A stretch of DNA of 64,000 bases from an archaeon HR01. GTDB lineage: Archaea > Thermoproteota > Nitrososphaeria_A > Caldarchaeales > Caldarchaeaceae. The notes below the pieces were generated by a model. The model searched no databases, was not told where the DNA came from, and worked only from the letters and a program-made list of their open reading frames with translations. The DNA is taken from the NCBI GenBank assembly GCA_002898355.1, contig BEHD01000011.1, positions 1-64,000 of the forward strand. Direction: 5' to 3'. The translations under genes were made by a program, and so were the position numbers. Positions 1 to 64,000 of this stretch are shown piece after piece. The first letter of the stretch is position 1. Each line of letters starts with the position of its first letter.

Positions 1-1
1 G

Positions 2-385
2 CTGATAGCCATAACTGTGGCAGCGGCCGTCGTAGTGGCAGGTGTTTTCTTCAACCTTAGCAGCATAGCAGGCAGAAGACCCACAGCCGTAATAGACCAG
101 GTGAAGCTTGTGGCGACGCCCACTGGAGCGGGAACATGGGCCATAGTGGTCAAGAACACGGGAGATGTGCCGATAACAAGCATAACTGCTACGTTCCCCG
201 GCGGATGCGATCCAGGAACACTTTCGTTTGCCCCAGATACAGTTAATCCTGGTGGGACAGCGGCAGGGACAGGTGATGCTGATGACTGTACGTTAGGCAC
301 ATCCTACCCAGTCGTTATAACCGTCAACTTCCAAGATGGGTCCCGGCAGATTCTGTTAACACAGGCCACTGCGTCGCTAGCATAA
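2..385 (+). CDS. Type IV pilin/archaellin-like protein, 5' truncated by window edge
   Basis: Open from the window start (LIAITVAAAVVVAGVFFNLSS hydrophobic segment), followed by a beta-rich secreted-type domain (VVKNTGDVPITSITATF). Next to pilus assembly genes. Confidence 0.6.
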   Translation: MIAITVAAAVVVAGVFFNLSSIAGRRPTAVIDQVKLVATPTGAGTWAIVVKNTGDVPITSITATFPGGCDPGTLSFAPDTVNPGGTAAGTGDADDCTLGTSYPVVITVNFQDGSRQILLTQATASLA

Positions 386-487
386 GAACCAACATCTCCA
401 CATCTGTTTTTTAAGCATATTACGCCAACTCCCCTATCGGGATGTTCTAAAAAGATTTTACCCAGCACCTCCCCACACAACAGTGGA

Positions 488-886
488 ATGGGGTCAAAAG
501 GTCTCAGCTACATCGTCGGCGTTCTACTCGTGCTGTCCATCACGGTGGCGGCCGTGGGAATCTACACGGTCGTAGCCTCCCAGCAGTCCAATATACTATC
601 AAGCCTCACCGCCTTAGACATTTACAGGACCCGTGAAAACCTCGTAGTCGTCCAATATCACAGGGCTTCAGGCCAGCTGGTCCTCTACAACAACGGCCAG
701 GTCCCCACCTGCCTCGTCGAGGTTGTAGCCGTTGGTGTGGGCACCGTCTACAGCAACCCCTCCTGCAACCTCATCGACCCGTTGAAGACAGACACCATAA
801 CCCTCACCCTCACAAGCCCACCCCCTAAAATCACGCTAGTAGCCAGAACCATAAACAACAAAATCCTAACATACACCATCAGCTAG
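488..886 (+). CDS. Archaeal pilin-like secreted protein with N-terminal hydrophobic helix
   Basis: MGSKGLSYIVGVLLVLSITVAAVGIYTVV resembles a class III prepilin-like N-terminus; small beta-rich remainder. Confidence 0.55.
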   Translation: MGSKGLSYIVGVLLVLSITVAAVGIYTVVASQQSNILSSLTALDIYRTRENLVVVQYHRASGQLVLYNNGQVPTCLVEVVAVGVGTVYSNPSCNLIDPLKTDTITLTLTSPPPKITLVARTINNKILTYTIS

Positions 887-927
887 CCCGCAAAACCTTA
901 TACCAAGCCAGCCCCAAACCATCTACG

Positions 928-1716
928 GTGGAGAGGTTGACCGCCGACATAAAGAGGGAGATAATCCGCCTCCTCCAGGAGGATATGGAGTTCCGATACA
1001 CAGTAGCAGGCCTAATAGGCTTGGAGGAGGTGCTGAGGAGGCTGGACAGACACGAGCAGCGAATGACCGAACTCCTCGAAGAGCAGAGAAACATAAGAAA
1101 TGAACAGGCCAAAATCTGGGAGGAGATCAAAAAACTCAGAGAAAATCAGGAAAAGCTATGGGAGGAGGTCAGAGAACTCAGGATAGGGCAGGAGAAGCTA
1201 TGGGAAAATCAGAACAGGCTCTGGGAGGAGGTCAAAGCCCTACGTGAAGGACAGAACAAGCTCTTCGAGGGATACGGCCGTCTTGAGAAAGCTTTGGAGG
1301 AGCTTGCTTCTGTTCAGAAAAACTTGACTAGGCAGGTTGGAGCACTATCCGACACCATAGGCTTCGGCATAGAGGACATAGCGCGGGTAATTGTGCCCGG
1401 TTGGCTTCTCCGCCACGAGGGGATAAAGATGGTTGACGAGTTCGTGAGAAGATGGGTCGCTGTCGACGGTGAGGAGATAGAAGTAAACCTCTACGGCGAA
1501 GGCTTCAGGAACGGTGAGAAGATAACTATCATAGGGGAGGCGAAGTCCAGGATTTACAGAAACGAGGTTGTTGGCTTCGACAGATGGGCCAGCTTGGTCG
1601 AGAAAGCGTTGGGCGGAACGGTTTACAAGTTCATGTGCGGATACCTTGTTCATCCATCGGCGGAGGATGAGGCGAAGAAAAGAAGAATCACACTCATCGC
1701 ATCTTACATGCGCTAG
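928..1716 (+). CDS. DUF3782-like coiled-coil protein with C-terminal PD-(D/E)XK nuclease-like domain
   Basis: Heptad-type coiled coil (LWEEVRELRIGQEKLWEN...) followed by EIEVNLYGEGFRNGEKITIIGEAKSRI, a PD-(D/E)XK-type motif. Start codon is GTG. Confidence 0.6.
   Translation: MERLTADIKREIIRLLQEDMEFRYTVAGLIGLEEVLRRLDRHEQRMTELLEEQRNIRNEQAKIWEEIKKLRENQEKLWEEVRELRIGQEKLWENQNRLWEEVKALREGQNKLFEGYGRLEKALEELASVQKNLTRQVGALSDTIGFGIEDIARVIVPGWLLRHEGIKMVDEFVRRWVAVDGEEIEVNLYGEGFRNGEKITIIGEAKSRIYRNEVVGFDRWASLVEKALGGTVYKFMCGYLVHPSAEDEAKKRRITLIASYMR
1114..1260 (+). repeat. In-frame 14-aa coiled-coil repeats (three full units plus one half unit)
   Basis: IWEEIKKLRENQEK / LWEEVRELRIGQEK / LWENQNR / LWEEVKALREGQNK; visible at the DNA level as recurring tgggaggaggtca... 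Confidence 0.85.
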
Positions 1717-3101
1717 ACAAATGCAGACGCAACAGAGTACACTAGTAAGGTGGCGATTACCCCCGCTCCCGCCCTCCACGTGGCCACGATGGTCTGTTCC
1801 TCGGTCTTCGACACCGCCACACCTAGGGTGAAGGCCACAAGTATTGCGCTGGGCAGGATAGGCTCCAGCGAGGGTGTTATGAGGAGCCTCTGAACCTCCT
1901 GTGAGAGCTGGGGTGGAAGGCTTGTGAAGGGAAGTATGGCGAAGGCCGATATCGCCACTATCGCCGCTCCGCTGGCTATCGCTATCGAGTCGTAGAGCTT
2001 CATCCTAGCCCGTGCATTGGTGAAGCTGAGGTAGATGGTTATGGCCAGGCGGGACATGAGGCTCAACGCCTCAGAGCCTAGGCCGCCCAGCCTCGCCAGC
2101 CGTATTGTCTCGATGGAGAGGCGCATAAACCTGTTAAGAGGGGTGAGCTGTAAACCCCTGGCCACGGCCTTGGCGTAGCGTGAGTATCTTGGGTCTGTCA
2201 CAGCCTCAAGGCTTCTCCCCACCGGGTATCCCGCCCTGAGCCTAGCCGCCACACCGTCCAGAAGGAGGAAGGAGGCCTCACCCTCGGCCACAGCCCTCCT
2301 CACGTATCTGAAGTGGGTGTAGATCCCCCACGCCAGCAGAAACACGCCAACAACTAGAGGAATTAATGTGAGGGACGGGTTGACGAAGAGGGTGAGCAGC
2401 ATCCCCCCAGCGACCATTATAACAGCCACCGAGGCCATAACTATCCCACGTGGTATGTCTACGATATGCATCGGCTCGCTGCTGGCCGCGATGACGTAGA
2501 AGACCGTAGCAGCACCAACGGATATGACAACGACGTATAAGGTTGGGAAGCCTCCCAATATCCCGCCCACGATATAGATTAGCGGGACGAGAAGTATGAC
2601 GGAGACGATCGTCTCACCCAGGGTCTCCACAGTCCCCACATATCTACTCCATCTCTCACTCTCCCTAGAGGTGGATTGTTCAAGGAGCTTCTCCAGCTTC
2701 TCCACAACCCCGAACCCACTCCCCAAATCCTCTCCCAGAGAGCCTATCAAAAGGCTGAACTCCCTACTGGGATGGATATACTCCCCAAAACTCTCCGCCA
2801 AGGTCTTCTTCTCACCCATCCTCTTCAGATATCCAGCCTCTCTTGAGAGGCTCCGTATAATCTCCTTCCTGCTGGCGGCCTCGCTCAAAGCATGCACCAT
2901 CGTCTTCCCACTCCTCAACATGATGTAGAGTATGGCCAGGAAGAAGGTCTGCTCCCGCTCTGCAGCAGCCCTCCTCTCGGAGCTGGCTATCTTTCCACGG
3001 AGTAGAAACGCCGACCCAGCTAAGGAGCCTGCCAATATATAGGGCCAATACAACGTTACAATATTGACGATGAGTGGGGCGAAAGACTGTAGCTCAGCCA
3101 A
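1713..3101 (-). CDS. Type II/IV secretion (TadC/FlaJ-like) polytopic membrane platform protein
   Basis: Multiple TM segments, Arg-rich cytosolic loops, and position in an operon with a GspE/FlaI-type ATPase. Confidence 0.75.
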   Translation of the reverse strand: MAELQSFAPLIVNIVTLYWPYILAGSLAGSAFLLRGKIASSERRAAAEREQTFFLAILYIMLRSGKTMVHALSEAASRKEIIRSLSREAGYLKRMGEKKTLAESFGEYIHPSREFSLLIGSLGEDLGSGFGVVEKLEKLLEQSTSRESERWSRYVGTVETLGETIVSVILLVPLIYIVGGILGGFPTLYVVVISVGAATVFYVIAASSEPMHIVDIPRGIVMASVAVIMVAGGMLLTLFVNPSLTLIPLVVGVFLLAWGIYTHFRYVRRAVAEGEASFLLLDGVAARLRAGYPVGRSLEAVTDPRYSRYAKAVARGLQLTPLNRFMRLSIETIRLARLGGLGSEALSLMSRLAITIYLSFTNARARMKLYDSIAIASGAAIVAISAFAILPFTSLPPQLSQEVQRLLITPSLEPILPSAILVAFTLGVAVSKTEEQTIVATWRAGAGVIATLLVYSVASAFV

Positions 3102-3112
3102 GCCATGCCCAC

Positions 3113-4087
3113 CTAGATCTTCTCCACTTCAACTCCGAAGGTCTGGGCCACCCTAACCGCCGACTCGTCCACCTGGACTCCCGCCACAACCCATCGCACC
3201 CTTCCAGCCACACCCTCGACAGCGGTCTTCTCGATGTCTAGACGTCTGACGGTCGATGATATAAGGTCGTTGGCCGTAACCCTATACATCACAGTGTAAA
3301 GTTTTGTCTCACTCCTATCCCTGCTCACGGCAACAACGTCTATGAGATGGCTTGTCCCGCTCAACCCAACAACCCTGACCTTCTCCCTCACGTTATATCC
3401 GCTATCCACAAGTCTTCGGACCAGAAGCTTGGACGGGTCGGCGGACTCCAGCAGGCTTCTGCCCTCAGCCGTTAGGGCGTACCGCCTCAATACTATCTGG
3501 TCAGCGTTCTTAACCATGTCAACCCACCCACATGATGAGCACTCCACGAAGGTGGCGGGGTCTGGGAAGAGGTTGCCGCAGCTGTTGCATAGAAACCTAT
3601 AGTCAACCACCGTGAAACTAGATTTATCTAGGGTGTCTCTACATTTGGGGCATGATGTGAGGTTCTTGAGGGCCTGCTCAGGTATCGATGCTCCACAGCT
3701 ATGGATGTATACGGCCGACCTCATGGTGTCCTCAGAGTTGCATGAGGGGCATGCTGTCTTCGGTCTAAGAAAAACGTTGCCGCACAGTACGCACTGCAGC
3801 ACCTTCTTATGGAAAATCGAGTTGACCAGCCCTCTCTGGACGAGGATGTCGAGCCTATCCACCAGCTCTGTAACCGACATATTTTGGGGGGCGTTGCCCA
3901 CAGCCCTTATCTCGCCGGAGTCCTGTGCGAATTCGAATAGGATGCATGGCTCACTGTTTCCACATACCTCTCCAACCCAGCGGAGAATCTGGAAATCCTC
4001 CGCAGACAGGCTAAGCGATGACAACCTCCCATGACCTGCGCTGTTCCTCGACAACCCTTGCAAGCTCCTCAGCATTATACTTTTCAC
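3113..4087 (-). CDS. TackOD1-like multi-zinc-ribbon protein with possible C-terminal nuclease-like domain
   Basis: CVLCGNVF..CPSCNSEDTMRSAVYIHSCGA...CPKCRDTL...VDYRFLCNSCG; overlaps the start of the preceding ATPase gene's 3' end. Confidence 0.55.
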   Translation of the reverse strand: MKSIMLRSLQGLSRNSAGHGRLSSLSLSAEDFQILRWVGEVCGNSEPCILFEFAQDSGEIRAVGNAPQNMSVTELVDRLDILVQRGLVNSIFHKKVLQCVLCGNVFLRPKTACPSCNSEDTMRSAVYIHSCGASIPEQALKNLTSCPKCRDTLDKSSFTVVDYRFLCNSCGNLFPDPATFVECSSCGWVDMVKNADQIVLRRYALTAEGRSLLESADPSKLLVRRLVDSGYNVREKVRVVGLSGTSHLIDVVAVSRDRSETKLYTVMYRVTANDLISSTVRRLDIEKTAVEGVAGRVRWVVAGVQVDESAVRVAQTFGVEVEKI

Positions 4088-5609
4088 CTTTTCCCAGAAG
4101 CCGTTTAAGGGTAAAGTAGCGGAGTTCGTATTGACTCCTAAGATATGGGTCCTTTGAGAGGGTGGGAGAGTTCATGGCCAGCTGCCGCCAGTTCTCGGGG
4201 TAAAACCTGTCATGGACCACGTCATACCATGAGATAAGATGTTCCTTCCCAGGCTTCTCCACCTCCCATACATTCATCACCTTCCGGCCGCGGGATGTAC
4301 CCCTAATCAAGACCACTACATCTAGGAATGAGAGCTCGTCCTGCTGCACACCCATGCTGACGGATGTCAGCCTCTGATAAACGTCTTCAAGCCCCTCCGC
4401 ATGGATTGTTGAAACCATGCCATGCCCCGTAGAGGCGGCTGAGAACATCACCCTCGCCTCGGTACCCCTTACCTCTCCCACCACCGTATAGTCGGGCCTG
4501 TGCCTGAGGCTGAGCCTAAGTATGTCGGCGAGGCTGTAGGCGGTCTCACCAAGGGTTCTCCTAGTCACAAACCTATGCCAGTTGCGATGCCATGACAGGT
4601 TAATCTCTGGATGATAATCCTCGAGGGTGAGTATCTTGGCCTTGGCAGGCAGTAGCTGCAGGATGGATGAGAGGAAAGTGGTCTTGCCGCTACCTGTCGG
4701 CCCGGCGATTAGGACGAACTTCTTAGCCTCAATCATCGTCCAGATGTAGGCAGCGGTTATATCGTTTAATGTTCCGAACCTTACAAGGTCTAGGATGGTG
4801 TAAGGGGAGCGAGGGAACTTCCTGATGGTTATCGTGCTGGAGCCGGGTGTCAGCTCACCTGCATAGGTTATAGCAATCCTGTCACCCTCATGGGTCATCA
4901 CCTCGGCTGACGGCTTGGCAATACTCAGCTCTGCACCGTTCCTCTCAGCCAGAATCCTTGCCTGCCTATCCAGCTCTTCACCGGTGAAGACTATATTGGT
5001 CTCCATCCAACCCATGTCAGGATACCTCCTATGTATCACGTAGGCAGGCCCAGGCTTCGTGATGGTTATATCCTCAAGCTGCTCATCCCTTATAAGAGGC
5101 TCCAGCTTCCAGCTACCCTTCAAATTCTTAATCACATGATACGTCACCTTCTTCAAATCCTCCTCCACAAGATCTAGCTTCTTCAGAACCGATGAAGGGT
5201 CAACACCTTTCCTGATGTATGTCTCCTCTATTTGGGAGACGATTCGAAGGAGCCTCTCATCCAGCTCCGGCTCGATGGAGTAGTATTTCACAGCACCGTC
5301 CTCCCTCTTGATAACCACCTTAATCGTCTCATCCATCTCATACTGGTCCAAGACATCTGGCTGATCCTCCTCCTTTATCTCTTCAACAGACTCCACCAAG
5401 CCAGCAGCCCTCTCCCTCCTCAGAAGAAGAACTATAGCGGCCACCGCAGCCAGGGGCGCCAAAACCATGGCCAGGTTGATGGGGCCCGACGTGGCGAAGC
5501 CGATGAGACGTATGAACAGGCCTGCCACTGTATCGGCCAGGGCCCTCAATATCTCGGTAAGCGTCTGTAACGGCTCCAAACCCTCTATACAAAATACCCA
5601 ATTTAGCAA
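4011..5609 (-). CDS. Type IV pilus/archaellum-like secretion ATPase (GspE/FlaI/VirB11 superfamily)
   Basis: Walker A LIAGPTGSGKTT, TIRKFPRSPYTILDLVRFG, Walker B YTVVGEVRGTEARVMFSAASTGHGMVSTIHAE. Confidence 0.9.
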   Translation of the reverse strand: MLNWVFCIEGLEPLQTLTEILRALADTVAGLFIRLIGFATSGPINLAMVLAPLAAVAAIVLLLRRERAAGLVESVEEIKEEDQPDVLDQYEMDETIKVVIKREDGAVKYYSIEPELDERLLRIVSQIEETYIRKGVDPSSVLKKLDLVEEDLKKVTYHVIKNLKGSWKLEPLIRDEQLEDITITKPGPAYVIHRRYPDMGWMETNIVFTGEELDRQARILAERNGAELSIAKPSAEVMTHEGDRIAITYAGELTPGSSTITIRKFPRSPYTILDLVRFGTLNDITAAYIWTMIEAKKFVLIAGPTGSGKTTFLSSILQLLPAKAKILTLEDYHPEINLSWHRNWHRFVTRRTLGETAYSLADILRLSLRHRPDYTVVGEVRGTEARVMFSAASTGHGMVSTIHAEGLEDVYQRLTSVSMGVQQDELSFLDVVVLIRGTSRGRKVMNVWEVEKPGKEHLISWYDVVHDRFYPENWRQLAMNSPTLSKDPYLRSQYELRYFTLKRLLGKGEKYNAEELARVVEEQRRSWEVVIA

Positions 5610-5670
5610 ATTATAAAATTTGGCTTCAACGTATCGTGGATAGGTATATGGTATGGAACTGGCGATGGTG

Positions 5671-5702
5671 GCCGGGCATACGGTTGGAATATGCCGCCGG
5701 CG
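5671..5702. promoter_or_regulatory. Imperfect inverted repeat upstream of a TATA-like element
   Basis: gccgggcata-cggttggaa-tatgccgccggc, followed by ggatatataca (about 5724-5733) before the ABC ATPase ORF at 5746. Confidence 0.4.
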
Positions 5703-5745
5703 TTCAGGGGCTTACACGGTCTAGGATATATACAGCTATGGGGGA

Positions 5746-7266
5746 GTGGGTAGGGAGATGGTGGAGGGTCAGACGGTTTTAAGGGCTGAAAACATCTCCA
5801 AGAGCTTTGGTACTGTGAAGGCTTTGAACAATGTCAGTTTTGATTTGAGGAGGGGTGAGATACACGGCCTCCTCGGAGAGAATGGAGCCGGGAAGACAAC
5901 CCTCTGCAACATATTATACGGAATGGTGAGGCCGGACTCGGGAAAGATTTATCTTAACGACGTGGGTGTGAGGTTCACATCACCCAGAGACGCTATGGCC
6001 ATGGGTATAGGAATGGTCCATCAGGAGTTCACCTTAATCCCGAACCTTTCCGTGGTGGACAATGTAGTACTTTTCACTGAGAACAGCGGCCTACTCATGA
6101 ACAGGTCGGAGGCTGCCGAGAGGGTGGAGAGATACGGCAGCGAGTACGGCCTCAAGGTCAATCCATACGTAAAGGTATCGGAGCTCTCGGCTGGTGAGAA
6201 GCAGAGGCTGGAGATTCTGAAAGTCCTGATGCGTGGGGCCAGGATACTTATACTCGACGAGCCGACATCGGTTCTGACGAGGATAGAGACTGTCGAGCTC
6301 TTTAGAGCCTTGGAGAAGATGGCAGCGGACGGAAGGTCGGTCATCCTGGTAACCCATAAGATGGATGACGTCCTCTCCTCAGCCCATAGGATAACCGTCC
6401 TAAGGCAGGGCGTGAAGGTGGCCACGTTGGAGAACAGGGATGTGGATAGGTCAACCCTGGCTAGGCTCATAGTTAATAGGGATGTCGTCTTCAGCCTTGA
6501 GAAGCCAGTATCCCAAGCTGGTGGGCCGCTCCTCCAGATACAGGACCTAAGGTATCTCGACACTTCTGGGGTTGAGGTTCTTAAGCGGGTTAGGCTGGAG
6601 GTGAGGGCTGGTGAGGTTGTCGGCATCTGTGGGGTGGCGGGGAACGGGCAGAAGGAGCTGGTGGAGACTGTAGTAGGTGTTCTAAAGCCCACCTCAGGCA
6701 AAATATTCCTCAACGGCAGAGAGGTGAGCAGGCTACCGCCCTCCAGGAGGAGGGAGCTGGGGATGGCATACATCCCCGAGGAATTCACGGAGGGGCTTGT
6801 CCCAGATTTCAAGCTCTGGGAGAACATAGTCCTATCCACACCCATCTCAGCCAGGCTATCCAGCCGTGGGCTGTTGAATCCGTTGAGGGTGAGGGCTGCG
6901 GTGGAGGACCTGATAAAAACCTACCAGATTAAGACCTCATCACCGGATGCTTTCACATGGAGCCTGTCGGGTGGGAACAAGCAGAAACTCCTTCTTGCAC
7001 GGGAGTTCTACCAGAAGCCCACCGTGATTGTAGCCCACAACCCCACCAAAGGTCTTGACATCGCAGCCACAGAGTATGTTAGGCGGGCCCTTCTAGAACT
7101 CCGCAGTCAGGGAAAGGGGGTCCTCCTGGTCTCTAACGACTTGGATGAAGTGGTGGAGATGAGCGACCGACTCATGGTGATGCATGCCGGCCGTATAGTG
7201 GGAGAGTTCAGCCATCAGAGCGTCGACCTAGACAGGGTGGCGAGGCTAATGCTCGGAGCTAGCTAG
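5746..7266 (+). CDS. Double-domain ABC transporter ATPase, nucleoside/BMP type (YufO-like)
   Basis: Two ATPase domains: GLLGENGAGKTT / LSAGEKQR, and GICGVAGNGQKEL / WSLSGGNKQK. Confidence 0.9.
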   Translation: MGREMVEGQTVLRAENISKSFGTVKALNNVSFDLRRGEIHGLLGENGAGKTTLCNILYGMVRPDSGKIYLNDVGVRFTSPRDAMAMGIGMVHQEFTLIPNLSVVDNVVLFTENSGLLMNRSEAAERVERYGSEYGLKVNPYVKVSELSAGEKQRLEILKVLMRGARILILDEPTSVLTRIETVELFRALEKMAADGRSVILVTHKMDDVLSSAHRITVLRQGVKVATLENRDVDRSTLARLIVNRDVVFSLEKPVSQAGGPLLQIQDLRYLDTSGVEVLKRVRLEVRAGEVVGICGVAGNGQKELVETVVGVLKPTSGKIFLNGREVSRLPPSRRRELGMAYIPEEFTEGLVPDFKLWENIVLSTPISARLSSRGLLNPLRVRAAVEDLIKTYQIKTSSPDAFTWSLSGGNKQKLLLAREFYQKPTVIVAHNPTKGLDIAATEYVRRALLELRSQGKGVLLVSNDLDEVVEMSDRLMVMHAGRIVGEFSHQSVDLDRVARLMLGAS

Positions 7267-7269
7267 ACT

Positions 7270-8202
7270 TCATCTGAATGGCTTCATCAAAGCCGTTGGA
7301 GGACGCGCCCTCCTGGCAAAAACCGGCATCAAAGCTATTATTGTCAGGAACGGCAACATGTTGAGGACATAGTATCTGACACCTATGTCGGCTGTCTGGA
7401 GGATGGTCTGAATCGAGTCGACAAAGTTGTATAGAAGGAGGGGGAGGAGGAGCCTGACGGGGCTCCAGTTGCCGAAGTAGACCATCGCCACAGCTATGAA
7501 GCCACGGCCAAACGTTATGTTGGTTATGTAGCTCCTGAGGAAGGCCACGGTGAAGTAGGCTCCGCTAAGGGATGCTAGGAGGGAGCCCAAAACCACAGCC
7601 ACCATCCTCGTCCTCAAGACGTTGACCCCGGCCGAGTGGGCTGCCTTAGGGTTCTCGCCTGCAGCCACTATACGTAGACCCAGCTTGGTGTGGTTGATGA
7701 GAAACCATGTCAGCGGTATGCAGGCTAGGGCCGCATAGACGAGTATGTTGTGGCGGAATAGTATAGGCCCTAACACCGGTATGTTGGAGAGGAGGGGTAT
7801 CGGCGTCTCAGGTATGACAGAGACAACGGGCGATGAGACATCCCTGAAGAGGATTCGATAGAGTATGTCGGGTAGGCCGAAGCCGAATATCCATATGCCC
7901 AGCCCCACAACCACCTGGTTGAGACCAAGATACACCGTGAGGAGGGTGTGGACCAGCCCCATAACAACCCCTACCGCCATAGCTGTTAGCAGCCCCATAA
8001 ATGGCTGGCCGGTCTGGAAGGAGATATAGAAGGCTGTGAACGCGGTTATCAGCATCACACCCTCCGTCCCCAGATTCACCACCCCCGACTTCTCCGCTAT
8101 CACCTCTCCGAGGCTGGCGAAGAGGATTGTCGGCGCTATCCTCACCGTTATGGCTAGGGAGGTTATGAGGAATTCTAGGGTTATAAGGCTCTCCACACCC
8201 AT
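7270..8202 (-). CDS. Nucleoside-type ABC transporter permease (YufQ-like)
   Basis: EKSGVVNLGTEGVMLITAFTAF and GLRIVAAGENPKAAHSAGVNV are typical of this permease family. Confidence 0.88.
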   Translation of the reverse strand: MGVESLITLEFLITSLAITVRIAPTILFASLGEVIAEKSGVVNLGTEGVMLITAFTAFYISFQTGQPFMGLLTAMAVGVVMGLVHTLLTVYLGLNQVVVGLGIWIFGFGLPDILYRILFRDVSSPVVSVIPETPIPLLSNIPVLGPILFRHNILVYAALACIPLTWFLINHTKLGLRIVAAGENPKAAHSAGVNVLRTRMVAVVLGSLLASLSGAYFTVAFLRSYITNITFGRGFIAVAMVYFGNWSPVRLLLPLLLYNFVDSIQTILQTADIGVRYYVLNMLPFLTIIALMPVFARRARPPTALMKPFR

Positions 8203-9234
8203 CTAGGATACCCTCCTCAAGGTTCTCTGGACCACTGTGAGGGATATGAGGATGCAGCCTATGACGGCGTAGACCAGTGGGAAGGGTATCTGAATCATCC
8301 TCTGCATGTTTTGGGCTCCTATCATGATGTATCCGAAGAAGAGGCTGGAGAGGGCTACCCCCAATGGGTGGGCTCCACCAAGCATGGCTACAGCTATAGA
8401 GATGTATCCGAACCCTGTCTCTGCATATCCGGCGTCCATTCTGTAGAGTACACCCATGATGTGTAGCGCCCCAGCCAAGCCTGCGGCTGCGCCTGATATT
8501 ATCATCGCTTTAAAGAGGGTCCATTCAACGCTTATGCCCGAGGTTCTGGCTGCCTCGGGGTTGAGGCCTACAGCCCTCACCTTCAATCCGAAGTAGGTTC
8601 TCTCCATCAGGATATAGAAGACGGCTGCGGCCGCTATTGCGAGGATTAGGGATGCGCTGAGCCGTGTGCCCTCTATCAGGATGGGCATCCTTAAATCCTG
8701 TGGAAGCACGTCGCTGAGGGGGTATCCAGCCGAGAACCTACCCCTTATCGGCCCGTCGAGGGCCCACCACATTACGCTGACGGCCACAAGGTTGAGTAGG
8801 AGGGTTACGACTATCTCGTTGCCTCCGAACCTGGACCTTATAACGGCTGGGACGAGGGCCCAGAAGGCGCCTCCAGCTATGCCTCCTAATATCATGACGG
8901 GTGGGAGTAGGGGTGTCGGGAGGTATGGTGAGAGGTATTTCCAGGTCATGAGGTTGAATATGCTGCCTATGAGGAACTGTCCTTCAGCTCCCACATTCCA
9001 TATCCCCGCCCTTATTCCCAGCCCTATCCCCTCGGATATGACGAGGAGGGCTGTGAACCAGACTAGGACTTCTCCTATGTTGTAGAGGTCTGAGACGGGT
9101 GCGAGGAGGAGTGTGGAGAGGGCGAGACCTATGTCAGAGCCTGTGGCTAGGACTATGACAAGTCCTAGGCCGAGACCGACCCCGGCTGCTCCTAGGTTGA
9201 TGGCTGAGATGCGAAAAAATTTGGGGAGGTTCAT
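8203..9234 (-). CDS. Nucleoside-type ABC transporter permease (YufP-like)
   Basis: RAGIWNVGAEGQFLIGSIF...GGNEIVVTLLLN...LKVRAVGLNPEAARTSGI. The track start at 9507 is probably too long; MNLPKFFRIS at 9234 is preferred because the extra N-terminus overlaps the upstream SBP gene. Confidence 0.88.
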   Translation of the reverse strand: MNLPKFFRISAINLGAAGVGLGLGLVIVLATGSDIGLALSTLLLAPVSDLYNIGEVLVWFTALLVISEGIGLGIRAGIWNVGAEGQFLIGSIFNLMTWKYLSPYLPTPLLPPVMILGGIAGGAFWALVPAVIRSRFGGNEIVVTLLLNLVAVSVMWWALDGPIRGRFSAGYPLSDVLPQDLRMPILIEGTRLSASLILAIAAAAVFYILMERTYFGLKVRAVGLNPEAARTSGISVEWTLFKAMIISGAAAGLAGALHIMGVLYRMDAGYAETGFGYISIAVAMLGGAHPLGVALSSLFFGYIMIGAQNMQRMIQIPFPLVYAVIGCILISLTVVQRTLRRVS

Positions 9235-9245
9235 GTGTTGGCTTT

Positions 9246-10493
9246 CTAGAGACCCTCGGCTCTGGCGGCTGATGGCTTGCACTCCGGTTTTTCGGGTTGG
9301 TCGAAGCATGTATAGTCGAAGACTATCTTGAGGGTTCCCTCCAGTATCTTGTTGTAGAGGGACATGGCTTCTTTGCGGATATCTTCGGGGACGTTCTTTC
9401 CTATGCTTATAGTTACTATACCAGCCGCCATGGTGGCTGTGTGGAAGCCGTTCTTCCATGTCCCCCTCACGTAGTCCTTGAGGGCTGTGTCGAAGAGTAT
9501 AGCCCATTTGAAGACTATGGAGCCCATCAGCTTCTGTATGTCAGGCCTGAGGGTTGGCAGGTCGGCGTAGACCGATGAAGTCCAGACGTTCTTCTCCACC
9601 GCTGCCTCCGTCACACCGACGTCTATGCCGTCTCCACTGGAGGAGACTACATCGGCGCCTGCGGCCACCATGGATTCTGCTGCCTTCTTCGCCCCTGCGA
9701 CATCAGCCCATGATAGCGGCATATATGCCTCGAGGACTTCGGCGTTGGGGTTGGCCAGGTGGACGCCGAGCTTGAAGGCTTCATGCCCCTCCCAGATAGA
9801 TGGGACACGTCCACCACCTACTATACCCACCTTGTTGGTCTTAGTCAGCTTGCCAGCCATGTAACCCATGAGGAACCCTCCCTCACCAAGCGTCATCCAG
9901 ATGTTATAGACGTTGGGCGCGACCTGGGCTCCAGGCTCGAAGACGCCGACCAGACCCGGCGCACAGTCAACACATACAAACATGGTGTTGGGGAACTGGG
10001 GGGCTATCTTGTGGAACATCACCATATACTGTATTCCCTGCCCTATTATCACGTTGTATCCTCTCCTAGCATAATCTACAGCATATGGTTCAGCCTTTGT
10101 ACCGTCGAAGAGGTTTCTCTCGACGGAGAGTTCGAAGCCGTAAAGGTTCTTGAGGGTTGTGACGGCTTCGTAGGCGGCATAGTTCCATGAGTTATCCTTC
10201 TCATCGATGGGGAGGATTAGCAGGACTTTCAGGTCTGAGAAGGGTGTCTTTCCCGGAGCGGTCACCGTCGCAGTCTGTGTCACTGTCCTCTCGACTGATG
10301 TTGTTGCGGTTACGGTGGATACCTGTGTAATGGTTGCCTGACCTCCGACTGTCTGCGTAATGGTTACCTCCCTTCCGCCTGTCAGCTGACCGAGGGCCAA
10401 CGCACCTATCGCCAGCCCGACGACTAGGGCGACAACAACGGATACAGCGGCAACGGTGGAGCTAACACCAACAACATCTTTTTTCCCGGACAT
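9246..10493 (-). CDS. BMP-family substrate-binding protein, membrane anchored with Thr/Val-rich linker
   Basis: N-terminal TM, TVTQTATVTAPG linker, then KVLLILPIDEKDNSWNYAAYEAV...GQGIQYMVMFHKIAPQFPNTMF. Confidence 0.88.
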   Translation of the reverse strand: MSGKKDVVGVSSTVAAVSVVVALVVGLAIGALALGQLTGGREVTITQTVGGQATITQVSTVTATTSVERTVTQTATVTAPGKTPFSDLKVLLILPIDEKDNSWNYAAYEAVTTLKNLYGFELSVERNLFDGTKAEPYAVDYARRGYNVIIGQGIQYMVMFHKIAPQFPNTMFVCVDCAPGLVGVFEPGAQVAPNVYNIWMTLGEGGFLMGYMAGKLTKTNKVGIVGGGRVPSIWEGHEAFKLGVHLANPNAEVLEAYMPLSWADVAGAKKAAESMVAAGADVVSSSGDGIDVGVTEAAVEKNVWTSSVYADLPTLRPDIQKLMGSIVFKWAILFDTALKDYVRGTWKNGFHTATMAAGIVTISIGKNVPEDIRKEAMSLYNKILEGTLKIVFDYTCFDQPEKPECKPSAARAEGL

Positions 10494-10655
10494 ACAGCTA
10501 TCCCTCTCAAAATCCTATAGATAAGCTTTTCCATAAAAAGCATCCACGACTCTGTGTCCATCATTATACGGTCAAAGCGGAAACAGTTAAAGAACGACGC
10601 CCAACCTAAAAAATAATTTATATAATCTGATGGTGTCTCAGACCCTATCACGGCC

Positions 10656-12980
10656 ATGACCTCGTCTAGGTTTCTTGGGAGGGCGATGCTCCGTAAAGAG
10701 GATACACACCATCTAACTGGTATGGGCTCATTTGTGGATGATTTCCATCTACCACAGATGGTTTACGGTGCGGTTGTGAGGAGTCAGTATGCCCACGCCC
10801 GAATCCTGTCCATAGATGTGGGGAGGGCGTTGAGGATGCCCGGTGTTCTGGCCGCCTATACGTGGGAGTCTCTGGGTGAGCTGGCTCAGAATCTACCCCC
10901 CAGCGTCTCACCCCTCCAAGCATATCCTATACGTTATAAGACCCATTACGCCCTGTCGAGGGATAAGGTGAGGTATGTAGGTGAGCCTGTCGCCTTCATA
11001 GTGGCCGAGAACCAATACCTGGCTAGGGATGCCGTAGAACTGGTGGAGGTGGAGTACGAGCCTCTACCACCTGTGGTGGATGTGGAGGAGGCTGTCAAGC
11101 CCGGCTCATCCCTGGTCCATGAAGACATGCCCAATAACATAGCTGCCGAGAAAGATGTAGATGTGGGAGACTATGAGGCTGCGGAGGCCAGCGCCGATGT
11201 TGTGGTGAGGGAGAGGCTGGTGTTTAACCGTGGTGCGGGCCAGAGCATAGAACCTAGGGCTGTCCTAGCCCAATACGATAGACGAACATCCAGCCTGACC
11301 GTCTGGGACTCAACCCAGGCACCCATCCCAATAAGAAACGGGCTGGCCAAACTCCTCGGACTACCCGACTCGAGGGTGAGGGTGATAGCCCCAGACGTAG
11401 GGGGAGGCTTCGGACCCAAGATCATGCTCTTCTACCCCGAGGAGATCTTGGTGCCCTTCGCAGCCATGCAGCTTGGGCGGCCTGTCAAATGGGTGGAGAC
11501 CAGAACAGAGTATAGTATGTGCGCCAACCAGGAGAGGCATCAGGTCCACTATGTGAGGGCTGCCTTCTCCAAGGATGGAAGGATACTCGGTCTGGCTGAC
11601 AGCTTCCTAGTGGATACCGGCGCCTACACACCTTATGGCGTGATGGTGCCTATCATCACCATGTGCACAACGCCCGGACCCTACAGGATTAGGAATATGA
11701 GGTTCCACTTCAAATCCGTCTTCACCAATAAGACGATAGTGAGTCCTGTCAGAGGCGCTGGCAGGCCTACTGCGGTCTTCGTGATGGAGAGGGTGATGGA
11801 TAGGGCGGCCAGAATACTGGGGTTGGGAAGGGAAGCGGTGAGGAGGATAAACCTGATAAAGCCGGATGAATTTCCGTGGGAGACAGGCCTTATCTACCAG
11901 GATGGAGCGCCCAACACATACGACTCCGGAAACTACCCAGCCCTACTGGAGAGGCTCCTCGAGATATCCGAGGCTACGAGGTGGGAGGCCGTCAAGAGGG
12001 AGGAGAGCCGCCAGGGTAGAAGGGTTGGGTTCGGCCTCGCATTATATGTCGAGGGAGCTGGCGTGGGGCCTTACGAGATGGCACGTGTGAGGGTGGGGCT
12101 GGATGGTAGGGTATCTGTCTCAACAGGTGTAGGGTCCCAGGGCCAGGGGCATCAGACGGTCCTAGCCCAGGTGGCCGCCGAGGTCCTAGGGGTGGACCCA
12201 TCAACGGTGGATGTTGTGGTGGGTGACACCGCCCGGATGGAGTGGGGTGTGGGTACCTTCGCCAGCAGGTCAGCCTCAGTGGCGGCACCCGCCGTGTACA
12301 AAGCAGCTATGAAGGTGAGGGAGAAGATATTGAGGCTGGCCTCTAAAGCACTGGAGGCTAGGCCTGAGGACCTGTATCTCGAGAATGGCAGGGTTTACGT
12401 GAGGGGTGTGCCTGAAAGCAGCATGACATTGGGGGAGCTGGCTGTCCTAGCCACGCCCCTGAGGGGGACGATAAACGAGGCGCCGGGCCTCGAGGCCACA
12501 GATTTCTTCAGCCCGCAGAGGTCTGTCTACAGCAGCGGAGGATGTGTGGTCAAGGTGGAGGTGGATGAGGAGACGGGCAGGGTTGAGGTGAGGAAGCTCT
12601 GGATAATCCACGACTGTGGAGAGATGATAAACCCCCTCATAGTGGAGGGACAGGTCTTGGGCGGCATCTCCATGGGACTGGGCATAACATTAATGGAGGA
12701 GATAGCCCATGACGAGAACGGCAACCCTCTCACCACAACATTCGCCGACTACCTCATCCCCTCGGCCACCGACATACCGCAGCAGATAGTGATGGAACAT
12801 CATATAACACGAACACCTATGAACCCCCTCGGCACCAAGGGTGTGGGAGAGGCCGGAGTCATACCCATACCAGCAGCCATAGCCTCAGCTGTGGACGACG
12901 CGCTGGACTACCGCATATTCGTGGCCGAGTCGCCGATAAAAACCGAGAAGATACTCCGGAGCCTTAAAGGGGTGAGTTAA
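10656..12980 (+). CDS. Xanthine dehydrogenase/CO dehydrogenase family molybdopterin large subunit, paralog 1
   Basis: DVGGGFGPKIMLFYPEE, VRGAGRPTAVFVMER, GTKGVGEAGVIPIPAAIASAVDDAL. Confidence 0.92.
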   Translation: MTSSRFLGRAMLRKEDTHHLTGMGSFVDDFHLPQMVYGAVVRSQYAHARILSIDVGRALRMPGVLAAYTWESLGELAQNLPPSVSPLQAYPIRYKTHYALSRDKVRYVGEPVAFIVAENQYLARDAVELVEVEYEPLPPVVDVEEAVKPGSSLVHEDMPNNIAAEKDVDVGDYEAAEASADVVVRERLVFNRGAGQSIEPRAVLAQYDRRTSSLTVWDSTQAPIPIRNGLAKLLGLPDSRVRVIAPDVGGGFGPKIMLFYPEEILVPFAAMQLGRPVKWVETRTEYSMCANQERHQVHYVRAAFSKDGRILGLADSFLVDTGAYTPYGVMVPIITMCTTPGPYRIRNMRFHFKSVFTNKTIVSPVRGAGRPTAVFVMERVMDRAARILGLGREAVRRINLIKPDEFPWETGLIYQDGAPNTYDSGNYPALLERLLEISEATRWEAVKREESRQGRRVGFGLALYVEGAGVGPYEMARVRVGLDGRVSVSTGVGSQGQGHQTVLAQVAAEVLGVDPSTVDVVVGDTARMEWGVGTFASRSASVAAPAVYKAAMKVREKILRLASKALEARPEDLYLENGRVYVRGVPESSMTLGELAVLATPLRGTINEAPGLEATDFFSPQRSVYSSGGCVVKVEVDEETGRVEVRKLWIIHDCGEMINPLIVEGQVLGGISMGLGITLMEEIAHDENGNPLTTTFADYLIPSATDIPQQIVMEHHITRTPMNPLGTKGVGEAGVIPIPAAIASAVDDALDYRIFVAESPIKTEKILRSLKGVS

Positions 12981-13365
12981 TCCTACGGGCTATTTCATCC
13001 CTATCGGTGAGGTCTTCAGACGCCGAGAAGGCCACCAGCCTGGGCGGCTCAATCTTCCTCCTTCCCGAATCCTGGCTTATGAGAGAGTATCGCAGCCCAA
13101 AATCATGCAGCTCCCTCAACCCAACAGCGATCACCAGATATCTCCGCTTGATGTATTCCTCGGCCTGATCCATCACAGGCTCTAGGTATCCGATCCATCT
13201 CTCCTCAGGGTATGAGGCCTCGGGCATCTTCAAAATGCCATAGCCCAGGTCTCTTAGAACCTCATACACCAATGTTTTCTGGGGGAGGCCAGCGTATCTG
13301 GATGGGTTGATGAAGTAGTCGGCTACGAGGGCCAGCTTGAAGGATCTGTAGTCCTTTGTGTCCAT
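12964..13365 (-). CDS. Conserved-looking hypothetical protein
   Basis: 133-aa ORF immediately downstream of the TudS-like ORF on the same strand; no family recognised. Confidence 0.45.
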   Translation of the reverse strand: MDTKDYRSFKLALVADYFINPSRYAGLPQKTLVYEVLRDLGYGILKMPEASYPEERWIGYLEPVMDQAEEYIKRRYLVIAVGLRELHDFGLRYSLISQDSGRRKIEPPRLVAFSASEDLTDRDEIARRINSPL

Positions 13366-13374
13366 AAACCATCC

Positions 13375-13941
13375 TCACTCGAAGAACCTATCCAGCTCCT
13401 TAACCGCCTCATCCATCTTGAAGCCTGGGACATCCATGGGGACACCTGTCTCGCCGTCAAAGGCAAGGCCACGGCGGGCCAGCTCCTCCTCAAGCTCCTC
13501 AATCCAGACACCCTTGCCGGGTACCACCTGATACTGTTCAAGGCTTGCAAATGGCCTTCCACCCCAGCTGGCATTTCGGCCCGTAAGCCTCACACCCGAT
13601 GACGGGCTTCCATCCAACCCAACCAGATACACCTTACACCCAGCCCTCTTATAATACTCCACCAAGTCTGCGGTAGACCTAGCGATGGCCCTACAGTGTT
13701 TTCTATATCCCGGCGTATCATACTGGTCCTTGGTCTGCCACCACCTGTTCACACCCATAAAAGTAAGCTCCGGACATGGGAGCTGCTCCACCTCATACCC
13801 TTTCCTCCTCAATAGGTCCACGATGGGGTAGACCACGCCGGGGTAGAACGCGAACTGGGCCACCTTAGCATTCTGATTTAGCAGGCAGTTGGCCAGAAAA
13901 ACAACCTTCCTAACCATGGCTGGGAAAAGGTTTGAAGACAC
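13375..13941 (-). CDS. TudS/DUF523-related putative desulfidase-like protein
   Basis: VVFLANCLLNQNAKV...LPCPELTFMG...VYLVGLDGSPSSGV, resembling the DUF523/TudS pattern. Confidence 0.6.
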   Translation of the reverse strand: MSSNLFPAMVRKVVFLANCLLNQNAKVAQFAFYPGVVYPIVDLLRRKGYEVEQLPCPELTFMGVNRWWQTKDQYDTPGYRKHCRAIARSTADLVEYYKRAGCKVYLVGLDGSPSSGVRLTGRNASWGGRPFASLEQYQVVPGKGVWIEELEEELARRGLAFDGETGVPMDVPGFKMDEAVKELDRFFE

Positions 13942-14026
13942 AACATATATAGATTTTCTTCTCTAGGATTCGTCGTAGGCCCCTAAAACAATTATATTTC
14001 TCCGGAGTTGTTATGGTGGCCGGTTC

Positions 14027-14863
14027 TTGAGAGATGTGGATGTGCTGGCTGGTCTAGAGGCCTTGAAGATAATGGATAGGGATGCCTCAGGCTGGGTGGA
14101 ATCTGTCTCACGGAAGGCGATCTATCTAAGAACCGTATCCGACGACATCCTCATCCTCTCGGCAGAACCTCTAACACCCTACACACTCGTAGTCGGTAAA
14201 GAATGGCCTAAGGTCCAAGAAGTAGCCGAGAAAGGTATGGAGGTATGGAGGGATGGGGGGGCTATTATTCTCGGTGGGAGGACGGCTTTGAGAATCAGAG
14301 GATGCACTGACGACTCGCCCATACCGACGGGGTGTCTGCCGGAAAAAGAGAACCTGCTAATAGCTAGGAAGGTAGTCCAGGTTCTGGCGTCGATATCTCA
14401 CGACGAAGTCATACCTGAGGGTGTGAAGATTCTGAGGGAGAGAGGTCCCGACATGGAGATGCTGAAGACCCTGATAGGACGTGGCATCGGCGCCACACCA
14501 TCCGGCGACGACTTCATAGCTGGAACCCTTCTAGGACTACACATCATAGGTGGGAGAGAGAGCACAGAACCGTTGAAGAGAGGGCTCCAAACCGGGACAG
14601 GATGGCTCAGCAGATGCATCGTCGAACATTCATCCCACGGCTGCACATACACACCGCTGGCCCGCCTATGCCGGACCATGGCATCCGACGGAGATGTGGT
14701 TGAGTGGGTCTCTAGGACAGTACGGATAGGCTCCACCACAGGCCTCTCAACGATGGTAGGCTTGCTGGAGACTTTCGGCTATTACTATAAGAGCTTGTCG
14801 AGGACATCCTCCAGGTCCTTCTCCAGCTCCGGCGGCGGCCTCCAGCTAACCTCCACCACCTGA
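14027..14863 (+). CDS. allH-like: DUF2877 family protein, oxamate carbamoyltransferase AllH (YlbF)-like
   Basis: GIGATPSGDDFIAGTLLGLHIIGG signature; near AllF- and AllG-like genes. TTG start. Confidence 0.75.
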   Translation: MRDVDVLAGLEALKIMDRDASGWVESVSRKAIYLRTVSDDILILSAEPLTPYTLVVGKEWPKVQEVAEKGMEVWRDGGAIILGGRTALRIRGCTDDSPIPTGCLPEKENLLIARKVVQVLASISHDEVIPEGVKILRERGPDMEMLKTLIGRGIGATPSGDDFIAGTLLGLHIIGGRESTEPLKRGLQTGTGWLSRCIVEHSSHGCTYTPLARLCRTMASDGDVVEWVSRTVRIGSTTGLSTMVGLLETFGYYYKSLSRTSSRSFSSSGGGLQLTSTT

Positions 14864-14930
14864 ACACCCTGTTGACGGAGGCTATCAGCGAAGAGTGAGA
14901 CGCCTATGGAGAGGACTTTGTCCACATTCC

Positions 14931-16472
14931 TCATCTGCTAGCAATCAACTCCCTTGAGAGGTTCTCCAACATTTCTGGGTCTCCCAGGCCGCAGGCAGCC
15001 CCATATGCTGCGGCTAAGGCGTTTGACGAAGTCATTATCAACGGCCTCTTCCTCAACTCCGCTATCTGAGGCCACTGGGGGTCCGAGACGCTCCCCACAA
15101 CCCTCACCACCAGCTTCGCCCTAGAACCCTGAATTCTCTCCAGCCCCAAATCAGCCAGGGTTCGGGCCACAACATCCCCTGGGGCTCCATAGCCAATTAT
15201 CAAATCCATCAAAACCGCCGAGACATCGGAGCCCTCCAACTCCGAGCTAACCCGCCTATTTCGAAGGCTGGGGTCGATTATTGGGTGGGGCCTACCCTCC
15301 GTAAACTCCTCGGCCCCATAATCAACTATCGTGGCGGCCACAGAGTCGTGGGGGCTCCGAAGCTTCTCCACCCAATCCAGGCCTAGATTGGTGTAGACCT
15401 TGAAACCCGCCTTCCTCCAGATGAACGCCGTCTCGGTGGCCAGGGTCCCACCACAGTAGAAGCCTCGGGGATGGCTTGGACCGGACACAGCACCCATAAG
15501 GGTTGACACCTCCCTCTCCACACCCTCCACCACTGAGGGATATCTACTGGGTTCCAGCATAGAGCATATCCGGAGCGCCAGCCCGTGAATGGTTGACTCA
15601 TGCCTATAGCCCTTCAACTCCCATCCATCGTATCCTAGGAGGCAGGTGATGACAGGTTTGGATGGGTTCACATCGTCCAGCACCCTACCAACAACATCCA
15701 TATCCGACTGCTTGGCCAGCAGGGCGATAACCCTGGTCCCGGCATCCGACTCCAGCCTCTTCAAAGCCTCAGCCGTCATGACGCCGCCCACACGGGCCGT
15801 CAAATCCCTACCTCCAACGCCTATTGCATGGCTCACACCTATCCCAAAACCGTCAAGGATGGTGGTGAGCTCCTGTATCCCCGAGCCGGCTGAGGCCACC
15901 ACACCCACCGGCCCCCTCCCAACCTTGTTGGCGAAGCCGAATCCAACACCAGCAATGATGGATGTTCCCGCTTCAGGCCCCATCACCAGCAACCCCTTCT
16001 CCACAGCCCTCCTCTTCAACTCCACCTCCACATCGAGAGGGACGTGGTCGCTGAAGATGAATAGGTTGACACCATGATCCAGAAGCCGTGAGGCTATCCC
16101 CGAGACATACCTACCCGGAACCGAGATGGATGCATAGGAGATGTCGGGGTTCTCCCTCAAAGCCTCGTCAACACCACCATATCTCAGCCCGGATGTAGGC
16201 CTTGTCTCCAGAACCATCTCACGGGCAGCCCTCAGAACAGCCTCCAGATCACCCGTGGCACGGACCGCTATTATGATGTCGTTGGGGCCTGCACCCTCTC
16301 CATCACCGGCGAGAAGGGCTAGGTCCCGCAGGACTGCCTTGTTGGAGTCTGTGCCCATCACGACGGCTCCGTCCTCCACGCCTGGGAATCCCTTGAGCTT
16401 TTCGGTGGCTTCCATAAGCTGGACCGAGTCCCTGTAGAGGCCTTTTATGACTAGGTTGGCTGTCCTGGCCAC
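14931..16472 (-). CDS. allF-like: FdrA/AllF-like protein (succinyl-CoA synthetase-related fold)
   Basis: NLVIKGLYRDSVQLMEATEKLKGFPGVEDGAVVMGTDSNKAVL...VGVVASAGSGIQELTTILDGFGIGVSHAIGVGGRDL...GFYCGGTLATE. Confidence 0.8.
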   Translation of the reverse strand: MARTANLVIKGLYRDSVQLMEATEKLKGFPGVEDGAVVMGTDSNKAVLRDLALLAGDGEGAGPNDIIIAVRATGDLEAVLRAAREMVLETRPTSGLRYGGVDEALRENPDISYASISVPGRYVSGIASRLLDHGVNLFIFSDHVPLDVEVELKRRAVEKGLLVMGPEAGTSIIAGVGFGFANKVGRGPVGVVASAGSGIQELTTILDGFGIGVSHAIGVGGRDLTARVGGVMTAEALKRLESDAGTRVIALLAKQSDMDVVGRVLDDVNPSKPVITCLLGYDGWELKGYRHESTIHGLALRICSMLEPSRYPSVVEGVEREVSTLMGAVSGPSHPRGFYCGGTLATETAFIWRKAGFKVYTNLGLDWVEKLRSPHDSVAATIVDYGAEEFTEGRPHPIIDPSLRNRRVSSELEGSDVSAVLMDLIIGYGAPGDVVARTLADLGLERIQGSRAKLVVRVVGSVSDPQWPQIAELRKRPLIMTSSNALAAAYGAACGLGDPEMLENLSRELIASR

Positions 16473-16537
16473 ATTGGCAGGATGTTGCCGGCGGTCATTT
16501 AAACCATTAGTCCAGCCGCTTTACTCAAAAGAGGTCG

Positions 16538-17392
16538 GTGAAAGTGTATCTTTTTATATGTGCGGTGGTTTGTTTAGCCATGTCTGTCTATAAATGGGAT
16601 AGGGTTCTGGACTGGTCCAGGGTCCGTGTCTACGACCTCTCCCAGCCCACCAGCGCCAAAGCCCCTCCTTTTATGTGGTATCCACCCTTCAAATGGACTT
16701 GGATTAAGAGGCTTTCGGAGCATGGGGTCAACGCCATGTATATAGAGGGCCCCCTCCACACCGGAACCCACTTCGATGGCCAGCTCCACTTCATGACTGG
16801 CGGTAAAGATATCGGGAGTATCGATATCGGCTACTTCATCGGAGAGGGTGTGGTTCTCGATATCAGCAAGTATGTCGGCGACTATGACATCTACACCGAT
16901 GAGACTGTGGAGTCGGCTGCTAGGAGCGCTGGGCTGGAGATTAGGAGGGATGATATCCTCCTCCTCTACACGGGCTATAGTAGGTATGCCTGGTGTGGTC
17001 CTGAGCCTGACGAGGTGAGGTATATCTGCAAGCATCCAGGTCCGGATGTAAGGTTTGCCCGCTGGTGTATTGAAAAGGGCGTGAGGTGGCTGGGTGTGGA
17101 TGCTATCTCTCAGGACCATCCCCTCAACACGGTGATCAGGAGGGCGAGGCCAGACCTTGTGGCTGAGGCTGAGAAGAAGTGGGGTAGGAAGGTGGATGAG
17201 CTGATGCCTTGGCCGGAGAACTATCAGGTGATGCATACACTGCTATTTCCCAAGATGATACTGCATGTGGAGAACCTCGGCGGCGACATGGATAAGGTGT
17301 TGAACCGTAGGTGCATAATCGCAGGCCTTCCGTTCAGGTTCGACGGTGGGGAGAGCGCCTACTGCCGTGTAATAGCCATCACCTCTGAATGA
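16538..17392 (+). CDS. Cyclase family hydrolase (PF04199; kynurenine formamidase/isatin hydrolase-like)
   Basis: LHTGTHFDGQLHF metal-binding motif, and ILLLYTGYSRY...GVRWLGVDAISQDHPLN. Confidence 0.82.
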   Translation: MKVYLFICAVVCLAMSVYKWDRVLDWSRVRVYDLSQPTSAKAPPFMWYPPFKWTWIKRLSEHGVNAMYIEGPLHTGTHFDGQLHFMTGGKDIGSIDIGYFIGEGVVLDISKYVGDYDIYTDETVESAARSAGLEIRRDDILLLYTGYSRYAWCGPEPDEVRYICKHPGPDVRFARWCIEKGVRWLGVDAISQDHPLNTVIRRARPDLVAEAEKKWGRKVDELMPWPENYQVMHTLLFPKMILHVENLGGDMDKVLNRRCIIAGLPFRFDGGESAYCRVIAITSE

Positions 17393-17398
17393 TGGGTT

Positions 17399-18664
17399 AT
17401 GGAGGAGCTTAGGGAGGCTGTCGAGCGGGCGAATCATGAGACTGTAGAGAGGATGATGGAGACTAGGCCCGTCCTGGTGGGGGTTGAAGAGGCCAGAAAT
17501 GCGATATCCTTTCTGAGGAAGGAGTTTCATCTCACCCATGCGGGGCCGCCCATCGAGTGGGAGAGGGCCAGCGGCCCTCTACGCGGAGCTATCATAGGTG
17601 CGGCGTTGTATGAGGGCTGGGCCGACAGTGTTGAGGAGGCGGAGAGGCTGGCTGAGAGGGGGGAGATTGTTTTAGCTCCGAACCATCACTACTCCTCCGT
17701 AGGCCCCATGGCAGGCGTTATCTCCCCGTCCATGAAGGTCTTCGTGGTGAGGGATGGTGACTTCTACTCCTACACCAACCTCAACGAGGGGCTGGGCCGG
17801 GTTCTCCGGTATGGAGCCTACTCAGACGATGTCTTGGAGAGGCTGAGGTTTCTTAACGATGTCGTGGGTTCATCCCTCGCCACGGCCCTTGAGGAGTGTG
17901 TTAGGGAGAAGAATGGGGTTGACCTGAGGAATCTGATAGCGCAGGCCATTCAAATGGGTGACGAATGCCACAACAGGAACGTGGCCGCCACCTCCCTCTT
18001 CTACCGAGAGATCTCTCCATACATCATCAGGAGCTGCGACCGTGAGACAGCCGTCCGAGTCCTCTCCTTCATAGATTCCAACAACCACTTCTTCGTCAAC
18101 CTGGCGATGGCTGCCTGTAAGCTGATGGCCGACAGGGCCCACGGAGTCGAATACAGCACGATAGTCACAGCTATCTCTAGGAACGGGACCGAGGTGGGGA
18201 TTAGGGTGGGAGGGCTTGGTGCTGAATGGTTCACCGCCGAGGCTCCAATCCCCCGGGGTCTCTACTTCCCAGGATTCAGCGAATCCGACGCCAACCCAGA
18301 TATAGGTGACAGCACCATAACCGAGACCGCCGGTATAGGCTCTGCAGCCATAGCGGCCAGCCCAGCGATTGTGAGGTTCGTAGGAGGTGATGTCAAAACC
18401 GCCCTCGAGATTACCAGGAGGATGGGACAGATATGCCATACCCGTCACAGATACTTCACCATACCCTACTTGGATTTTGAAGGTACGCCGACAGGTATCG
18501 ACATCAGGAAGGTGTTGAAGCTTGGGTTAACGCCTGTCGCCGACACAGGCATAGCCCATAGGTCGGCTGGTGTAGGCCAGATAGGTGCCGGGATTGTGGA
18601 GATACCTGCGGAGCCGTTCAAAAAGGCTTTACGCCGCTATGCCGAGGTTTACGGGTTGAGGTAG
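17399..18664 (+). CDS. allG-like: DUF1116 family protein, AllG (YlbE)-like
   Basis: HLTHAGPPIEWERASGPLRGAIIGAALYEGWA...MGDECHNRNVAATSLFYREI typical of DUF1116. Confidence 0.82.
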   Translation: MEELREAVERANHETVERMMETRPVLVGVEEARNAISFLRKEFHLTHAGPPIEWERASGPLRGAIIGAALYEGWADSVEEAERLAERGEIVLAPNHHYSSVGPMAGVISPSMKVFVVRDGDFYSYTNLNEGLGRVLRYGAYSDDVLERLRFLNDVVGSSLATALEECVREKNGVDLRNLIAQAIQMGDECHNRNVAATSLFYREISPYIIRSCDRETAVRVLSFIDSNNHFFVNLAMAACKLMADRAHGVEYSTIVTAISRNGTEVGIRVGGLGAEWFTAEAPIPRGLYFPGFSESDANPDIGDSTITETAGIGSAAIAASPAIVRFVGGDVKTALEITRRMGQICHTRHRYFTIPYLDFEGTPTGIDIRKVLKLGLTPVADTGIAHRSAGVGQIGAGIVEIPAEPFKKALRRYAEVYGLR

Positions 18665-20052
18665 CGGCTGGAGATGAGGTTGGCTGCGTATCTCTCGTAA
18701 AAGCGTCTGACAATATCGTGTAGGTATCTTTTCATGTTTTTCGGCTCCACCAGTATGTCGGCTACGCCGTTGGATAGTAGTGCACGGCCGCTGGTCCTGG
18801 TCTTCATCTCTTCCCCATAGCTCTTCAGGGCCTCCTCCCTCTCAGCCCCTTTTAGGAGGTCTAAGGCCTTTCTATGCAGCAGTTCAGCCGATAGCTTGGC
18901 AGGCATTACAGCCACCTCAGCATTCGGTAGGGCCATCACATAGTCTGCACCTATACCTCTGCTACACATGAGGATGTATCCCCCCGCATACGCCCTGCCT
19001 GTTATGATGGAGATTTTCGGCACTCTGGCTGTGAGGAGGGCCTCAAAGGCTTCTGCGCCCTCCCTCACAATCCCACCATGCTCCTGCTCTGGCCCCGGCA
19101 TAAAGCCCGGTGTGTCCACGAAGGCCAGGATTGGGAGGTTGAAGGTGTCGGCGAATCTGACGAATCTCGATAGTTTTATGCATGCGTTTACGTCGATGTA
19201 TCCGTCGTGGTGTTGGGTGTTATTGGCGATTACGGCGACGGGTATGCCGTCCACCCTGGCCAGGCCTGTGAAGAGGTTCGGAGCGTAGTCGGGTGAGAGT
19301 TCGAGAAGGGTGCCGGCATCCATCAACTCCTTCCACGTGGCTCCATCCCAGCCTCCGTAGTCGTGCTGCGTCCCCCTTATGGCGGGAGGTATCTTCAGGC
19401 TGTTGGACGGTAGATATGACAGAATTCTCTTCAGAGTCTGTGCTGCCGCATCCTCGTCGTCTGCGAGCTGGTGGATGAGGCCGGTGGACCTGGCAAGTAT
19501 CTCGACAGAGCCTATATCCATGGCCGTATACTCCTTGCCCGAATAGGATGATACTGCTTTCGGTCCGTTCAGGAACATGTACCCCCTACCCTTGACACCT
19601 ACCACGATGTCTCCCAAAGCAGCTGCGAAGGCTGCGCCCCCCACACATCCCGAGATGATTGCTGTCAGAAGTGGTACTCTACCCTTTGCCTTCTTCACAG
19701 CCTTAAACATCTCGCCGACCGCAACCAGCGAACGCGGACCCTCATGTATCCTAGCGCCTGAAGAGTCTGAGATGGCTATGACAGGTACACCCATCCTAAC
19801 ACCCATCTCATAGGCGGCCGCTATCTTCCTAGCCCCCACCTCCCCCAGCGAGCCTCCGGCGAATGATGGGTCGTGGGAGTATATTACAACGTCTCGGCCT
19901 TCGACTTTTCCGATGCCAGCTACGACTCCGTCGCCGGCACCCCGTGGAAGACCTTCACCATGCTGCTCCACACCGGATAGAATCTCCCTAAAGCTTCCAT
20001 CATCCACCAGCCTTGATATACGCTTGAAGGCCATCTCCATACCGTCATCCAT
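18649..20052 (-). CDS. Acyl-CoA carboxylase beta-type carboxyltransferase (COG4799-like)
   Basis: VIYSHDPSFAGGSLGEVGARKI...ISDSSGARIHEG...FVDTPGFMPGPEQEHGGIVREGAE...SIITGRAYAGGYILM. Confidence 0.88.
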   Translation of the reverse strand: MDDGMEMAFKRISRLVDDGSFREILSGVEQHGEGLPRGAGDGVVAGIGKVEGRDVVIYSHDPSFAGGSLGEVGARKIAAAYEMGVRMGVPVIAISDSSGARIHEGPRSLVAVGEMFKAVKKAKGRVPLLTAIISGCVGGAAFAAALGDIVVGVKGRGYMFLNGPKAVSSYSGKEYTAMDIGSVEILARSTGLIHQLADDEDAAAQTLKRILSYLPSNSLKIPPAIRGTQHDYGGWDGATWKELMDAGTLLELSPDYAPNLFTGLARVDGIPVAVIANNTQHHDGYIDVNACIKLSRFVRFADTFNLPILAFVDTPGFMPGPEQEHGGIVREGAEAFEALLTARVPKISIITGRAYAGGYILMCSRGIGADYVMALPNAEVAVMPAKLSAELLHRKALDLLKGAEREEALKSYGEEMKTRTSGRALLSNGVADILVEPKNMKRYLHDIVRRFYERYAANLISSRYLNP

Positions 20053-20115
20053 ATGCCTGAATATTTGTGGGTCCGTAAAAGCTTATATCCCTTGGCAGGC
20101 CCCCATAAACAGCCC

Positions 20116-22473
20116 ATGGCAGTCACCACGTTGTTCGGGGCTAGTGTTAAGAGAAGGGAGGACCCAAGACTCCTCACCGGTTCATCCAAGTTCACGGCGG
20201 ATTTTTCACCGCCCAACACCCTATATGCGGTATTTGTTAGAAGTAGCTATGCCCACGCCAACCTGGCCACTGTTGATGTGGGGAAAGCCCTAAAGGCTGA
20301 TGGTGTGGTAGCCGTTTTGACAGGCGCCGAGCTGGGAGATGAGCTGGGCCAGGTTCCCTGCGCATGGGCAATACCCAACGCCAACCTCAAAATACCGAAG
20401 TATATGCCACTTGCTAAGGATAGGGTCAGATACGTGGGAGACCCCGTGGCGGTGGTGGTGGCTAGGTCGTTGGAGGAGGCATACGACGCCGCCGGACTCG
20501 TCAGGGTGGAGTACAGCCCATTGAAAGCGGTTGTCAACCCGGAGGAGGCCGTCAAGCCCGGGGCGCCGCAGCTCTATGACGACGTACCCAACAACACCGC
20601 ATTCACATGGTCCGTCTCCGGAGGTGATGTTGAGGATGCCTTTTCCAAGGCCAAGCATGTGGTCAAGCAGCGGCTTGTGAACAGCAGGCTGCAGCCGACA
20701 GCGATGGAGACCAGGGCTGTAGTGGCGGACTATAACAGGGTGACTGGTGAGGCAACAGTCTACATGACCTCCCAGAACCCGCATATACACCGTCTCCTCC
20801 TCTCACTGGTTACAGGCATTAAGGAGAGCAAGCTGCGGGTTATCGCCCCCGATGTTGGCGGAGGCTTCGGGAGCAAGATACACTGCTACGGGGCCGAGGC
20901 TGTAATCCTCCACCTAGCCAGAAAGCTCGGAATGCCTGTCAAATGGGTTGAAACCCGGGAAGAGAACTTCAAAGCAACAATACACGGCCGGGACCATATA
21001 CAGTATGCCGAGATGGCTGCTGATGGTGAGGGACATGTCCTAGGTTTGAGGGTGAAGTCTTACGCAAACCTCGGCGCCTATCTATCCACGGCCGCGCCAG
21101 GGATACCCACAATACTGTTCGGGCCTATGCTGAGCGGCCCTTACAAGATTCCGGCCGTATCTGTGGAGGTGGTGGGCGCGCTAACCAATACAGCGCCCGT
21201 GGATGCATACAGGGGTGCTGGGAGACCCGAGGCCACCTATCTCCTCGAGAGGATGATGGATGTTCTGGCGAGGAGGATGGGTGTAGACCCCGCCATCTTA
21301 AGGTCTAGAAACTTCATACCCTCTAGCGAGTTCCCCTATCAGGCGAAGCCGATAGGGCTGCTATACGACAGTGGAGACTACAGGCAGGCGTTGGAGAAAG
21401 CCATGCAAATCATAGGATATCAAGAGCTGAGGAGGGAGCAGGAGAGGTGGAGGAGGGAGGGTAGACTGATTGGCCTGGGAATCTCCAGCTATGTTGAGAT
21501 ATGTGGGCTGGGGCCGTCATCAGTGGTCCGGTCTACGGGTTTCGGGCTAGGACTCTGGGAGAGCGCAACCATCAGGGTTCATCCCACGGGTAAGGTGGAG
21601 GTGTTCACAGGCGCCAGCCCCCACGGCCAGGGTGAGGAGACGACCTTCGCCCAAGTCGTAGCCGACATCCTCCAGATACCCTTGGAAGACGTCGAAATAA
21701 TACACGGAGACACCGGCAAGATACCCTTCGGCATGGGCACCTACGGTAGCAGAACCACGCCGGTGGCTGGGGGCGCCATAGCCCTGGGATGCCAGAAGAT
21801 CCTCGAGAAGGCCAGGAAGATAGCGGCCCACATGCTGGAGGCGAGTGAGAAGGACCTCCAATATGTGAATGGAGCCTTCCAGGTTGCGGAGGCGCCCGAG
21901 AGGAGGAAGACCTTCGCGGAGGTGGCGTACGCCAGCTACGGAGCTGGCCAGGCGGAGCTTCCCAGCGGTCTTGAACCAGGCCTTGAGGCCACGGTCTTCT
22001 ACGACCCCTCCAACTTCACATTCCCCTTCGGAACACATATCTGCCTCAGCGAGGTAGATCCCCAGACCGGGATGGTCAGGATACTAAAATACGTGGCCGT
22101 TGATGACTGCGGCCGCAGGATAAACCCGATGATTGTGGAGGGCCAGATACATGGGGGGATAGCCCAGGGTGTGGCCCAGGCCCTCTACGAGGAGGCGGTC
22201 TACAGCCAGGACGGAGCCCTCCTCACATCAACCCTCAACGACTATCTCGTCCCCACAGCCGTCGAGATACCCGCCATAGTAACAGATGCGACGGTTACGC
22301 CTTCACCCCACAACCCCCTCGGTGTGAAGGGTGTGGGAGAGACTGGCACGATAGCCTCCACCCCGGCGGTGGTCAACTCGGTCTTGGACGCCCTAGCCCA
22401 CCTCGGAGTAACCAACATAGACATGCCGCTAACCCCCGAGAAGATATACAACGCAATCAAAGGCCGACTCTAG
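20116..22473 (+). CDS. Xanthine dehydrogenase/CO dehydrogenase family molybdopterin large subunit, paralog 2
   Basis: DVGGGFGSKIHCYGAEA, AYRGAGRPEATYLLERMMD, GVKGVGETGTIASTPAVV. Start at 20116 (MAVTTLFGASVKRREDPRLLTG) preferred over the track start 20053. Confidence 0.92.
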   Translation: MAVTTLFGASVKRREDPRLLTGSSKFTADFSPPNTLYAVFVRSSYAHANLATVDVGKALKADGVVAVLTGAELGDELGQVPCAWAIPNANLKIPKYMPLAKDRVRYVGDPVAVVVARSLEEAYDAAGLVRVEYSPLKAVVNPEEAVKPGAPQLYDDVPNNTAFTWSVSGGDVEDAFSKAKHVVKQRLVNSRLQPTAMETRAVVADYNRVTGEATVYMTSQNPHIHRLLLSLVTGIKESKLRVIAPDVGGGFGSKIHCYGAEAVILHLARKLGMPVKWVETREENFKATIHGRDHIQYAEMAADGEGHVLGLRVKSYANLGAYLSTAAPGIPTILFGPMLSGPYKIPAVSVEVVGALTNTAPVDAYRGAGRPEATYLLERMMDVLARRMGVDPAILRSRNFIPSSEFPYQAKPIGLLYDSGDYRQALEKAMQIIGYQELRREQERWRREGRLIGLGISSYVEICGLGPSSVVRSTGFGLGLWESATIRVHPTGKVEVFTGASPHGQGEETTFAQVVADILQIPLEDVEIIHGDTGKIPFGMGTYGSRTTPVAGGAIALGCQKILEKARKIAAHMLEASEKDLQYVNGAFQVAEAPERRKTFAEVAYASYGAGQAELPSGLEPGLEATVFYDPSNFTFPFGTHICLSEVDPQTGMVRILKYVAVDDCGRRINPMIVEGQIHGGIAQGVAQALYEEAVYSQDGALLTSTLNDYLVPTAVEIPAIVTDATVTPSPHNPLGVKGVGETGTIASTPAVVNSVLDALAHLGVTNIDMPLTPEKIYNAIKGRL

Positions 22474-22634
22474 GCGATAAACCCTGCCACGTTGATTAAG
22501 TTCAGGAGCATCGCCTTTTTTCCGCTCGTACCCGTTGTTGAGTTGGAGACCTATCGGAGACAAGGCCGAGGCCTGCGCAACCATGGCGGCCATATGGTTG
22601 CCATGACATCAGAGACGTAAACTACGTTCTCCCT

Positions 22635-22808
22635 CCTCCTAAAGTCGAGCCCAATTACCTTTCAACCTTTCCTCGGGCACAACAAGTCTCCGGCGATTTT
22701 GAGTGGGATAGAGTCCCTCCAAAGCCTCGTCAACACGTTTGACACCGTCAACGACCACACGGACTGTCACAGACTTCAAGCTCCCAACAACCCACTCAAT
22801 CTCTATCC
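22635..22808 (-). pseudogene. Possible C-terminal remnant of a zinc alcohol dehydrogenase-like gene
   Basis: Minus-strand translation IEIEWVVGSLKSVTVRVVVDGVKRVDEALEGLYPTQNRRRLVVPEERLKGNWARL* resembles MDR/ADH C-termini (VGS...VDEAL..L...R.VV.P); no upstream portion seen. Confidence 0.3.
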
Positions 22809-22860
22809 ACAACCCCGGGCAGCTACACCCTTAAATCCCATACACAACACATCCACTCAA

Positions 22861-22935
22861 GGGCCCGTAGCGCAGAATGGATGGCGCGCCGGCCTTCGGA
22901 GCCGGATGTCGTGGGTTCAAGTCCCACCGGGCCCG
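22861..22935 (+). tRNA. tRNA-Arg (TCG)
   Basis: Cloverleaf: GGGCCCG/CGGGCCC acceptor, CCGGC-CTTCGGA-GCCGG anticodon arm, GTGGGTTCAAGTCCCAC T arm. Confidence 0.93.
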
Positions 22936-23097
22936 AATCACAATAGTCCGCATCAAGGATTTGGTGTCAGAGGCCGATCTGGATGGCTGGTCTCGGGTGG
23001 TTCCTCGGCGGTGTGGGGTCGTTTTTTGACAGGGCTGGTCTATGAGGGGGCCTACACCATTATGGTTGGTGGGGTTTTAACCACGGCCGCCGGGTCT

Positions 23098-25110
23098 TCA
23101 TAGGATTAGTCCTATGAAGGCGGATACGAAGACTATGGAGACCGTGTTGAGGACTTTGATGACTGTGTTGAGGGATGGCCCGGCTGTGTCTTTGTAGGGG
23201 TCTCCCACAAGGTCTCCGGATACAGCCACCGCGTGCTCGGGTGTCTTCTTCTTACCCAGCACCTCCAGATACTTCTTTGCGTTATCCCAGGCCGCACCAC
23301 TGTTGGCCATGTGGTAGGCTAAGTAGAGGCCTGAGAGGACACCGCCGGTGAGGACTCCCGCCACAGCCGCAGGACCCAGCAGTACCCCAACAAGGACTGG
23401 TGTTAGGGCCACTATGGCGGCCGGTGGTATAAGCTCTCTTATGGCCCCGCTGGTGGCTATGCCCACACACCTGCCATAGTCAGGCTTTGCGCTACCATCC
23501 ATAATCCCCTTTATCTCCCTGAACTGCCTCCTCACCTCCTCAACGATCTTCGATGCGGTGGAGCTGACCGCTGCTATTAGCCTGCTGCTGACGTAGAAGG
23601 GCAGTAGCGCACCCACCAGAAGCCCCACCACCACCAGCGGGTTGGAGAGGGAGTAGTCGAGGGAGCCATAGACCGCCTCAGCCTCCTTCTGGAAAGCCTG
23701 TATCATCGCTATGGCCGCTAGGGCTGCGCTGGCTATGGCGAAACCCTTGGTGGTGGCCTTGGCTGTGTTACCCACAGCATCAAGCTTGTCGGTAAGCCTC
23801 CTATTCTCCTCACCCATCCCAGACATCTCCACAATCCCGCCGGCGTTGTCGCTGACAGGGCCGAAACTATCTATAGATAGGACAATGCCCGAAAGGCTCA
23901 GCATAGCCATAGTGGCGAGGGCGGTGCAGTAGACACCGAAGAGGCTGTCACCTGTAAGGGAGAGGCCTGCGAAGTATGTGACGATTATCGTGGCCGCTAT
24001 AGCTAGGGCCATGGGTAGGGTTGACTTCAGTCCTTGGCTGATACCCTCCAATATGTTGGCGCTGTGGCCTACACGGGTGGCCTCTGTTATCGCCTTCACA
24101 GGGGGATAGTTGTAGCTGGTGTAGTAGTCGGTCACCCTCTGAATAATCGGGACCAGAACAGTTCCGAGGATTATGGAGATTACCGCTGCGATTCCAAGGG
24201 AGCCTGGGCCTAGGACGAGTATCGAGGCGGCAGACCCTAACACGATGCCAAGGCCCGCAGATACGTAGAAGGACCTGTTCAAAGGCGCCATGGGGTTCTC
24301 AGGGTCTCTCCCTGTCACGGAGAGGACGCCCAGCACAGTTGCCAGTAAGCCGGTGCCGCCGACTAGGAGGGGTAGGAGGACGAGGTCCGGGCTTCCATGA
24401 ATAGACCCCAGAAGCATCGAGGCCAGAAGCGTCACCACATAGGATTCGTAGATGTCTGAACCCATCCCAGCGGCATCACCGACGTTGTCTCCCACGTTAT
24501 CCGCTATCGTGGCAGGGTTTCGAGGGTCATCCTCAGGTATCCCAGCCTCCAGCTTGCCGACCAGGTCTGCGCCTAGGTCTGCGGCCTTTGTGTAGATGCC
24601 TCCCCCGGCCCTAATGAAGAGGGCGACGAGGCTGGCTCCGAAGCCTGCCCCAGCTATCAGAACCGCATCCCGGATGAGGATGTAGAGTGCTGAGACTGCG
24701 AAAAGGGCCATGGACGTGATCACCATACCGGCTACCGCACCACCCCTAAAGGATGCTAGGAGCGTTGCGCCCAACCCCCTCCCTGTGGCGACGGCGGCCC
24801 TAGGGGCTGCAGATACGCATGTGAGCATGGATATCACACCTGCGAGAATTGAGAGGCCGCCGCCTACTGCGAAGGCTAGGGCTGAGTAGGGGCTGATGAA
24901 TAGGGCCACAAGGGCTAGTATAATGACCGCCAACGGGAGAATTATGGAGACCTCCTTCTTGAGGAATGCTAGGGCTCCCTCCCTCACAGCTTCCGATATC
25001 CTCCTTACCTCGGGGCCGCCTGGGCTGAGTCTCCTGAGCCAGAGGCCTAGGCCGAGGGATGTGAGAAATGCTACTCCTGCGCTTGCTATGGGTAGAATCT
25101 CCGCCAACAT
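23098..25110 (-). CDS. hppA: Membrane-bound ion-translocating pyrophosphatase, K+-independent signature
   Basis: KAADLGADLVGKLEAGIPEDDPRNPATIADNVGDNVGDAAGMGSDIYESY; GNTAKATTKG has Lys at the K+-dependence position. Confidence 0.95.
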   Translation of the reverse strand: MLAEILPIASAGVAFLTSLGLGLWLRRLSPGGPEVRRISEAVREGALAFLKKEVSIILPLAVIILALVALFISPYSALAFAVGGGLSILAGVISMLTCVSAAPRAAVATGRGLGATLLASFRGGAVAGMVITSMALFAVSALYILIRDAVLIAGAGFGASLVALFIRAGGGIYTKAADLGADLVGKLEAGIPEDDPRNPATIADNVGDNVGDAAGMGSDIYESYVVTLLASMLLGSIHGSPDLVLLPLLVGGTGLLATVLGVLSVTGRDPENPMAPLNRSFYVSAGLGIVLGSAASILVLGPGSLGIAAVISIILGTVLVPIIQRVTDYYTSYNYPPVKAITEATRVGHSANILEGISQGLKSTLPMALAIAATIIVTYFAGLSLTGDSLFGVYCTALATMAMLSLSGIVLSIDSFGPVSDNAGGIVEMSGMGEENRRLTDKLDAVGNTAKATTKGFAIASAALAAIAMIQAFQKEAEAVYGSLDYSLSNPLVVVGLLVGALLPFYVSSRLIAAVSSTASKIVEEVRRQFREIKGIMDGSAKPDYGRCVGIATSGAIRELIPPAAIVALTPVLVGVLLGPAAVAGVLTGGVLSGLYLAYHMANSGAAWDNAKKYLEVLGKKKTPEHAVAVSGDLVGDPYKDTAGPSLNTVIKVLNTVSIVFVSAFIGLIL

Positions 25111-25206
25111 AGCTATCTAGACAGGGTTTCGGGGCCTTATTTTATTGTTTACCGCAGTATGTGTAAACCCAACACATCTATATCTGGGGGCTGATGCTGA
25201 TGACGT

Positions 25207-25818
25207 GTGAAGGAAGGGCTCCCGCCCGGTCAGGTCTGGGCCAGAAACTGGGTTATATACGCAGCCTTAGGCATACCCCGAATCGACCCGGAGACTTGGA
25301 GGCTGAAGGTGTCAGGTCTAGTGGAGAAGCCTGCCGAATACACATACTATCAGCTGGAGGATATGGCCACGGTAAGGTATGTGAGGCATTTCCACTGCGT
25401 TACCAAGTGGAGCATCAAGGATGTGGAGTGGACAGGTGTACCCCTCAAGGATTTAATCTCGAACTCTCTTGTTAAGGATGAGGCCAGGTGGGTTATGTTC
25501 CACTGTGCAGATGGGTACACCGCACCAATACCTCTCGAGGACGCCATCCACCCGGACGCGATACTGGCCCTCAAGATAGGTGGAGAACCCCTCAAGGCCG
25601 AGCAGGGCTTTCCGGCAAGGCCCTTCATCCCACATCTATACGGCTGGAAGAGCGCCAAGTGGGTGACTGAGATAGAGCTTCTCCCCACATACGTGGACGG
25701 GTATTGGGAGATGTATGGATACCATGAGAGGGGAGAGGTCTGGGGTGAGGAGAGGTTTAAGGGGATGGTGGGCAAGCATTCCAGAAGAACTTCGTACGGT
25801 ATCCTACCTAAGGTCTAG
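25207..25818 (+). CDS. Sulfite oxidase/YedY-type molybdopterin-binding protein, no evident signal peptide
   Basis: WRLKVSGLVEKP...VRHFHCVTKWSIKDVEWTGVPLKDLI...FIPHLYGWKSAKWVTEIELL. Confidence 0.85.
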   Translation: MKEGLPPGQVWARNWVIYAALGIPRIDPETWRLKVSGLVEKPAEYTYYQLEDMATVRYVRHFHCVTKWSIKDVEWTGVPLKDLISNSLVKDEARWVMFHCADGYTAPIPLEDAIHPDAILALKIGGEPLKAEQGFPARPFIPHLYGWKSAKWVTEIELLPTYVDGYWEMYGYHERGEVWGEERFKGMVGKHSRRTSYGILPKV

Positions 25819-26340
25819 TGACACATAGCTCTCACCATATCTCCTGCTTTTACCCACATAGAAGACCGGCCGGTATCTGTTGAAGTGCCAGTATCCTTCA
25901 AAATCTTCGTCTGCGTAGGCCGCCCTCACCTCGGCAACAAAGAGGGTGTGGTCGCCCACCATCCTGCTCCAGGCCACACTACACTCCATCACAGCTATCG
26001 CCTCTGCCAGAACAGGTACTGGAAGCACCTTCCCAGCCACATGCTGGAACCCGGCCCACACTAGCTTGTCCTCAACCTCTGGAACATGCTCAGCCAGCCG
26101 TGCCAGCTTATCGGCGTGCTGGTACGACACCAGACATATGGAGAACATCCCCGACTTGTCGACAAGCCCGTAGGTGCTGGTGCGGGGGTTTAGAGAGACA
26201 CCTACCATGGGAGGATTGAAGGAGAGGGTGGAGGGTATGGCTAGGAGAGCGCCAACACGTCCTGAATGGCGGGAGGCCACAACGGATGGGATGACCGGGT
26301 AGAAGAGCCTGTGAATCTCCTCGGGCTTCACATCCCTCAA
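25804..26340 (-). CDS. Flavin reductase-like (FMN-binding) domain protein
   Basis: YPVIPSVVASRHSGRVGALLAIPSTLSFNPPMVGVSLNPRTSTYGLVDKSGMFSICLV. Confidence 0.8.
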   Translation of the reverse strand: MRDVKPEEIHRLFYPVIPSVVASRHSGRVGALLAIPSTLSFNPPMVGVSLNPRTSTYGLVDKSGMFSICLVSYQHADKLARLAEHVPEVEDKLVWAGFQHVAGKVLPVPVLAEAIAVMECSVAWSRMVGDHTLFVAEVRAAYADEDFEGYWHFNRYRPVFYVGKSRRYGESYVSLDLR

Positions 26341-26344
26341 CTGG

Positions 26345-26896
26345 TCATAACACCTCCGACCTTACTAGCTCCACACATTCATCTAGGGAGTTAACCCTTA
26401 CTATCCTGTCCGAGCACGTCACAGAGGCGTTCCATGGCTGGCTATACAGCATCATCCTCCTCCCAAGCCTCCGCAGCTGCTCCGCCAAGCGGGGAGAGTC
26501 GTCGATGTAGACATCGTATAGGAAGTATGACTTGGAGGATTTTAGCGGAACCCATTTGAACCCATGGTATTTGACCCCATTTCTCCTGAGCCATTTTTTG
26601 ACAGGCTCTATCGTGTCCGCCGGCCGCTGCGTGAATATCTCGACGGTGGCCAGCTGGCAGAGCTCCTCGGTGTCCTCTGCTATGTCTTCCTCCAAAGGCC
26701 TCATCTCCTCCCACCTATTCCAAGCCCTCACCATCAGCGAGATGAAATCCCGCCTGCTGAGCCCCAGCCTTGTCCAGAACTCCCACTCCGTCACTAGAGA
26801 CTTGTCAACCCTAACACCGGTATCCTCATGGTAGATACGGAGGACCATCTCGGCCAGGTCTGCCAAGACACCGTCCACATCCAAAGCCACCCTCAT
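26345..26896 (-). CDS. HAD superfamily 5'(3')-deoxyribonucleotidase-like phosphatase
   Basis: MRVALDVDGVLADL motif I; short NT5C-type protein. Confidence 0.7.
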   Translation of the reverse strand: MRVALDVDGVLADLAEMVLRIYHEDTGVRVDKSLVTEWEFWTRLGLSRRDFISLMVRAWNRWEEMRPLEEDIAEDTEELCQLATVEIFTQRPADTIEPVKKWLRRNGVKYHGFKWVPLKSSKSYFLYDVYIDDSPRLAEQLRRLGRRMMLYSQPWNASVTCSDRIVRVNSLDECVELVRSEVL

Positions 26897-29800
26897 CTTC
26901 CCCTCAACGCCTCATAAACCAGCCACGCCATATAGACGTTCCTAGCCTCCGACTCCAGATAACCCCTCAGCCCATCCTCCAAACTCCTGGGAATCCTCCG
27001 GATATATGAGAGCCTGGGAACCCTACTCCTCACCATCTCTCTCCTAGCCACCAGCTCTTTCAAGTCCACGTTGCGCTGTAGTCCCAGAGCCTCCTCAAGG
27101 GTCTCGAGACTCACCGACTCCCCCAGCACCTCCTGGAGACGCTCCCTCAGGGATACCACCCTCCCAACCCTCTCAAAACCTGCCATAAGGCTCTCCAAAG
27201 TTTTCAGGCCTGCCCTCCTCAAACCATCATACAACACCTGTATATCGTATGTGACGACTTGAAAACCCTCGTCAAGCCTCGCAGATATGGCCGTCAACAA
27301 ATCATGGTATATGGGCTGGGGTTGTCCCAGCTCCCTCATTCCGACGGCTGAGATGCAGCGCTCTCCATCGAAGAAGGCCAGCCCGTAGAGACCGGCCTTC
27401 AAGTCCTCCCTCAAGGTTAACTCCTCCACGGCTAAGGTCAGGGTCTTAAGGGCTGTGGAGGGTTTTCTCACATTCAGGGTTAAGCCGCCGACCTTAAGCT
27501 CCAGCATCTCCCTCAGCCTGAAATACCGGATAACCCTCAGGGCGTAGCTCTTCACCAGCTCCCAGTCAAGGCCGAGGGATACGAAGGAGGAGTAGGCAAT
27601 CTCATCCACCTGCATCAGAAACACCTCATCCAACATATCGGGGCTGTAATCCCCAACCCGGCCCTGGAGCTCGGCCCAGTCTATCCTTGGGAGGAGGCCA
27701 GCGCTCTCCACCTCGTGGAGCGCCACCACCTTCCTCTCACCTAATATGAATACATCGTATTTGAAGAGGTCGATATGTATATTGTATAACCTTCTCAGGA
27801 TGATGACTATGAGGGCTAGCCCAAGGCGGAGGAGTTGGGGGTCGTCGGATGGTTCCGCCTCCGCGCTTATGCCGTAGGTGTAGTCGCTGTAGATCCCTAC
27901 GGTCGGTGCGGGAACCTCCAATACCCGGCTATCATCGACCACCAACGTCCTATCACCTACTGTGACTATCCTTTTCTTGGCCGACTTGACCCTCCACTCG
28001 ACCCTGTTGGGGATTTTGGTGTAGAGGCCGAAGCCTCTGGATGGTGCGTGGACCACACATTGGACATCGCTTCTGAGCCTGCCCCTGTAATAGTCCCCCC
28101 TGATGTCGACACTCTCACCCCAGCCGCTCTTCACCTTCTCATACTCCTCCACCACATATGCTAGGGCTTCGTGGTGGCGCATGACAGATTCTCTCAGGTC
28201 ATCCACGACAACCTCGGTGACAACCCTGTATTTCGAGGGGGCGAGCCTATGGCCGACCACAAGGCCGTCGCTGCTGTAATCTATGCATCCTGTCTGGAAT
28301 TTCTCCACAAGGTCTACATGGGACACGTCCTCCAGCCAGCTAAACCCCTCCAACCCCCTGAGCCTTCTCCTCTTAATGCCGTAGGGTGGGGCGAATTCGT
28401 AGAAGTTAATCCTTAGCCATGTGTTTTTACCCTTCCTTGTCAGCTCTCCGTCTGCCACGAGTCCGAGCCTCTCGAGAAAGCGTATCTGGTCTGCGGCCAT
28501 CTCCGCCCTAAGGCTGGGCGATATGAAGCTGGACAGGTATTCGAAGAGGAGGCCGTATTGGTTATCCCTATTCACCACCACATGCTCCATCGGCAGCTCA
28601 AGCCATCTAAGCAATGCTTCGAGACCCCGTGACAATAGTTCGTGGTCCCACTGGCCGTAGGGAATTATCACGGTCTCTGTCCACTCGATCTCAGGCCTCC
28701 TACCCTTCCTCCCCTCCCTCTGACGGAACTCCCTAACAGATGGCGGCAGCCCCAGATGGACAACCCTCCCCACACTCCCTATGTCTATCCCCTGGCTGAG
28801 AGTTCTCGGCGAGAAGACAAGCCTAAGCCTTCCGCCCCTAGCAGCGTCTTCTGTCTCTGCCCTCTGGGATTTGAGGAGGAGGTGGTGATGGGAGGCCACT
28901 GAACCTGCAGCCCCCAACCTAACCTTAACCCTTCTAGCCATCTCCTCGGCCGACGCTATTCCGTTGGTGAAGACTATGGTCAACGTATCATCTTCCACGT
29001 ACCTCTCCAAAATCGCTGATATGTCGTCGTCCTCAGCTCTCAGGTCGATGCCCACGGCTAGGGCTGCCGAGACTATTTTGTGGTATTGCATCCTAAAGAG
29101 CTCATAGCTCTCTGCGGCATCCAGGACATCGCCTGCCACCCCCCTCTCCCTCAAATATGGGAGAGCATCTCTGAACCTTGTCCAAGCCTTTCTAAGCGAC
29201 CTGCCCAGAACCACATAGGTATAGTTGACTGGGTGGAAGGGCTTTCCGTCAACGATCTCTGTGCTGCGCTGGTTGATGCTGGTGAGGATATGGCCCACCT
29301 CCTCGGGGTTCTGGAGCGCCGCAGTCATTACCGTGAACTGGAGTTTAGGATTTACCAGCCTGACTAGAAGCTTCAGCATCGTCGTCAGGAGGGCTATAGA
29401 CCTGGGACCGTAGAAATCGAACTCATCCACAACCACCAGCCCCGCATCCTTGATGAAGTTTTTTAGAATCGAGGCCTTCCCCTCCACCATCCGTTTCACC
29501 TCATTTAGGAGTAGTGCCGGATTGGTAACCACAACATCCGAGGTCTCGACACTCTGTCTGAGACCCCTGGAGCCCATCTCCCTCATCATCGACGTCTTCC
29601 TAGATGCATCAAGGACTAGGACCCTTTTCCCCAGAGCCGTACAGTACTCCATCAGGCGGGACAGCTGGTCGTTGGCCAGTGCGAGGGTTGGATAGACAGC
29701 CAGAACCTTCACACCTGACACGGCCATGTGGAGGAACCAGGCCTCTGTCTTCCCGCTCCCGGTCCCAGACTTCAGGACAAGGTTACTGCCACGCCTCAAA

Positions 29801-30009
29801 GCATCGAAGGCCTCCTCCTGATGTCGGTACAGCCTCTTCACAGCCAAAGACCTACACCTCTCGGAGTCGGAGTGGAGGAAGACTGGTAGAAAGTCTGCAA
29901 ATGATCTCTGGGAGTATTCTGGCTCCTTCGCCTCGCTAGTGTAGAGGTAGTAATCGTATCCTAGCTCCTCGAGAATCTGCCCAGTTTTTAACATCTGGGG
30001 CCTAGGCAT
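26893..30009 (-). CDS. Large SF2 DEAD/DEAH (Lhr-like) helicase with extended C-terminal region
   Basis: VLKSGTGSGKTEAWFLH (motif I), VVVDEFDFYG (motif II), TVMTAAL (motif III), SQGIDIGSVGRVVHLGLPPSVREFRQREGRKGR (motifs V-VI). Confidence 0.85.
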   Translation of the reverse strand: MPRPQMLKTGQILEELGYDYYLYTSEAKEPEYSQRSFADFLPVFLHSDSERCRSLAVKRLYRHQEEAFDALRRGSNLVLKSGTGSGKTEAWFLHMAVSGVKVLAVYPTLALANDQLSRLMEYCTALGKRVLVLDASRKTSMMREMGSRGLRQSVETSDVVVTNPALLLNEVKRMVEGKASILKNFIKDAGLVVVDEFDFYGPRSIALLTTMLKLLVRLVNPKLQFTVMTAALQNPEEVGHILTSINQRSTEIVDGKPFHPVNYTYVVLGRSLRKAWTRFRDALPYLRERGVAGDVLDAAESYELFRMQYHKIVSAALAVGIDLRAEDDDISAILERYVEDDTLTIVFTNGIASAEEMARRVKVRLGAAGSVASHHHLLLKSQRAETEDAARGGRLRLVFSPRTLSQGIDIGSVGRVVHLGLPPSVREFRQREGRKGRRPEIEWTETVIIPYGQWDHELLSRGLEALLRWLELPMEHVVVNRDNQYGLLFEYLSSFISPSLRAEMAADQIRFLERLGLVADGELTRKGKNTWLRINFYEFAPPYGIKRRRLRGLEGFSWLEDVSHVDLVEKFQTGCIDYSSDGLVVGHRLAPSKYRVVTEVVVDDLRESVMRHHEALAYVVEEYEKVKSGWGESVDIRGDYYRGRLRSDVQCVVHAPSRGFGLYTKIPNRVEWRVKSAKKRIVTVGDRTLVVDDSRVLEVPAPTVGIYSDYTYGISAEAEPSDDPQLLRLGLALIVIILRRLYNIHIDLFKYDVFILGERKVVALHEVESAGLLPRIDWAELQGRVGDYSPDMLDEVFLMQVDEIAYSSFVSLGLDWELVKSYALRVIRYFRLREMLELKVGGLTLNVRKPSTALKTLTLAVEELTLREDLKAGLYGLAFFDGERCISAVGMRELGQPQPIYHDLLTAISARLDEGFQVVTYDIQVLYDGLRRAGLKTLESLMAGFERVGRVVSLRERLQEVLGESVSLETLEEALGLQRNVDLKELVARREMVRSRVPRLSYIRRIPRSLEDGLRGYLESEARNVYMAWLVYEALRGR

Positions 30010-30021
30010 CCTCTGGAGCCT

Positions 30022-30471
30022 TTAAGCCTTACCCATGGCCGCCCTCCGCACCCCATTGACCACATCATCCCCATACCCTAGCCTTCTCAACCCCTTCAAC
30101 ACCTTTGAGAGATACTCCTCGCTCGGCCGGACATATTTTTTGGGATTGGATACGACGTATGTGAAAGCCTCCAGCTTCTCGCCAGCCACCTCGATCAAGA
30201 CCTTCCTCCTGTTATAGCTGGTGGGAACACCCTCAAAACGGTCAAGAATCTTTAGCTGCTCCTCATCCAGGAGATATGCAGCGCCGTAGACAATCCCACC
30301 CTCAGACTCCACAACATCGGCCGTCCCCCCAGACCACGATGGAGAGTAGTGGTCGAAGACCAGCCTATAGTTGCGGAGGATGGCAGGCTTCAGTTCATAC
30401 CAGCTGCCAACCTTCCTCCTCATCGTCTCCAAGTCGAGGTTGGAGCCGTATGCGAAATACCATACCTTCAA
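30022..30471 (-). CDS. Gamma-glutamylcyclotransferase/AIG2-like protein
   Basis: WYFAYGSNLDLETMRRK...AAYLLDEEQLKILDRFEGVPTSYNRRKV. Confidence 0.88.
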   Translation of the reverse strand: MKVWYFAYGSNLDLETMRRKVGSWYELKPAILRNYRLVFDHYSPSWSGGTADVVESEGGIVYGAAYLLDEEQLKILDRFEGVPTSYNRRKVLIEVAGEKLEAFTYVVSNPKKYVRPSEEYLSKVLKGLRRLGYGDDVVNGVRRAAMGKA

Positions 30472-30480
30472 GCAAAATCC

Positions 30481-31752
30481 CTACAATATCAGATACTCTT
30501 TATCTACTCTCCGCTCCTCAACACCTATGACTGATATGTCGAAGGGGACCCCGCCGTGGAGTATGGCTGTCTTCTGGCCGTTGACGGCCGCCGCTGCGAT
30601 ACGTCCAACAGCGTCGGACTTCATAACCCCGCTGCCGCTCCCCCCTGTAACCACCACGCAGTTGAGGAATCTGAAGACTATCGGGTTTCCGTCGAGGTTG
30701 TTCATCGAGTAGCATCCGGCCCACATATTTTCAGGCCTGGAGTTGGAGAAGGCGGGCATATACTTGGAGAGGACTGGATGTATGTTGTCGTAGTAGTAGC
30801 TGGTCTCGGCCTCTAGGTCCAGTAGGAAGGGCCTCCCGATTTCGTCGGTCAACCCAACCCAGAAAGACTTCTCACCCTTCCTGGGTGCGATGTATAGTCC
30901 GTGGGGGAAGAAGGTCATGGGCATCTCCTTAAAGACCTCTCCGCCAAGGTTCAGGAGCTCCTCGAGACCGCCTGAAGCCTTGACAACGGCCACCTGCCGT
31001 TTCTTAGGCTTCACAAAACAGTCGACGCCGAGGGGGTCTAAAAGCTCCGGGGTCCACGAACCTGTGGCCACTATGAACTGCCTGGCCCTTATGGCCTCGC
31101 CTCCGGCTACTACGTGGGAGACGGTGAGTTTCTGCCAGGCCCTAGGCTCTCTGGGAATGCCTAGAGGCTTCTCAGGAGATAGCTGGAGGCTCTCTACCCT
31201 GCGGCCTAGGAGGAACTCCACACCCAGCGAGATGCACCTCCTCTTATACATCATCACCAGCTTCTCCACATCCAGCTGGCCGCACCGGGGTGCGTAAAGT
31301 CCCGCTACTATATCCTCCAACTCCATCAGCTCAGCCTCTTCATCACCCTTGTGGGATGTGACTATCCGGAGGCTTCTCCGCAGCTCCTCAGCCTTGATAA
31401 TCTCTCCCTTACCCTCCCTCACAAAGCCCTCCAAATATTTTGAAAGCCGCTCCATCCTAGACTTGGTGAGGAGTATCAGATAGCCGACATCCCTCATCGA
31501 TAGGTCTGCTTCACCGCTCTCCTGAGCCTCCCTGAAATGGTTGATACTGGTCTCCGACAATATCCGGTTCACATGCGATGTGAATATTCCATATCTGTAT
31601 CCCCCCACGCTCCGGGAGGTGTTTCCCTGCCCCACCTCAGCCTCCTTCTCTATCACGGCAACCGAGAACCCTGGGTTGGAGAGCTTGGTGTAGTAGGCTG
31701 AGGTGAGCCCAAGTATCCCTCCGCCGATGACGGCTACATCATATTCCACCAT
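30481..31752 (-). CDS. FAD-dependent oxidoreductase (DAO family; glycine/sarcosine oxidase-like)
   Basis: EYDVAVIGGGILGLTSAYYTKLSNPGFSVAVIEKE, QGNTSRSVGGYR, and C-terminal VVVTGGSGSGVMKS. Preferred start MVEYD at 31752. Confidence 0.85.
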   Translation of the reverse strand: MVEYDVAVIGGGILGLTSAYYTKLSNPGFSVAVIEKEAEVGQGNTSRSVGGYRYGIFTSHVNRILSETSINHFREAQESGEADLSMRDVGYLILLTKSRMERLSKYLEGFVREGKGEIIKAEELRRSLRIVTSHKGDEEAELMELEDIVAGLYAPRCGQLDVEKLVMMYKRRCISLGVEFLLGRRVESLQLSPEKPLGIPREPRAWQKLTVSHVVAGGEAIRARQFIVATGSWTPELLDPLGVDCFVKPKKRQVAVVKASGGLEELLNLGGEVFKEMPMTFFPHGLYIAPRKGEKSFWVGLTDEIGRPFLLDLEAETSYYYDNIHPVLSKYMPAFSNSRPENMWAGCYSMNNLDGNPIVFRFLNCVVVTGGSGSGVMKSDAVGRIAAAAVNGQKTAILHGGVPFDISVIGVEERRVDKEYLIL

Positions 31753-31835
31753 GGTTTTAAAGGGGTTGAAACCATTAAAAAGGCTTAACACTGTTTACCC
31801 TAAATAGTCACCAGCCGGAGGATGTCCCGGACCAG

Positions 31836-32957
31836 ATGAATGGTGAGGATAGCCCATACATGGTAGAGCTGGAGGGTCTAGTGGCTAGGCTTGGGAGTAT
31901 GGGCTCGAGAAAAGTCCTGATACAATCTCCTCTGGGTCTTAGAGGGGAGGCTGTGAGGATATCCCAGCTCCTATCCGGCTTGGGCGTAGCCTCGTACATC
32001 TCCTCATCCAACTGCTGGGGAGGATGCGACATAGCCTATAGCGAGGCTGAGAGGCTTGGGGTTGACACGATAATCCACCTAGGCCACACCCCCTTCATGA
32101 GAAGGGACCGTGTCAGGACCATCTATCTCGAATGCCGACACACCGACCCGAAACCGTTGGAGAGCCTTATCCCACAGATATTGGATGTTCTGGATGATGC
32201 GAAGAGTGTTGGACTGGCTGCCAGCATCCAGTGGCTGGACCATCTGGGGACGATCTCATCGGCTCTCGAGAGGAGAGGCGTCAAAGCACTTATCTCGAAG
32301 CCCTACATGTTCTCCCAGTACGTGGGCCAGGTCCTGGGCTGTGACTACTCCTCCCTCCTACCGCTTGAGTCGTGGGTGGATTGCTACATCATAGTCGGAA
32401 GCATATTCCACGCCCTCGGCGCAGCCCTGCTCACTAGGAAGATGACCGTGGCCGTTGACCCCCACAGCCAAGCCGTAAAAAACCTCGGCGAGATGAGGGA
32501 GAGAGTCCTGAGACAACGCTATGCTTACATCACCGCCTTCAGAAAAGCCAGAAAGGTGGGTGTCGTCTCCAGCGTTAAACCCGGCCAGGCCAGGTTCGGT
32601 TTGGCAGACCTTCTGGCTAGGCTGCTCCGTTCAAAGGGTTTCGAAGCATATCTCATAACCGCTGATGAGGTGGGGCCTGAGACATTGGATGACTTTAGGT
32701 TGGATGGATATGTGAACACGGCGTGCCCGAGGCTGAGTCTTGAGGACCAGGCGAGGATGGGGAAGCCCTTCCTACTTCCGATGGAGACCCTGGTGGCCTT
32801 GAACCTCTTGGAGTGGGGGTATGTGGTGGAGAACGGGGTTCTGATGTATCCATGGGGTTGGAGCCCGGCTGGAGGTAGGATATTCTGGAAGATTTTGAGG
32901 GGTGAAGAGCCATCAACAGGGAAAGATATGCGTTCCCAGGAGATAAGCTGTGCGTAG
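31836..32957 (+). CDS. dph2: Diphthamide synthase Dph2 (2-(3-amino-3-carboxypropyl)histidine synthase)
   Basis: VLIQSPLGLRGEAVRISQLL...SSNCWGGCDIAYSEAERLGVDTIIHLGHTPF; next to Csl4/RpoL. Confidence 0.88.
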   Translation: MNGEDSPYMVELEGLVARLGSMGSRKVLIQSPLGLRGEAVRISQLLSGLGVASYISSSNCWGGCDIAYSEAERLGVDTIIHLGHTPFMRRDRVRTIYLECRHTDPKPLESLIPQILDVLDDAKSVGLAASIQWLDHLGTISSALERRGVKALISKPYMFSQYVGQVLGCDYSSLLPLESWVDCYIIVGSIFHALGAALLTRKMTVAVDPHSQAVKNLGEMRERVLRQRYAYITAFRKARKVGVVSSVKPGQARFGLADLLARLLRSKGFEAYLITADEVGPETLDDFRLDGYVNTACPRLSLEDQARMGKPFLLPMETLVALNLLEWGYVVENGVLMYPWGWSPAGGRIFWKILRGEEPSTGKDMRSQEISCA

Positions 32958-33505
32958 TTGAGGAGTACCTGCCTGGTTACGGCGCCAAAGCCCTCAGCGA
33001 CGGGAACGTTATAGCCACATTGCCGGGTGAGGTGGAGTTTGATAGGGTGGCGAGGGTTGTGAAGCTGAGGCCATCCAAGCAGCTTGAGGCTGTGAAGCCT
33101 GGGGATAGGCTGCTGGCGAGGGTTAGGGATGTCCAGGATAAGATAGCGGTTTTGGAGGCTTTGGCGAAGATAGATGGGACGCCGCTGAAATATCCTAGAA
33201 CCGGCGTCGTTATTGCACGACGTGGTGAAAACCTCGACAACGTCGTGGGTGTAGGTGACTACGCCATAGTGGAAGTTTCCAGCATATATTACGGCCTTAT
33301 AACATTCGACTTGTATGGGCATGCCCTCGGCTGCATAGCTAGCCTCTGCAGCAGGTGTGGCTCTATCCTTGAGAAGAGGGGCAACATGCTGGAGTGTGGA
33401 AAATGTGGCAGCAGGGAGAGGAGGAAGCTAGCGCTAAAATATGGCTCTCTGAACCAGTTTATAGAGGAGATGGTGAGAGTTCTTGAGGGTAAGGATAGTG
33501 GATGA
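32912..33505 (+). CDS. csl4: Exosome subunit Csl4
   Basis: RYAFPGDKLCVVEEYLPGYGAKALSDGNVIATLPGEV (N-terminal domain), S1-like domain, C-terminal zinc ribbon CSRCGSILEKRGNMLECGKCG. The exact start is uncertain; the track start at 33020 cuts into the conserved N-terminal domain. Confidence 0.8.
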   Translation: MNRERYAFPGDKLCVVEEYLPGYGAKALSDGNVIATLPGEVEFDRVARVVKLRPSKQLEAVKPGDRLLARVRDVQDKIAVLEALAKIDGTPLKYPRTGVVIARRGENLDNVVGVGDYAIVEVSSIYYGLITFDLYGHALGCIASLCSRCGSILEKRGNMLECGKCGSRERRKLALKYGSLNQFIEEMVRVLEGKDSG

Positions 33506-33758
33506 GGGCGCTGACTTTCTGGAGCTGGAGATTTCGGAGGCTGATGTCTCTCTTGCTGTGATGCTTGCTGAGAAGGCTAACAGCATGGATGGCGTTGAAT
33601 ATTTGGGCTATAGGGTGGAGCATCCCCTCACAGGGGTTATAACGGTTACCTTGAAGACAAGGCCGGGCGCCGAACCTCCCAGAACAATCTTGAGAAAAAT
33701 TGTTGACAGTTTAGGTCAGGACCTTGAGAGGCTTCTCGTCGAGGTGGAGAGACTTTAG
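33483..33758 (+). CDS. rpoL: DNA-directed RNA polymerase subunit L (Rpb11 homolog)
   Basis: ELEISEADVSLAVMLAEKANSMDGVEYLGYRVEHPLTGVITVTLKTRPG. Confidence 0.88.
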   Translation: MRVRIVDEGADFLELEISEADVSLAVMLAEKANSMDGVEYLGYRVEHPLTGVITVTLKTRPGAEPPRTILRKIVDSLGQDLERLLVEVERL

Positions 33759-33828
33759 AGGCGCATGACAGATAAACATTCTTATAGGCCTGTGGAAGGT
33801 TATCGGTGGAAGAATTCGGTGGTCGTCC

Positions 33829-34167
33829 ATGGATTTCTGCCCCAAATGCGGTAAGGTACTAAACCATACCCGCCAGGGTGGAGCCGTACTGCTGGTCTGC
33901 AAGAAATGCGGATACTCTAAACCGCTTCAGGAGCAGGAGAAGGTGTTGGCGGTGAAACGCTCCAACAAAAACCTTAGGCGGGAGGATGTTTTAACCGTGG
34001 ATGACGTGGACACGAGCCCGCTACCCACAACCCATGATGTCCAGTGCCCCCAGTGCGGATACAACGAGGCGAAGTGGTGGACTGTCCAGACAAGGTCTGC
34101 CGACGAGCCTATGACACAGTTCTTCAGATGTACAAAATGCGGCCACACGTGGAGAGAATACGCTTAG
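33829..34167 (+). CDS. tfs: Transcription factor S (TFS)
   Basis: MDFCPKCGKVL...CKKCGY and C-terminal QCPQCGYNEAKWWTVQTRSADEPMTQFFRCTKCGHTWREYA. Confidence 0.93.
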   Translation: MDFCPKCGKVLNHTRQGGAVLLVCKKCGYSKPLQEQEKVLAVKRSNKNLRREDVLTVDDVDTSPLPTTHDVQCPQCGYNEAKWWTVQTRSADEPMTQFFRCTKCGHTWREYA

Positions 34168-34895
34168 ATGGCTAGGATTACGTGTCTCTCTCCCACCAGA
34201 TGAGGCTTCAACTCCTGAAGGGCCGTTGCAGTTGATGCGATGGCGCATATCCCGGACAGATACCCGCCGGATTCTGTGACAACCCTGTGTATGGCCTTGA
34301 AGAGGGCTGGATGGGAAACTACCCCAGCGGTTATGAGGGTGGATTTTCTGGACTTCAGAGCATCCCTCGGTATCCACAGGATTCTACGCTCCCCCGACTC
34401 ACCTATAATATATTTCACGCTGACAGCCATCTCGTCATGCCAGAGCTGACGCTCGCTGGCGAAGTAGAATCTTTTACCCAGCATCAGCCCTAGGGCTGTT
34501 GCAAGGGCTATCCCAGGCTCATCCACTGCGAGGATTGTGCTGACCTGTGAAGCCATAAGCCTGCTGGCGAAGTAGGCTGTGACGAGTCTGAGGATGTAGT
34601 CGTCTGAGATTGCGGATGTTATGTCGAAGCCGTCAGGGCCGTTCTTCACCCTCTCCCTAACAATCTTTTCGACATCCACCAGCTCCGTCAGCCTTGCAAG
34701 GAGATGGGAGACCCTACGACCCCTCGGGATAGTGCGGCCGTTAATATATCTGGTCATGGTGGAGACGGGAATCCCTGTGAGCTGGGATAATGTCTTGTAG
34801 TCATGGCTCTTTTTCAGAGTCTTCAAAAGCTCAAGGACCAGATAGCTCTTTGAAGCATCCACTCTTTCATGAATTTTTTGGCTGGCTGACATCAT
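34164..34895 (-). CDS. HTH + phosphoribosyltransferase-like transcriptional regulator (PurR/GfcR-like architecture)
   Basis: HTH LSQLTGIPVSTMTRYINGRTIPRGRR followed by a PRTase-like region (ILAVDEPGIALATALGLMLGKRFYFA). Start trimmed to MMSASQ. Confidence 0.65.
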   Translation of the reverse strand: MMSASQKIHERVDASKSYLVLELLKTLKKSHDYKTLSQLTGIPVSTMTRYINGRTIPRGRRVSHLLARLTELVDVEKIVRERVKNGPDGFDITSAISDDYILRLVTAYFASRLMASQVSTILAVDEPGIALATALGLMLGKRFYFASERQLWHDEMAVSVKYIIGESGERRILWIPRDALKSRKSTLITAGVVSHPALFKAIHRVVTESGGYLSGICAIASTATALQELKPHLVGERHVILAI

Positions 34896-35042
34896 CGGAC
34901 ACCTTGCTTTTTCCGGGATGGATAAAAATGTTGTTCTATCGAGAGATGTAGAGTAGTACGTCGGCAACTGTTGTGGATTTACCGGTGGAAGCAAATCGGC
35001 CTATACATATTTAACTTCCACCACTCCCTAGTTTTCAACATA

Positions 35043-36425
35043 ATGTTCGACCTCGTTATCAAAGATGGTAATGTCGTAACTGCTGACGGCGTCTTCAAAG
35101 CCGATATCGCTGTTGATGATGGTAAAATCGTCCAGCTGGCCAGAAAAATTGAGGAGCATTCGGAAAAGGTGATAGATGCTTCAGGCCTCCTAGTTCTTCC
35201 GGGTGGGATAGATGGACATACACACTTCCAGCTAAACTACAACGGGGTCATGACCGCTGACGACTTCTACACAGGTACGGTGGCTGCGGCATTCGGCGGG
35301 ATAACGACGGTGATAGATTTTGTCACACCCAGCTCCAAATCCTACATCGACGAATTTCTCATGAGGCGGGGGGAGGCTGAGGGTAGGGCTGTCGTGGATT
35401 TTGGCCTGCACTTTATTGTGACTGATGTGTCTGAGGAGAGGCTGAAGGATTTGGAGGTCCTTGCTAGGGAGTATGGTGTATCGAGCTTTAAGATTTTCAC
35501 AGCCTATAGGAGGAGGGGGTTAATGCTGGATGACGGCTCCATACTTGAGCTTATGAAGCTTTGTAGAGCTCTCGGAGCCCTCCTTCTAGTCCACTGCGAA
35601 AATGAGGAGATGATAAACAGGCTGGTGGACAGGTATCTCAGTAAAGGGTGTGTGGGGCCTGAATACCATGCCCTCAGCAGGCCTGCCTATGTGGAGGCGG
35701 AGGCCGTGAGAAGGGTTGGGTTTATGGCGGGGCTGGCCGGTTGCAGGGTTTTGGTGGTGCATCTTTCGTCTGGGCAGGGGTTAGAAGCCGTCAAGGAGCT
35801 GAAAAGGTCTGGGGTCAGGATGTATGTGGAGACATGCCCCCACTATCTGGTCTTCTCGGATGAGGTGTATAGGAGGCCTGACGGGGCCAAATTCATCATG
35901 TCACCGCCTTTGAAAGGGGTTGAGGATAGGAGAATGCTCTGGGAGGGTGTGTCTAAAGGTGTTATAGATGTGGTGGGTAGCGACCACGCATGCTTCAACT
36001 CAGAACAAAAACTCCGGCCTAGCAGATTCACCGAGATACCCGGAGGTGTGGCCGGTGTTGAGCATATCATCCCTGTTCTCTACACGTTGGGTGTGAGACG
36101 TGGGCTTATAGGGTTGGCCGACCTTGTAAGGCTGACATCCTACAACCCGGCTCGAATTTACGGGTTGTACCCGTCCAAAGGGACATTGATGCCCGGCTCT
36201 CAGGCGGACATAGTGATCTTCAACCCATCCCTCAGAATCAGGTTGACAAGGGAAAACCTCCACAGCAACCTTGACCACTCCATCTACGAGGATATCACGG
36301 CTGAGGGCCATATCCAGCACACGATAGTGCGTGGCGAGCTGGTGGTGGAGGACAGGCAGTTCGTGGGTAGGAGAGGGCATGGCAAATATATCCAACGCCA
36401 AACTGAAAATCCACCCACCATCTAA
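35043..36425 (+). CDS. Dihydropyrimidinase/D-hydantoinase family amidohydrolase
   Basis: VLPGGIDGHTHF, SSFKIFTAY, LVHCENEE, VVGSDHACFNSEQK...PGGVAGVEH, QADIVIFNP. Start at MFDLVIKDG. Confidence 0.9.
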   Translation: MFDLVIKDGNVVTADGVFKADIAVDDGKIVQLARKIEEHSEKVIDASGLLVLPGGIDGHTHFQLNYNGVMTADDFYTGTVAAAFGGITTVIDFVTPSSKSYIDEFLMRRGEAEGRAVVDFGLHFIVTDVSEERLKDLEVLAREYGVSSFKIFTAYRRRGLMLDDGSILELMKLCRALGALLLVHCENEEMINRLVDRYLSKGCVGPEYHALSRPAYVEAEAVRRVGFMAGLAGCRVLVVHLSSGQGLEAVKELKRSGVRMYVETCPHYLVFSDEVYRRPDGAKFIMSPPLKGVEDRRMLWEGVSKGVIDVVGSDHACFNSEQKLRPSRFTEIPGGVAGVEHIIPVLYTLGVRRGLIGLADLVRLTSYNPARIYGLYPSKGTLMPGSQADIVIFNPSLRIRLTRENLHSNLDHSIYEDITAEGHIQHTIVRGELVVEDRQFVGRRGHGKYIQRQTENPPTI

Positions 36426-36503
36426 GACCGGAAACCAGTTCTGGGAGAAAGGACATACTTCAACAGCTTAAATTCAACACACACAAATAATATTGAGGCT
36501 AGG

Positions 36504-37904
36504 TTGGCGGCTCCAGGCTATGAAACCATAACCTTGCTCGGCGACATATGGATAGGACTAAGCATTCTCCTCCCGACGATATTTATATCACGGATAGCGG
36601 TCAGGGTGCGGTCTAGAATACCGTGGCAGGAGGTGGAGAAGAGTTCTGACCGATTCTACCTCCTCTTGTCCTGGATAGGGTTCGCCGGATACGTCGCCGT
36701 CACACTCACACCATGGCTTGGGCCCGTATCCGAGGTAGACTACCTCTTTTACTCACAGCTGACAAGGATGATCACCGTTTCAGCCTTGTTTGTCCTCACC
36801 AACAGATTGCTCCGCCTTCTCCAAGTAAAATACTGGCGTGTGCAGACAGCATATCTAATAATTATAGTTCTGGCCCCGTCTCTAGCTATGGCCTATCATC
36901 TAGTTTCGGGGAATAGGCCAATCGCCCCACCAATCATCATCGGTGAGATACTTTATTTCGGGTTCATCTTCTGGACGCTGATGTCATATCTTGGACTAGC
37001 TGTGATGCGTCTAACCAGCCGAATGGGTTTCAGAAACAGACTCTTCTACGCTATTCCGGCGGTTCTTAACATGGCCGTGGCCATTGTCTTCATCTACGCA
37101 GTCTCCAGCTATCTATACGGTGTAATAACGGCTGAGACCCGGCTTATATATAGAGGGACATCCACAGCACTCGGCTCGATATCCGGAGCCTCATTATTAC
37201 TCGGACTCCTGTCGGATAGACCCCGCCCTCCACGCAGGCCTACATCCCTGCTGTTAACCGGTCTGAAACCGGTCGACGAATATACAAACGGTGGAATACC
37301 ATATCCCTCGCTAACCCTGGTAGAGGGTGGTTCAGGCTCTGGCAAATCAACAGTTGCAAATATGCTCACAGCAACCAGACTACTAGAAGACGATGTAGTG
37401 ATAAGGTTTTGTCTCGACTACCATCCCAACATAGTCCGAGTCGGGCTTCTCGGGGCCGGCATAGACCCCAAAAAATACGAGGAGGCCAGTAAATTGATCA
37501 TGGTGGACGGCTTCACAGTCCTCTCTGGCGAGAGAACCACTGAAAAATACGCCACCTCGAGGGATTTGAACGACATCCTCATAACCTTGACAAGCCTTCT
37601 AAACCAATTCAAAGGCCAGAGAATCTGGGTAGTGATAGACTCGATCAGCCAACTCTTGACAGAGTCGGGACAGGAGAGATTTCTCAAATTCATTAGAATT
37701 CTATCATCCAAGTGTACTGTGGCGGGGGCAGGGTTAATTGTAACCCACAACCCCCTATCAACGACACCCATAGTAAACGCCCTACTGGAGGAGATATTCC
37801 ACAACATACTGGAGTTGAAAGTCAGAGGCGGCACTAGATTGGTAAAAATCGTGAAGATGCCACACGTTCAACTCGACGAGCGTTGGATGAAATACGAAAC
37901 ATGA
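36504..37904 (+). CDS. Multi-TM N-terminal domain fused to a KaiC/RecA-like ATPase domain
   Basis: About 6-7 hydrophobic segments to about residue 235, then PYPSLTLVEGGSGSGKSTVANML (Walker A) and QRIWVVIDSISQLL (Walker B). Confidence 0.75.
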   Translation: MAAPGYETITLLGDIWIGLSILLPTIFISRIAVRVRSRIPWQEVEKSSDRFYLLLSWIGFAGYVAVTLTPWLGPVSEVDYLFYSQLTRMITVSALFVLTNRLLRLLQVKYWRVQTAYLIIIVLAPSLAMAYHLVSGNRPIAPPIIIGEILYFGFIFWTLMSYLGLAVMRLTSRMGFRNRLFYAIPAVLNMAVAIVFIYAVSSYLYGVITAETRLIYRGTSTALGSISGASLLLGLLSDRPRPPRRPTSLLLTGLKPVDEYTNGGIPYPSLTLVEGGSGSGKSTVANMLTATRLLEDDVVIRFCLDYHPNIVRVGLLGAGIDPKKYEEASKLIMVDGFTVLSGERTTEKYATSRDLNDILITLTSLLNQFKGQRIWVVIDSISQLLTESGQERFLKFIRILSSKCTVAGAGLIVTHNPLSTTPIVNALLEEIFHNILELKVRGGTRLVKIVKMPHVQLDERWMKYET

Positions 37905-37989
37905 CGGCGCCTCCGACATGCCAGGCCCAGACACTACCTCAGCTGGAGCATACCCTTTAAAATAGCTAGAACCCCCAACACCTAAGGCT

Positions 37990-38595
37990 ATGGAGCCTGA
38001 CCTGATACTAGAGCTGGTTAAGGCAACCGTGGCACTCTTTGTTATCGTAGACCCTGTCGGTGTTCTACCTTTTGTGGCCTCCCTCACCAAGGGCTTGGAG
38101 CAGGATGAGAGGGCCAGAGTCATCAACCAATCGGTAATTGTTGGCACAGCCCTGCTCTTCATCTTCTCCATAGGAGGGCATACAATCCTCTCAATCCTTG
38201 GAATATCCCTGGCCAGCTTCACAGTCGCAGGAGGAATCCTCCTAACAATCCTCGCCTTCAGAATACTTCTCCAAGGTGGTGAAGGCTGGCAGACAGAGAC
38301 AACCACCTCAGGGGTCTTCCCCCTCGCCTTCCCCCTGCTAGCCGGACCAGGAGCCATAACCACAGTAATCTTCTCAATAAACACCCTAGGCATCCCCTAC
38401 TCCCTCATACCCATACTAGCAGTAATGGCCCTCACCTGGATAGTCCTGCACTCCATCGACAGACTACTCACCATAATAGGCGGGACAGGAGCCGACGCAA
38501 TAGCCAGAATAATGTCAGTCTTCATAGCCGCCATCGGCATCCAATATATTGTGATAGGCTTGCAAGATGGCGTAGCGGAAAACCTTAACGCTTAA
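37990..38595 (+). CDS. MarC family integral membrane protein
   Basis: FVIVDPVGVLPFVASLTKG...PLAFPLLAGPGAITTVI. Confidence 0.88.
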   Translation: MEPDLILELVKATVALFVIVDPVGVLPFVASLTKGLEQDERARVINQSVIVGTALLFIFSIGGHTILSILGISLASFTVAGGILLTILAFRILLQGGEGWQTETTTSGVFPLAFPLLAGPGAITTVIFSINTLGIPYSLIPILAVMALTWIVLHSIDRLLTIIGGTGADAIARIMSVFIAAIGIQYIVIGLQDGVAENLNA

Positions 38596-38651
38596 AATCT
38601 AGATGTGAAAAAGAGAAAACATCTAATACAACTTCGCATGGATGGTTTTAG

Positions 38652-38726
38652 GGGCCCGTAGCTCAGCCAGGTTAGAGCGCCAGGCTCATAACCTGGTGGC
38701 CGTGGGTTCGAATCCCACCGGGCCCA
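38652..38726 (+). tRNA. tRNA with CAT anticodon (elongator Met or Ile2), intact copy
   Basis: GGGCCCG acceptor pairs with CGGGCCC; anticodon arm CCAGG-CTCATAA-CCTGG; T arm GTGGGTTCGAATCCCAC. Confidence 0.93.
38654..38726 (+). repeat. 73-bp perfect direct repeat, copy 1 (tRNA nt 3 to 3' end)
   Basis: Identical to 40524-40596. Confidence 0.95.
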
Positions 38727-38879
38727 TCCTCTGCAGAGTTTTCGTGGTGGAGAAGGGAAAATAGAGAGATGTGGCTAAAGAGGATTAAGAGGACCTTGCT
38801 CTTTCACATCCTGAATCAGGAGCTAGTGGGACATCGGCCTGCTATCCGGTGACCGCAAAAATTCTTTACTTCTGTATAT

Positions 38880-39713
38880 CTATTTACCTGCCATAAGGAT
38901 AGATGTGCCCAGCTCAGGAGAGGTGATCAGTAAAAAACCAAATACAATAAACATGAAGCCTATCAAGTAGGATGCTTTTTTTCCACCCGGCACATTCTTC
39001 TCAAAGAATATGATAACTGAGAGCAAAGCCATCCAAGGGAGCGACATCACACCGACGTTAAAAAGGACCACGAAGAGCAGCCAGCAACATCCTATACAGT
39101 AGCCTGCGTGGTAAAGCCCAAGGGAGAGCGCTCCGGCCAGACCCTGCCTATAACGTGTCATAAGAAAGTGGATAGGGGACCTGCATGTCTTCAAGCAGAC
39201 TTGCTTTAACGGTGTGAGCTGGTAAAAGCCCGCAACCACCAGCGCCGCTCCTGCAATTGCAGCACCAGTATCTCCTGTCGTTCCCAATCTAAGGATCTTA
39301 TCCCAGAGCACAAAATAGGCCGCGGCAACCACCAGCCCTAGAGCCGTCCAGATAAATATGTACGAGCCGATGAAAGAAGCCGCACGCATAGAAACCCATC
39401 TAGTACGGGTCTGCTTCTCAGCTGTCAAGCTGACATATGCTTGAACCATAGGTGCCGCACTAGGCAGCATCATGGCAACCATCATGACCATCCACGTCAA
39501 CAAGAAGAGCCCGATACCTTCATAACCCATCATCGTGACCATATTAAACATTTGGACCGAATCAGATGGGGTGATGATTAAAAATATCCACGACAAAGCT
39601 GCGATAATGATGAGAGCTGCAGATACCACGAACCTTTGGGATAGTACTGCCCTGCGGGCGGTGTAATATAATCTAGGTCTTATCGGCAAAATAATCTTCT
39701 CGTTAGAAAGCAT
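38880..39713 (-). CDS. DUF2182 polytopic putative metal-binding membrane protein
   Basis: LTWMVMMVAMMLPSAAPMVQAY and LYHAGYCIGCCWLLFVVLFNVGVMSLPWM; paired with DUF1326. Confidence 0.82.
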   Translation of the reverse strand: MLSNEKIILPIRPRLYYTARRAVLSQRFVVSAALIIIAALSWIFLIITPSDSVQMFNMVTMMGYEGIGLFLLTWMVMMVAMMLPSAAPMVQAYVSLTAEKQTRTRWVSMRAASFIGSYIFIWTALGLVVAAAYFVLWDKILRLGTTGDTGAAIAGAALVVAGFYQLTPLKQVCLKTCRSPIHFLMTRYRQGLAGALSLGLYHAGYCIGCCWLLFVVLFNVGVMSLPWMALLSVIIFFEKNVPGGKKASYLIGFMFIVFGFLLITSPELGTSILMAGK

Positions 39714-39721
39714 TTAGGAGC

Positions 39722-40357
39722 TTAGGGTCCTTGATGTCTAACCTCTGCGACCGCTAAATATTTCCCTGGATGTGAAAACTGCAACCTAGGATGAGTGGAT
39801 TCTTTCACTATATGCCTTTTATTTGAGAATAGGGAGCCCTTGTTGAAAATAAGATACTGATGGAGTGTAATATCGGCATATGCCTCCTCGTTTGTTACCG
39901 GATTACGCATGGGTTCGGCGGCAATGTCCACGTAGCTGCCTACTTTCAATTTCGTGTCTTTTCCCTTCACTTCCATCTCTATTGGTGCACGCTTAGGCGG
40001 CAATATAGAGGCGAAAGTCTTAGCAAATATCGGCCACGGCTTTCCACCAGCCCTGCCAGATAGTATCTCTACCATCGCCTTCTCTTGTTCCACAGAGACT
40101 TTGTCATCTATGTAAATCTGGAGGATACCGTTGCCCTGATGTATCGCGCCCGGCCACCAAGTGGCGCAAGCCACGCACACATCTGCAAGTGATGTCTTGC
40201 CATAATTCCCATCTCTAATCTTGAGAGCAACTACGCCCTCACAATTGCCCTCGGTTGGCATTGAGTTGAAGTTACATGGGCATCCCCAGTCACAGTTACA
40301 CGAAGTAATCCATTCCCCAGTGTATCGCCAATTCTCTACCATGCATATTGTATACAA
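39722..40357 (-). CDS. DUF1326 Cys-rich protein
   Basis: WRYTGEWITSCNCDWGCPCNFNSMPTEGNCEGVVALKI...VCVACATWWPGAIHQGNG; upstream of and co-directional with DUF2182. Confidence 0.85.
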   Translation of the reverse strand: MYTICMVENWRYTGEWITSCNCDWGCPCNFNSMPTEGNCEGVVALKIRDGNYGKTSLADVCVACATWWPGAIHQGNGILQIYIDDKVSVEQEKAMVEILSGRAGGKPWPIFAKTFASILPPKRAPIEMEVKGKDTKLKVGSYVDIAAEPMRNPVTNEEAYADITLHQYLIFNKGSLFSNKRHIVKESTHPRLQFSHPGKYLAVAEVRHQGP

Positions 40358-40523
40358 GAGAATTATAAAAGAATAGATATGCTACAAAGAATACGTACTT
40401 GATGAAGTACTTATAACAGCCAGTGTAACCGTATACGGGCTGCACCGGCTTCATTGTCTGATTTGAGAATATTCGCTAGGGATGGCCGGTGTTTAACGGG
40501 CCAAAGAAATTACATTTTTTTCT

Positions 40524-40596
40524 GCCCGTAGCTCAGCCAGGTTAGAGCGCCAGGCTCATAACCTGGTGGCCGTGGGTTCGAATCCCACCGGGCCCA
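40524..40596 (+). pseudogene. Second CAT-anticodon tRNA copy lacking the first two acceptor bases
   Basis: Identical to tRNA nt 3-75 of the 38652 copy; 5' flank is CT instead of GG, so the first two acceptor pairs would be C-C and T-C mismatches. Confidence 0.8.
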
Positions 40597-41393
40597 CGGG
40601 ATACATAATGTATGCACCATGTGAATTATTAAGAATAGGGGAAAGATTAGGGGTTGGTTGGCTGGTAGATGTCTTCGTCGTCTCCTCTTCCGCTCTAAAC
40701 CCCACCAAGTCTTAGGCCTTAATCCGCAGTTCTCTAGGGTTATACGGCCCTCTCTTCCCCCCAGCGCCCTGGCCCTTGTCGCCAAACGCCGGGCCAGCGG
40801 TGGACGCATCCGACTCGTCATTCAGCCCCTCAGGAGCTGGGTAATGGTGTATCATGTTGAGAAGGCGTATGACGATGACCTATACTTTACGGTTAAGGTG
40901 GGCTATGAGGTTGGGATAGGTCTTTAAAAGCTTCTGGATGTGAAGTAGATAACCAGTCCTGTTCTCTATCGTATTCTCGGCTTTTAAAGAGGGTTGATCG
41001 GCCCAGTGTTCAGATTGTTGTTCAGTAAAGACCCTGAGAAAGGTAGCACAAAGCCAGAGAAGCGGGCTTAACCGCCTCTCCCATTCTTCACCTCTGACAG
41101 TAATATGTCTAGACAACCGCCTAGCCCTCTGGGTTTACATCGGCCAAGGTAAGGGAGGAGCTGGCCGAGTTTATGATAAAAACATACAACCTGGGGGAAG
41201 TTTCAAAGGCTGATGTAGTATGGCAGAAAGATGAACTAAGTGGGGTAATCCTATCATTCAACTTGTTAAACGAGATGGGGAGAAGCAAACAACAAGAAGA
41301 ATATGGATATTCAATTGTCTATAATTTCATGAAATTAGACATAGTTAAAGATACCGCAATATATACTGGGCAGTAGCGATATGTTAACGGAAA

Positions 41394-42068
41394 ATGTCCG
41401 ATGATAGTAGAATGAATAGACGTGAGATGCTGGCTTCTGTATTTGGCGCTGGTGTATCTCTCCTCCTAGCAAAGCCATTGTCGGAAAGAATCGGAGAGGA
41501 ACCCGGAGGGGCAGGCTCTAAGAGGTGGGCCATGGTGATAGATGTCTCCAAATGCTATGGATGTTATGCATGCCTAGCCGCCTGCGCCGCTGAGAATAAT
41601 GTCCCGATAGGTGTCTTTAGGACTTGGATTGAACGATACGTGAAAACCGAGGGTGGTGTGGTGTTTGTTCCTAAGATGTGTAACCACTGTGAGGAGCCTT
41701 CCTGTGTTGAAGTATGTCCAGTTAATGCAACCTACAAAGCACCTAACGGCGAGGTACTGGTGGATGACAGCGTCTGCATCGGATGTGGTGCATGCGTCCA
41801 GAACTGCCCGTATGGCGCTAGGTTCTTCAACCCAGTTAAAGGCGTCGCCGACAAATGCACTCTATGCAGCCACAGGATATATGAAGGGAAGCTGCCCGCA
41901 TGCGTTGAGGCATGTCCAACAGGGGCACGAATCTTCGGAGACGTGAACGACCCAGACAGTGAGGTCTCGAAAATCGTTCGAGAAAGCTCTTTCTCGCGAT
42001 GGAAGCCGTGGACGGGAAATAAGCCCATGACCTTCTACATAGGCATGCCAGAGGAGGCAAACAGGTGA
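41394..42068 (+). CDS. ttrB-like: 4Fe-4S ferredoxin electron-transfer subunit (TtrB/PsrB-like), Tat-type leader
   Basis: MNRREMLASVFGAGVSLLLA leader; CYGCYACLAACAAEN, CNHCEEPSCVEVCPV, CIGCGACVQNCPYGAR, CTLCSHRI..CVEACPTGAR. Confidence 0.9.
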   Translation: MSDDSRMNRREMLASVFGAGVSLLLAKPLSERIGEEPGGAGSKRWAMVIDVSKCYGCYACLAACAAENNVPIGVFRTWIERYVKTEGGVVFVPKMCNHCEEPSCVEVCPVNATYKAPNGEVLVDDSVCIGCGACVQNCPYGARFFNPVKGVADKCTLCSHRIYEGKLPACVEACPTGARIFGDVNDPDSEVSKIVRESSFSRWKPWTGNKPMTFYIGMPEEANR

Positions 42069-42077
42069 AGGAGGTGA

Positions 42078-43259
42078 ATGGTGATGGAGCAGTTCATTTA
42101 TCCGAATGAGTTGGCGCAGCCAGTCATATGGGGTGTGTTGATCGCCGTCTACCCATACATAACAGGGCTGGTGGCCGGCTCGTTTATCATAAGCTCGCTC
42201 GCCTATGCTTTTGGTAACACTCGCTATAAGAAAGCTGGAGGAATAGCGGTGCTGCTGGCTTTTACCTTCCTGCTGATAGCGTCTCTACCACTCATTGCAG
42301 ACTTGAAACAACCCGATAGAGCGTATGAGATATTCACGAGGCCCCACCTCATCGCAACGCCTTCAACACCTAACATATCTCCGATGGCTGTTTTCGGATA
42401 CCTGCTGGTAGGCTACATAATTTTGATGGCTGTTGAAATAATCTTCCTCTGGAGAGCGGACCTAGTAGAGAAAGCCAACAGAGGAGGAAAGCTGAAAACA
42501 CTGTGGAGAATACTCGCCCTCGGTGCGCGGGAAATTTCCGAAATCATGCTTAAACGTGATAAGAAGATTGTGACGGTTCTCGCTTTTGTAGGCATACCTC
42601 TCGCAGCACTGTTCCATGCATACGTGGGGTTCCTCTTCGGCAGCATGAAATCCAGGGTTCTCTGGGCGACACCCTTCATGGCAGTCGACTTTCTAGTTTC
42701 AGCAATAGTCTCAGGCATAGCCTTGCTGATTATTGTTTACTATGCCTTCGCGTCGCATGCAGGGAAGCTTGACAAAGTTGTTGTCTACGGTTTGTCGGGG
42801 CTGCTTGCGTGGACTCTGCTCGTTGACCTAGCGCTGAAAGGGGCTGACGAGCTTTACAGAGCATATCATAGAACAGCTAGCTGGCCGTATCTGCATACAT
42901 TAAAGTTTGAGGTGATGGTCTCAACGGGTGTAATAGAGTTCATCATAGGTGGGGCTGTACCTCTGGTCCTGCTCCTAATACCCAGACTTAGAAGAAACAT
43001 ACCAATAGTCCTTCTCTCATCCTTCCTAACATTACTCGGTGTTCTAGCATATAGGTGGAACATGGTCATAGGCGGTCAGATAATATCAAGAACAGAACAG
43101 GGATTACTGTGGTATACCATGCCAATATTTGGAAAAGAAGGACTCATAGCATCTCTCTCAATCCTAGCAGCTGGAGTGTTTATCTTCACAATACTTTCTT
43201 GGATTTTCCCGTGGGATGGCAAGTATGCTACAGGTAAGGCCGGGGGTGAGGGTGTATGA
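42078..43259 (+). CDS. ttrC-like: NrfD/PsrC/TtrC-like membrane quinol-interacting subunit
   Basis: Polytopic, about 8-9 TM, between FeS and catalytic subunits; ATG codon at 42081-42083 within the reading frame. Confidence 0.82.
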   Translation: MVMEQFIYPNELAQPVIWGVLIAVYPYITGLVAGSFIISSLAYAFGNTRYKKAGGIAVLLAFTFLLIASLPLIADLKQPDRAYEIFTRPHLIATPSTPNISPMAVFGYLLVGYIILMAVEIIFLWRADLVEKANRGGKLKTLWRILALGAREISEIMLKRDKKIVTVLAFVGIPLAALFHAYVGFLFGSMKSRVLWATPFMAVDFLVSAIVSGIALLIIVYYAFASHAGKLDKVVVYGLSGLLAWTLLVDLALKGADELYRAYHRTASWPYLHTLKFEVMVSTGVIEFIIGGAVPLVLLLIPRLRRNIPIVLLSSFLTLLGVLAYRWNMVIGGQIISRTEQGLLWYTMPIFGKEGLIASLSILAAGVFIFTILSWIFPWDGKYATGKAGGEGV

Positions 43260-46200
43260 ATAGTAGGAGGGATGCGTTAAAGGGCGTAGTTGCCATTGCC
43301 TCGCTGGGGGCATTCCTAGCAGGCTACTACCCGACGATAGAGGAGATATTCAAGCCTAAGCGCCAGCTATATCTACCCGACCCCCAGAAGGGGGGTAACG
43401 TAAGATACGTCAACACAGTCTGCCTAGGTTGCAACGTAAGGTGCGGAATAAGAGTCCGGATAGTAAACTACAACGGAGTTGAGGTGATTGACAGAATTGA
43501 AGGAAACCCATACCACCCATACAACAGAGCAGTATCATATCACCAACAGGTCAGGAGATACACCCAACTGGACTACAGAACACCCGTTGATGAAGCATTA
43601 GCTAAGTGGCACGGCACACTGTGTGCAAGGGGGCAGGACGGGATACACTACGTCTATGACCCGTACAGGGTGGTTAAGCCGCTGAAGAGAGCAGGGCCTC
43701 GTGGAAGCGGCAAGTGGAAGGTAATCTCATGGGAGCAACTGATAAGAGAGGTTATTGAAGGTAGCGTAGTAGAGGAAACGGGCGAGAGATTACCTGGCCT
43801 CAAAGACTTCTTCATATACGGTAAGCTCAAAGGGGCTGGAGTGGAAGACCCAAACACCATTCTCTCCGAGATGAAGAAAGACATCGACGGATTGATGGCG
43901 AAGGCAAAAGACGAGAACGTGAGCTACGAAGAGCTGCTGGCAGCTATTGAGGAGTTCAAGTCTAGGTGGTCATCTAATCTAGCCCAATTTGGCCTGGGTC
44001 TTGGGGATGTTCTCATAGACCCAGATAGGCCAGACCTAGGGTTCCTGGCGAACAAGATAGTGTTCTACCGAGGGAGAGGGCAGGGGCATGCCGATTACTT
44101 CTACCAGCGGTGGACATACGCTCTAGGAAGCGTCAACTGGCTACGACACACCTCGGCGTGCCAGCTCGGATACTACGCAGGAAACAAGCTGTGGTCAGAG
44201 TATACCGATGTAAACGCAGACTTGATGGGGGCCAAGGTTGTGATAATGGCTGGTGCAAGCATGGGGAGGCAACACCCAGGAGCAACAGGCCAAGGACTGC
44301 TGATAGAGAGAGCCGTGGAGGGAGAGGTTAAAGTCTACTACGTAAACCCAACAGCCCCCAGAACCATGGGAACAAGAGGAACGATAAAATGGGTTCCGAT
44401 AAAGCCAGGCGAGGACGGAGCTTTGGCGATGGGCATGGGTAGGTGGATTATAGAGAACAACAGATTCAACAGAGACTTCCTATCAATAACCAACTCAAAC
44501 GCGGCTAAGGATGTAAGAGGATATCCGGTCCATACAAATGCCACTTGGTTGGTCATATACGAGGAAGGCCATCCACGCTTCGGAGAGCACCTCAAGGCAA
44601 GGGACATAGGCGTAGAGGATTCTGATAAGCCCGTAGTATCTGTTAACGGCAATTTCATGCCTTACGATGCCGTCGAGAAGGCTGACATAGAGTTCAATGG
44701 AAGAATCAAACTAGCATCAGGAGAAGAGGTTCAGGTCAAGACACCGTTCACCATACTTAAGGAAGAGGCGTTCAGCAGAACATTAGAGGAGTGGTCATCA
44801 ATATGCGGCGTACCTGCTGAGACGATTATAGAGATGGCTAGAGACTTCACAGACAAAGCGCCACAGGCATCGACATACATACATAGAGGAGTCGGAATGC
44901 ACCCTAACGGGGAATACTCAATATGGGCATACAGAACCCTTGACATACTGATAGGGAACCTAAACAGGAAGGGCGGCCTGATGGCTAGAGCCTCGGACAC
45001 CAACTACAACAGCTACCTATACAACACAGGGAGCAGTGGCTTCGGCGAGCCAACTCGACTAGGCCCGCCAATAGATAGGCACGCCTACGCATACGAAAAC
45101 ACGCTGGAATACTGGCTTAAGAAAAAGAGGGGAGAGAACCCATATCCGGCAAAGAGGCCATGGTACCCGCTCACCCCTGAGGAGAGTTACACAGAATTCT
45201 TCGCGGCAGTGGCTGAGGGCTACCCATACAGCATTGGCGCTTTAATCATGTACTATGCCAACCCAGTTCTATCAGCAAACTACGGGCTTAAGTTCATAGA
45301 GGTTCTAAAAGATACAAAGATGCTCCCGCTCTTCATAGCGATAACAACCACGATAAACGAGACCTTCCTGTATGCGGACTACATAGTACCAGACACAACA
45401 TACCTAGAGACAGGAACCCTAGGCATGCAATACCTGTATGCAACAAGCGGGGGTGGAACGTTAAACGAGGGCTGGAGGTCTCCCGCAATAATACCCATGA
45501 CAGAATACATAGGCAAATGCCCCAACGGACATGATAGATGGGCCAGCATGTGGGAGTTCCTGATAGATGTGGCGAAAGGCCTAGGAGCTCCTGGATACGG
45601 AGACAAGGGCATACCCGGAGCTACGAAGAAGAAATACGAAGGACAGTGGTTCCCGCTTCAATGCTTATGGGAATACATAATGAGAGTTTACGCCAACGGC
45701 GCCATGGATGCCAAAGACCGCGGTTTAATCCCTGAGGAGGTCCCGGCCTCAGAGGTTGCCTTCGTTGAGCAGAACTATCCCATAGCCAGGTTCAAGGATA
45801 TACTGCCCGAGGATGAGTGGAGAAATGCGGCATATTGCCTAGCTAGAGGAGGTGTATTCACGAAGTATGAGGAGTCGTTTGACGAAATGGGATATTCAAA
45901 GCGGAAGCCCTTCGGTGATGGGATAGCGAGGCTCTGGAACGATAAGCTGGCAAAGACCTACAACAGCATAACTGGTGAGAAGTTCTACGGAGGGCCCAAA
46001 TACATACCAGCCGCAACGTACGCCCCAGTCAGTGGAAGAGGAGGCATATCCCCTGCTGGAACCCCGTTAAGGGAGATATGGCCATTAAACGAGTGGCCCC
46101 TAACGATTGTATACCTAACAGGCCCCCTGCTGACAAAACATAGAAGCCTGTTCTACTACTGGATAAGGCAGGTCCTTCCGGAAAACTTCGCGCTGGTAAA

Positions 46201-46720
46201 CCCGAGGGATGCTGAGAGGATGGGGGTCAAGAATATGGAGCTGATCGAGTTGGAGACCCCCTACGGTGTCATAGAGATTGTGGCGGTTGTTGAGCCAACG
46301 GTTGTAGAGGGGGTTATAGCCATACCCTATGGACTTGGAAGATGGGCTGATACAGTAATCAAGAAACCCAGCTACTTAAAAGCCCTTAAAGACCCCGCAA
46401 TCAAGCGAATAATTGAGGAGATACCGGAGGAAGTCAACATACCAGAGGAAGCGGTTAACCCACTAAAAACACTCCCACCACTCGTCAAACGCCTACTATT
46501 CACAAAAAGCCCAGCAGACTACTACATAACAGGCCTCAAACCGGATAAATGGAGATTCAACGGAGTAACACCCAACATAATACAGGCAGCAGACCCATCA
46601 CTGGGAGATTGGCCACTCCTAAGCTGGGTAGGGGCAGCACAGGCATACTTCATCACACCGGCAAGAATAAGGCCGACAGGGAGGGAGAAGAGGCTGGAAG
46701 TCCCGCAGGTAATCTGGTAA
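43256..46720 (+). CDS. ttrA-like: DMSO-reductase superfamily molybdopterin catalytic subunit (Ttr/Sre/Arr-like), Tat-type leader
   Basis: SRRDALKGVVAIASLGAF leader; CLGCNVRCGIRV...GTLCARGQ FeS motif; large 1154-aa form; adjacent to TorD-like chaperone. Confidence 0.85.
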   Translation: MNSRRDALKGVVAIASLGAFLAGYYPTIEEIFKPKRQLYLPDPQKGGNVRYVNTVCLGCNVRCGIRVRIVNYNGVEVIDRIEGNPYHPYNRAVSYHQQVRRYTQLDYRTPVDEALAKWHGTLCARGQDGIHYVYDPYRVVKPLKRAGPRGSGKWKVISWEQLIREVIEGSVVEETGERLPGLKDFFIYGKLKGAGVEDPNTILSEMKKDIDGLMAKAKDENVSYEELLAAIEEFKSRWSSNLAQFGLGLGDVLIDPDRPDLGFLANKIVFYRGRGQGHADYFYQRWTYALGSVNWLRHTSACQLGYYAGNKLWSEYTDVNADLMGAKVVIMAGASMGRQHPGATGQGLLIERAVEGEVKVYYVNPTAPRTMGTRGTIKWVPIKPGEDGALAMGMGRWIIENNRFNRDFLSITNSNAAKDVRGYPVHTNATWLVIYEEGHPRFGEHLKARDIGVEDSDKPVVSVNGNFMPYDAVEKADIEFNGRIKLASGEEVQVKTPFTILKEEAFSRTLEEWSSICGVPAETIIEMARDFTDKAPQASTYIHRGVGMHPNGEYSIWAYRTLDILIGNLNRKGGLMARASDTNYNSYLYNTGSSGFGEPTRLGPPIDRHAYAYENTLEYWLKKKRGENPYPAKRPWYPLTPEESYTEFFAAVAEGYPYSIGALIMYYANPVLSANYGLKFIEVLKDTKMLPLFIAITTTINETFLYADYIVPDTTYLETGTLGMQYLYATSGGGTLNEGWRSPAIIPMTEYIGKCPNGHDRWASMWEFLIDVAKGLGAPGYGDKGIPGATKKKYEGQWFPLQCLWEYIMRVYANGAMDAKDRGLIPEEVPASEVAFVEQNYPIARFKDILPEDEWRNAAYCLARGGVFTKYEESFDEMGYSKRKPFGDGIARLWNDKLAKTYNSITGEKFYGGPKYIPAATYAPVSGRGGISPAGTPLREIWPLNEWPLTIVYLTGPLLTKHRSLFYYWIRQVLPENFALVNPRDAERMGVKNMELIELETPYGVIEIVAVVEPTVVEGVIAIPYGLGRWADTVIKKPSYLKALKDPAIKRIIEEIPEEVNIPEEAVNPLKTLPPLVKRLLFTKSPADYYITGLKPDKWRFNGVTPNIIQAADPSLGDWPLLSWVGAAQAYFITPARIRPTGREKRLEVPQVIW

Positions 46721-46751
46721 ACCCCTTAAACCACCCCCTACATTTTTATTC

Positions 46752-47318
46752 ATGGCCCAAAATATGGGCAACGAAGATGAGATAGTTAGAACACGACAAA
46801 TATTCTACAAAAACCTATACCTACTATTAAAACTCCTTGAGAACAGAGATTCAAAAGCCATCCCTATACTGGAAAAGATTAAGGAGCTTGAATGCAGCAT
46901 CAACCCAGAAGACATGACATACGATGCATATTGTGAAATCCCCAACCTATTGGGTAGAATCGTAAGAAAAGACCTAGACCCAGCAGCCAGAAGACTATAC
47001 CCGATGGCCCTAGAAGAGTTCTACCGGAACGCAGGATACGAACAAGAATCGGAGAAACCAGACCACATAACAACCATGCTAGCCTTCATGATACAACTCC
47101 TAAACGACGAGGAAGAAGCACTATTAACAAAAAACATAGACGAAATAAACAAGATAAGAAGAATACAACACCGCTTCCTCAACATACACCTAATACCACT
47201 ACTAGAAAACTATGAACAAAACACACCAACAAAACAATTAATAAAATGCATCGGAAAATATCTAAAAGAAGACCTCCAACTACTACATTTTTTCCTCACA
47301 AAACAAACATCAAGATAG
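46752..47318 (+). CDS. TorD/DmsD-like molybdoenzyme maturation chaperone
   Basis: Helical protein with SEKPDHITTMLAFMIQLLNDEEEAL, directly downstream of the catalytic subunit. Confidence 0.75.
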   Translation: MAQNMGNEDEIVRTRQIFYKNLYLLLKLLENRDSKAIPILEKIKELECSINPEDMTYDAYCEIPNLLGRIVRKDLDPAARRLYPMALEEFYRNAGYEQESEKPDHITTMLAFMIQLLNDEEEALLTKNIDEINKIRRIQHRFLNIHLIPLLENYEQNTPTKQLIKCIGKYLKEDLQLLHFFLTKQTSR

Positions 47319-47393
47319 GAAAACAACCCAACTGTGGATCAGATAAAAACACTTCAGAAGATAATATTCGTTCTGTTGTAACATAATCTTTAA

Positions 47394-47457
47394 AGCTATT
47401 ACGCCTTCACAATTGTCCTGGGTCGGCATGGGTTGAAGTTGCATGTACATCCTCAGT
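47394..47457 (-). pseudogene. Frameshifted DUF1326 5' fragment
   Basis: Minus strand reads GCTCNFNP-(1-nt deletion)-MPTQDNCEGVIA, matching GCPCNFNSMPTEGNCEGVVA of the intact DUF1326 at 39722-40357. Confidence 0.8.
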
Positions 47458-47554
47458 ATCTCCTAGTCTCAGCATAGCCGTGAGAGTCATAAATAGCGTA
47501 TACATGCTACAAGGCATCCATCATAGAAGATTCGGCACCTACCCTTTTGTATGT

Positions 47555-47597
47555 TTTGAGAATATTCGCAGGATATGGCCGGTGTTTAACGGGCCAA
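47555..47597. repeat. 43-bp imperfect direct repeat of 40462-40504
   Basis: TTTGAGAATATTCGC[aggat]ATGGCCGGTGTTTAACGGGCCAA vs TTTGAGAATATTCGC[taggg]ATGGCCGGTGTTTAACGGGCCAA; 39 of 43 positions match by eye. Confidence 0.9.
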
Positions 47598-47669
47598 GGG
47601 AACTATGCTGGTTTCCGGTCAAGGCTTATATCCGAGAGACGGCACATCCCCAGACAGGTGTAAAGGGAG

Positions 47670-48152
47670 ATGGATTATACGGCCAAGCTGGACGAGGCTA
47701 AGACCTTCGACGACGTCTATAGGCTGGTGAAGCAGGCCGTCCAGGAGAAACTTGGCCTCCGGAGGGCTGGAATGGGCCTTATACTGGCAGACCTACCCAA
47801 CAACCTGGCGGCATTCCATGAGATAGGCTCCAACTCAATCGTCCTCAACAAAATACTCCTGAACGCCGTCTCAGCCCTATCAAAGAGTAAGAGGGAGCTC
47901 AACAGCTATGTCTTCGTAGTCCTCCTACACGAGTATCTCCACACCCTCGGGATAGACGAGTACGCCACGAGGGAGCTGGTGAAGGATATCGTAAGCTCAT
48001 TCTTCCCAGCAGAACATATCGCGGTCAAGCTGGCGGCCACATCCCTCTACGATGTCTACCCACAGCTGAGGAATATACCCGCACCAGCCAGAAACTCGGA
48101 GCCGGAGCTGGTGAAGGACTTCGACACAGACTCCACCTCATACATAGGCTAG
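47670..48152 (+). CDS. Putative small zinc metallopeptidase-like protein (HExxH)
   Basis: VVLLHEYLHTLGIDEYATRELV. Confidence 0.65.
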   Translation: MDYTAKLDEAKTFDDVYRLVKQAVQEKLGLRRAGMGLILADLPNNLAAFHEIGSNSIVLNKILLNAVSALSKSKRELNSYVFVVLLHEYLHTLGIDEYATRELVKDIVSSFFPAEHIAVKLAATSLYDVYPQLRNIPAPARNSEPELVKDFDTDSTSYIG

Positions 48153-48249
48153 AATAAACACATCTTCAACGGCAGATTCAAAACATTATCGGCTTAAGTT
48201 AATAGGGACCCGTCTAAGACTTAAATACGATGTACCAGACGCAAAGGCG

Positions 48250-49566
48250 GTGAAATATTTGAACAGCGAAGAGATGGCTAGATTAAAGAAGCTTTTAAGC
48301 GGAGGTATCTCACCACTTCATCCCATTGTAATCAGACGTGCATCCAACGCCGTCATAGAGGACGTCAGAGGAAACCGCTACATCGACTTCACATCAGGCA
48401 TCGGCGTAACAAACCTAGGTCACGCAAACCCGGAGCTGGTGGCTGTGGCGAGGGAGCAGCTGGAGAGGTTATGGCATATGGCTATACCCGTAGCAGGATA
48501 CGAGCCTATCCTGAACCTGGCCGAGTCCCTTTCAAGGATATCTCCCGGCTCCTACAACAAGAAGACGGCCTTCTTCAACAGCGGAGCGGAGGCGGTTGAA
48601 AACGCTGTCAAAGCGGTCCGGAAAGCCACAAAAAGGCAAACCATCATCGCCTTCGAAAACTCTTTCCATGGAAGAACAAGCCTCACCATGGCCCTCACCG
48701 GCAAATACAAGCCCTACAAGCAGGATTTTGAACCCTTCGCACCGGGAGTCGAGCTTGTCCCCTACCCTTACTGTTATAGATGCCCCTTCGGACATGACTA
48801 CCCGCCCTGCTGTATGCAGACGGTAGAATATCTGAGGAAGCATTTCGTCCACACCCGCGTACCTGGAGAGAAGATAGCCGCTGCAATAGCTGAGCCTATA
48901 CAGGGCGAGGGCGGCTTCATCGTACCGCCTGACGGCTTCTTCAAGGAGCTCAAGTCCTTCCTGGACGAGTACGGGGCCAAGCTAATAGTGGATGAGATAC
49001 AGACTGGGTTCGGCAGAACGGGAAAGATGTTTGCGATTGAGCATTTTGGCGTTGAGCCTGACATTATGACGGTGGGAAAGGCCATCGCCAACGGCCTACC
49101 CCTCTCAGGTATAGTGGGTAGGGCTGAAATCCTCGATAGCATACACGCAGGAGGCTACGGTGGAACTTACGTCGGCAACGCAGTGGCTTGCGCTGTAGCG
49201 GCCAAGGTGATTGAGATTTTCGAGAGGGACCGTATACCTGAGAGGGCTGCCGTACTGGGGTCGATGGCTGAGAGGAGGCTCAGGGAGATGTTCGAGGAAT
49301 ATCCCCTGATAGGTGATGTGAGAGGTAAGGGACTGATGCTGGCTGTGGAGCTGGTCACGGATAGGAGGTCCAAGAAGCCGGCTGAGGAGGCGGCTAGAAA
49401 GACTGTGGAGAAGGCGAGAGACAGAGGTCTACTACTCTTGAAGGCAGGCCTCCACAACAACGTTGTAAGGCTACATCCACCCATAACAATAGATGATGAG
49501 ACATTCTCGAAAGGACTCGACATATTAGAAGACTCGATTAGAGAAGTCTCCAGGGAGGAGACTTAG
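48250..49566 (+). CDS. Class III PLP aminotransferase (4-aminobutyrate/ornithine aminotransferase-like)
   Basis: DFTSGIGVTNLGHANPELV, FFNSGAEAVENAVKAVRKAT, FHGRTSLTMALTGKYKPYKQ, LIVDEIQTGFGRTGKMFAIEHFGVEPDIMTVGKAIANGLPLSG. Confidence 0.95.
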   Translation: MKYLNSEEMARLKKLLSGGISPLHPIVIRRASNAVIEDVRGNRYIDFTSGIGVTNLGHANPELVAVAREQLERLWHMAIPVAGYEPILNLAESLSRISPGSYNKKTAFFNSGAEAVENAVKAVRKATKRQTIIAFENSFHGRTSLTMALTGKYKPYKQDFEPFAPGVELVPYPYCYRCPFGHDYPPCCMQTVEYLRKHFVHTRVPGEKIAAAIAEPIQGEGGFIVPPDGFFKELKSFLDEYGAKLIVDEIQTGFGRTGKMFAIEHFGVEPDIMTVGKAIANGLPLSGIVGRAEILDSIHAGGYGGTYVGNAVACAVAAKVIEIFERDRIPERAAVLGSMAERRLREMFEEYPLIGDVRGKGLMLAVELVTDRRSKKPAEEAARKTVEKARDRGLLLLKAGLHNNVVRLHPPITIDDETFSKGLDILEDSIREVSREET

Positions 49567-50120
49567 CCCACATACTTCTCGATAGCCAACACAACCTGCC
49601 TCCTAGTTGAAACGTATACCGCCACGGCAGCCTTCACAGCATCCCAGACAAGAAACGGAATCATACCTATCCAAGCCGCAGAAGATATACTGTCCAGCAG
49701 TGATAATCCTCGGGTGAAGCTAAGCCATCCGGCTAGCCATGGTACACCTATCAAGTATATTATGGCCTCCCCCACAGCGGCACCCAACACTGCAGATGAA
49801 AGCCTTGGCATTCTCCTCCTGTATAGATAGCCGGCGGCAGCTGCAGCTAGTGGAAAGGAGGCTAGGTATCCCCCAGTGGGCCCTAAAAACACTTCCCATC
49901 CACCCCTGAGATTGGCGAAGACGGGCAGCCCTATTGCCCCCATCAATAGATAGATGAGTATCGAGACGAAGCCAACCCTAGGACCGCCCACCAGGCCGGC
50001 CAGAAGGACAAAGAAGGTCTGTAGGGTGAAGGGTACGGGTGATGTTGGGATTGTTATCTGGGAGCCGACTGCGGTTAAAGCGGCGAACAAAACAGCTAGA
50101 GAGATTTTCACCAGCAACAT
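49563..50120 (-). CDS. bioY: BioY family biotin transporter substrate-binding component
   Basis: ITIPTSPVPFTLQTFFVLLAGLVGGPRVGFVSILIYLLMGAIGLPVFA...GPTGGYLASFPLAA. Confidence 0.92.
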   Translation of the reverse strand: MLLVKISLAVLFAALTAVGSQITIPTSPVPFTLQTFFVLLAGLVGGPRVGFVSILIYLLMGAIGLPVFANLRGGWEVFLGPTGGYLASFPLAAAAAGYLYRRRMPRLSSAVLGAAVGEAIIYLIGVPWLAGWLSFTRGLSLLDSISSAAWIGMIPFLVWDAVKAAVAVYVSTRRQVVLAIEKYVG

Positions 50121-50239
50121 AACGCAAATAGAGCCATCCGAGATAAATATAATCGTTTAATTGTCACCACAGGTCGGAGGATGAATACGGAGAAATTTTT
50201 AACTATCGGTGAGGTGTAGCAAGGTATGAGGGGTTCAGG

Positions 50240-52564
50240 GTGGCATCCCGGTACGTCGGTACAGGTTTGAAGATTCTGGATGGGGCGAGATTCGTCACAG
50301 GCTCCAGCAAGTACGTGGATGACATAAAGCCATACAATACCCTTTACGGCGTATTTGTCAGAAGCAGATACGCCCACGCTAAGGTCCTCGGCATAGAGAC
50401 TAGGGAGGCTTTGTCCATATCAGAGGCGGTCGCTGTTTTCACGGGCGCTGAATCCAAGATGGCGCCTATACCAAAGATGGGTATGAGCGGTCTCAAGGAA
50501 CCCGATGTATATCCGCTGGCTGTTGGGAAGACAAGGTATGTGGGCGAGCCTATAGCCCTCTGCGTGGCCAGGGACCTCTATGCAGCGTATGACATGGCTG
50601 AGAGGGTCAGGATATCCTATGAGCCTTTAAAACCGGTGCTTAGCCCGGAGGAGGCTTCAACATCGGAAATTCTACTGTATGAGGAGTTGGGTGGAAATAC
50701 CGCTTTAAGACTGGAGTTTAAAGGAGGCAACATAGAACAAGCATTCATGGAGGCTGACAAAGTTATCAGGAGAAAGATCAGGATACACCGTACTACTGCC
50801 GCATCGCTGGAGCCCAGAGGGACGGTCGCCCAATATGATAGGGCCACGGCCAGTTTAACGGTCTGGTCAAGCACCCAGTTCCCCCATATACTCAGGACCC
50901 ACATCTCAAGATACTTCAACATACCCGAGAGCAAGGTTAGAGTGATAGCCTGTGATATCGGTGGCGGGTTCGGAGTCAAGGCCCACATCTTTAGGGAGGA
51001 CCTAGCCTTATGCCACGCCAGTATAGAGCTTGGCCAGACTATAAAATGGTTCGAGACCAGGTCAGAGTTCCACCAGTCCTCAATCCATGAGAGGGAGCAG
51101 GTGCACGATATCGAGATAGCCTTCAAAAAAGATGGAACGGTACTTGCTGTAAAAGATAGATGCTATGCAGACCTTGGTGCATATGGAGCTCCACCATGGG
51201 GTGGGGGAGCTCTCTCCATGTTCACCAGCGTCCTTCTGCCAGGTCCGTACAAGCTCAAGGCATACGTCAGCGAACATATAGCAGCATACACCAATAAAGG
51301 CCCCTACGGCGCGGTCCGGGGTCCCGCCCTCCTCCAAGCCAACTACGTTATGGAGAGGGTGATGGATGCTGTTGCGAGGGAGTTGGGGTTAAGCCCCGCC
51401 GAGGTGAGACTTCGCAACCTCATCAAAAAGACAGACCAGCCCTACACAACCCTTGGCGGTCAAGTATTTAACTCCGCCAGCTTCGAGGAAACGTTACAAA
51501 GACTCCTCCAGATTATAGACTATCAGAGGCTGAGGGAGGAGCAGAAAAGGCTGAGGAGGGAAGGGGTCTATATGGGTATAGGATTCTCTATCCTGGCCGA
51601 GTATGGCGCATTCGGGTCCGCCGTTAACAGCATGTTCGGTATGGGCGGATATGACTCTGTCAAAGTGGTTGTTGAGCCATCCGGAGCAGTCACAGTTTAC
51701 ACCGGACTAGTAAACATCGGTCAAGGTATAACGACAGCCATAGCCCAGACGGTTGCCGACAGATTACAGATACCTATCGAGAAAATCTCAGTGATCTCAG
51801 GAGATACATCGTCAACACCCTACGGCATAGGCTCCCACAGCAGCCGTGGCGGCATAATAGGTGGGAATGCCGCAGCAATAGCATCTGAGAGAATAATTCA
51901 GAAGATGAAGCAAGTAGCCGGAACCCTGCTGGAGGCCGACCCCCGGGATATCGAGTTCACACGAGGCCGTTTTCATGTCAGGGATGATCCCTCGAAGGGT
52001 ATTGGATTTATGGATGTGGTTCAGACAGCGTATGTTAACGCCCATAAACTGCCGGCTGGTTTGGAGCCGGTTTTGGAGGCCACCTCCTATTACGAACCTA
52101 CAAGCCCAATAACTTGGGCCAACGCCGCCCACGCCTCAATTGTTAGGGTCGACCCTGAGACAGGACAGGTTAAGGTCGAGAAATATTATGTAGTGGAAGA
52201 CTGTGGTAACGTGATAAACTCGGCAGTAGTGGAGGGGCAGGTGGTGGGCGGTGTTGTAATGGGTATAAGCCACATACTCTATGAGGATCTGGTGTACGAC
52301 AGTGCAGGGAATCTTCTAACATCCAGTTTTTCAGACTATTTGGTAGCTTCACCAGCCGAGGCTCCAGATATAGAGGTTGAACTTTATCCAACACAGGCTT
52401 CCGATAACCCCGGCGGATACAAGGGTGTGGGCGAGGGCGGGACTATAGCCTCCCTTGCTGCGGTGGCTAATGCTGTGGATGACGCCTTGAGAGAGTTCGG
52501 CTGCGTGATAGAGGATGCACCCCTGACACCCGCCTATATCCGGTCAATAATAAGCCGGACTTAG
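50240..52564 (+). CDS. Xanthine dehydrogenase/CO dehydrogenase family molybdopterin large subunit, paralog 3
   Basis: DIGGGFGVKAHIFREDLALCHA, GAVRGPALLQANYVMERVMDAVA, YKGVGEGGTIASLAAVANAVDDAL; GTG start. Confidence 0.92.
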   Translation: MASRYVGTGLKILDGARFVTGSSKYVDDIKPYNTLYGVFVRSRYAHAKVLGIETREALSISEAVAVFTGAESKMAPIPKMGMSGLKEPDVYPLAVGKTRYVGEPIALCVARDLYAAYDMAERVRISYEPLKPVLSPEEASTSEILLYEELGGNTALRLEFKGGNIEQAFMEADKVIRRKIRIHRTTAASLEPRGTVAQYDRATASLTVWSSTQFPHILRTHISRYFNIPESKVRVIACDIGGGFGVKAHIFREDLALCHASIELGQTIKWFETRSEFHQSSIHEREQVHDIEIAFKKDGTVLAVKDRCYADLGAYGAPPWGGGALSMFTSVLLPGPYKLKAYVSEHIAAYTNKGPYGAVRGPALLQANYVMERVMDAVARELGLSPAEVRLRNLIKKTDQPYTTLGGQVFNSASFEETLQRLLQIIDYQRLREEQKRLRREGVYMGIGFSILAEYGAFGSAVNSMFGMGGYDSVKVVVEPSGAVTVYTGLVNIGQGITTAIAQTVADRLQIPIEKISVISGDTSSTPYGIGSHSSRGGIIGGNAAAIASERIIQKMKQVAGTLLEADPRDIEFTRGRFHVRDDPSKGIGFMDVVQTAYVNAHKLPAGLEPVLEATSYYEPTSPITWANAAHASIVRVDPETGQVKVEKYYVVEDCGNVINSAVVEGQVVGGVVMGISHILYEDLVYDSAGNLLTSSFSDYLVASPAEAPDIEVELYPTQASDNPGGYKGVGEGGTIASLAAVANAVDDALREFGCVIEDAPLTPAYIRSIISRT

Positions 52565-52726
52565 CAATACACATTATCTTGACTGCGTCCTCCGGATGGC
52601 CGGTTTTCACATTGGCCGTTATGGCCTGCCATCTTTTGTTAGTTATACGGCTTGGTAGGGGGATGGCTTTAAATCTGCTCGAAAAAGTTAATACCATCAA
52701 ATTGGTTTTCCCAGCTGAGAGCTAAG

Positions 52727-53788
52727 ATGGTTGGTGTTAGGCTGGAGAATGTGTCGAAGAGTGTTGTCGGCGGTACCAGTATAAAGGGGCTCAACCTAAA
52801 TATTTCTGATGGGGAGTTTTTCGTCATAGCGGGGCCTCCGGGTTCGGGTAAAAGTCTTGTCCTTAGACTTGTGGCGGGTCTCGAGAAACCTGATGAGGGT
52901 GAGATATATTTGGGAGATGAACGTATTACTGACCTGCCACCCCATAGAAGGGGCGTGTCCATGGTCTTCCAATCCCTTGCACTCTATCCAAACAAAACCG
53001 TCTTCGATAACATCGCCTTCCCTCTGAGGATAAGAAAAGTATCTGAGAGCACGGTTAGGAAGAGGGTGAACGAGGTGGCTCAGTTCCTGCGGATAGAGCA
53101 TGTGCTACACAAATATCCTAGGTTCTTGAGCGGTGGCGAGCAGCAGAGAGTGGCAGTAGCCCGTGCCATGATATTAAATCCTAGAGTCTTCCTATTCGAC
53201 CAACCACTGGCTAACTTGGATGCTGTTATAAGAATTGCCATGAGGGATGAGATTAGACGCATTGCCAAGGAGACAGGCATCACCTCCATCTATGTCACAC
53301 ACGAAAACGTCGAGGCTTTATCCATAGGTGACAGGATAGCCTACATGGAGAAGGGCAAGATAGTGGAGATAGGAACTCCGGAAGACTTTCTAAAAAACCC
53401 GCAAGATTTCCGAGTGGCCAGATATTTCGGCGATGTAAACTACGTCCAGCTATTGGCTGAAAATACGGATGGAAGGAGTTCAGTCACATTTCTGAACAGG
53501 AGAATCGAGGTATCTCCGAACCATTCGAAGATAATCCTAGCATTCCACATTAATGAGGTCAAACTGGGAGTCAATGAACTAGGTGATAGATATCTAACTG
53601 GGGAGGGGGAGGTTGTCATGGTTGAGGAACGTGTGAGGAACCGGGTATGCTCCATCCGACTGGGCGACGGCGTTGAGCTTAGGGCTATAACTGACAAGCG
53701 CTTTGAGATAGGTGAGAGAGTCAAATTCGCCATAAGTCCAGATAAAATATATCTCTACGATGGCGATACTATGTCGAGGCTGAGCTGA
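52727..53788 (+). CDS. Sugar-type ABC transporter ATPase (MalK/UgpC-like)
   Basis: FFVIAGPPGSGKSLVLRLVAGLEKPDEGEIYLGDERITDLPPHRRGVSMVFQSLALYP...LSGGEQQRVAVARAM, C-terminal TOBE-like domain. Confidence 0.92.
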   Translation: MVGVRLENVSKSVVGGTSIKGLNLNISDGEFFVIAGPPGSGKSLVLRLVAGLEKPDEGEIYLGDERITDLPPHRRGVSMVFQSLALYPNKTVFDNIAFPLRIRKVSESTVRKRVNEVAQFLRIEHVLHKYPRFLSGGEQQRVAVARAMILNPRVFLFDQPLANLDAVIRIAMRDEIRRIAKETGITSIYVTHENVEALSIGDRIAYMEKGKIVEIGTPEDFLKNPQDFRVARYFGDVNYVQLLAENTDGRSSVTFLNRRIEVSPNHSKIILAFHINEVKLGVNELGDRYLTGEGEVVMVEERVRNRVCSIRLGDGVELRAITDKRFEIGERVKFAISPDKIYLYDGDTMSRLS

Positions 53789-53797
53789 GAAGCAGGT

Positions 53798-55540
53798 GTG
53801 GATAATAGCCGAATACTAGGAAGATTTTTTGAAACAATATCGCTTCTCATATTACTCTTCTTCATTTATATCCCTTTTTTCTGGGCTGTCAGCACGTCCT
53901 TCAAAGGACCTCAAGAGTGGGCCGCTAGACCTCCAACAATAGTACCGACCAACCCAACGATAGCCAACTACCTTATCCAGTTCCAGCAGCTCCCACGCGA
54001 GATATACGGGTCTTGGTATGCAGCCTACGGGCCCGCAACACCCTTTATAGTAAACAGCCTGATCGTAACGGTATTGACCATATTTCTCACATTTGGGGCG
54101 GCTCTATCCATGACCTATCTATCAAAAATCTCTAGGGTTATATCCCGTATGTCTCCCCACTTCCTCTTTGTTGACGCCATACCAAAAATATCCATGGCGG
54201 TAGGCTTTCTCGCCTTATTCACTCTATTAAGGGGTTTGTATGACAGCTACTATGGATTATCCATAGCCTACCTGGCCGAGACATTGGGCCTCGCAATCAT
54301 TACCCTCCGCATATTCTATGAAAGCCTTCCGCCAGACATCGAAGAGAGCATGATGCTTATGGGTTATGGGAGGTTTAGAGCATTCATATCCAACTTTTTC
54401 TCCAACTGCAGGACGGCTCTGCTCCTAGCTATTTTTCTAACTTTTGTTTTTTCTTGGCAAGACTTCACATACGCTCTTATTCTTACCAACTTCAAATCCA
54501 CCGTAACCGTGAGGCTGGCCTCTTTCACACATGAGGTGGGGGAGTTGTTCGGGCCTAGGGCAGCCCTATCAATCTTAATCGGCGTACCAGCCTTAATCCT
54601 AACGCTAGCCCTCTTCTCCCGAATCAGGGAATACTATCCCAACGTACAACTATATGAGATGACAGGCTCGAAAAAATATCCGCAGCCCCGTATAAAGTCG
54701 GAGCCACTTGCAAGCATTCCATTCCTACTTCTATACATCATGCTTTTGATAGCACCCTTCATCATGTCCGGTCTATACTGGTTCCTTTTACCATCGGAAT
54801 TACCTGCATCACAGAGGCTCATATTACAAGGCGTGAGATATGCAGACGCCTTGACAAGCCATCAATACATGCTATCCCTGCTGCGAACATGGATTATAAC
54901 AGTCATAACCATCGCATCCACCATTTCAGCGGGTCTTTTAACAGCCTACATCACGGTGTATGAAGGGGGTGGGTGGAGAAGATATCTTCTCTTCCTGACT
55001 ATGATACCCCTATTCATACCGCCCATAGTTTCTGGATATATCTTCCGGATAATCTTCTACCCCTCCGGCCCGACTGAGGCGTTTCTGGAGTTGTTGGGGA
55101 TACCTAAAGTTACGTGGTTATCCGACCCAGCCGGGGCCCTAGCAGCGGTGATCACAGCTAATGTGTGGTCAAGCATACCTTTCGCCGTTTTGATAATGTA
55201 TGGTGGTGCGAGAACTGTTGGTAGGGAATACTGGATGTCTTCGATGGTTATGGGTGCTGGGAGATTGAGGACATTTACCTCTGTTATCGTCCCAAGGCTT
55301 TGGAGATATATCCTGCTCACCACACTCCTAGTAAGCATCCACACCTTTGAAATATTTGACATCCCCTACATAATGACCTTCGGAGGCCCGGGAACAGCCA
55401 CCGAGACTGTGAGTTTCTACATCTACAACAACGCTATAAAGGCCGGAGATGCGGCGCTAAGCTCAGCCCTATCAGTCATCACGGGGGTCATCCAAATCCT
55501 ATACACATATCTCCTCATACACATGCTCAGACGTTTTTAA
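53798..55540 (+). CDS. Fused double-domain ABC transporter permease (MalG-like + MalF-like)
   Basis: N half: FWAVSTSFKGPQEWAARPP...PFIVNSLIV. C half: MIPLFIPPIVSGYIFRIIFYPSG...SSMVMGAGRLRTFTSVIVPRL...FGGPGTATETVSFYIYNNA. GTG start. Confidence 0.85.
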   Translation: MDNSRILGRFFETISLLILLFFIYIPFFWAVSTSFKGPQEWAARPPTIVPTNPTIANYLIQFQQLPREIYGSWYAAYGPATPFIVNSLIVTVLTIFLTFGAALSMTYLSKISRVISRMSPHFLFVDAIPKISMAVGFLALFTLLRGLYDSYYGLSIAYLAETLGLAIITLRIFYESLPPDIEESMMLMGYGRFRAFISNFFSNCRTALLLAIFLTFVFSWQDFTYALILTNFKSTVTVRLASFTHEVGELFGPRAALSILIGVPALILTLALFSRIREYYPNVQLYEMTGSKKYPQPRIKSEPLASIPFLLLYIMLLIAPFIMSGLYWFLLPSELPASQRLILQGVRYADALTSHQYMLSLLRTWIITVITIASTISAGLLTAYITVYEGGGWRRYLLFLTMIPLFIPPIVSGYIFRIIFYPSGPTEAFLELLGIPKVTWLSDPAGALAAVITANVWSSIPFAVLIMYGGARTVGREYWMSSMVMGAGRLRTFTSVIVPRLWRYILLTTLLVSIHTFEIFDIPYIMTFGGPGTATETVSFYIYNNAIKAGDAALSSALSVITGVIQILYTYLLIHMLRRF

Positions 55541-56636
55541 CGGCGAGAGAGGCAGCCTTCAAAATATTGCCGTCTTTTTGGGAGTAGATGTAAACACGTC
55601 TAGACGGTACGTGAAGATAGACTGATGTGTTGGGTCTCAACTCCCTCTCGGAAACTACCTTTACCGTCTTTCCTCCGGAATCAACCAGAAATATGTTCTC
55701 CAAAGCCGTTCTTTCAACGGTCTTGATAACCCCTGTCATCAGCAGCCCGTCCACCTCCACATCTTTTGTAGGAAGAACCTCAACATCCTCAGACCTGAAA
55801 CCGATAATCACCTTATCATCCGGCAACTGGTCCAGTGAGACTGGGAAGGGTCGAACCAGCTCCGGGGCCTGGATAACCGTTTTCCCATCCCTTCTCTCCA
55901 CCACACCATTAATTAGGTTCATAGGCGGTGTCCCTACAAAACTGGCCACAAAGACCGATGAAGGCCTATAGTACACCTCCTCAGGAGTCCCTATCTGCAC
56001 AATCTTACCGCTCTGCATCACTGCTATCTTATCGCATACCGAGAGGGCTTCCAGCTGGTCATGGGTTACGAAGATGGCTGTGATGTTGAGTAGCCTCTGA
56101 ATTCTCTTGATGTGTCTCAGAGTCTCCATCCTAAAGGTTGGGTCGAGGTTGCTGAGGGGTTCATCCAGTAGGAGGATGCTCGGGTTGTATATTATGGCCC
56201 TTCCCAGCGAGACCAGCTGCATCTGGGCCGGCGTCAACTTGCCGCCTTTAACATTCAGAATATCTCCAAGCCCCAAGAGCTCAGCTGTCTCCTTAACCTT
56301 CTTCGCTATCTCGCTCTTGGGGTATTTTCTAAGCTTTAAAGGATAGGCTAGGTTGTCGTAAACGTTCATGTTGAAGAATATTGCGTAGCTTTGAAAGACC
56401 ATTCCTATGTTTCTCTGCTGTGTAGGAAGCTTCGTCACATCCCGGCCGTTGAAGAGTATCTTTCCATCCGTCGGTGTTTCTAATCCTGATATACAGTAGA
56501 GTGTCGTTGTCTTACCGCATCCCGATGGCCCTAGTAGGCCGAAAAACTCTCCAGAGCTTACCTTGAAGCTTACGCCGTTAACTGCTGTGAAGCGGTCGTA
56601 AACCTTTACTAGGTTGACAACTTCCACCTCGGTCAT
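55527..56636 (-). CDS. Sugar-type ABC transporter ATPase
   Basis: FFGLLGPSGCGKTTTLYCISGLETPTDGKILFNGRDVTKLPTQQRNIGMVFQSYAIF; Walker B SILLLDEPLSNLDP. Confidence 0.92.
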   Translation of the reverse strand: MTEVEVVNLVKVYDRFTAVNGVSFKVSSGEFFGLLGPSGCGKTTTLYCISGLETPTDGKILFNGRDVTKLPTQQRNIGMVFQSYAIFFNMNVYDNLAYPLKLRKYPKSEIAKKVKETAELLGLGDILNVKGGKLTPAQMQLVSLGRAIIYNPSILLLDEPLSNLDPTFRMETLRHIKRIQRLLNITAIFVTHDQLEALSVCDKIAVMQSGKIVQIGTPEEVYYRPSSVFVASFVGTPPMNLINGVVERRDGKTVIQAPELVRPFPVSLDQLPDDKVIIGFRSEDVEVLPTKDVEVDGLLMTGVIKTVERTALENIFLVDSGGKTVKVVSERELRPNTSVYLHVPSRRVYIYSQKDGNILKAASLAVKNV

Positions 56637-57538
56637 CTTCTCCCCTTTAGAGCACCTAGCGTCAGTCCGACTACTAAATATTTCTGGACTATATACCCGA
56701 ATATGACTGCTGGTATTAGGGCGATAAGCCCTAGAGCGGCCATAGGACCGTACTGATAGCCACCTCCCAGCTGTAGCTGGCTTATCGTTACAGGGATTGT
56801 GGTCGCCCTGCCTCCCACTGTGAACATTAGGGCGAAGGCGTATTCACCCCAGTTTATGATGAAAGTGAAGAGGGAGGCGGCGAGCATGCCGTTCTTAACT
56901 ATGGGGAGAACAACCTTAAAGAAGGCTTTCACATGTGAGAGTCCGAAGAGGACGGCCGAGTCTTCTATATCCCTCGGTATTTCATCGAAGAATGTCTTCA
57001 TTATCCAGACGACATATGCCACACTGACAGCCATGTAGATTAAGGAGAGGCCCCAATGAGTATCCAGCCACCTGATAAGGCTGAAGACTACTATGAGAGG
57101 TATAGCTATCGCAACTGGCGGAAACATTCTAGTGGCTAATATGAAGATGTATGTGAAGAGGCCTCCAGTCCGGTGCCTGGATATGGTGTATGCAGCCAGT
57201 GTGCCTATGAAGACAGCGCCGACTGTGGCTGAGACGGCGATTATCACGCTATTGATTATGTTAGGTACGGCACTGGGGCTGGCTGAAAACCCTCTCCCAA
57301 GCGCCTCCAAAACACTCTCCCTAAGTGGTGTGTTTGGCTCGGAGAAGAGGACGACAAAGTTCTCAAATCTAAGCTCATTGGGAATCCAGACTGGCGGGTA
57401 TGCGGACCACTGGCCCGGAAGTTTAAAGGCTGTCGACGCCATCCAATATATTGGGAATGCCGCAACTAGGGCTGCGAGACATGCCAGCACTGTTCTTACA
57501 ATCTTCCATGGATTAGCCATGCCTCTACGACCTCGCAT
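56633..57538 (-). CDS. Sugar-type ABC transporter permease (MalG-like)
   Basis: YWMASTAFKLPGQWSAYPPVWIPNELRFENF...EIPRDIEDSAVLFGLSHVKAFFKVVLPI. Confidence 0.88.
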   Translation of the reverse strand: MRGRRGMANPWKIVRTVLACLAALVAAFPIYWMASTAFKLPGQWSAYPPVWIPNELRFENFVVLFSEPNTPLRESVLEALGRGFSASPSAVPNIINSVIIAVSATVGAVFIGTLAAYTISRHRTGGLFTYIFILATRMFPPVAIAIPLIVVFSLIRWLDTHWGLSLIYMAVSVAYVVWIMKTFFDEIPRDIEDSAVLFGLSHVKAFFKVVLPIVKNGMLAASLFTFIINWGEYAFALMFTVGGRATTIPVTISQLQLGGGYQYGPMAALGLIALIPAVIFGYIVQKYLVVGLTLGALKGRR

Positions 57539-58412
57539 AAATCGACCGTGTCATTAAATATGTGGCGAGGCTTAGGGCTAAAAGAACCACTACTGCCCCT
57601 GCGGCTATGTATGCGGTTCTGAGGGTGAGAAATCCTTCCTTGTATAGGTAAATTGATAATGTCTCCGTAGCTACTCCAGGTCCTCCAGCGGTCATGAAGA
57701 CGGCAACATCGAATAGCTTGAAACTCTCTAAAAGCCTTATAATAATTGCTATTAGGATGAAGGGCTTGATGTAGGGCAGGAGTATATCCTTTATCACTCT
57801 TAATTCTGAGGCTCCAGCTATCCTCGCGGCCCTAATCTGGTCCTGAGGGACAAGACTCAGCCCCGATAGGGTGATGAGAAAGACTAGAGGTGTCCACATC
57901 CATGAATCTGCCATGATAACGGATACGGGCGCCATCTCCGGTGAAGACAGCCACCGTATCTCTATATTCTGACCTGTAAGCATGCTTAGGAAAGCATTTA
58001 CAGGGCCCCTCGTAAAGAGCATTATATAGAACATCAGAGCGACTATGAGAGGGGAAGCCATCATAGGCATAATCATAACTGTTGATAATATTCTTCTGCC
58101 GTAGACACCATAGTAGAAGAGGAGGGCTAATGCGAGCCCCACACCTGTCTGGACCAGCACACCGGCCAGAGCAAATATCGTTGTTCTCAACACAGCGCCT
58201 AAATACCTAGCGTTAGTTAAGATGCTGATGTAGTTGTCAAGCCCAACCCATTTCGCATCCAGCGGGTTCGCCGATACGGCTGGCGACCAGTTGGTGAAGC
58301 TCAGGTATATGGCTAGTATAAAGGGGGCCATTACTATGCCCCATAGGAGAACCTCTATGGGGAGGATAAACAGTGTCTCTATCCTTCGCAGTGCACTGAG
58401 ACGGCCAGCCAC
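57525..58412 (-). CDS. Sugar-type ABC transporter permease (MalF/UgpA-like)
   Basis: LSFTNWSPAVSANPLDAKWVGLDNYISILTNARYLGAVLRTTIF...AARIAGASELRVIKDILLPYIKP...FMTAGGPGVATETLSIYLYKEGF. Confidence 0.88.
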   Translation of the reverse strand: MAGRLSALRRIETLFILPIEVLLWGIVMAPFILAIYLSFTNWSPAVSANPLDAKWVGLDNYISILTNARYLGAVLRTTIFALAGVLVQTGVGLALALLFYYGVYGRRILSTVMIMPMMASPLIVALMFYIMLFTRGPVNAFLSMLTGQNIEIRWLSSPEMAPVSVIMADSWMWTPLVFLITLSGLSLVPQDQIRAARIAGASELRVIKDILLPYIKPFILIAIIIRLLESFKLFDVAVFMTAGGPGVATETLSIYLYKEGFLTLRTAYIAAGAVVVLLALSLATYLMTRSIYARS

Positions 58413-58450
58413 CGCCTACACCTAATCGCCAATAAATAAATAAGAAAAGA

Positions 58451-60142
58451 TTACGCCCAGCCCACCATCTCCCGGTATCTGGGCGGGTAGAACTGCTTCT
58501 GGAAATTCCACTGATCCCTCAGCTTACCTAGCTTTCCCTCGCTTTCGATCGTAGATATTATATTCTTCCACTCTTCCTCAGCCTTCGCCAGAGCGTCTTC
58601 AGCACTCTGCTGTCCGAGGTAGTATGGGTTGAACTCGGCTCTCAGCTTATCAAGCAGTATAAAGGACCTAGGTATTGTGAATGGTGGAGCGCCGTTGTTG
58701 TAGTTATCCAGCAGATTGAGGAGGTTTGGCGCATATATCTTCACTATACTTGGGTGTAGGAAGTGTCCGTATCTGAATGGGTCGAACCATCCCGGCTTTG
58801 AGATGGCCACGGTGCTGTTCTTGGGTGCGGTGATCCACTGTAGGAAGAGATATGCCATCTCCTGGTCTGGTGCATATTTGTTCTGGAATGCCAGGACCCC
58901 CCCGAAGTATCCGCTGACGTAAACCCTTTCACCGTTCGGGTGTATGTGATGAGGTATGTGGAACTGCTCGATCAGGTTAACAACCTTGGAGAAGGATGGG
59001 TCGTTGACGTATTTTGCAAGCGAAGGCCATTGGAGGCTTACGAATGCTTTTCCAGCTGGGACATCTGTATACTGCTCTGTGAAGTCTCCTGAGAAGACTA
59101 TGTCGTCCATGTTCTGAGTTATCTCCTGCTGCTCCTTCAACGCTTCGAGTGCTTTTTCATTGTTGAAGTCTGGCTTGATGTCGTCTGTCAGGTATTTCCC
59201 ACCCCTCGGGAAGTATCTGAGGGCCCAGTCGAAGTTGCTGTATCTCCTCTCCCTATAGTTCCACGCGCCTCTTGTTCTGTTTCCTGCTGTCGTAAGGTTT
59301 AATCCGTCAACAAACTTAACCAACGAGTTGTAAAGCTTCCAGTCCCATAGATTGGGGTCGGGTATCCTGTTACCTGTCTGTTGAGCGAACCGATCATTGA
59401 TTGATGGGTCCCTAGCAATATCCATCCTAACCAGCATACACCATACATCGCCGTCGGCTACGAAAGAAAATCTCCTCCCCAGAACGTTTCCTACAGAGGC
59501 GCAGAGTGGATGTGGTGGGCTAGCATCCGCATTTAACAGGTTGTTTTCATCCAATCCCACTGGGTCGTAGTTGGGGTCGTATTTCTTGACGTATTCAGTC
59601 AAGTCGGCTGTGAGGCCTGCGTCTTCGAAGTCGCCTATAACCTCTCCCGGTGGCGCGCAGGTAAGATGCCAGGAGCCTGTCTTGGCAGCTGCCTCTGGGA
59701 GAATCTTGGCGTAGGATTCGCCGTACGGTACCTCGAAACTCTCCACCTTTATTCCCGTAAGCTCCTCCCATAGTGGGAAGGACCAGCTCCAGTTAACCGT
59801 TGCACCGGCCGGTGTCATGATTACTATCTTATTCTGTGTAATCTTACCTTGTCTGACAAGCTCCCGGGCTGCGTTAACGGCTCTCTCTTCCGCTGTATAT
59901 GGATATGCTGCGCCACCTACCCCGGGTGCGGTCACTGTGGCCGTGCTGGTGACAGTCGTTGTAACTGCTCCCTGCCCCCCAACTGTCTGGGTAACAGTGC
60001 TAGTTTCTGTGACCGTCCTCACCTGCTGTCCGCCAGCTGAGGTGGCCACTGAGCCTATCACTCCACCCACGACAAGTCCTGCGACTGTTCCTCCAACAAC
60101 TCCGAGAAACCTCCTCCTTCCAACATCTTGCTTCTCAGACAT
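58451..60142 (-). CDS. ABC transporter extracellular solute-binding protein, Tat-type leader and Thr/Val-rich linker
   Basis: GRRRFLGVVGGTVAGLVVGGVIGSVA leader; TVTETSTVTQTVGGQ...TATVTAPG linker; SBP family 1-like body. Confidence 0.85.
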   Translation of the reverse strand: MSEKQDVGRRRFLGVVGGTVAGLVVGGVIGSVATSAGGQQVRTVTETSTVTQTVGGQGAVTTTVTSTATVTAPGVGGAAYPYTAEERAVNAARELVRQGKITQNKIVIMTPAGATVNWSWSFPLWEELTGIKVESFEVPYGESYAKILPEAAAKTGSWHLTCAPPGEVIGDFEDAGLTADLTEYVKKYDPNYDPVGLDENNLLNADASPPHPLCASVGNVLGRRFSFVADGDVWCMLVRMDIARDPSINDRFAQQTGNRIPDPNLWDWKLYNSLVKFVDGLNLTTAGNRTRGAWNYRERRYSNFDWALRYFPRGGKYLTDDIKPDFNNEKALEALKEQQEITQNMDDIVFSGDFTEQYTDVPAGKAFVSLQWPSLAKYVNDPSFSKVVNLIEQFHIPHHIHPNGERVYVSGYFGGVLAFQNKYAPDQEMAYLFLQWITAPKNSTVAISKPGWFDPFRYGHFLHPSIVKIYAPNLLNLLDNYNNGAPPFTIPRSFILLDKLRAEFNPYYLGQQSAEDALAKAEEEWKNIISTIESEGKLGKLRDQWNFQKQFYPPRYREMVGWA

Positions 60143-60337
60143 ATCTCATTTCACTACGTTTTTTTAAGTTAGCAGTCGGATAAAAACTTTTACATAATCC
60201 ATCAGCGAGCCGGATGGACTTTATGAATTCACGCATCCTGATACGATTTCCAGAATATTTTGAGACTATCCCTACGACTCCCACATCCTCCTACTTTAGT
60301 TAACGTTTAAATTTCTTCTGGGAGGAATGTTATCAAC

Positions 60338-62368
60338 ATGTATAGAGTAGGTGTTGATGTCGGAGGCACCTTTACGGACTTTCTCATAAGTGATCTGGAG
60401 ACTGGTGGTGTGGAGGTTTTCAAGCATCCGACAACTCCGGAAAACCCTGCGTTAGGTATAGTTGAGGGACTGAAGCTAGCCAAGATAGATTTTTCAAAGG
60501 TAGGCATGATCTTGGTTAGCACTACAGTCGTGACGAACGCCCTTGTGATGCGTAGGATACCCAGGGCTGCTATAATCACTACTAGGGGATTTCGCGGGGT
60601 TCTGGAGATTAGAAGGGGTACTAGGGAGGATATATGGGACCATTACAGAGACCCCGCACCACCTCTAGTTAAGAGGAGAGACATCTTCGAAGTTGATGAG
60701 AGGGTGGACTACAGTGGCCAAGTCCTCCAGGAACTAGACGGCGAAGGCCTACGACACGTCTGCTCAATAATAAGGAGGCGGGGAATAAACGTGGTGGTCG
60801 TCCATTTCATCAACTCTTACATCAACCCCATCAACGAGGTTAAAGCGGTGGAGATTTTAAAGAACGAGCTCCCCAACGCCTTCATCAGCGCTTCACATGA
60901 GGTAAACCCCGAACCATTCGAGTTCGAGAGATTGAGCACCACAGTCATTAATGCTGTCTCAGCCCCAGTTGTGAAAGAGTTTATGGAGTCGCTGGAATCT
61001 ATGCTGGCTGAATACGGTTTCAACGGCTCAGTCCTACTAATACATCAGGGTGGCGGTGTCATGACGCCCAACGCAGCCTTAAAGTATGCTGCAAGGCTGG
61101 CCGGCTCAGGTCCTATGGCTGGAGCCATGGGAGCCTACTCTATATGCACGGCCACCGGCTTGAAAAACGCTATTGGACTAGATAGTGGAGGTACAACGGC
61201 CCTAGTATCCCTCATCTACAATGGCGAGGTTAGGATGAAGAATGAATGGAGTATAACCTATGGTGCACCCATTAGGATGCCTGCGCCTGACGTAGTAACC
61301 ATAGGTGCTGGTGGTGGAAGTGTTGCATGGATAGATGAGGCGGGTGTTATGCATGTAGGGCCCATCAGCATGGGTGCAGACCCCGGCCCAGCATGTTACG
61401 GAAAGGGAGGGCGTGAGCCCACACTAACAGACGCCAACGTAGTAACTGGAAGACTTAACCCCAACATGTTCCTGGGAGGGAGGATGAAAATCTATCCAGA
61501 GCTTGGCGAGAAGGCTATCGCAGAAAAGATCGGCAAACCCCTCGGATTATCCACTATGGAGGCCGCTGAAGGCATCATCAAGGTCGCTGTCACCAACATG
61601 GCCAACGCCGTCCGATTAATCTCGATAGCCAGAGGATATGACCCCAGAGACTTTACACTGGTAGCCTTTGGAGGTTCTGGACCGTTACATGCAGCCATGG
61701 TTGCGAGGGAGCTGGGAATCCCCCGAATAGCAATACCGCCTTGGCCGGGGATAACATCAGCCTACGGCACACTAACTATGGACGTCAGACATGATATACT
61801 TCAGACATTTATCAAAACTTTGAGCAATTTAACACCCAAAGACCTAGAGGAAATTTTCAGCTCCATGGAGAAATCCATGTTTGATATCTTGAGGGGTGAG
61901 GGGTTCAAAGACGAGAAAATCAAGATAAGAAGGGCCCTCGATATGAGATATTTCGGCCAGTGGAGAAGCCTCACAATCCCAGTTGATAAGCCTGTGGGAC
62001 AGCTAAACGAAATTGCTGAGAGATTCCACTCTGAACATGAAAGGGAGTACGCATACAAAGACCCAGCCAACGAGATAGAGGTCTACGCATGCAGGCTCGC
62101 CGGAATAGGTGTAATAGATAAGGTGAGGCTACCCACGATACCCAGAGGGGTGGACAGCTCTGAGGCATTTAAGGGAAGCCGTAAAGTCTTCTTCCAAGGT
62201 GATACCGTCGATTTCAAAATATACGACCGTTGGAAGCTCAAGGCCGGAAGCAGGATAGCCGGCCCAGCAATAGTGGAGCAGATGGATACAACAACCCTAA
62301 TCCCAGAAGACTTTAATGCCTGGGTTGACTCCAATGGTATAATATTCTTTGAGGTGAAGGGGCAGTGA
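60338..62368 (+). CDS. hyuA: N-methylhydantoinase/5-oxoprolinase subunit A (HyuA family)
   Basis: MYRVGVDVGGTFTDFLISD, TTVVTNALVMR, GLDSGGTTALVSLI, MGADPGPACYGKGGREPTLTDANVVTGRLNP. Confidence 0.94.
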   Translation: MYRVGVDVGGTFTDFLISDLETGGVEVFKHPTTPENPALGIVEGLKLAKIDFSKVGMILVSTTVVTNALVMRRIPRAAIITTRGFRGVLEIRRGTREDIWDHYRDPAPPLVKRRDIFEVDERVDYSGQVLQELDGEGLRHVCSIIRRRGINVVVVHFINSYINPINEVKAVEILKNELPNAFISASHEVNPEPFEFERLSTTVINAVSAPVVKEFMESLESMLAEYGFNGSVLLIHQGGGVMTPNAALKYAARLAGSGPMAGAMGAYSICTATGLKNAIGLDSGGTTALVSLIYNGEVRMKNEWSITYGAPIRMPAPDVVTIGAGGGSVAWIDEAGVMHVGPISMGADPGPACYGKGGREPTLTDANVVTGRLNPNMFLGGRMKIYPELGEKAIAEKIGKPLGLSTMEAAEGIIKVAVTNMANAVRLISIARGYDPRDFTLVAFGGSGPLHAAMVARELGIPRIAIPPWPGITSAYGTLTMDVRHDILQTFIKTLSNLTPKDLEEIFSSMEKSMFDILRGEGFKDEKIKIRRALDMRYFGQWRSLTIPVDKPVGQLNEIAERFHSEHEREYAYKDPANEIEVYACRLAGIGVIDKVRLPTIPRGVDSSEAFKGSRKVFFQGDTVDFKIYDRWKLKAGSRIAGPAIVEQMDTTTLIPEDFNAWVDSNGIIFFEVKGQ

Positions 62369-64000
62369 AGACCAGTCTGCCAGACTTGTATAAGATGTAT
62401 GAGGTTGACGAGGTAAAGCTTGACAACATAACCTTCGAAGTCCTCAAAAACGCATTCATAACCCTTGTAGACCAGATGTCCGAACAGATTCTGAGAACCT
62501 GTTACTCATTCGTAATATACAATAGAGATTTCAGCTGCTGCCTCAACGACTTTAAAGGCGACACAGTAATGCAAGGCTCCCAAGACATCGCTGTTCACGT
62601 CGGTACATTACATTACACGGCAAAATCTGTGCTGGAATATTTCGGAGACGAAATATATCCCGGCGACGTCATAGCCCTCAACGACCCCTATCTTGGGGGG
62701 ACACACTTCCCCGATGTGCGAATTCTCAAGCCAATATTCCATAACGGCGAGCTTATAGCCATAACACAGACCAACGGCCACTGGGCTGATGTAGGAGGCT
62801 CAGTGCCGGGCTCCTTCAACGTCTTGGCCAGGGAGCACTACGCTGAGGGGCTAAGGATAACACCTGTGAAAATATGGGAGAAGGGTCAGTTCAGAAGGGA
62901 TGTAGCCGACCTCATAGTCAATAACATGCGAGTCCCTCAGGAGAGAATGGGTGACCTGAAGGCACAAGCCACCGCTACCATGGTAGGTGAGAAATATCTA
63001 CAACATCTAATAGAGAAGTATGGACTAAGAACGGTGCTGGCAGCATTCAAAGCATCCCAAGACTATGTGGAAAGAATTCTCAGGGAAAGGATTAAGACAC
63101 TGCCGAAAGGCCGCTGGGAGACAGAAGACTACATAGACTATGACCCCGCCGGCGAATATGATAAACCGGTTAGGATAAGGGTAGAGATGGAGATCTCCAA
63201 CGACAGAATACACTATGACCTCACCGGCTCAGACCCCTATGTCGGCACCTTCCTAAACGGCGCATTCGGCTCCTCCTTTTCCGCAGTAATAGCCGGGACC
63301 AAATTCTTCTTCCCAGATATACCGTTGAACTCAGGCTTCTATAGGGTTGTCAACGCCACACTTCCAGAAAACACCGTTGTCAACGCACCGTGGCCTCTCC
63401 CCGTCACGGGATTCTGCTCCGGTGCCTATGAAAAAATAATGAACAGCATTATAGAGCTGTGGTCCCATCTAATACCTGACCGAGCTATGGCCTGCTCCTT
63501 CAACCTAGAATATTTGCTGGTTGGTGGCTGGGATAAGAGACCGGGATATAACCGCCACTTTATGTGGTATGATTGGATGGTTGGGGGATACGGGGGGAGG
63601 AATGGGTTGGATGGCTCCAACGCGTCGGCACCCCTCTTCGGGATGGGCCTATCCGTGCAACCTCTCGAGGGACAGGAGAGGCTGAACCCTGTTCTGACTA
63701 TAAAGCATGACATAATACCGGACTCAGGAGGGCCTGGAAAATGGCGAGGCGGATGCGGCGTGGAGAAGGGTGGCATAATAACAGCCGCTGATAGAGTGCT
63801 AATGTCCTACATGGCTGACCGGGAGAGAATCATAAGCTGGGGTATAATGGGCGGACTACCCTCGATAAAGATGGGGGTCAAGCTGATATCTGGAGACGGA
63901 GAAAAATGGTTGGGCTGCTATTTCTCAGGTATTCCCCTGAAGACAGGCGACAGGTTCACCCGGCCATCTGCAGGGGGAGGCGGATATGGAGACCCTCTAG
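62365..64000 (+). CDS. hyuB: N-methylhydantoinase/5-oxoprolinase subunit B (HyuB family), 3' truncated by window edge
   Basis: Absent from the ORF track because it has no stop in the window; GTG start overlaps the HyuA TGA. VLKNAFITLVDQMSEQILRTCYS, DVIALNDPYLGGTHFPDV, GPGKWRGGCGVEKGG, RPSAGGGGYGDPL. The terminal tag is out of frame. Confidence 0.93.
   Translation, partial: MKTSLPDLYKMYEVDEVKLDNITFEVLKNAFITLVDQMSEQILRTCYSFVIYNRDFSCCLNDFKGDTVMQGSQDIAVHVGTLHYTAKSVLEYFGDEIYPGDVIALNDPYLGGTHFPDVRILKPIFHNGELIAITQTNGHWADVGGSVPGSFNVLAREHYAEGLRITPVKIWEKGQFRRDVADLIVNNMRVPQERMGDLKAQATATMVGEKYLQHLIEKYGLRTVLAAFKASQDYVERILRERIKTLPKGRWETEDYIDYDPAGEYDKPVRIRVEMEISNDRIHYDLTGSDPYVGTFLNGAFGSSFSAVIAGTKFFFPDIPLNSGFYRVVNATLPENTVVNAPWPLPVTGFCSGAYEKIMNSIIELWSHLIPDRAMACSFNLEYLLVGGWDKRPGYNRHFMWYDWMVGGYGGRNGLDGSNASAPLFGMGLSVQPLEGQERLNPVLTIKHDIIPDSGGPGKWRGGCGVEKGGIITAADRVLMSYMADRERIISWGIMGGLPSIKMGVKLISGDGEKWLGCYFSGIPLKTGDRFTRPSAGGGGYGDPL

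Follow-up and report, generated by a model that had tools for sequence, protein, structure and literature searches.

The AllFGH locus of this archaeon appears to belong to an N-heterocycle degradation module that gains energy by way of carbamoyl phosphate and most likely acts on pyrimidines, a reading to which we assign a probability of roughly 0.45. Tentatively, we propose an undescribed phosphorolytic branch of pyrimidine breakdown, widespread across phyla, in which a molybdenum hydroxylase, a PF04199 barbiturate hydrolase and an AllFGH-type ureidomalonate carbamoyltransferase would convert uracil to malonyl-CoA, ammonia, CO2 and ATP. The basis is sequence: the gene families present, their linkage across phyla, the co-inheritance of one large subunit (XDH-L1) with the cyclase and AllG, a carbamate kinase in the genome and the lack of allantoin genes in the neighbourhoods.

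The AllFGH-cyclase locus and its conservation

The window, a stretch of 64,000 nucleotides, comes from a genome of 1.76 Mb that is 93% complete, and the locus stands on its contig C11 (G000:C11). The host, an archaeon of the hot-spring type, is probably a member of the Caldarchaeales (Aigarchaeota). Genes for AllH, AllF, a PF04199 cyclase and AllG occupy positions 14027-18664, flanked by two XDH-type large subunits and with a BMP-type ABC transporter adjoining (5746-10493). An earlier note on this DNA had placed DUF2877 (AllH), FdrA (AllF) and DUF1116 (AllG) together here, with a cyclase, two XDH-type large subunits and the transporter upstream, and all of them were recovered; in an HMM search the AllF, AllG and AllH families, the set known from oxamate carbamoyltransferase, passed the Pfam cut-offs together. 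The AllH-like subunit (14027-14863, + strand) matched PF11392 with 62.7 bits (cut-off 25), the AllF/FdrA-like subunit (14931-16472, - strand) PF00549 with 60.2 bits (cut-off 24.5) and the AllG-like subunit (17399-18664, + strand) PF06545 with 293 bits (cut-off 27), while the cyclase-family hydrolase (16538-17392, + strand), the proposed imide ring opener, matched PF04199 with 117.8 bits, likewise above the cut-off. As that note had also pointed out, the arrangement is unlike the bacterial operon, AllH and AllF being convergent and AllF divergent from cyclase-AllG.

The invariant residues of AllG and AllH are retained in the window proteins. AllG shares 45% identity with its E. coli counterpart over 419 aa, and its model (pLDDT 92) superposes with a TM score of 0.94 on PDB 3clq, a functionally uncharacterized protein from Enterococcus, and on no other structure. 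AllH keeps the family-wide motif GxG...TPSGDD, and its model (pLDDT 86) found no match among PDB folds at E<=0.001. AllF is 34% identical to E. coli AllF over 492 aa and matches PDB 3dmy (E=1e-56) and NCBIfam PRK06091 (E=1e-95), the latter with 321 bits, under the cut-off of 433. The protein is related to the alpha subunit of succinyl-CoA synthetase; the aligned region corresponds to SucD 52-242 and ends just short of phospho-His247, and at the position aligned to the phospho-histidine of GHAGA the AllF family has F, Y, M or L (78 sequences, with a weak alignment at this point). AllF thus appears to be without the phosphorylated histidine of succinyl-CoA synthetase alpha. The cyclase carries the HxGTHxD...H metal motif of PF04199 hydrolases, as HTGTHFDGQLH, and its relatives include kynurenine formamidase and the lactam ring opener isatin hydrolase, likewise of PF04199. 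The Pseudomonas putida YZ-26 imidase, considered as support for the cyclase family, was dropped because it is related to polysaccharide-deacetylase-like imidases (PMC9304392).

The conservation of the locus was surveyed in 101 AllG loci spanning archaea and numerous bacterial phyla, picked by AllG similarity alone and not independent of one another; neighbouring families were clustered, made into profiles and searched across all 101. AllF was a partner in 89 of these loci, the cyclase in 76, AllH in 63, and XDH-type M, L and S subunits in 53, 52 and 52, respectively. NCS2 permeases were found in 22 loci, amidases in 19, CaiB CoA-transferases in 11, carbamate kinase in 10 and cytosine-deaminase-like genes in 8. 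Among the 53 loci that extend 5 kb or more in both directions, AllF was present in 51, AllH and the cyclase in 42 each and the large subunit in 37. One archaeal locus, L143, holds the whole set: CaiB, amidase, XDH S/M/L, cyclase, AllF, AllG, AllH, NCS2 permease and carbamate kinase. With only three cyclase-like genes in the 1.76-Mb host genome, about 3% of such stretches would be expected to contain one by chance.

AllG occurs in 21 of the 398 genomes of the phylum sample and in 12 of the 44 genomes of the class sample, which represents one order. The cyclase subfamily is present in all 12 AllG-positive genomes, with a partial match only in G022, and in one further genome, G028. The latter was rejected as a case of cyclase without AllG, because its contig ends inside AllF and the assembly break explains the missing gene. 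On these counts, the module is real and widely conserved, in many phyla both bacterial and archaeal.

Genes of the E. coli allantoin pathway hardly occur in these surroundings. E. coli AllA, AllC, AllE, AllR, Gcl, Hyi, GlxR and GlxK gave no BLAST match in 92 AllG neighbourhoods, AllB matched in three and AllD in one, and no allB, allC, allD, allE or glyoxylate genes were detected by BLAST in the neighbourhood within the window. The allantoin-type pathway suggested by the earlier note is therefore not borne out, and 'allantoin' is probably a wrong name for the module, or one that is too narrow. A tree of AllG did not separate the allantoin type from the cyclase type, E. coli AllG forming a single long, poorly placed branch.

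The XDH-type large subunits and a distant carbamate kinase

XDH-L1 (10656-12980, + strand; Pfam MoCoBD), the proposed ring oxidizer, and XDH-L2 (20053-22473, + strand) are both molybdenum-hydroxylase large subunits, and a third XDH-type large subunit lies at 50240-52564. The signature motif reads VRGAGR in XDH-L1 and YRGAGR in XDH-L2, and the AYXCSFR loop of form I aerobic CO dehydrogenase was found in neither; on these motifs (RGAGR, no CSFR loop) and on the tree, we rejected the assignment of XDH-L1 and XDH-L2 as aerobic CO dehydrogenases. The solved structures nearest to XDH-L1 include quinoline 2-oxidoreductase.

In a tree of 61 large subunits, the AllFGH-linked enzymes formed two groups, A and B, each a single branch with an SH-aLRT support of 100. 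Clade A comprises XDH-L1, three relatives from its family and enzymes of Chloroflexota AllFGH clusters, 19 AllFGH-linked enzymes in all, and stands apart from the host paralogues; because the bacterial rows were sampled only from AllFGH loci, the test of its exclusivity covers paralogues from this archaeal class only. Clade B holds most of the other archaeal and bacterial AllFGH-linked large subunits. XDH-L2 falls among unlinked host paralogues, including a copy on contig C8 with which it shares 47% identity; it was set aside as a pathway part on this placement and is probably an unrelated paralogue outside the module. Orthologues of XDH-L1 with more than 60% identity occur in 6 of the 44 class genomes, all of them AllG-positive, and are absent from both AllG-negative genomes of the same family, and G005 and G006 have kept the orthologue though it is unlinked to AllG. 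Judged by its place in clade A (SH-aLRT 100) and by the restriction of its orthologues within the class to AllG-positive genomes, XDH-L1 is a true partner of the module. Given its genetic tie to AllFGH and the cyclase, this subgroup at least probably hydroxylates N-heterocycles and does not oxidize CO.

The earlier note had called these XDH-type genes orphans. This holds in that no M or S genes adjoin XDH-L1 or XDH-L2, as is also the case for the archaeal group A genes, but not in that XDH-L1 belongs to an AllFGH-linked clade, outside which XDH-L2 falls. The host genome has 19 matches to the large-subunit query, some of them fragments, and only five FAD-subunit genes. A stand-alone M/S pair on contig C14, next to an XdhC-like gene and an amidase of the type found in the clusters, groups with the group A subunits (support 98-99), making it a candidate partner of XDH-L1.

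The earlier note had also seen no carbamate kinase in the window. There is indeed none, and a search of the whole genome located one on contig C17 (G000:C17:34175-35134; TIGR00746, 413 bits, cut-off 358), so that it forms no operon with allFGH. Around the kinase gene lie two genes for YgeW/OTC-type carbamoyltransferases, one for an SsnA-like aminohydrolase, an XDH L-S-M set and a pair of F420-type oxidoreductase genes, a cluster that appears to be of the reductive uric-acid type and much like the Chloroflexota variant (PMC12507026). SsnA and YgeW-type genes were not found at the AllFGH locus. The C17 kinase could serve both loci, and the presence of a dedicated purine-type cluster on C17 is a reason to seek a different substrate for AllFGH.

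A proposed phosphorolytic route, its rivals and known systems

According to the proposal, a nucleoside or base would be imported by the BMP transporter, and XDH-L1, together with M and S subunits encoded elsewhere, would hydroxylate uracil to barbiturate, or thymine to 5-methylbarbiturate. The cyclase-family hydrolase, a metal-dependent enzyme, would then open the ring of this cyclic imide and give ureidomalonate, which is an N-acylurea, as is oxalurate, but longer by one CH2; from it AllFGH would use phosphate to form malonamate and carbamoyl phosphate. Carbamate kinase would convert the carbamoyl phosphate to ATP, CO2 and ammonia, while an amidase would free malonate for conversion to malonyl-CoA and subsequent decarboxylation. 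We infer every one of these substrates and reactions from the chemistry of the families, the identity of uracil above all. The reaction of succinyl-CoA synthetase passes through an acyl phosphate, and AllFGH may run the acyl-phosphate half only: phosphate would attack the carbamoyl group, the amide would leave and carbamoyl phosphate would form, with no need for a histidine or a nucleotide. The E. coli enzyme interconverts oxalurate plus Pi and oxamate plus carbamoyl phosphate (PMC11326118), and by analogy this chemistry would also be allowed on the N-acylurea derived from barbiturate.

A pyrimidine/malonate theme is shared by three enzymes encoded in related clusters, none of them in the window: cytosine deaminase in L148 (482 bits, cut-off 438), uridine phosphorylase in L054 (284 bits, cut-off 280) and malonyl-CoA synthase in L048 (565 bits, cut-off 558), the last from a small gene group that also includes an acetate-CoA ligase. 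The host genome itself encodes a uridine phosphorylase (292.6 bits, cut-off 280.3). The amidases and the genes for carboxyltransferase, decarboxylase beta and biotin carrier fit malonate or methylmalonate as end product. With respect to the earlier suggestion of purine or other N-heterocycle breakdown ending in carbamoyl phosphate, the link between such breakdown and carbamoyl phosphate is supported, but purine is less likely than pyrimidine because of the uric-acid-type cluster on C17 and the occurrence of these three enzymes in related clusters.

The main counter-evidence to the pyrimidine route comes from the CaiB CoA-transferases, which would fit an oxalate product as well. In such a variant, the molybdenum hydroxylase and the cyclase would give oxalurate (e.g. 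hydantoin to parabanate to oxalurate), AllFGH would be a true oxamate carbamoyltransferase, the amidase would make oxalate and the CaiB enzyme would activate it. The CaiB members, a small gene group present in 11 loci, are 39-47% identical to E. coli YfdE, an acetyl-CoA:oxalate CoA-transferase, and AllFGH activity is proven only on oxalurate/oxamate (PMC11326118). A 1965 report, as cited in PMC3364942, describes induction of oxamate transcarbamylase by parabanic acid in a Streptococcus, and a D-hydantoinase gene lies in the window (34971-36425) and also beside the XDH-L1 orthologue in L167. However, two of the CaiB enzymes obtain a better NCBIfam score as succinate-glutarate transferase than as oxalate transferase, a homologue of oxalyl-CoA decarboxylase was found in one locus only (L145, 28% identity), and the neighbouring cytosine deaminase, uridine phosphorylase and malonyl-CoA synthase would be left unexplained. 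Several cluster permeases score best as xanthine permeases and some Firmicutes clusters contain PucR purine regulators; taken with the likeness of CaiB to YfdE, these keep an oxalurate route via parabanate or hydantoin in play, as an unlikely reading. It is likewise doubtful that the same chemistry acts on another ring and not on uracil, whether on thymine only, on a purine-derived dioxo ring or on a modified or thio-pyrimidine. Both large-subunit clades partner AllFGH and the cyclase, so their substrates may differ; genes for PrpD/PEP-mutase family proteins and a methylmalonyl-CoA-type decarboxylase adjoin AllFGH in L025 and L027 and would suit thymine, and xanthine-type permeases and PucR are present in some loci. 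Against this stand the separate uric-acid-type cluster on C17 and the fact that the neighbours scoring above cut-off are uracil-forming enzymes.

Could the locus still complete allantoin breakdown, the genes for the earlier steps lying elsewhere or being supplied by other organisms? The homology to E. coli AllFGH (AllG 45%, AllF 34%) and the same reading given for ammonia-oxidizing archaea (PMC12625717) speak for it, but AllA, AllC, AllE, Gcl and other allantoin genes are missing from the 92 neighbourhoods and the conserved cyclase and molybdenum hydroxylase would have no role, so that we consider it very unlikely. Finally, XDH-type genes might be too common in the genome to mean much, leaving AllFGH and the cyclase as the only unit. 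The excess of large-subunit matches over FAD-subunit genes and the clustering of XDH-L2 with unlinked paralogues would agree with such a chance mosaic, which is nonetheless hardly credible given that XDH-L1 sits in the AllFGH-linked clade with a support of 100 and follows AllG in inheritance even in G005 and G006, where the two are unlinked.

The proposed pyrimidine route resembles the oxidative pathway of Rhodococcus, which comprises uracil dehydrogenase, barbiturase and ureidomalonase: in both, ring oxidation would be followed by imide ring opening and by ureide cleavage to malonate. Here, however, the ring opener would be a PF04199 protein rather than a barbiturase of the AtzD/TrzD fold, and the ureide, hydrolysed to urea in Rhodococcus, would be cut by phosphate to yield carbamoyl phosphate and ATP. 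A search for AtzD/TrzD-type barbiturase (PF09663) gave no match in the 44 genomes, nor in the control genomes. With E. coli AllFGH and its carbamate kinase AllK (PMC11326118, PMC9843812), the system shares the three subunit families, a kinase in the genome, the invariant AllG and AllH residues and the succinyl-CoA-synthetase-like part of AllF. It differs in that the genes form no operon (three divergent or convergent units), allantoin genes are lacking, the kinase is on another contig beside a uric-acid-type cluster, and the cyclase and molybdenum hydroxylase are constant partners.

The allFGHK genes have already been reported in ammonia-oxidizing archaea and comammox bacteria (PMC12625717). 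Those clusters likewise combine archaeal AllFGH with bmpA-nupABC transporter genes and no known upstream allantoin genes; they were assigned to the degradation of oxalurate and usually have biuH as a neighbour, and the main text mentions no cyclase or xanthine-dehydrogenase partner. The reductive uric acid pathway XdhD-YgfK-SsnA-HyuA-YgeW-YgeY-YgeX (PMC12507026) also combines a molybdenum hydroxylase and ring opening with a phosphorolytic cleavage of a ureide that yields carbamoyl phosphate, and with a carbamate kinase, but it is reductive and employs an unrelated carbamoyltransferase, YgeW. XDH-L1 and XDH-L2 have the RGAGR motif by which form II CoxL was identified in Aigarchaeota (PMC6053391), but XDH-L1 is genetically linked to AllFGH and the cyclase. 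In the literature searched, from which subscription journals were mostly absent, we found no paper linking barbiturase, uracil dehydrogenase or ureidomalonate to FdrA/AllFGH, and neither the constant cyclase and molybdenum-hydroxylase partners of AllFGH nor a pyrimidine proposal for them.

The locus would thus represent a variant of a known carbamoyltransferase system with a proposed pathway and a predicted activity. If the proposal is correct, many genes annotated as 'allantoin' or 'CO dehydrogenase' genes in uncultured anaerobes and archaea would have to be reassigned to catabolism of pyrimidines (or other imides); the branch would so far have gone unnoticed behind the names 'FdrA', 'DUF1116' and 'CO dehydrogenase form II'. 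There would be candidate genes for the long-known conversion of uracil to barbiturate, and the breakdown of nucleobases would yield ATP at the substrate level.

Transporter and other genes of the interval

The BMP/PnrA-type (nucleoside-type) transporter consists of an ATP-binding subunit with two PF00005 domains (5746-7266, + strand), two PF02653 permeases (7270-8202 and 8203-9507, both - strand) and a PnrA-like substrate-binding protein (9246-10493, - strand; PF02608, 127 bits). The best NCBIfam matches of the ATP-binding subunit are sugar/B6-type ABC ATPases, under the cut-off. The transporter also adjoins the XDH-L1 orthologue in L021 and in L167, in the latter about 200 kb from AllFGH.

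Two genes that the earlier note had not mentioned lie within the interval. One encodes a carboxyltransferase of the methylmalonyl-CoA decarboxylase alpha type (18649-20052, - strand; PF01039, 356 bits), possibly a downstream step of the pathway; its orthologues adjoin AllFGH in L019-L021, L024, L025, L027 and L031, accompanied in L019, L024, L025 and L027 by genes for a biotin carrier and decarboxylase beta. The other encodes a TudS-related putative desulfidase (13375-13941, - strand; NF045597, 127.3 bits, cut-off 130). Its SPSxG motif reads GSPSSG, without a cysteine that we take to be conserved, which makes desulfidase activity uncertain.

Rfam searches over positions 5000-26000 returned tRNA only. 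Across the survey, a gene family of about 245 aa (c9), with no Pfam match and no clear PDB relative, occurs in 24 of the 101 loci. The TudS family also adjoins AllFGH/cyclase in L019 and L024-L027, and the TudS-related gene is paired, both here and in L026, with a small protein, orf133 (12964-13365, - strand), which has no Pfam or NCBIfam match and is 36% identical to its L026 counterpart.

AllFGH modules at other loci

A single 1031-aa reading frame on a Chloroflexi contig (L109:5159-8254) joins AllF to AllG, and this natural fusion supports a tight complex of the two proteins. The module of AllFGH, cyclase and XDH-type subunits recurs in compact form at two loci from other Thermoproteota (L143 and L148), the set at L148 comprising cytosine deaminase, the large, FAD and small XDH-type subunits (L/M/S), AllFGH and a CaiB gene, without the cyclase. 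A family of ~245 aa, here termed c9, is encoded at L021:6097-6837 and at 23 other AllG loci, where it frequently adjoins AllH or the cyclase; c9 has no Pfam match, and its sequence, judged by eye, looks GNAT-like.

XDH-type subunits and a uric-acid-type cluster in the host genome

Across the whole host genome an XDH-type large-subunit query gave 19 matches, some of them fragments, against only five FAD-subunit genes; many large subunits must therefore share M/S partners or act without them. In the window, 50240-55540 holds the third XDH-type large subunit and, after it, genes for a GlcV-like ABC ATPase and a GlcT-like permease.

An archaeal cluster of the reductive-uric-acid type lies on host contig C17 (L124:5702-18201), with an SsnA-like gene, XDH L/S/M, two YgeW/OTC-like carbamoyltransferases, carbamate kinase, two PLP synthase-like genes and two F420-type LLM oxidoreductases. 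Archaea go unmentioned in the main text of PMC12507026, which describes the reductive uric acid pathway. This C17 pathway could be completed by the D-hydantoinase/dihydropyrimidinase encoded at window 34971-36425 (TIGR02033, 487 bits, cut-off 393; 39% identity to E. coli HyuA). At locus L167, a similar gene adjoins a BMP transporter and an XDH-L1 orthologue.

Pilus-type genes at the window start

Upstream of the window's BMP transporter (5746-10493), genes for an Ups-type pilin, an UpsF-like membrane protein and an archaellum/pilus-type ATPase occupy 17-5609, a TackOD1 domain protein among them.
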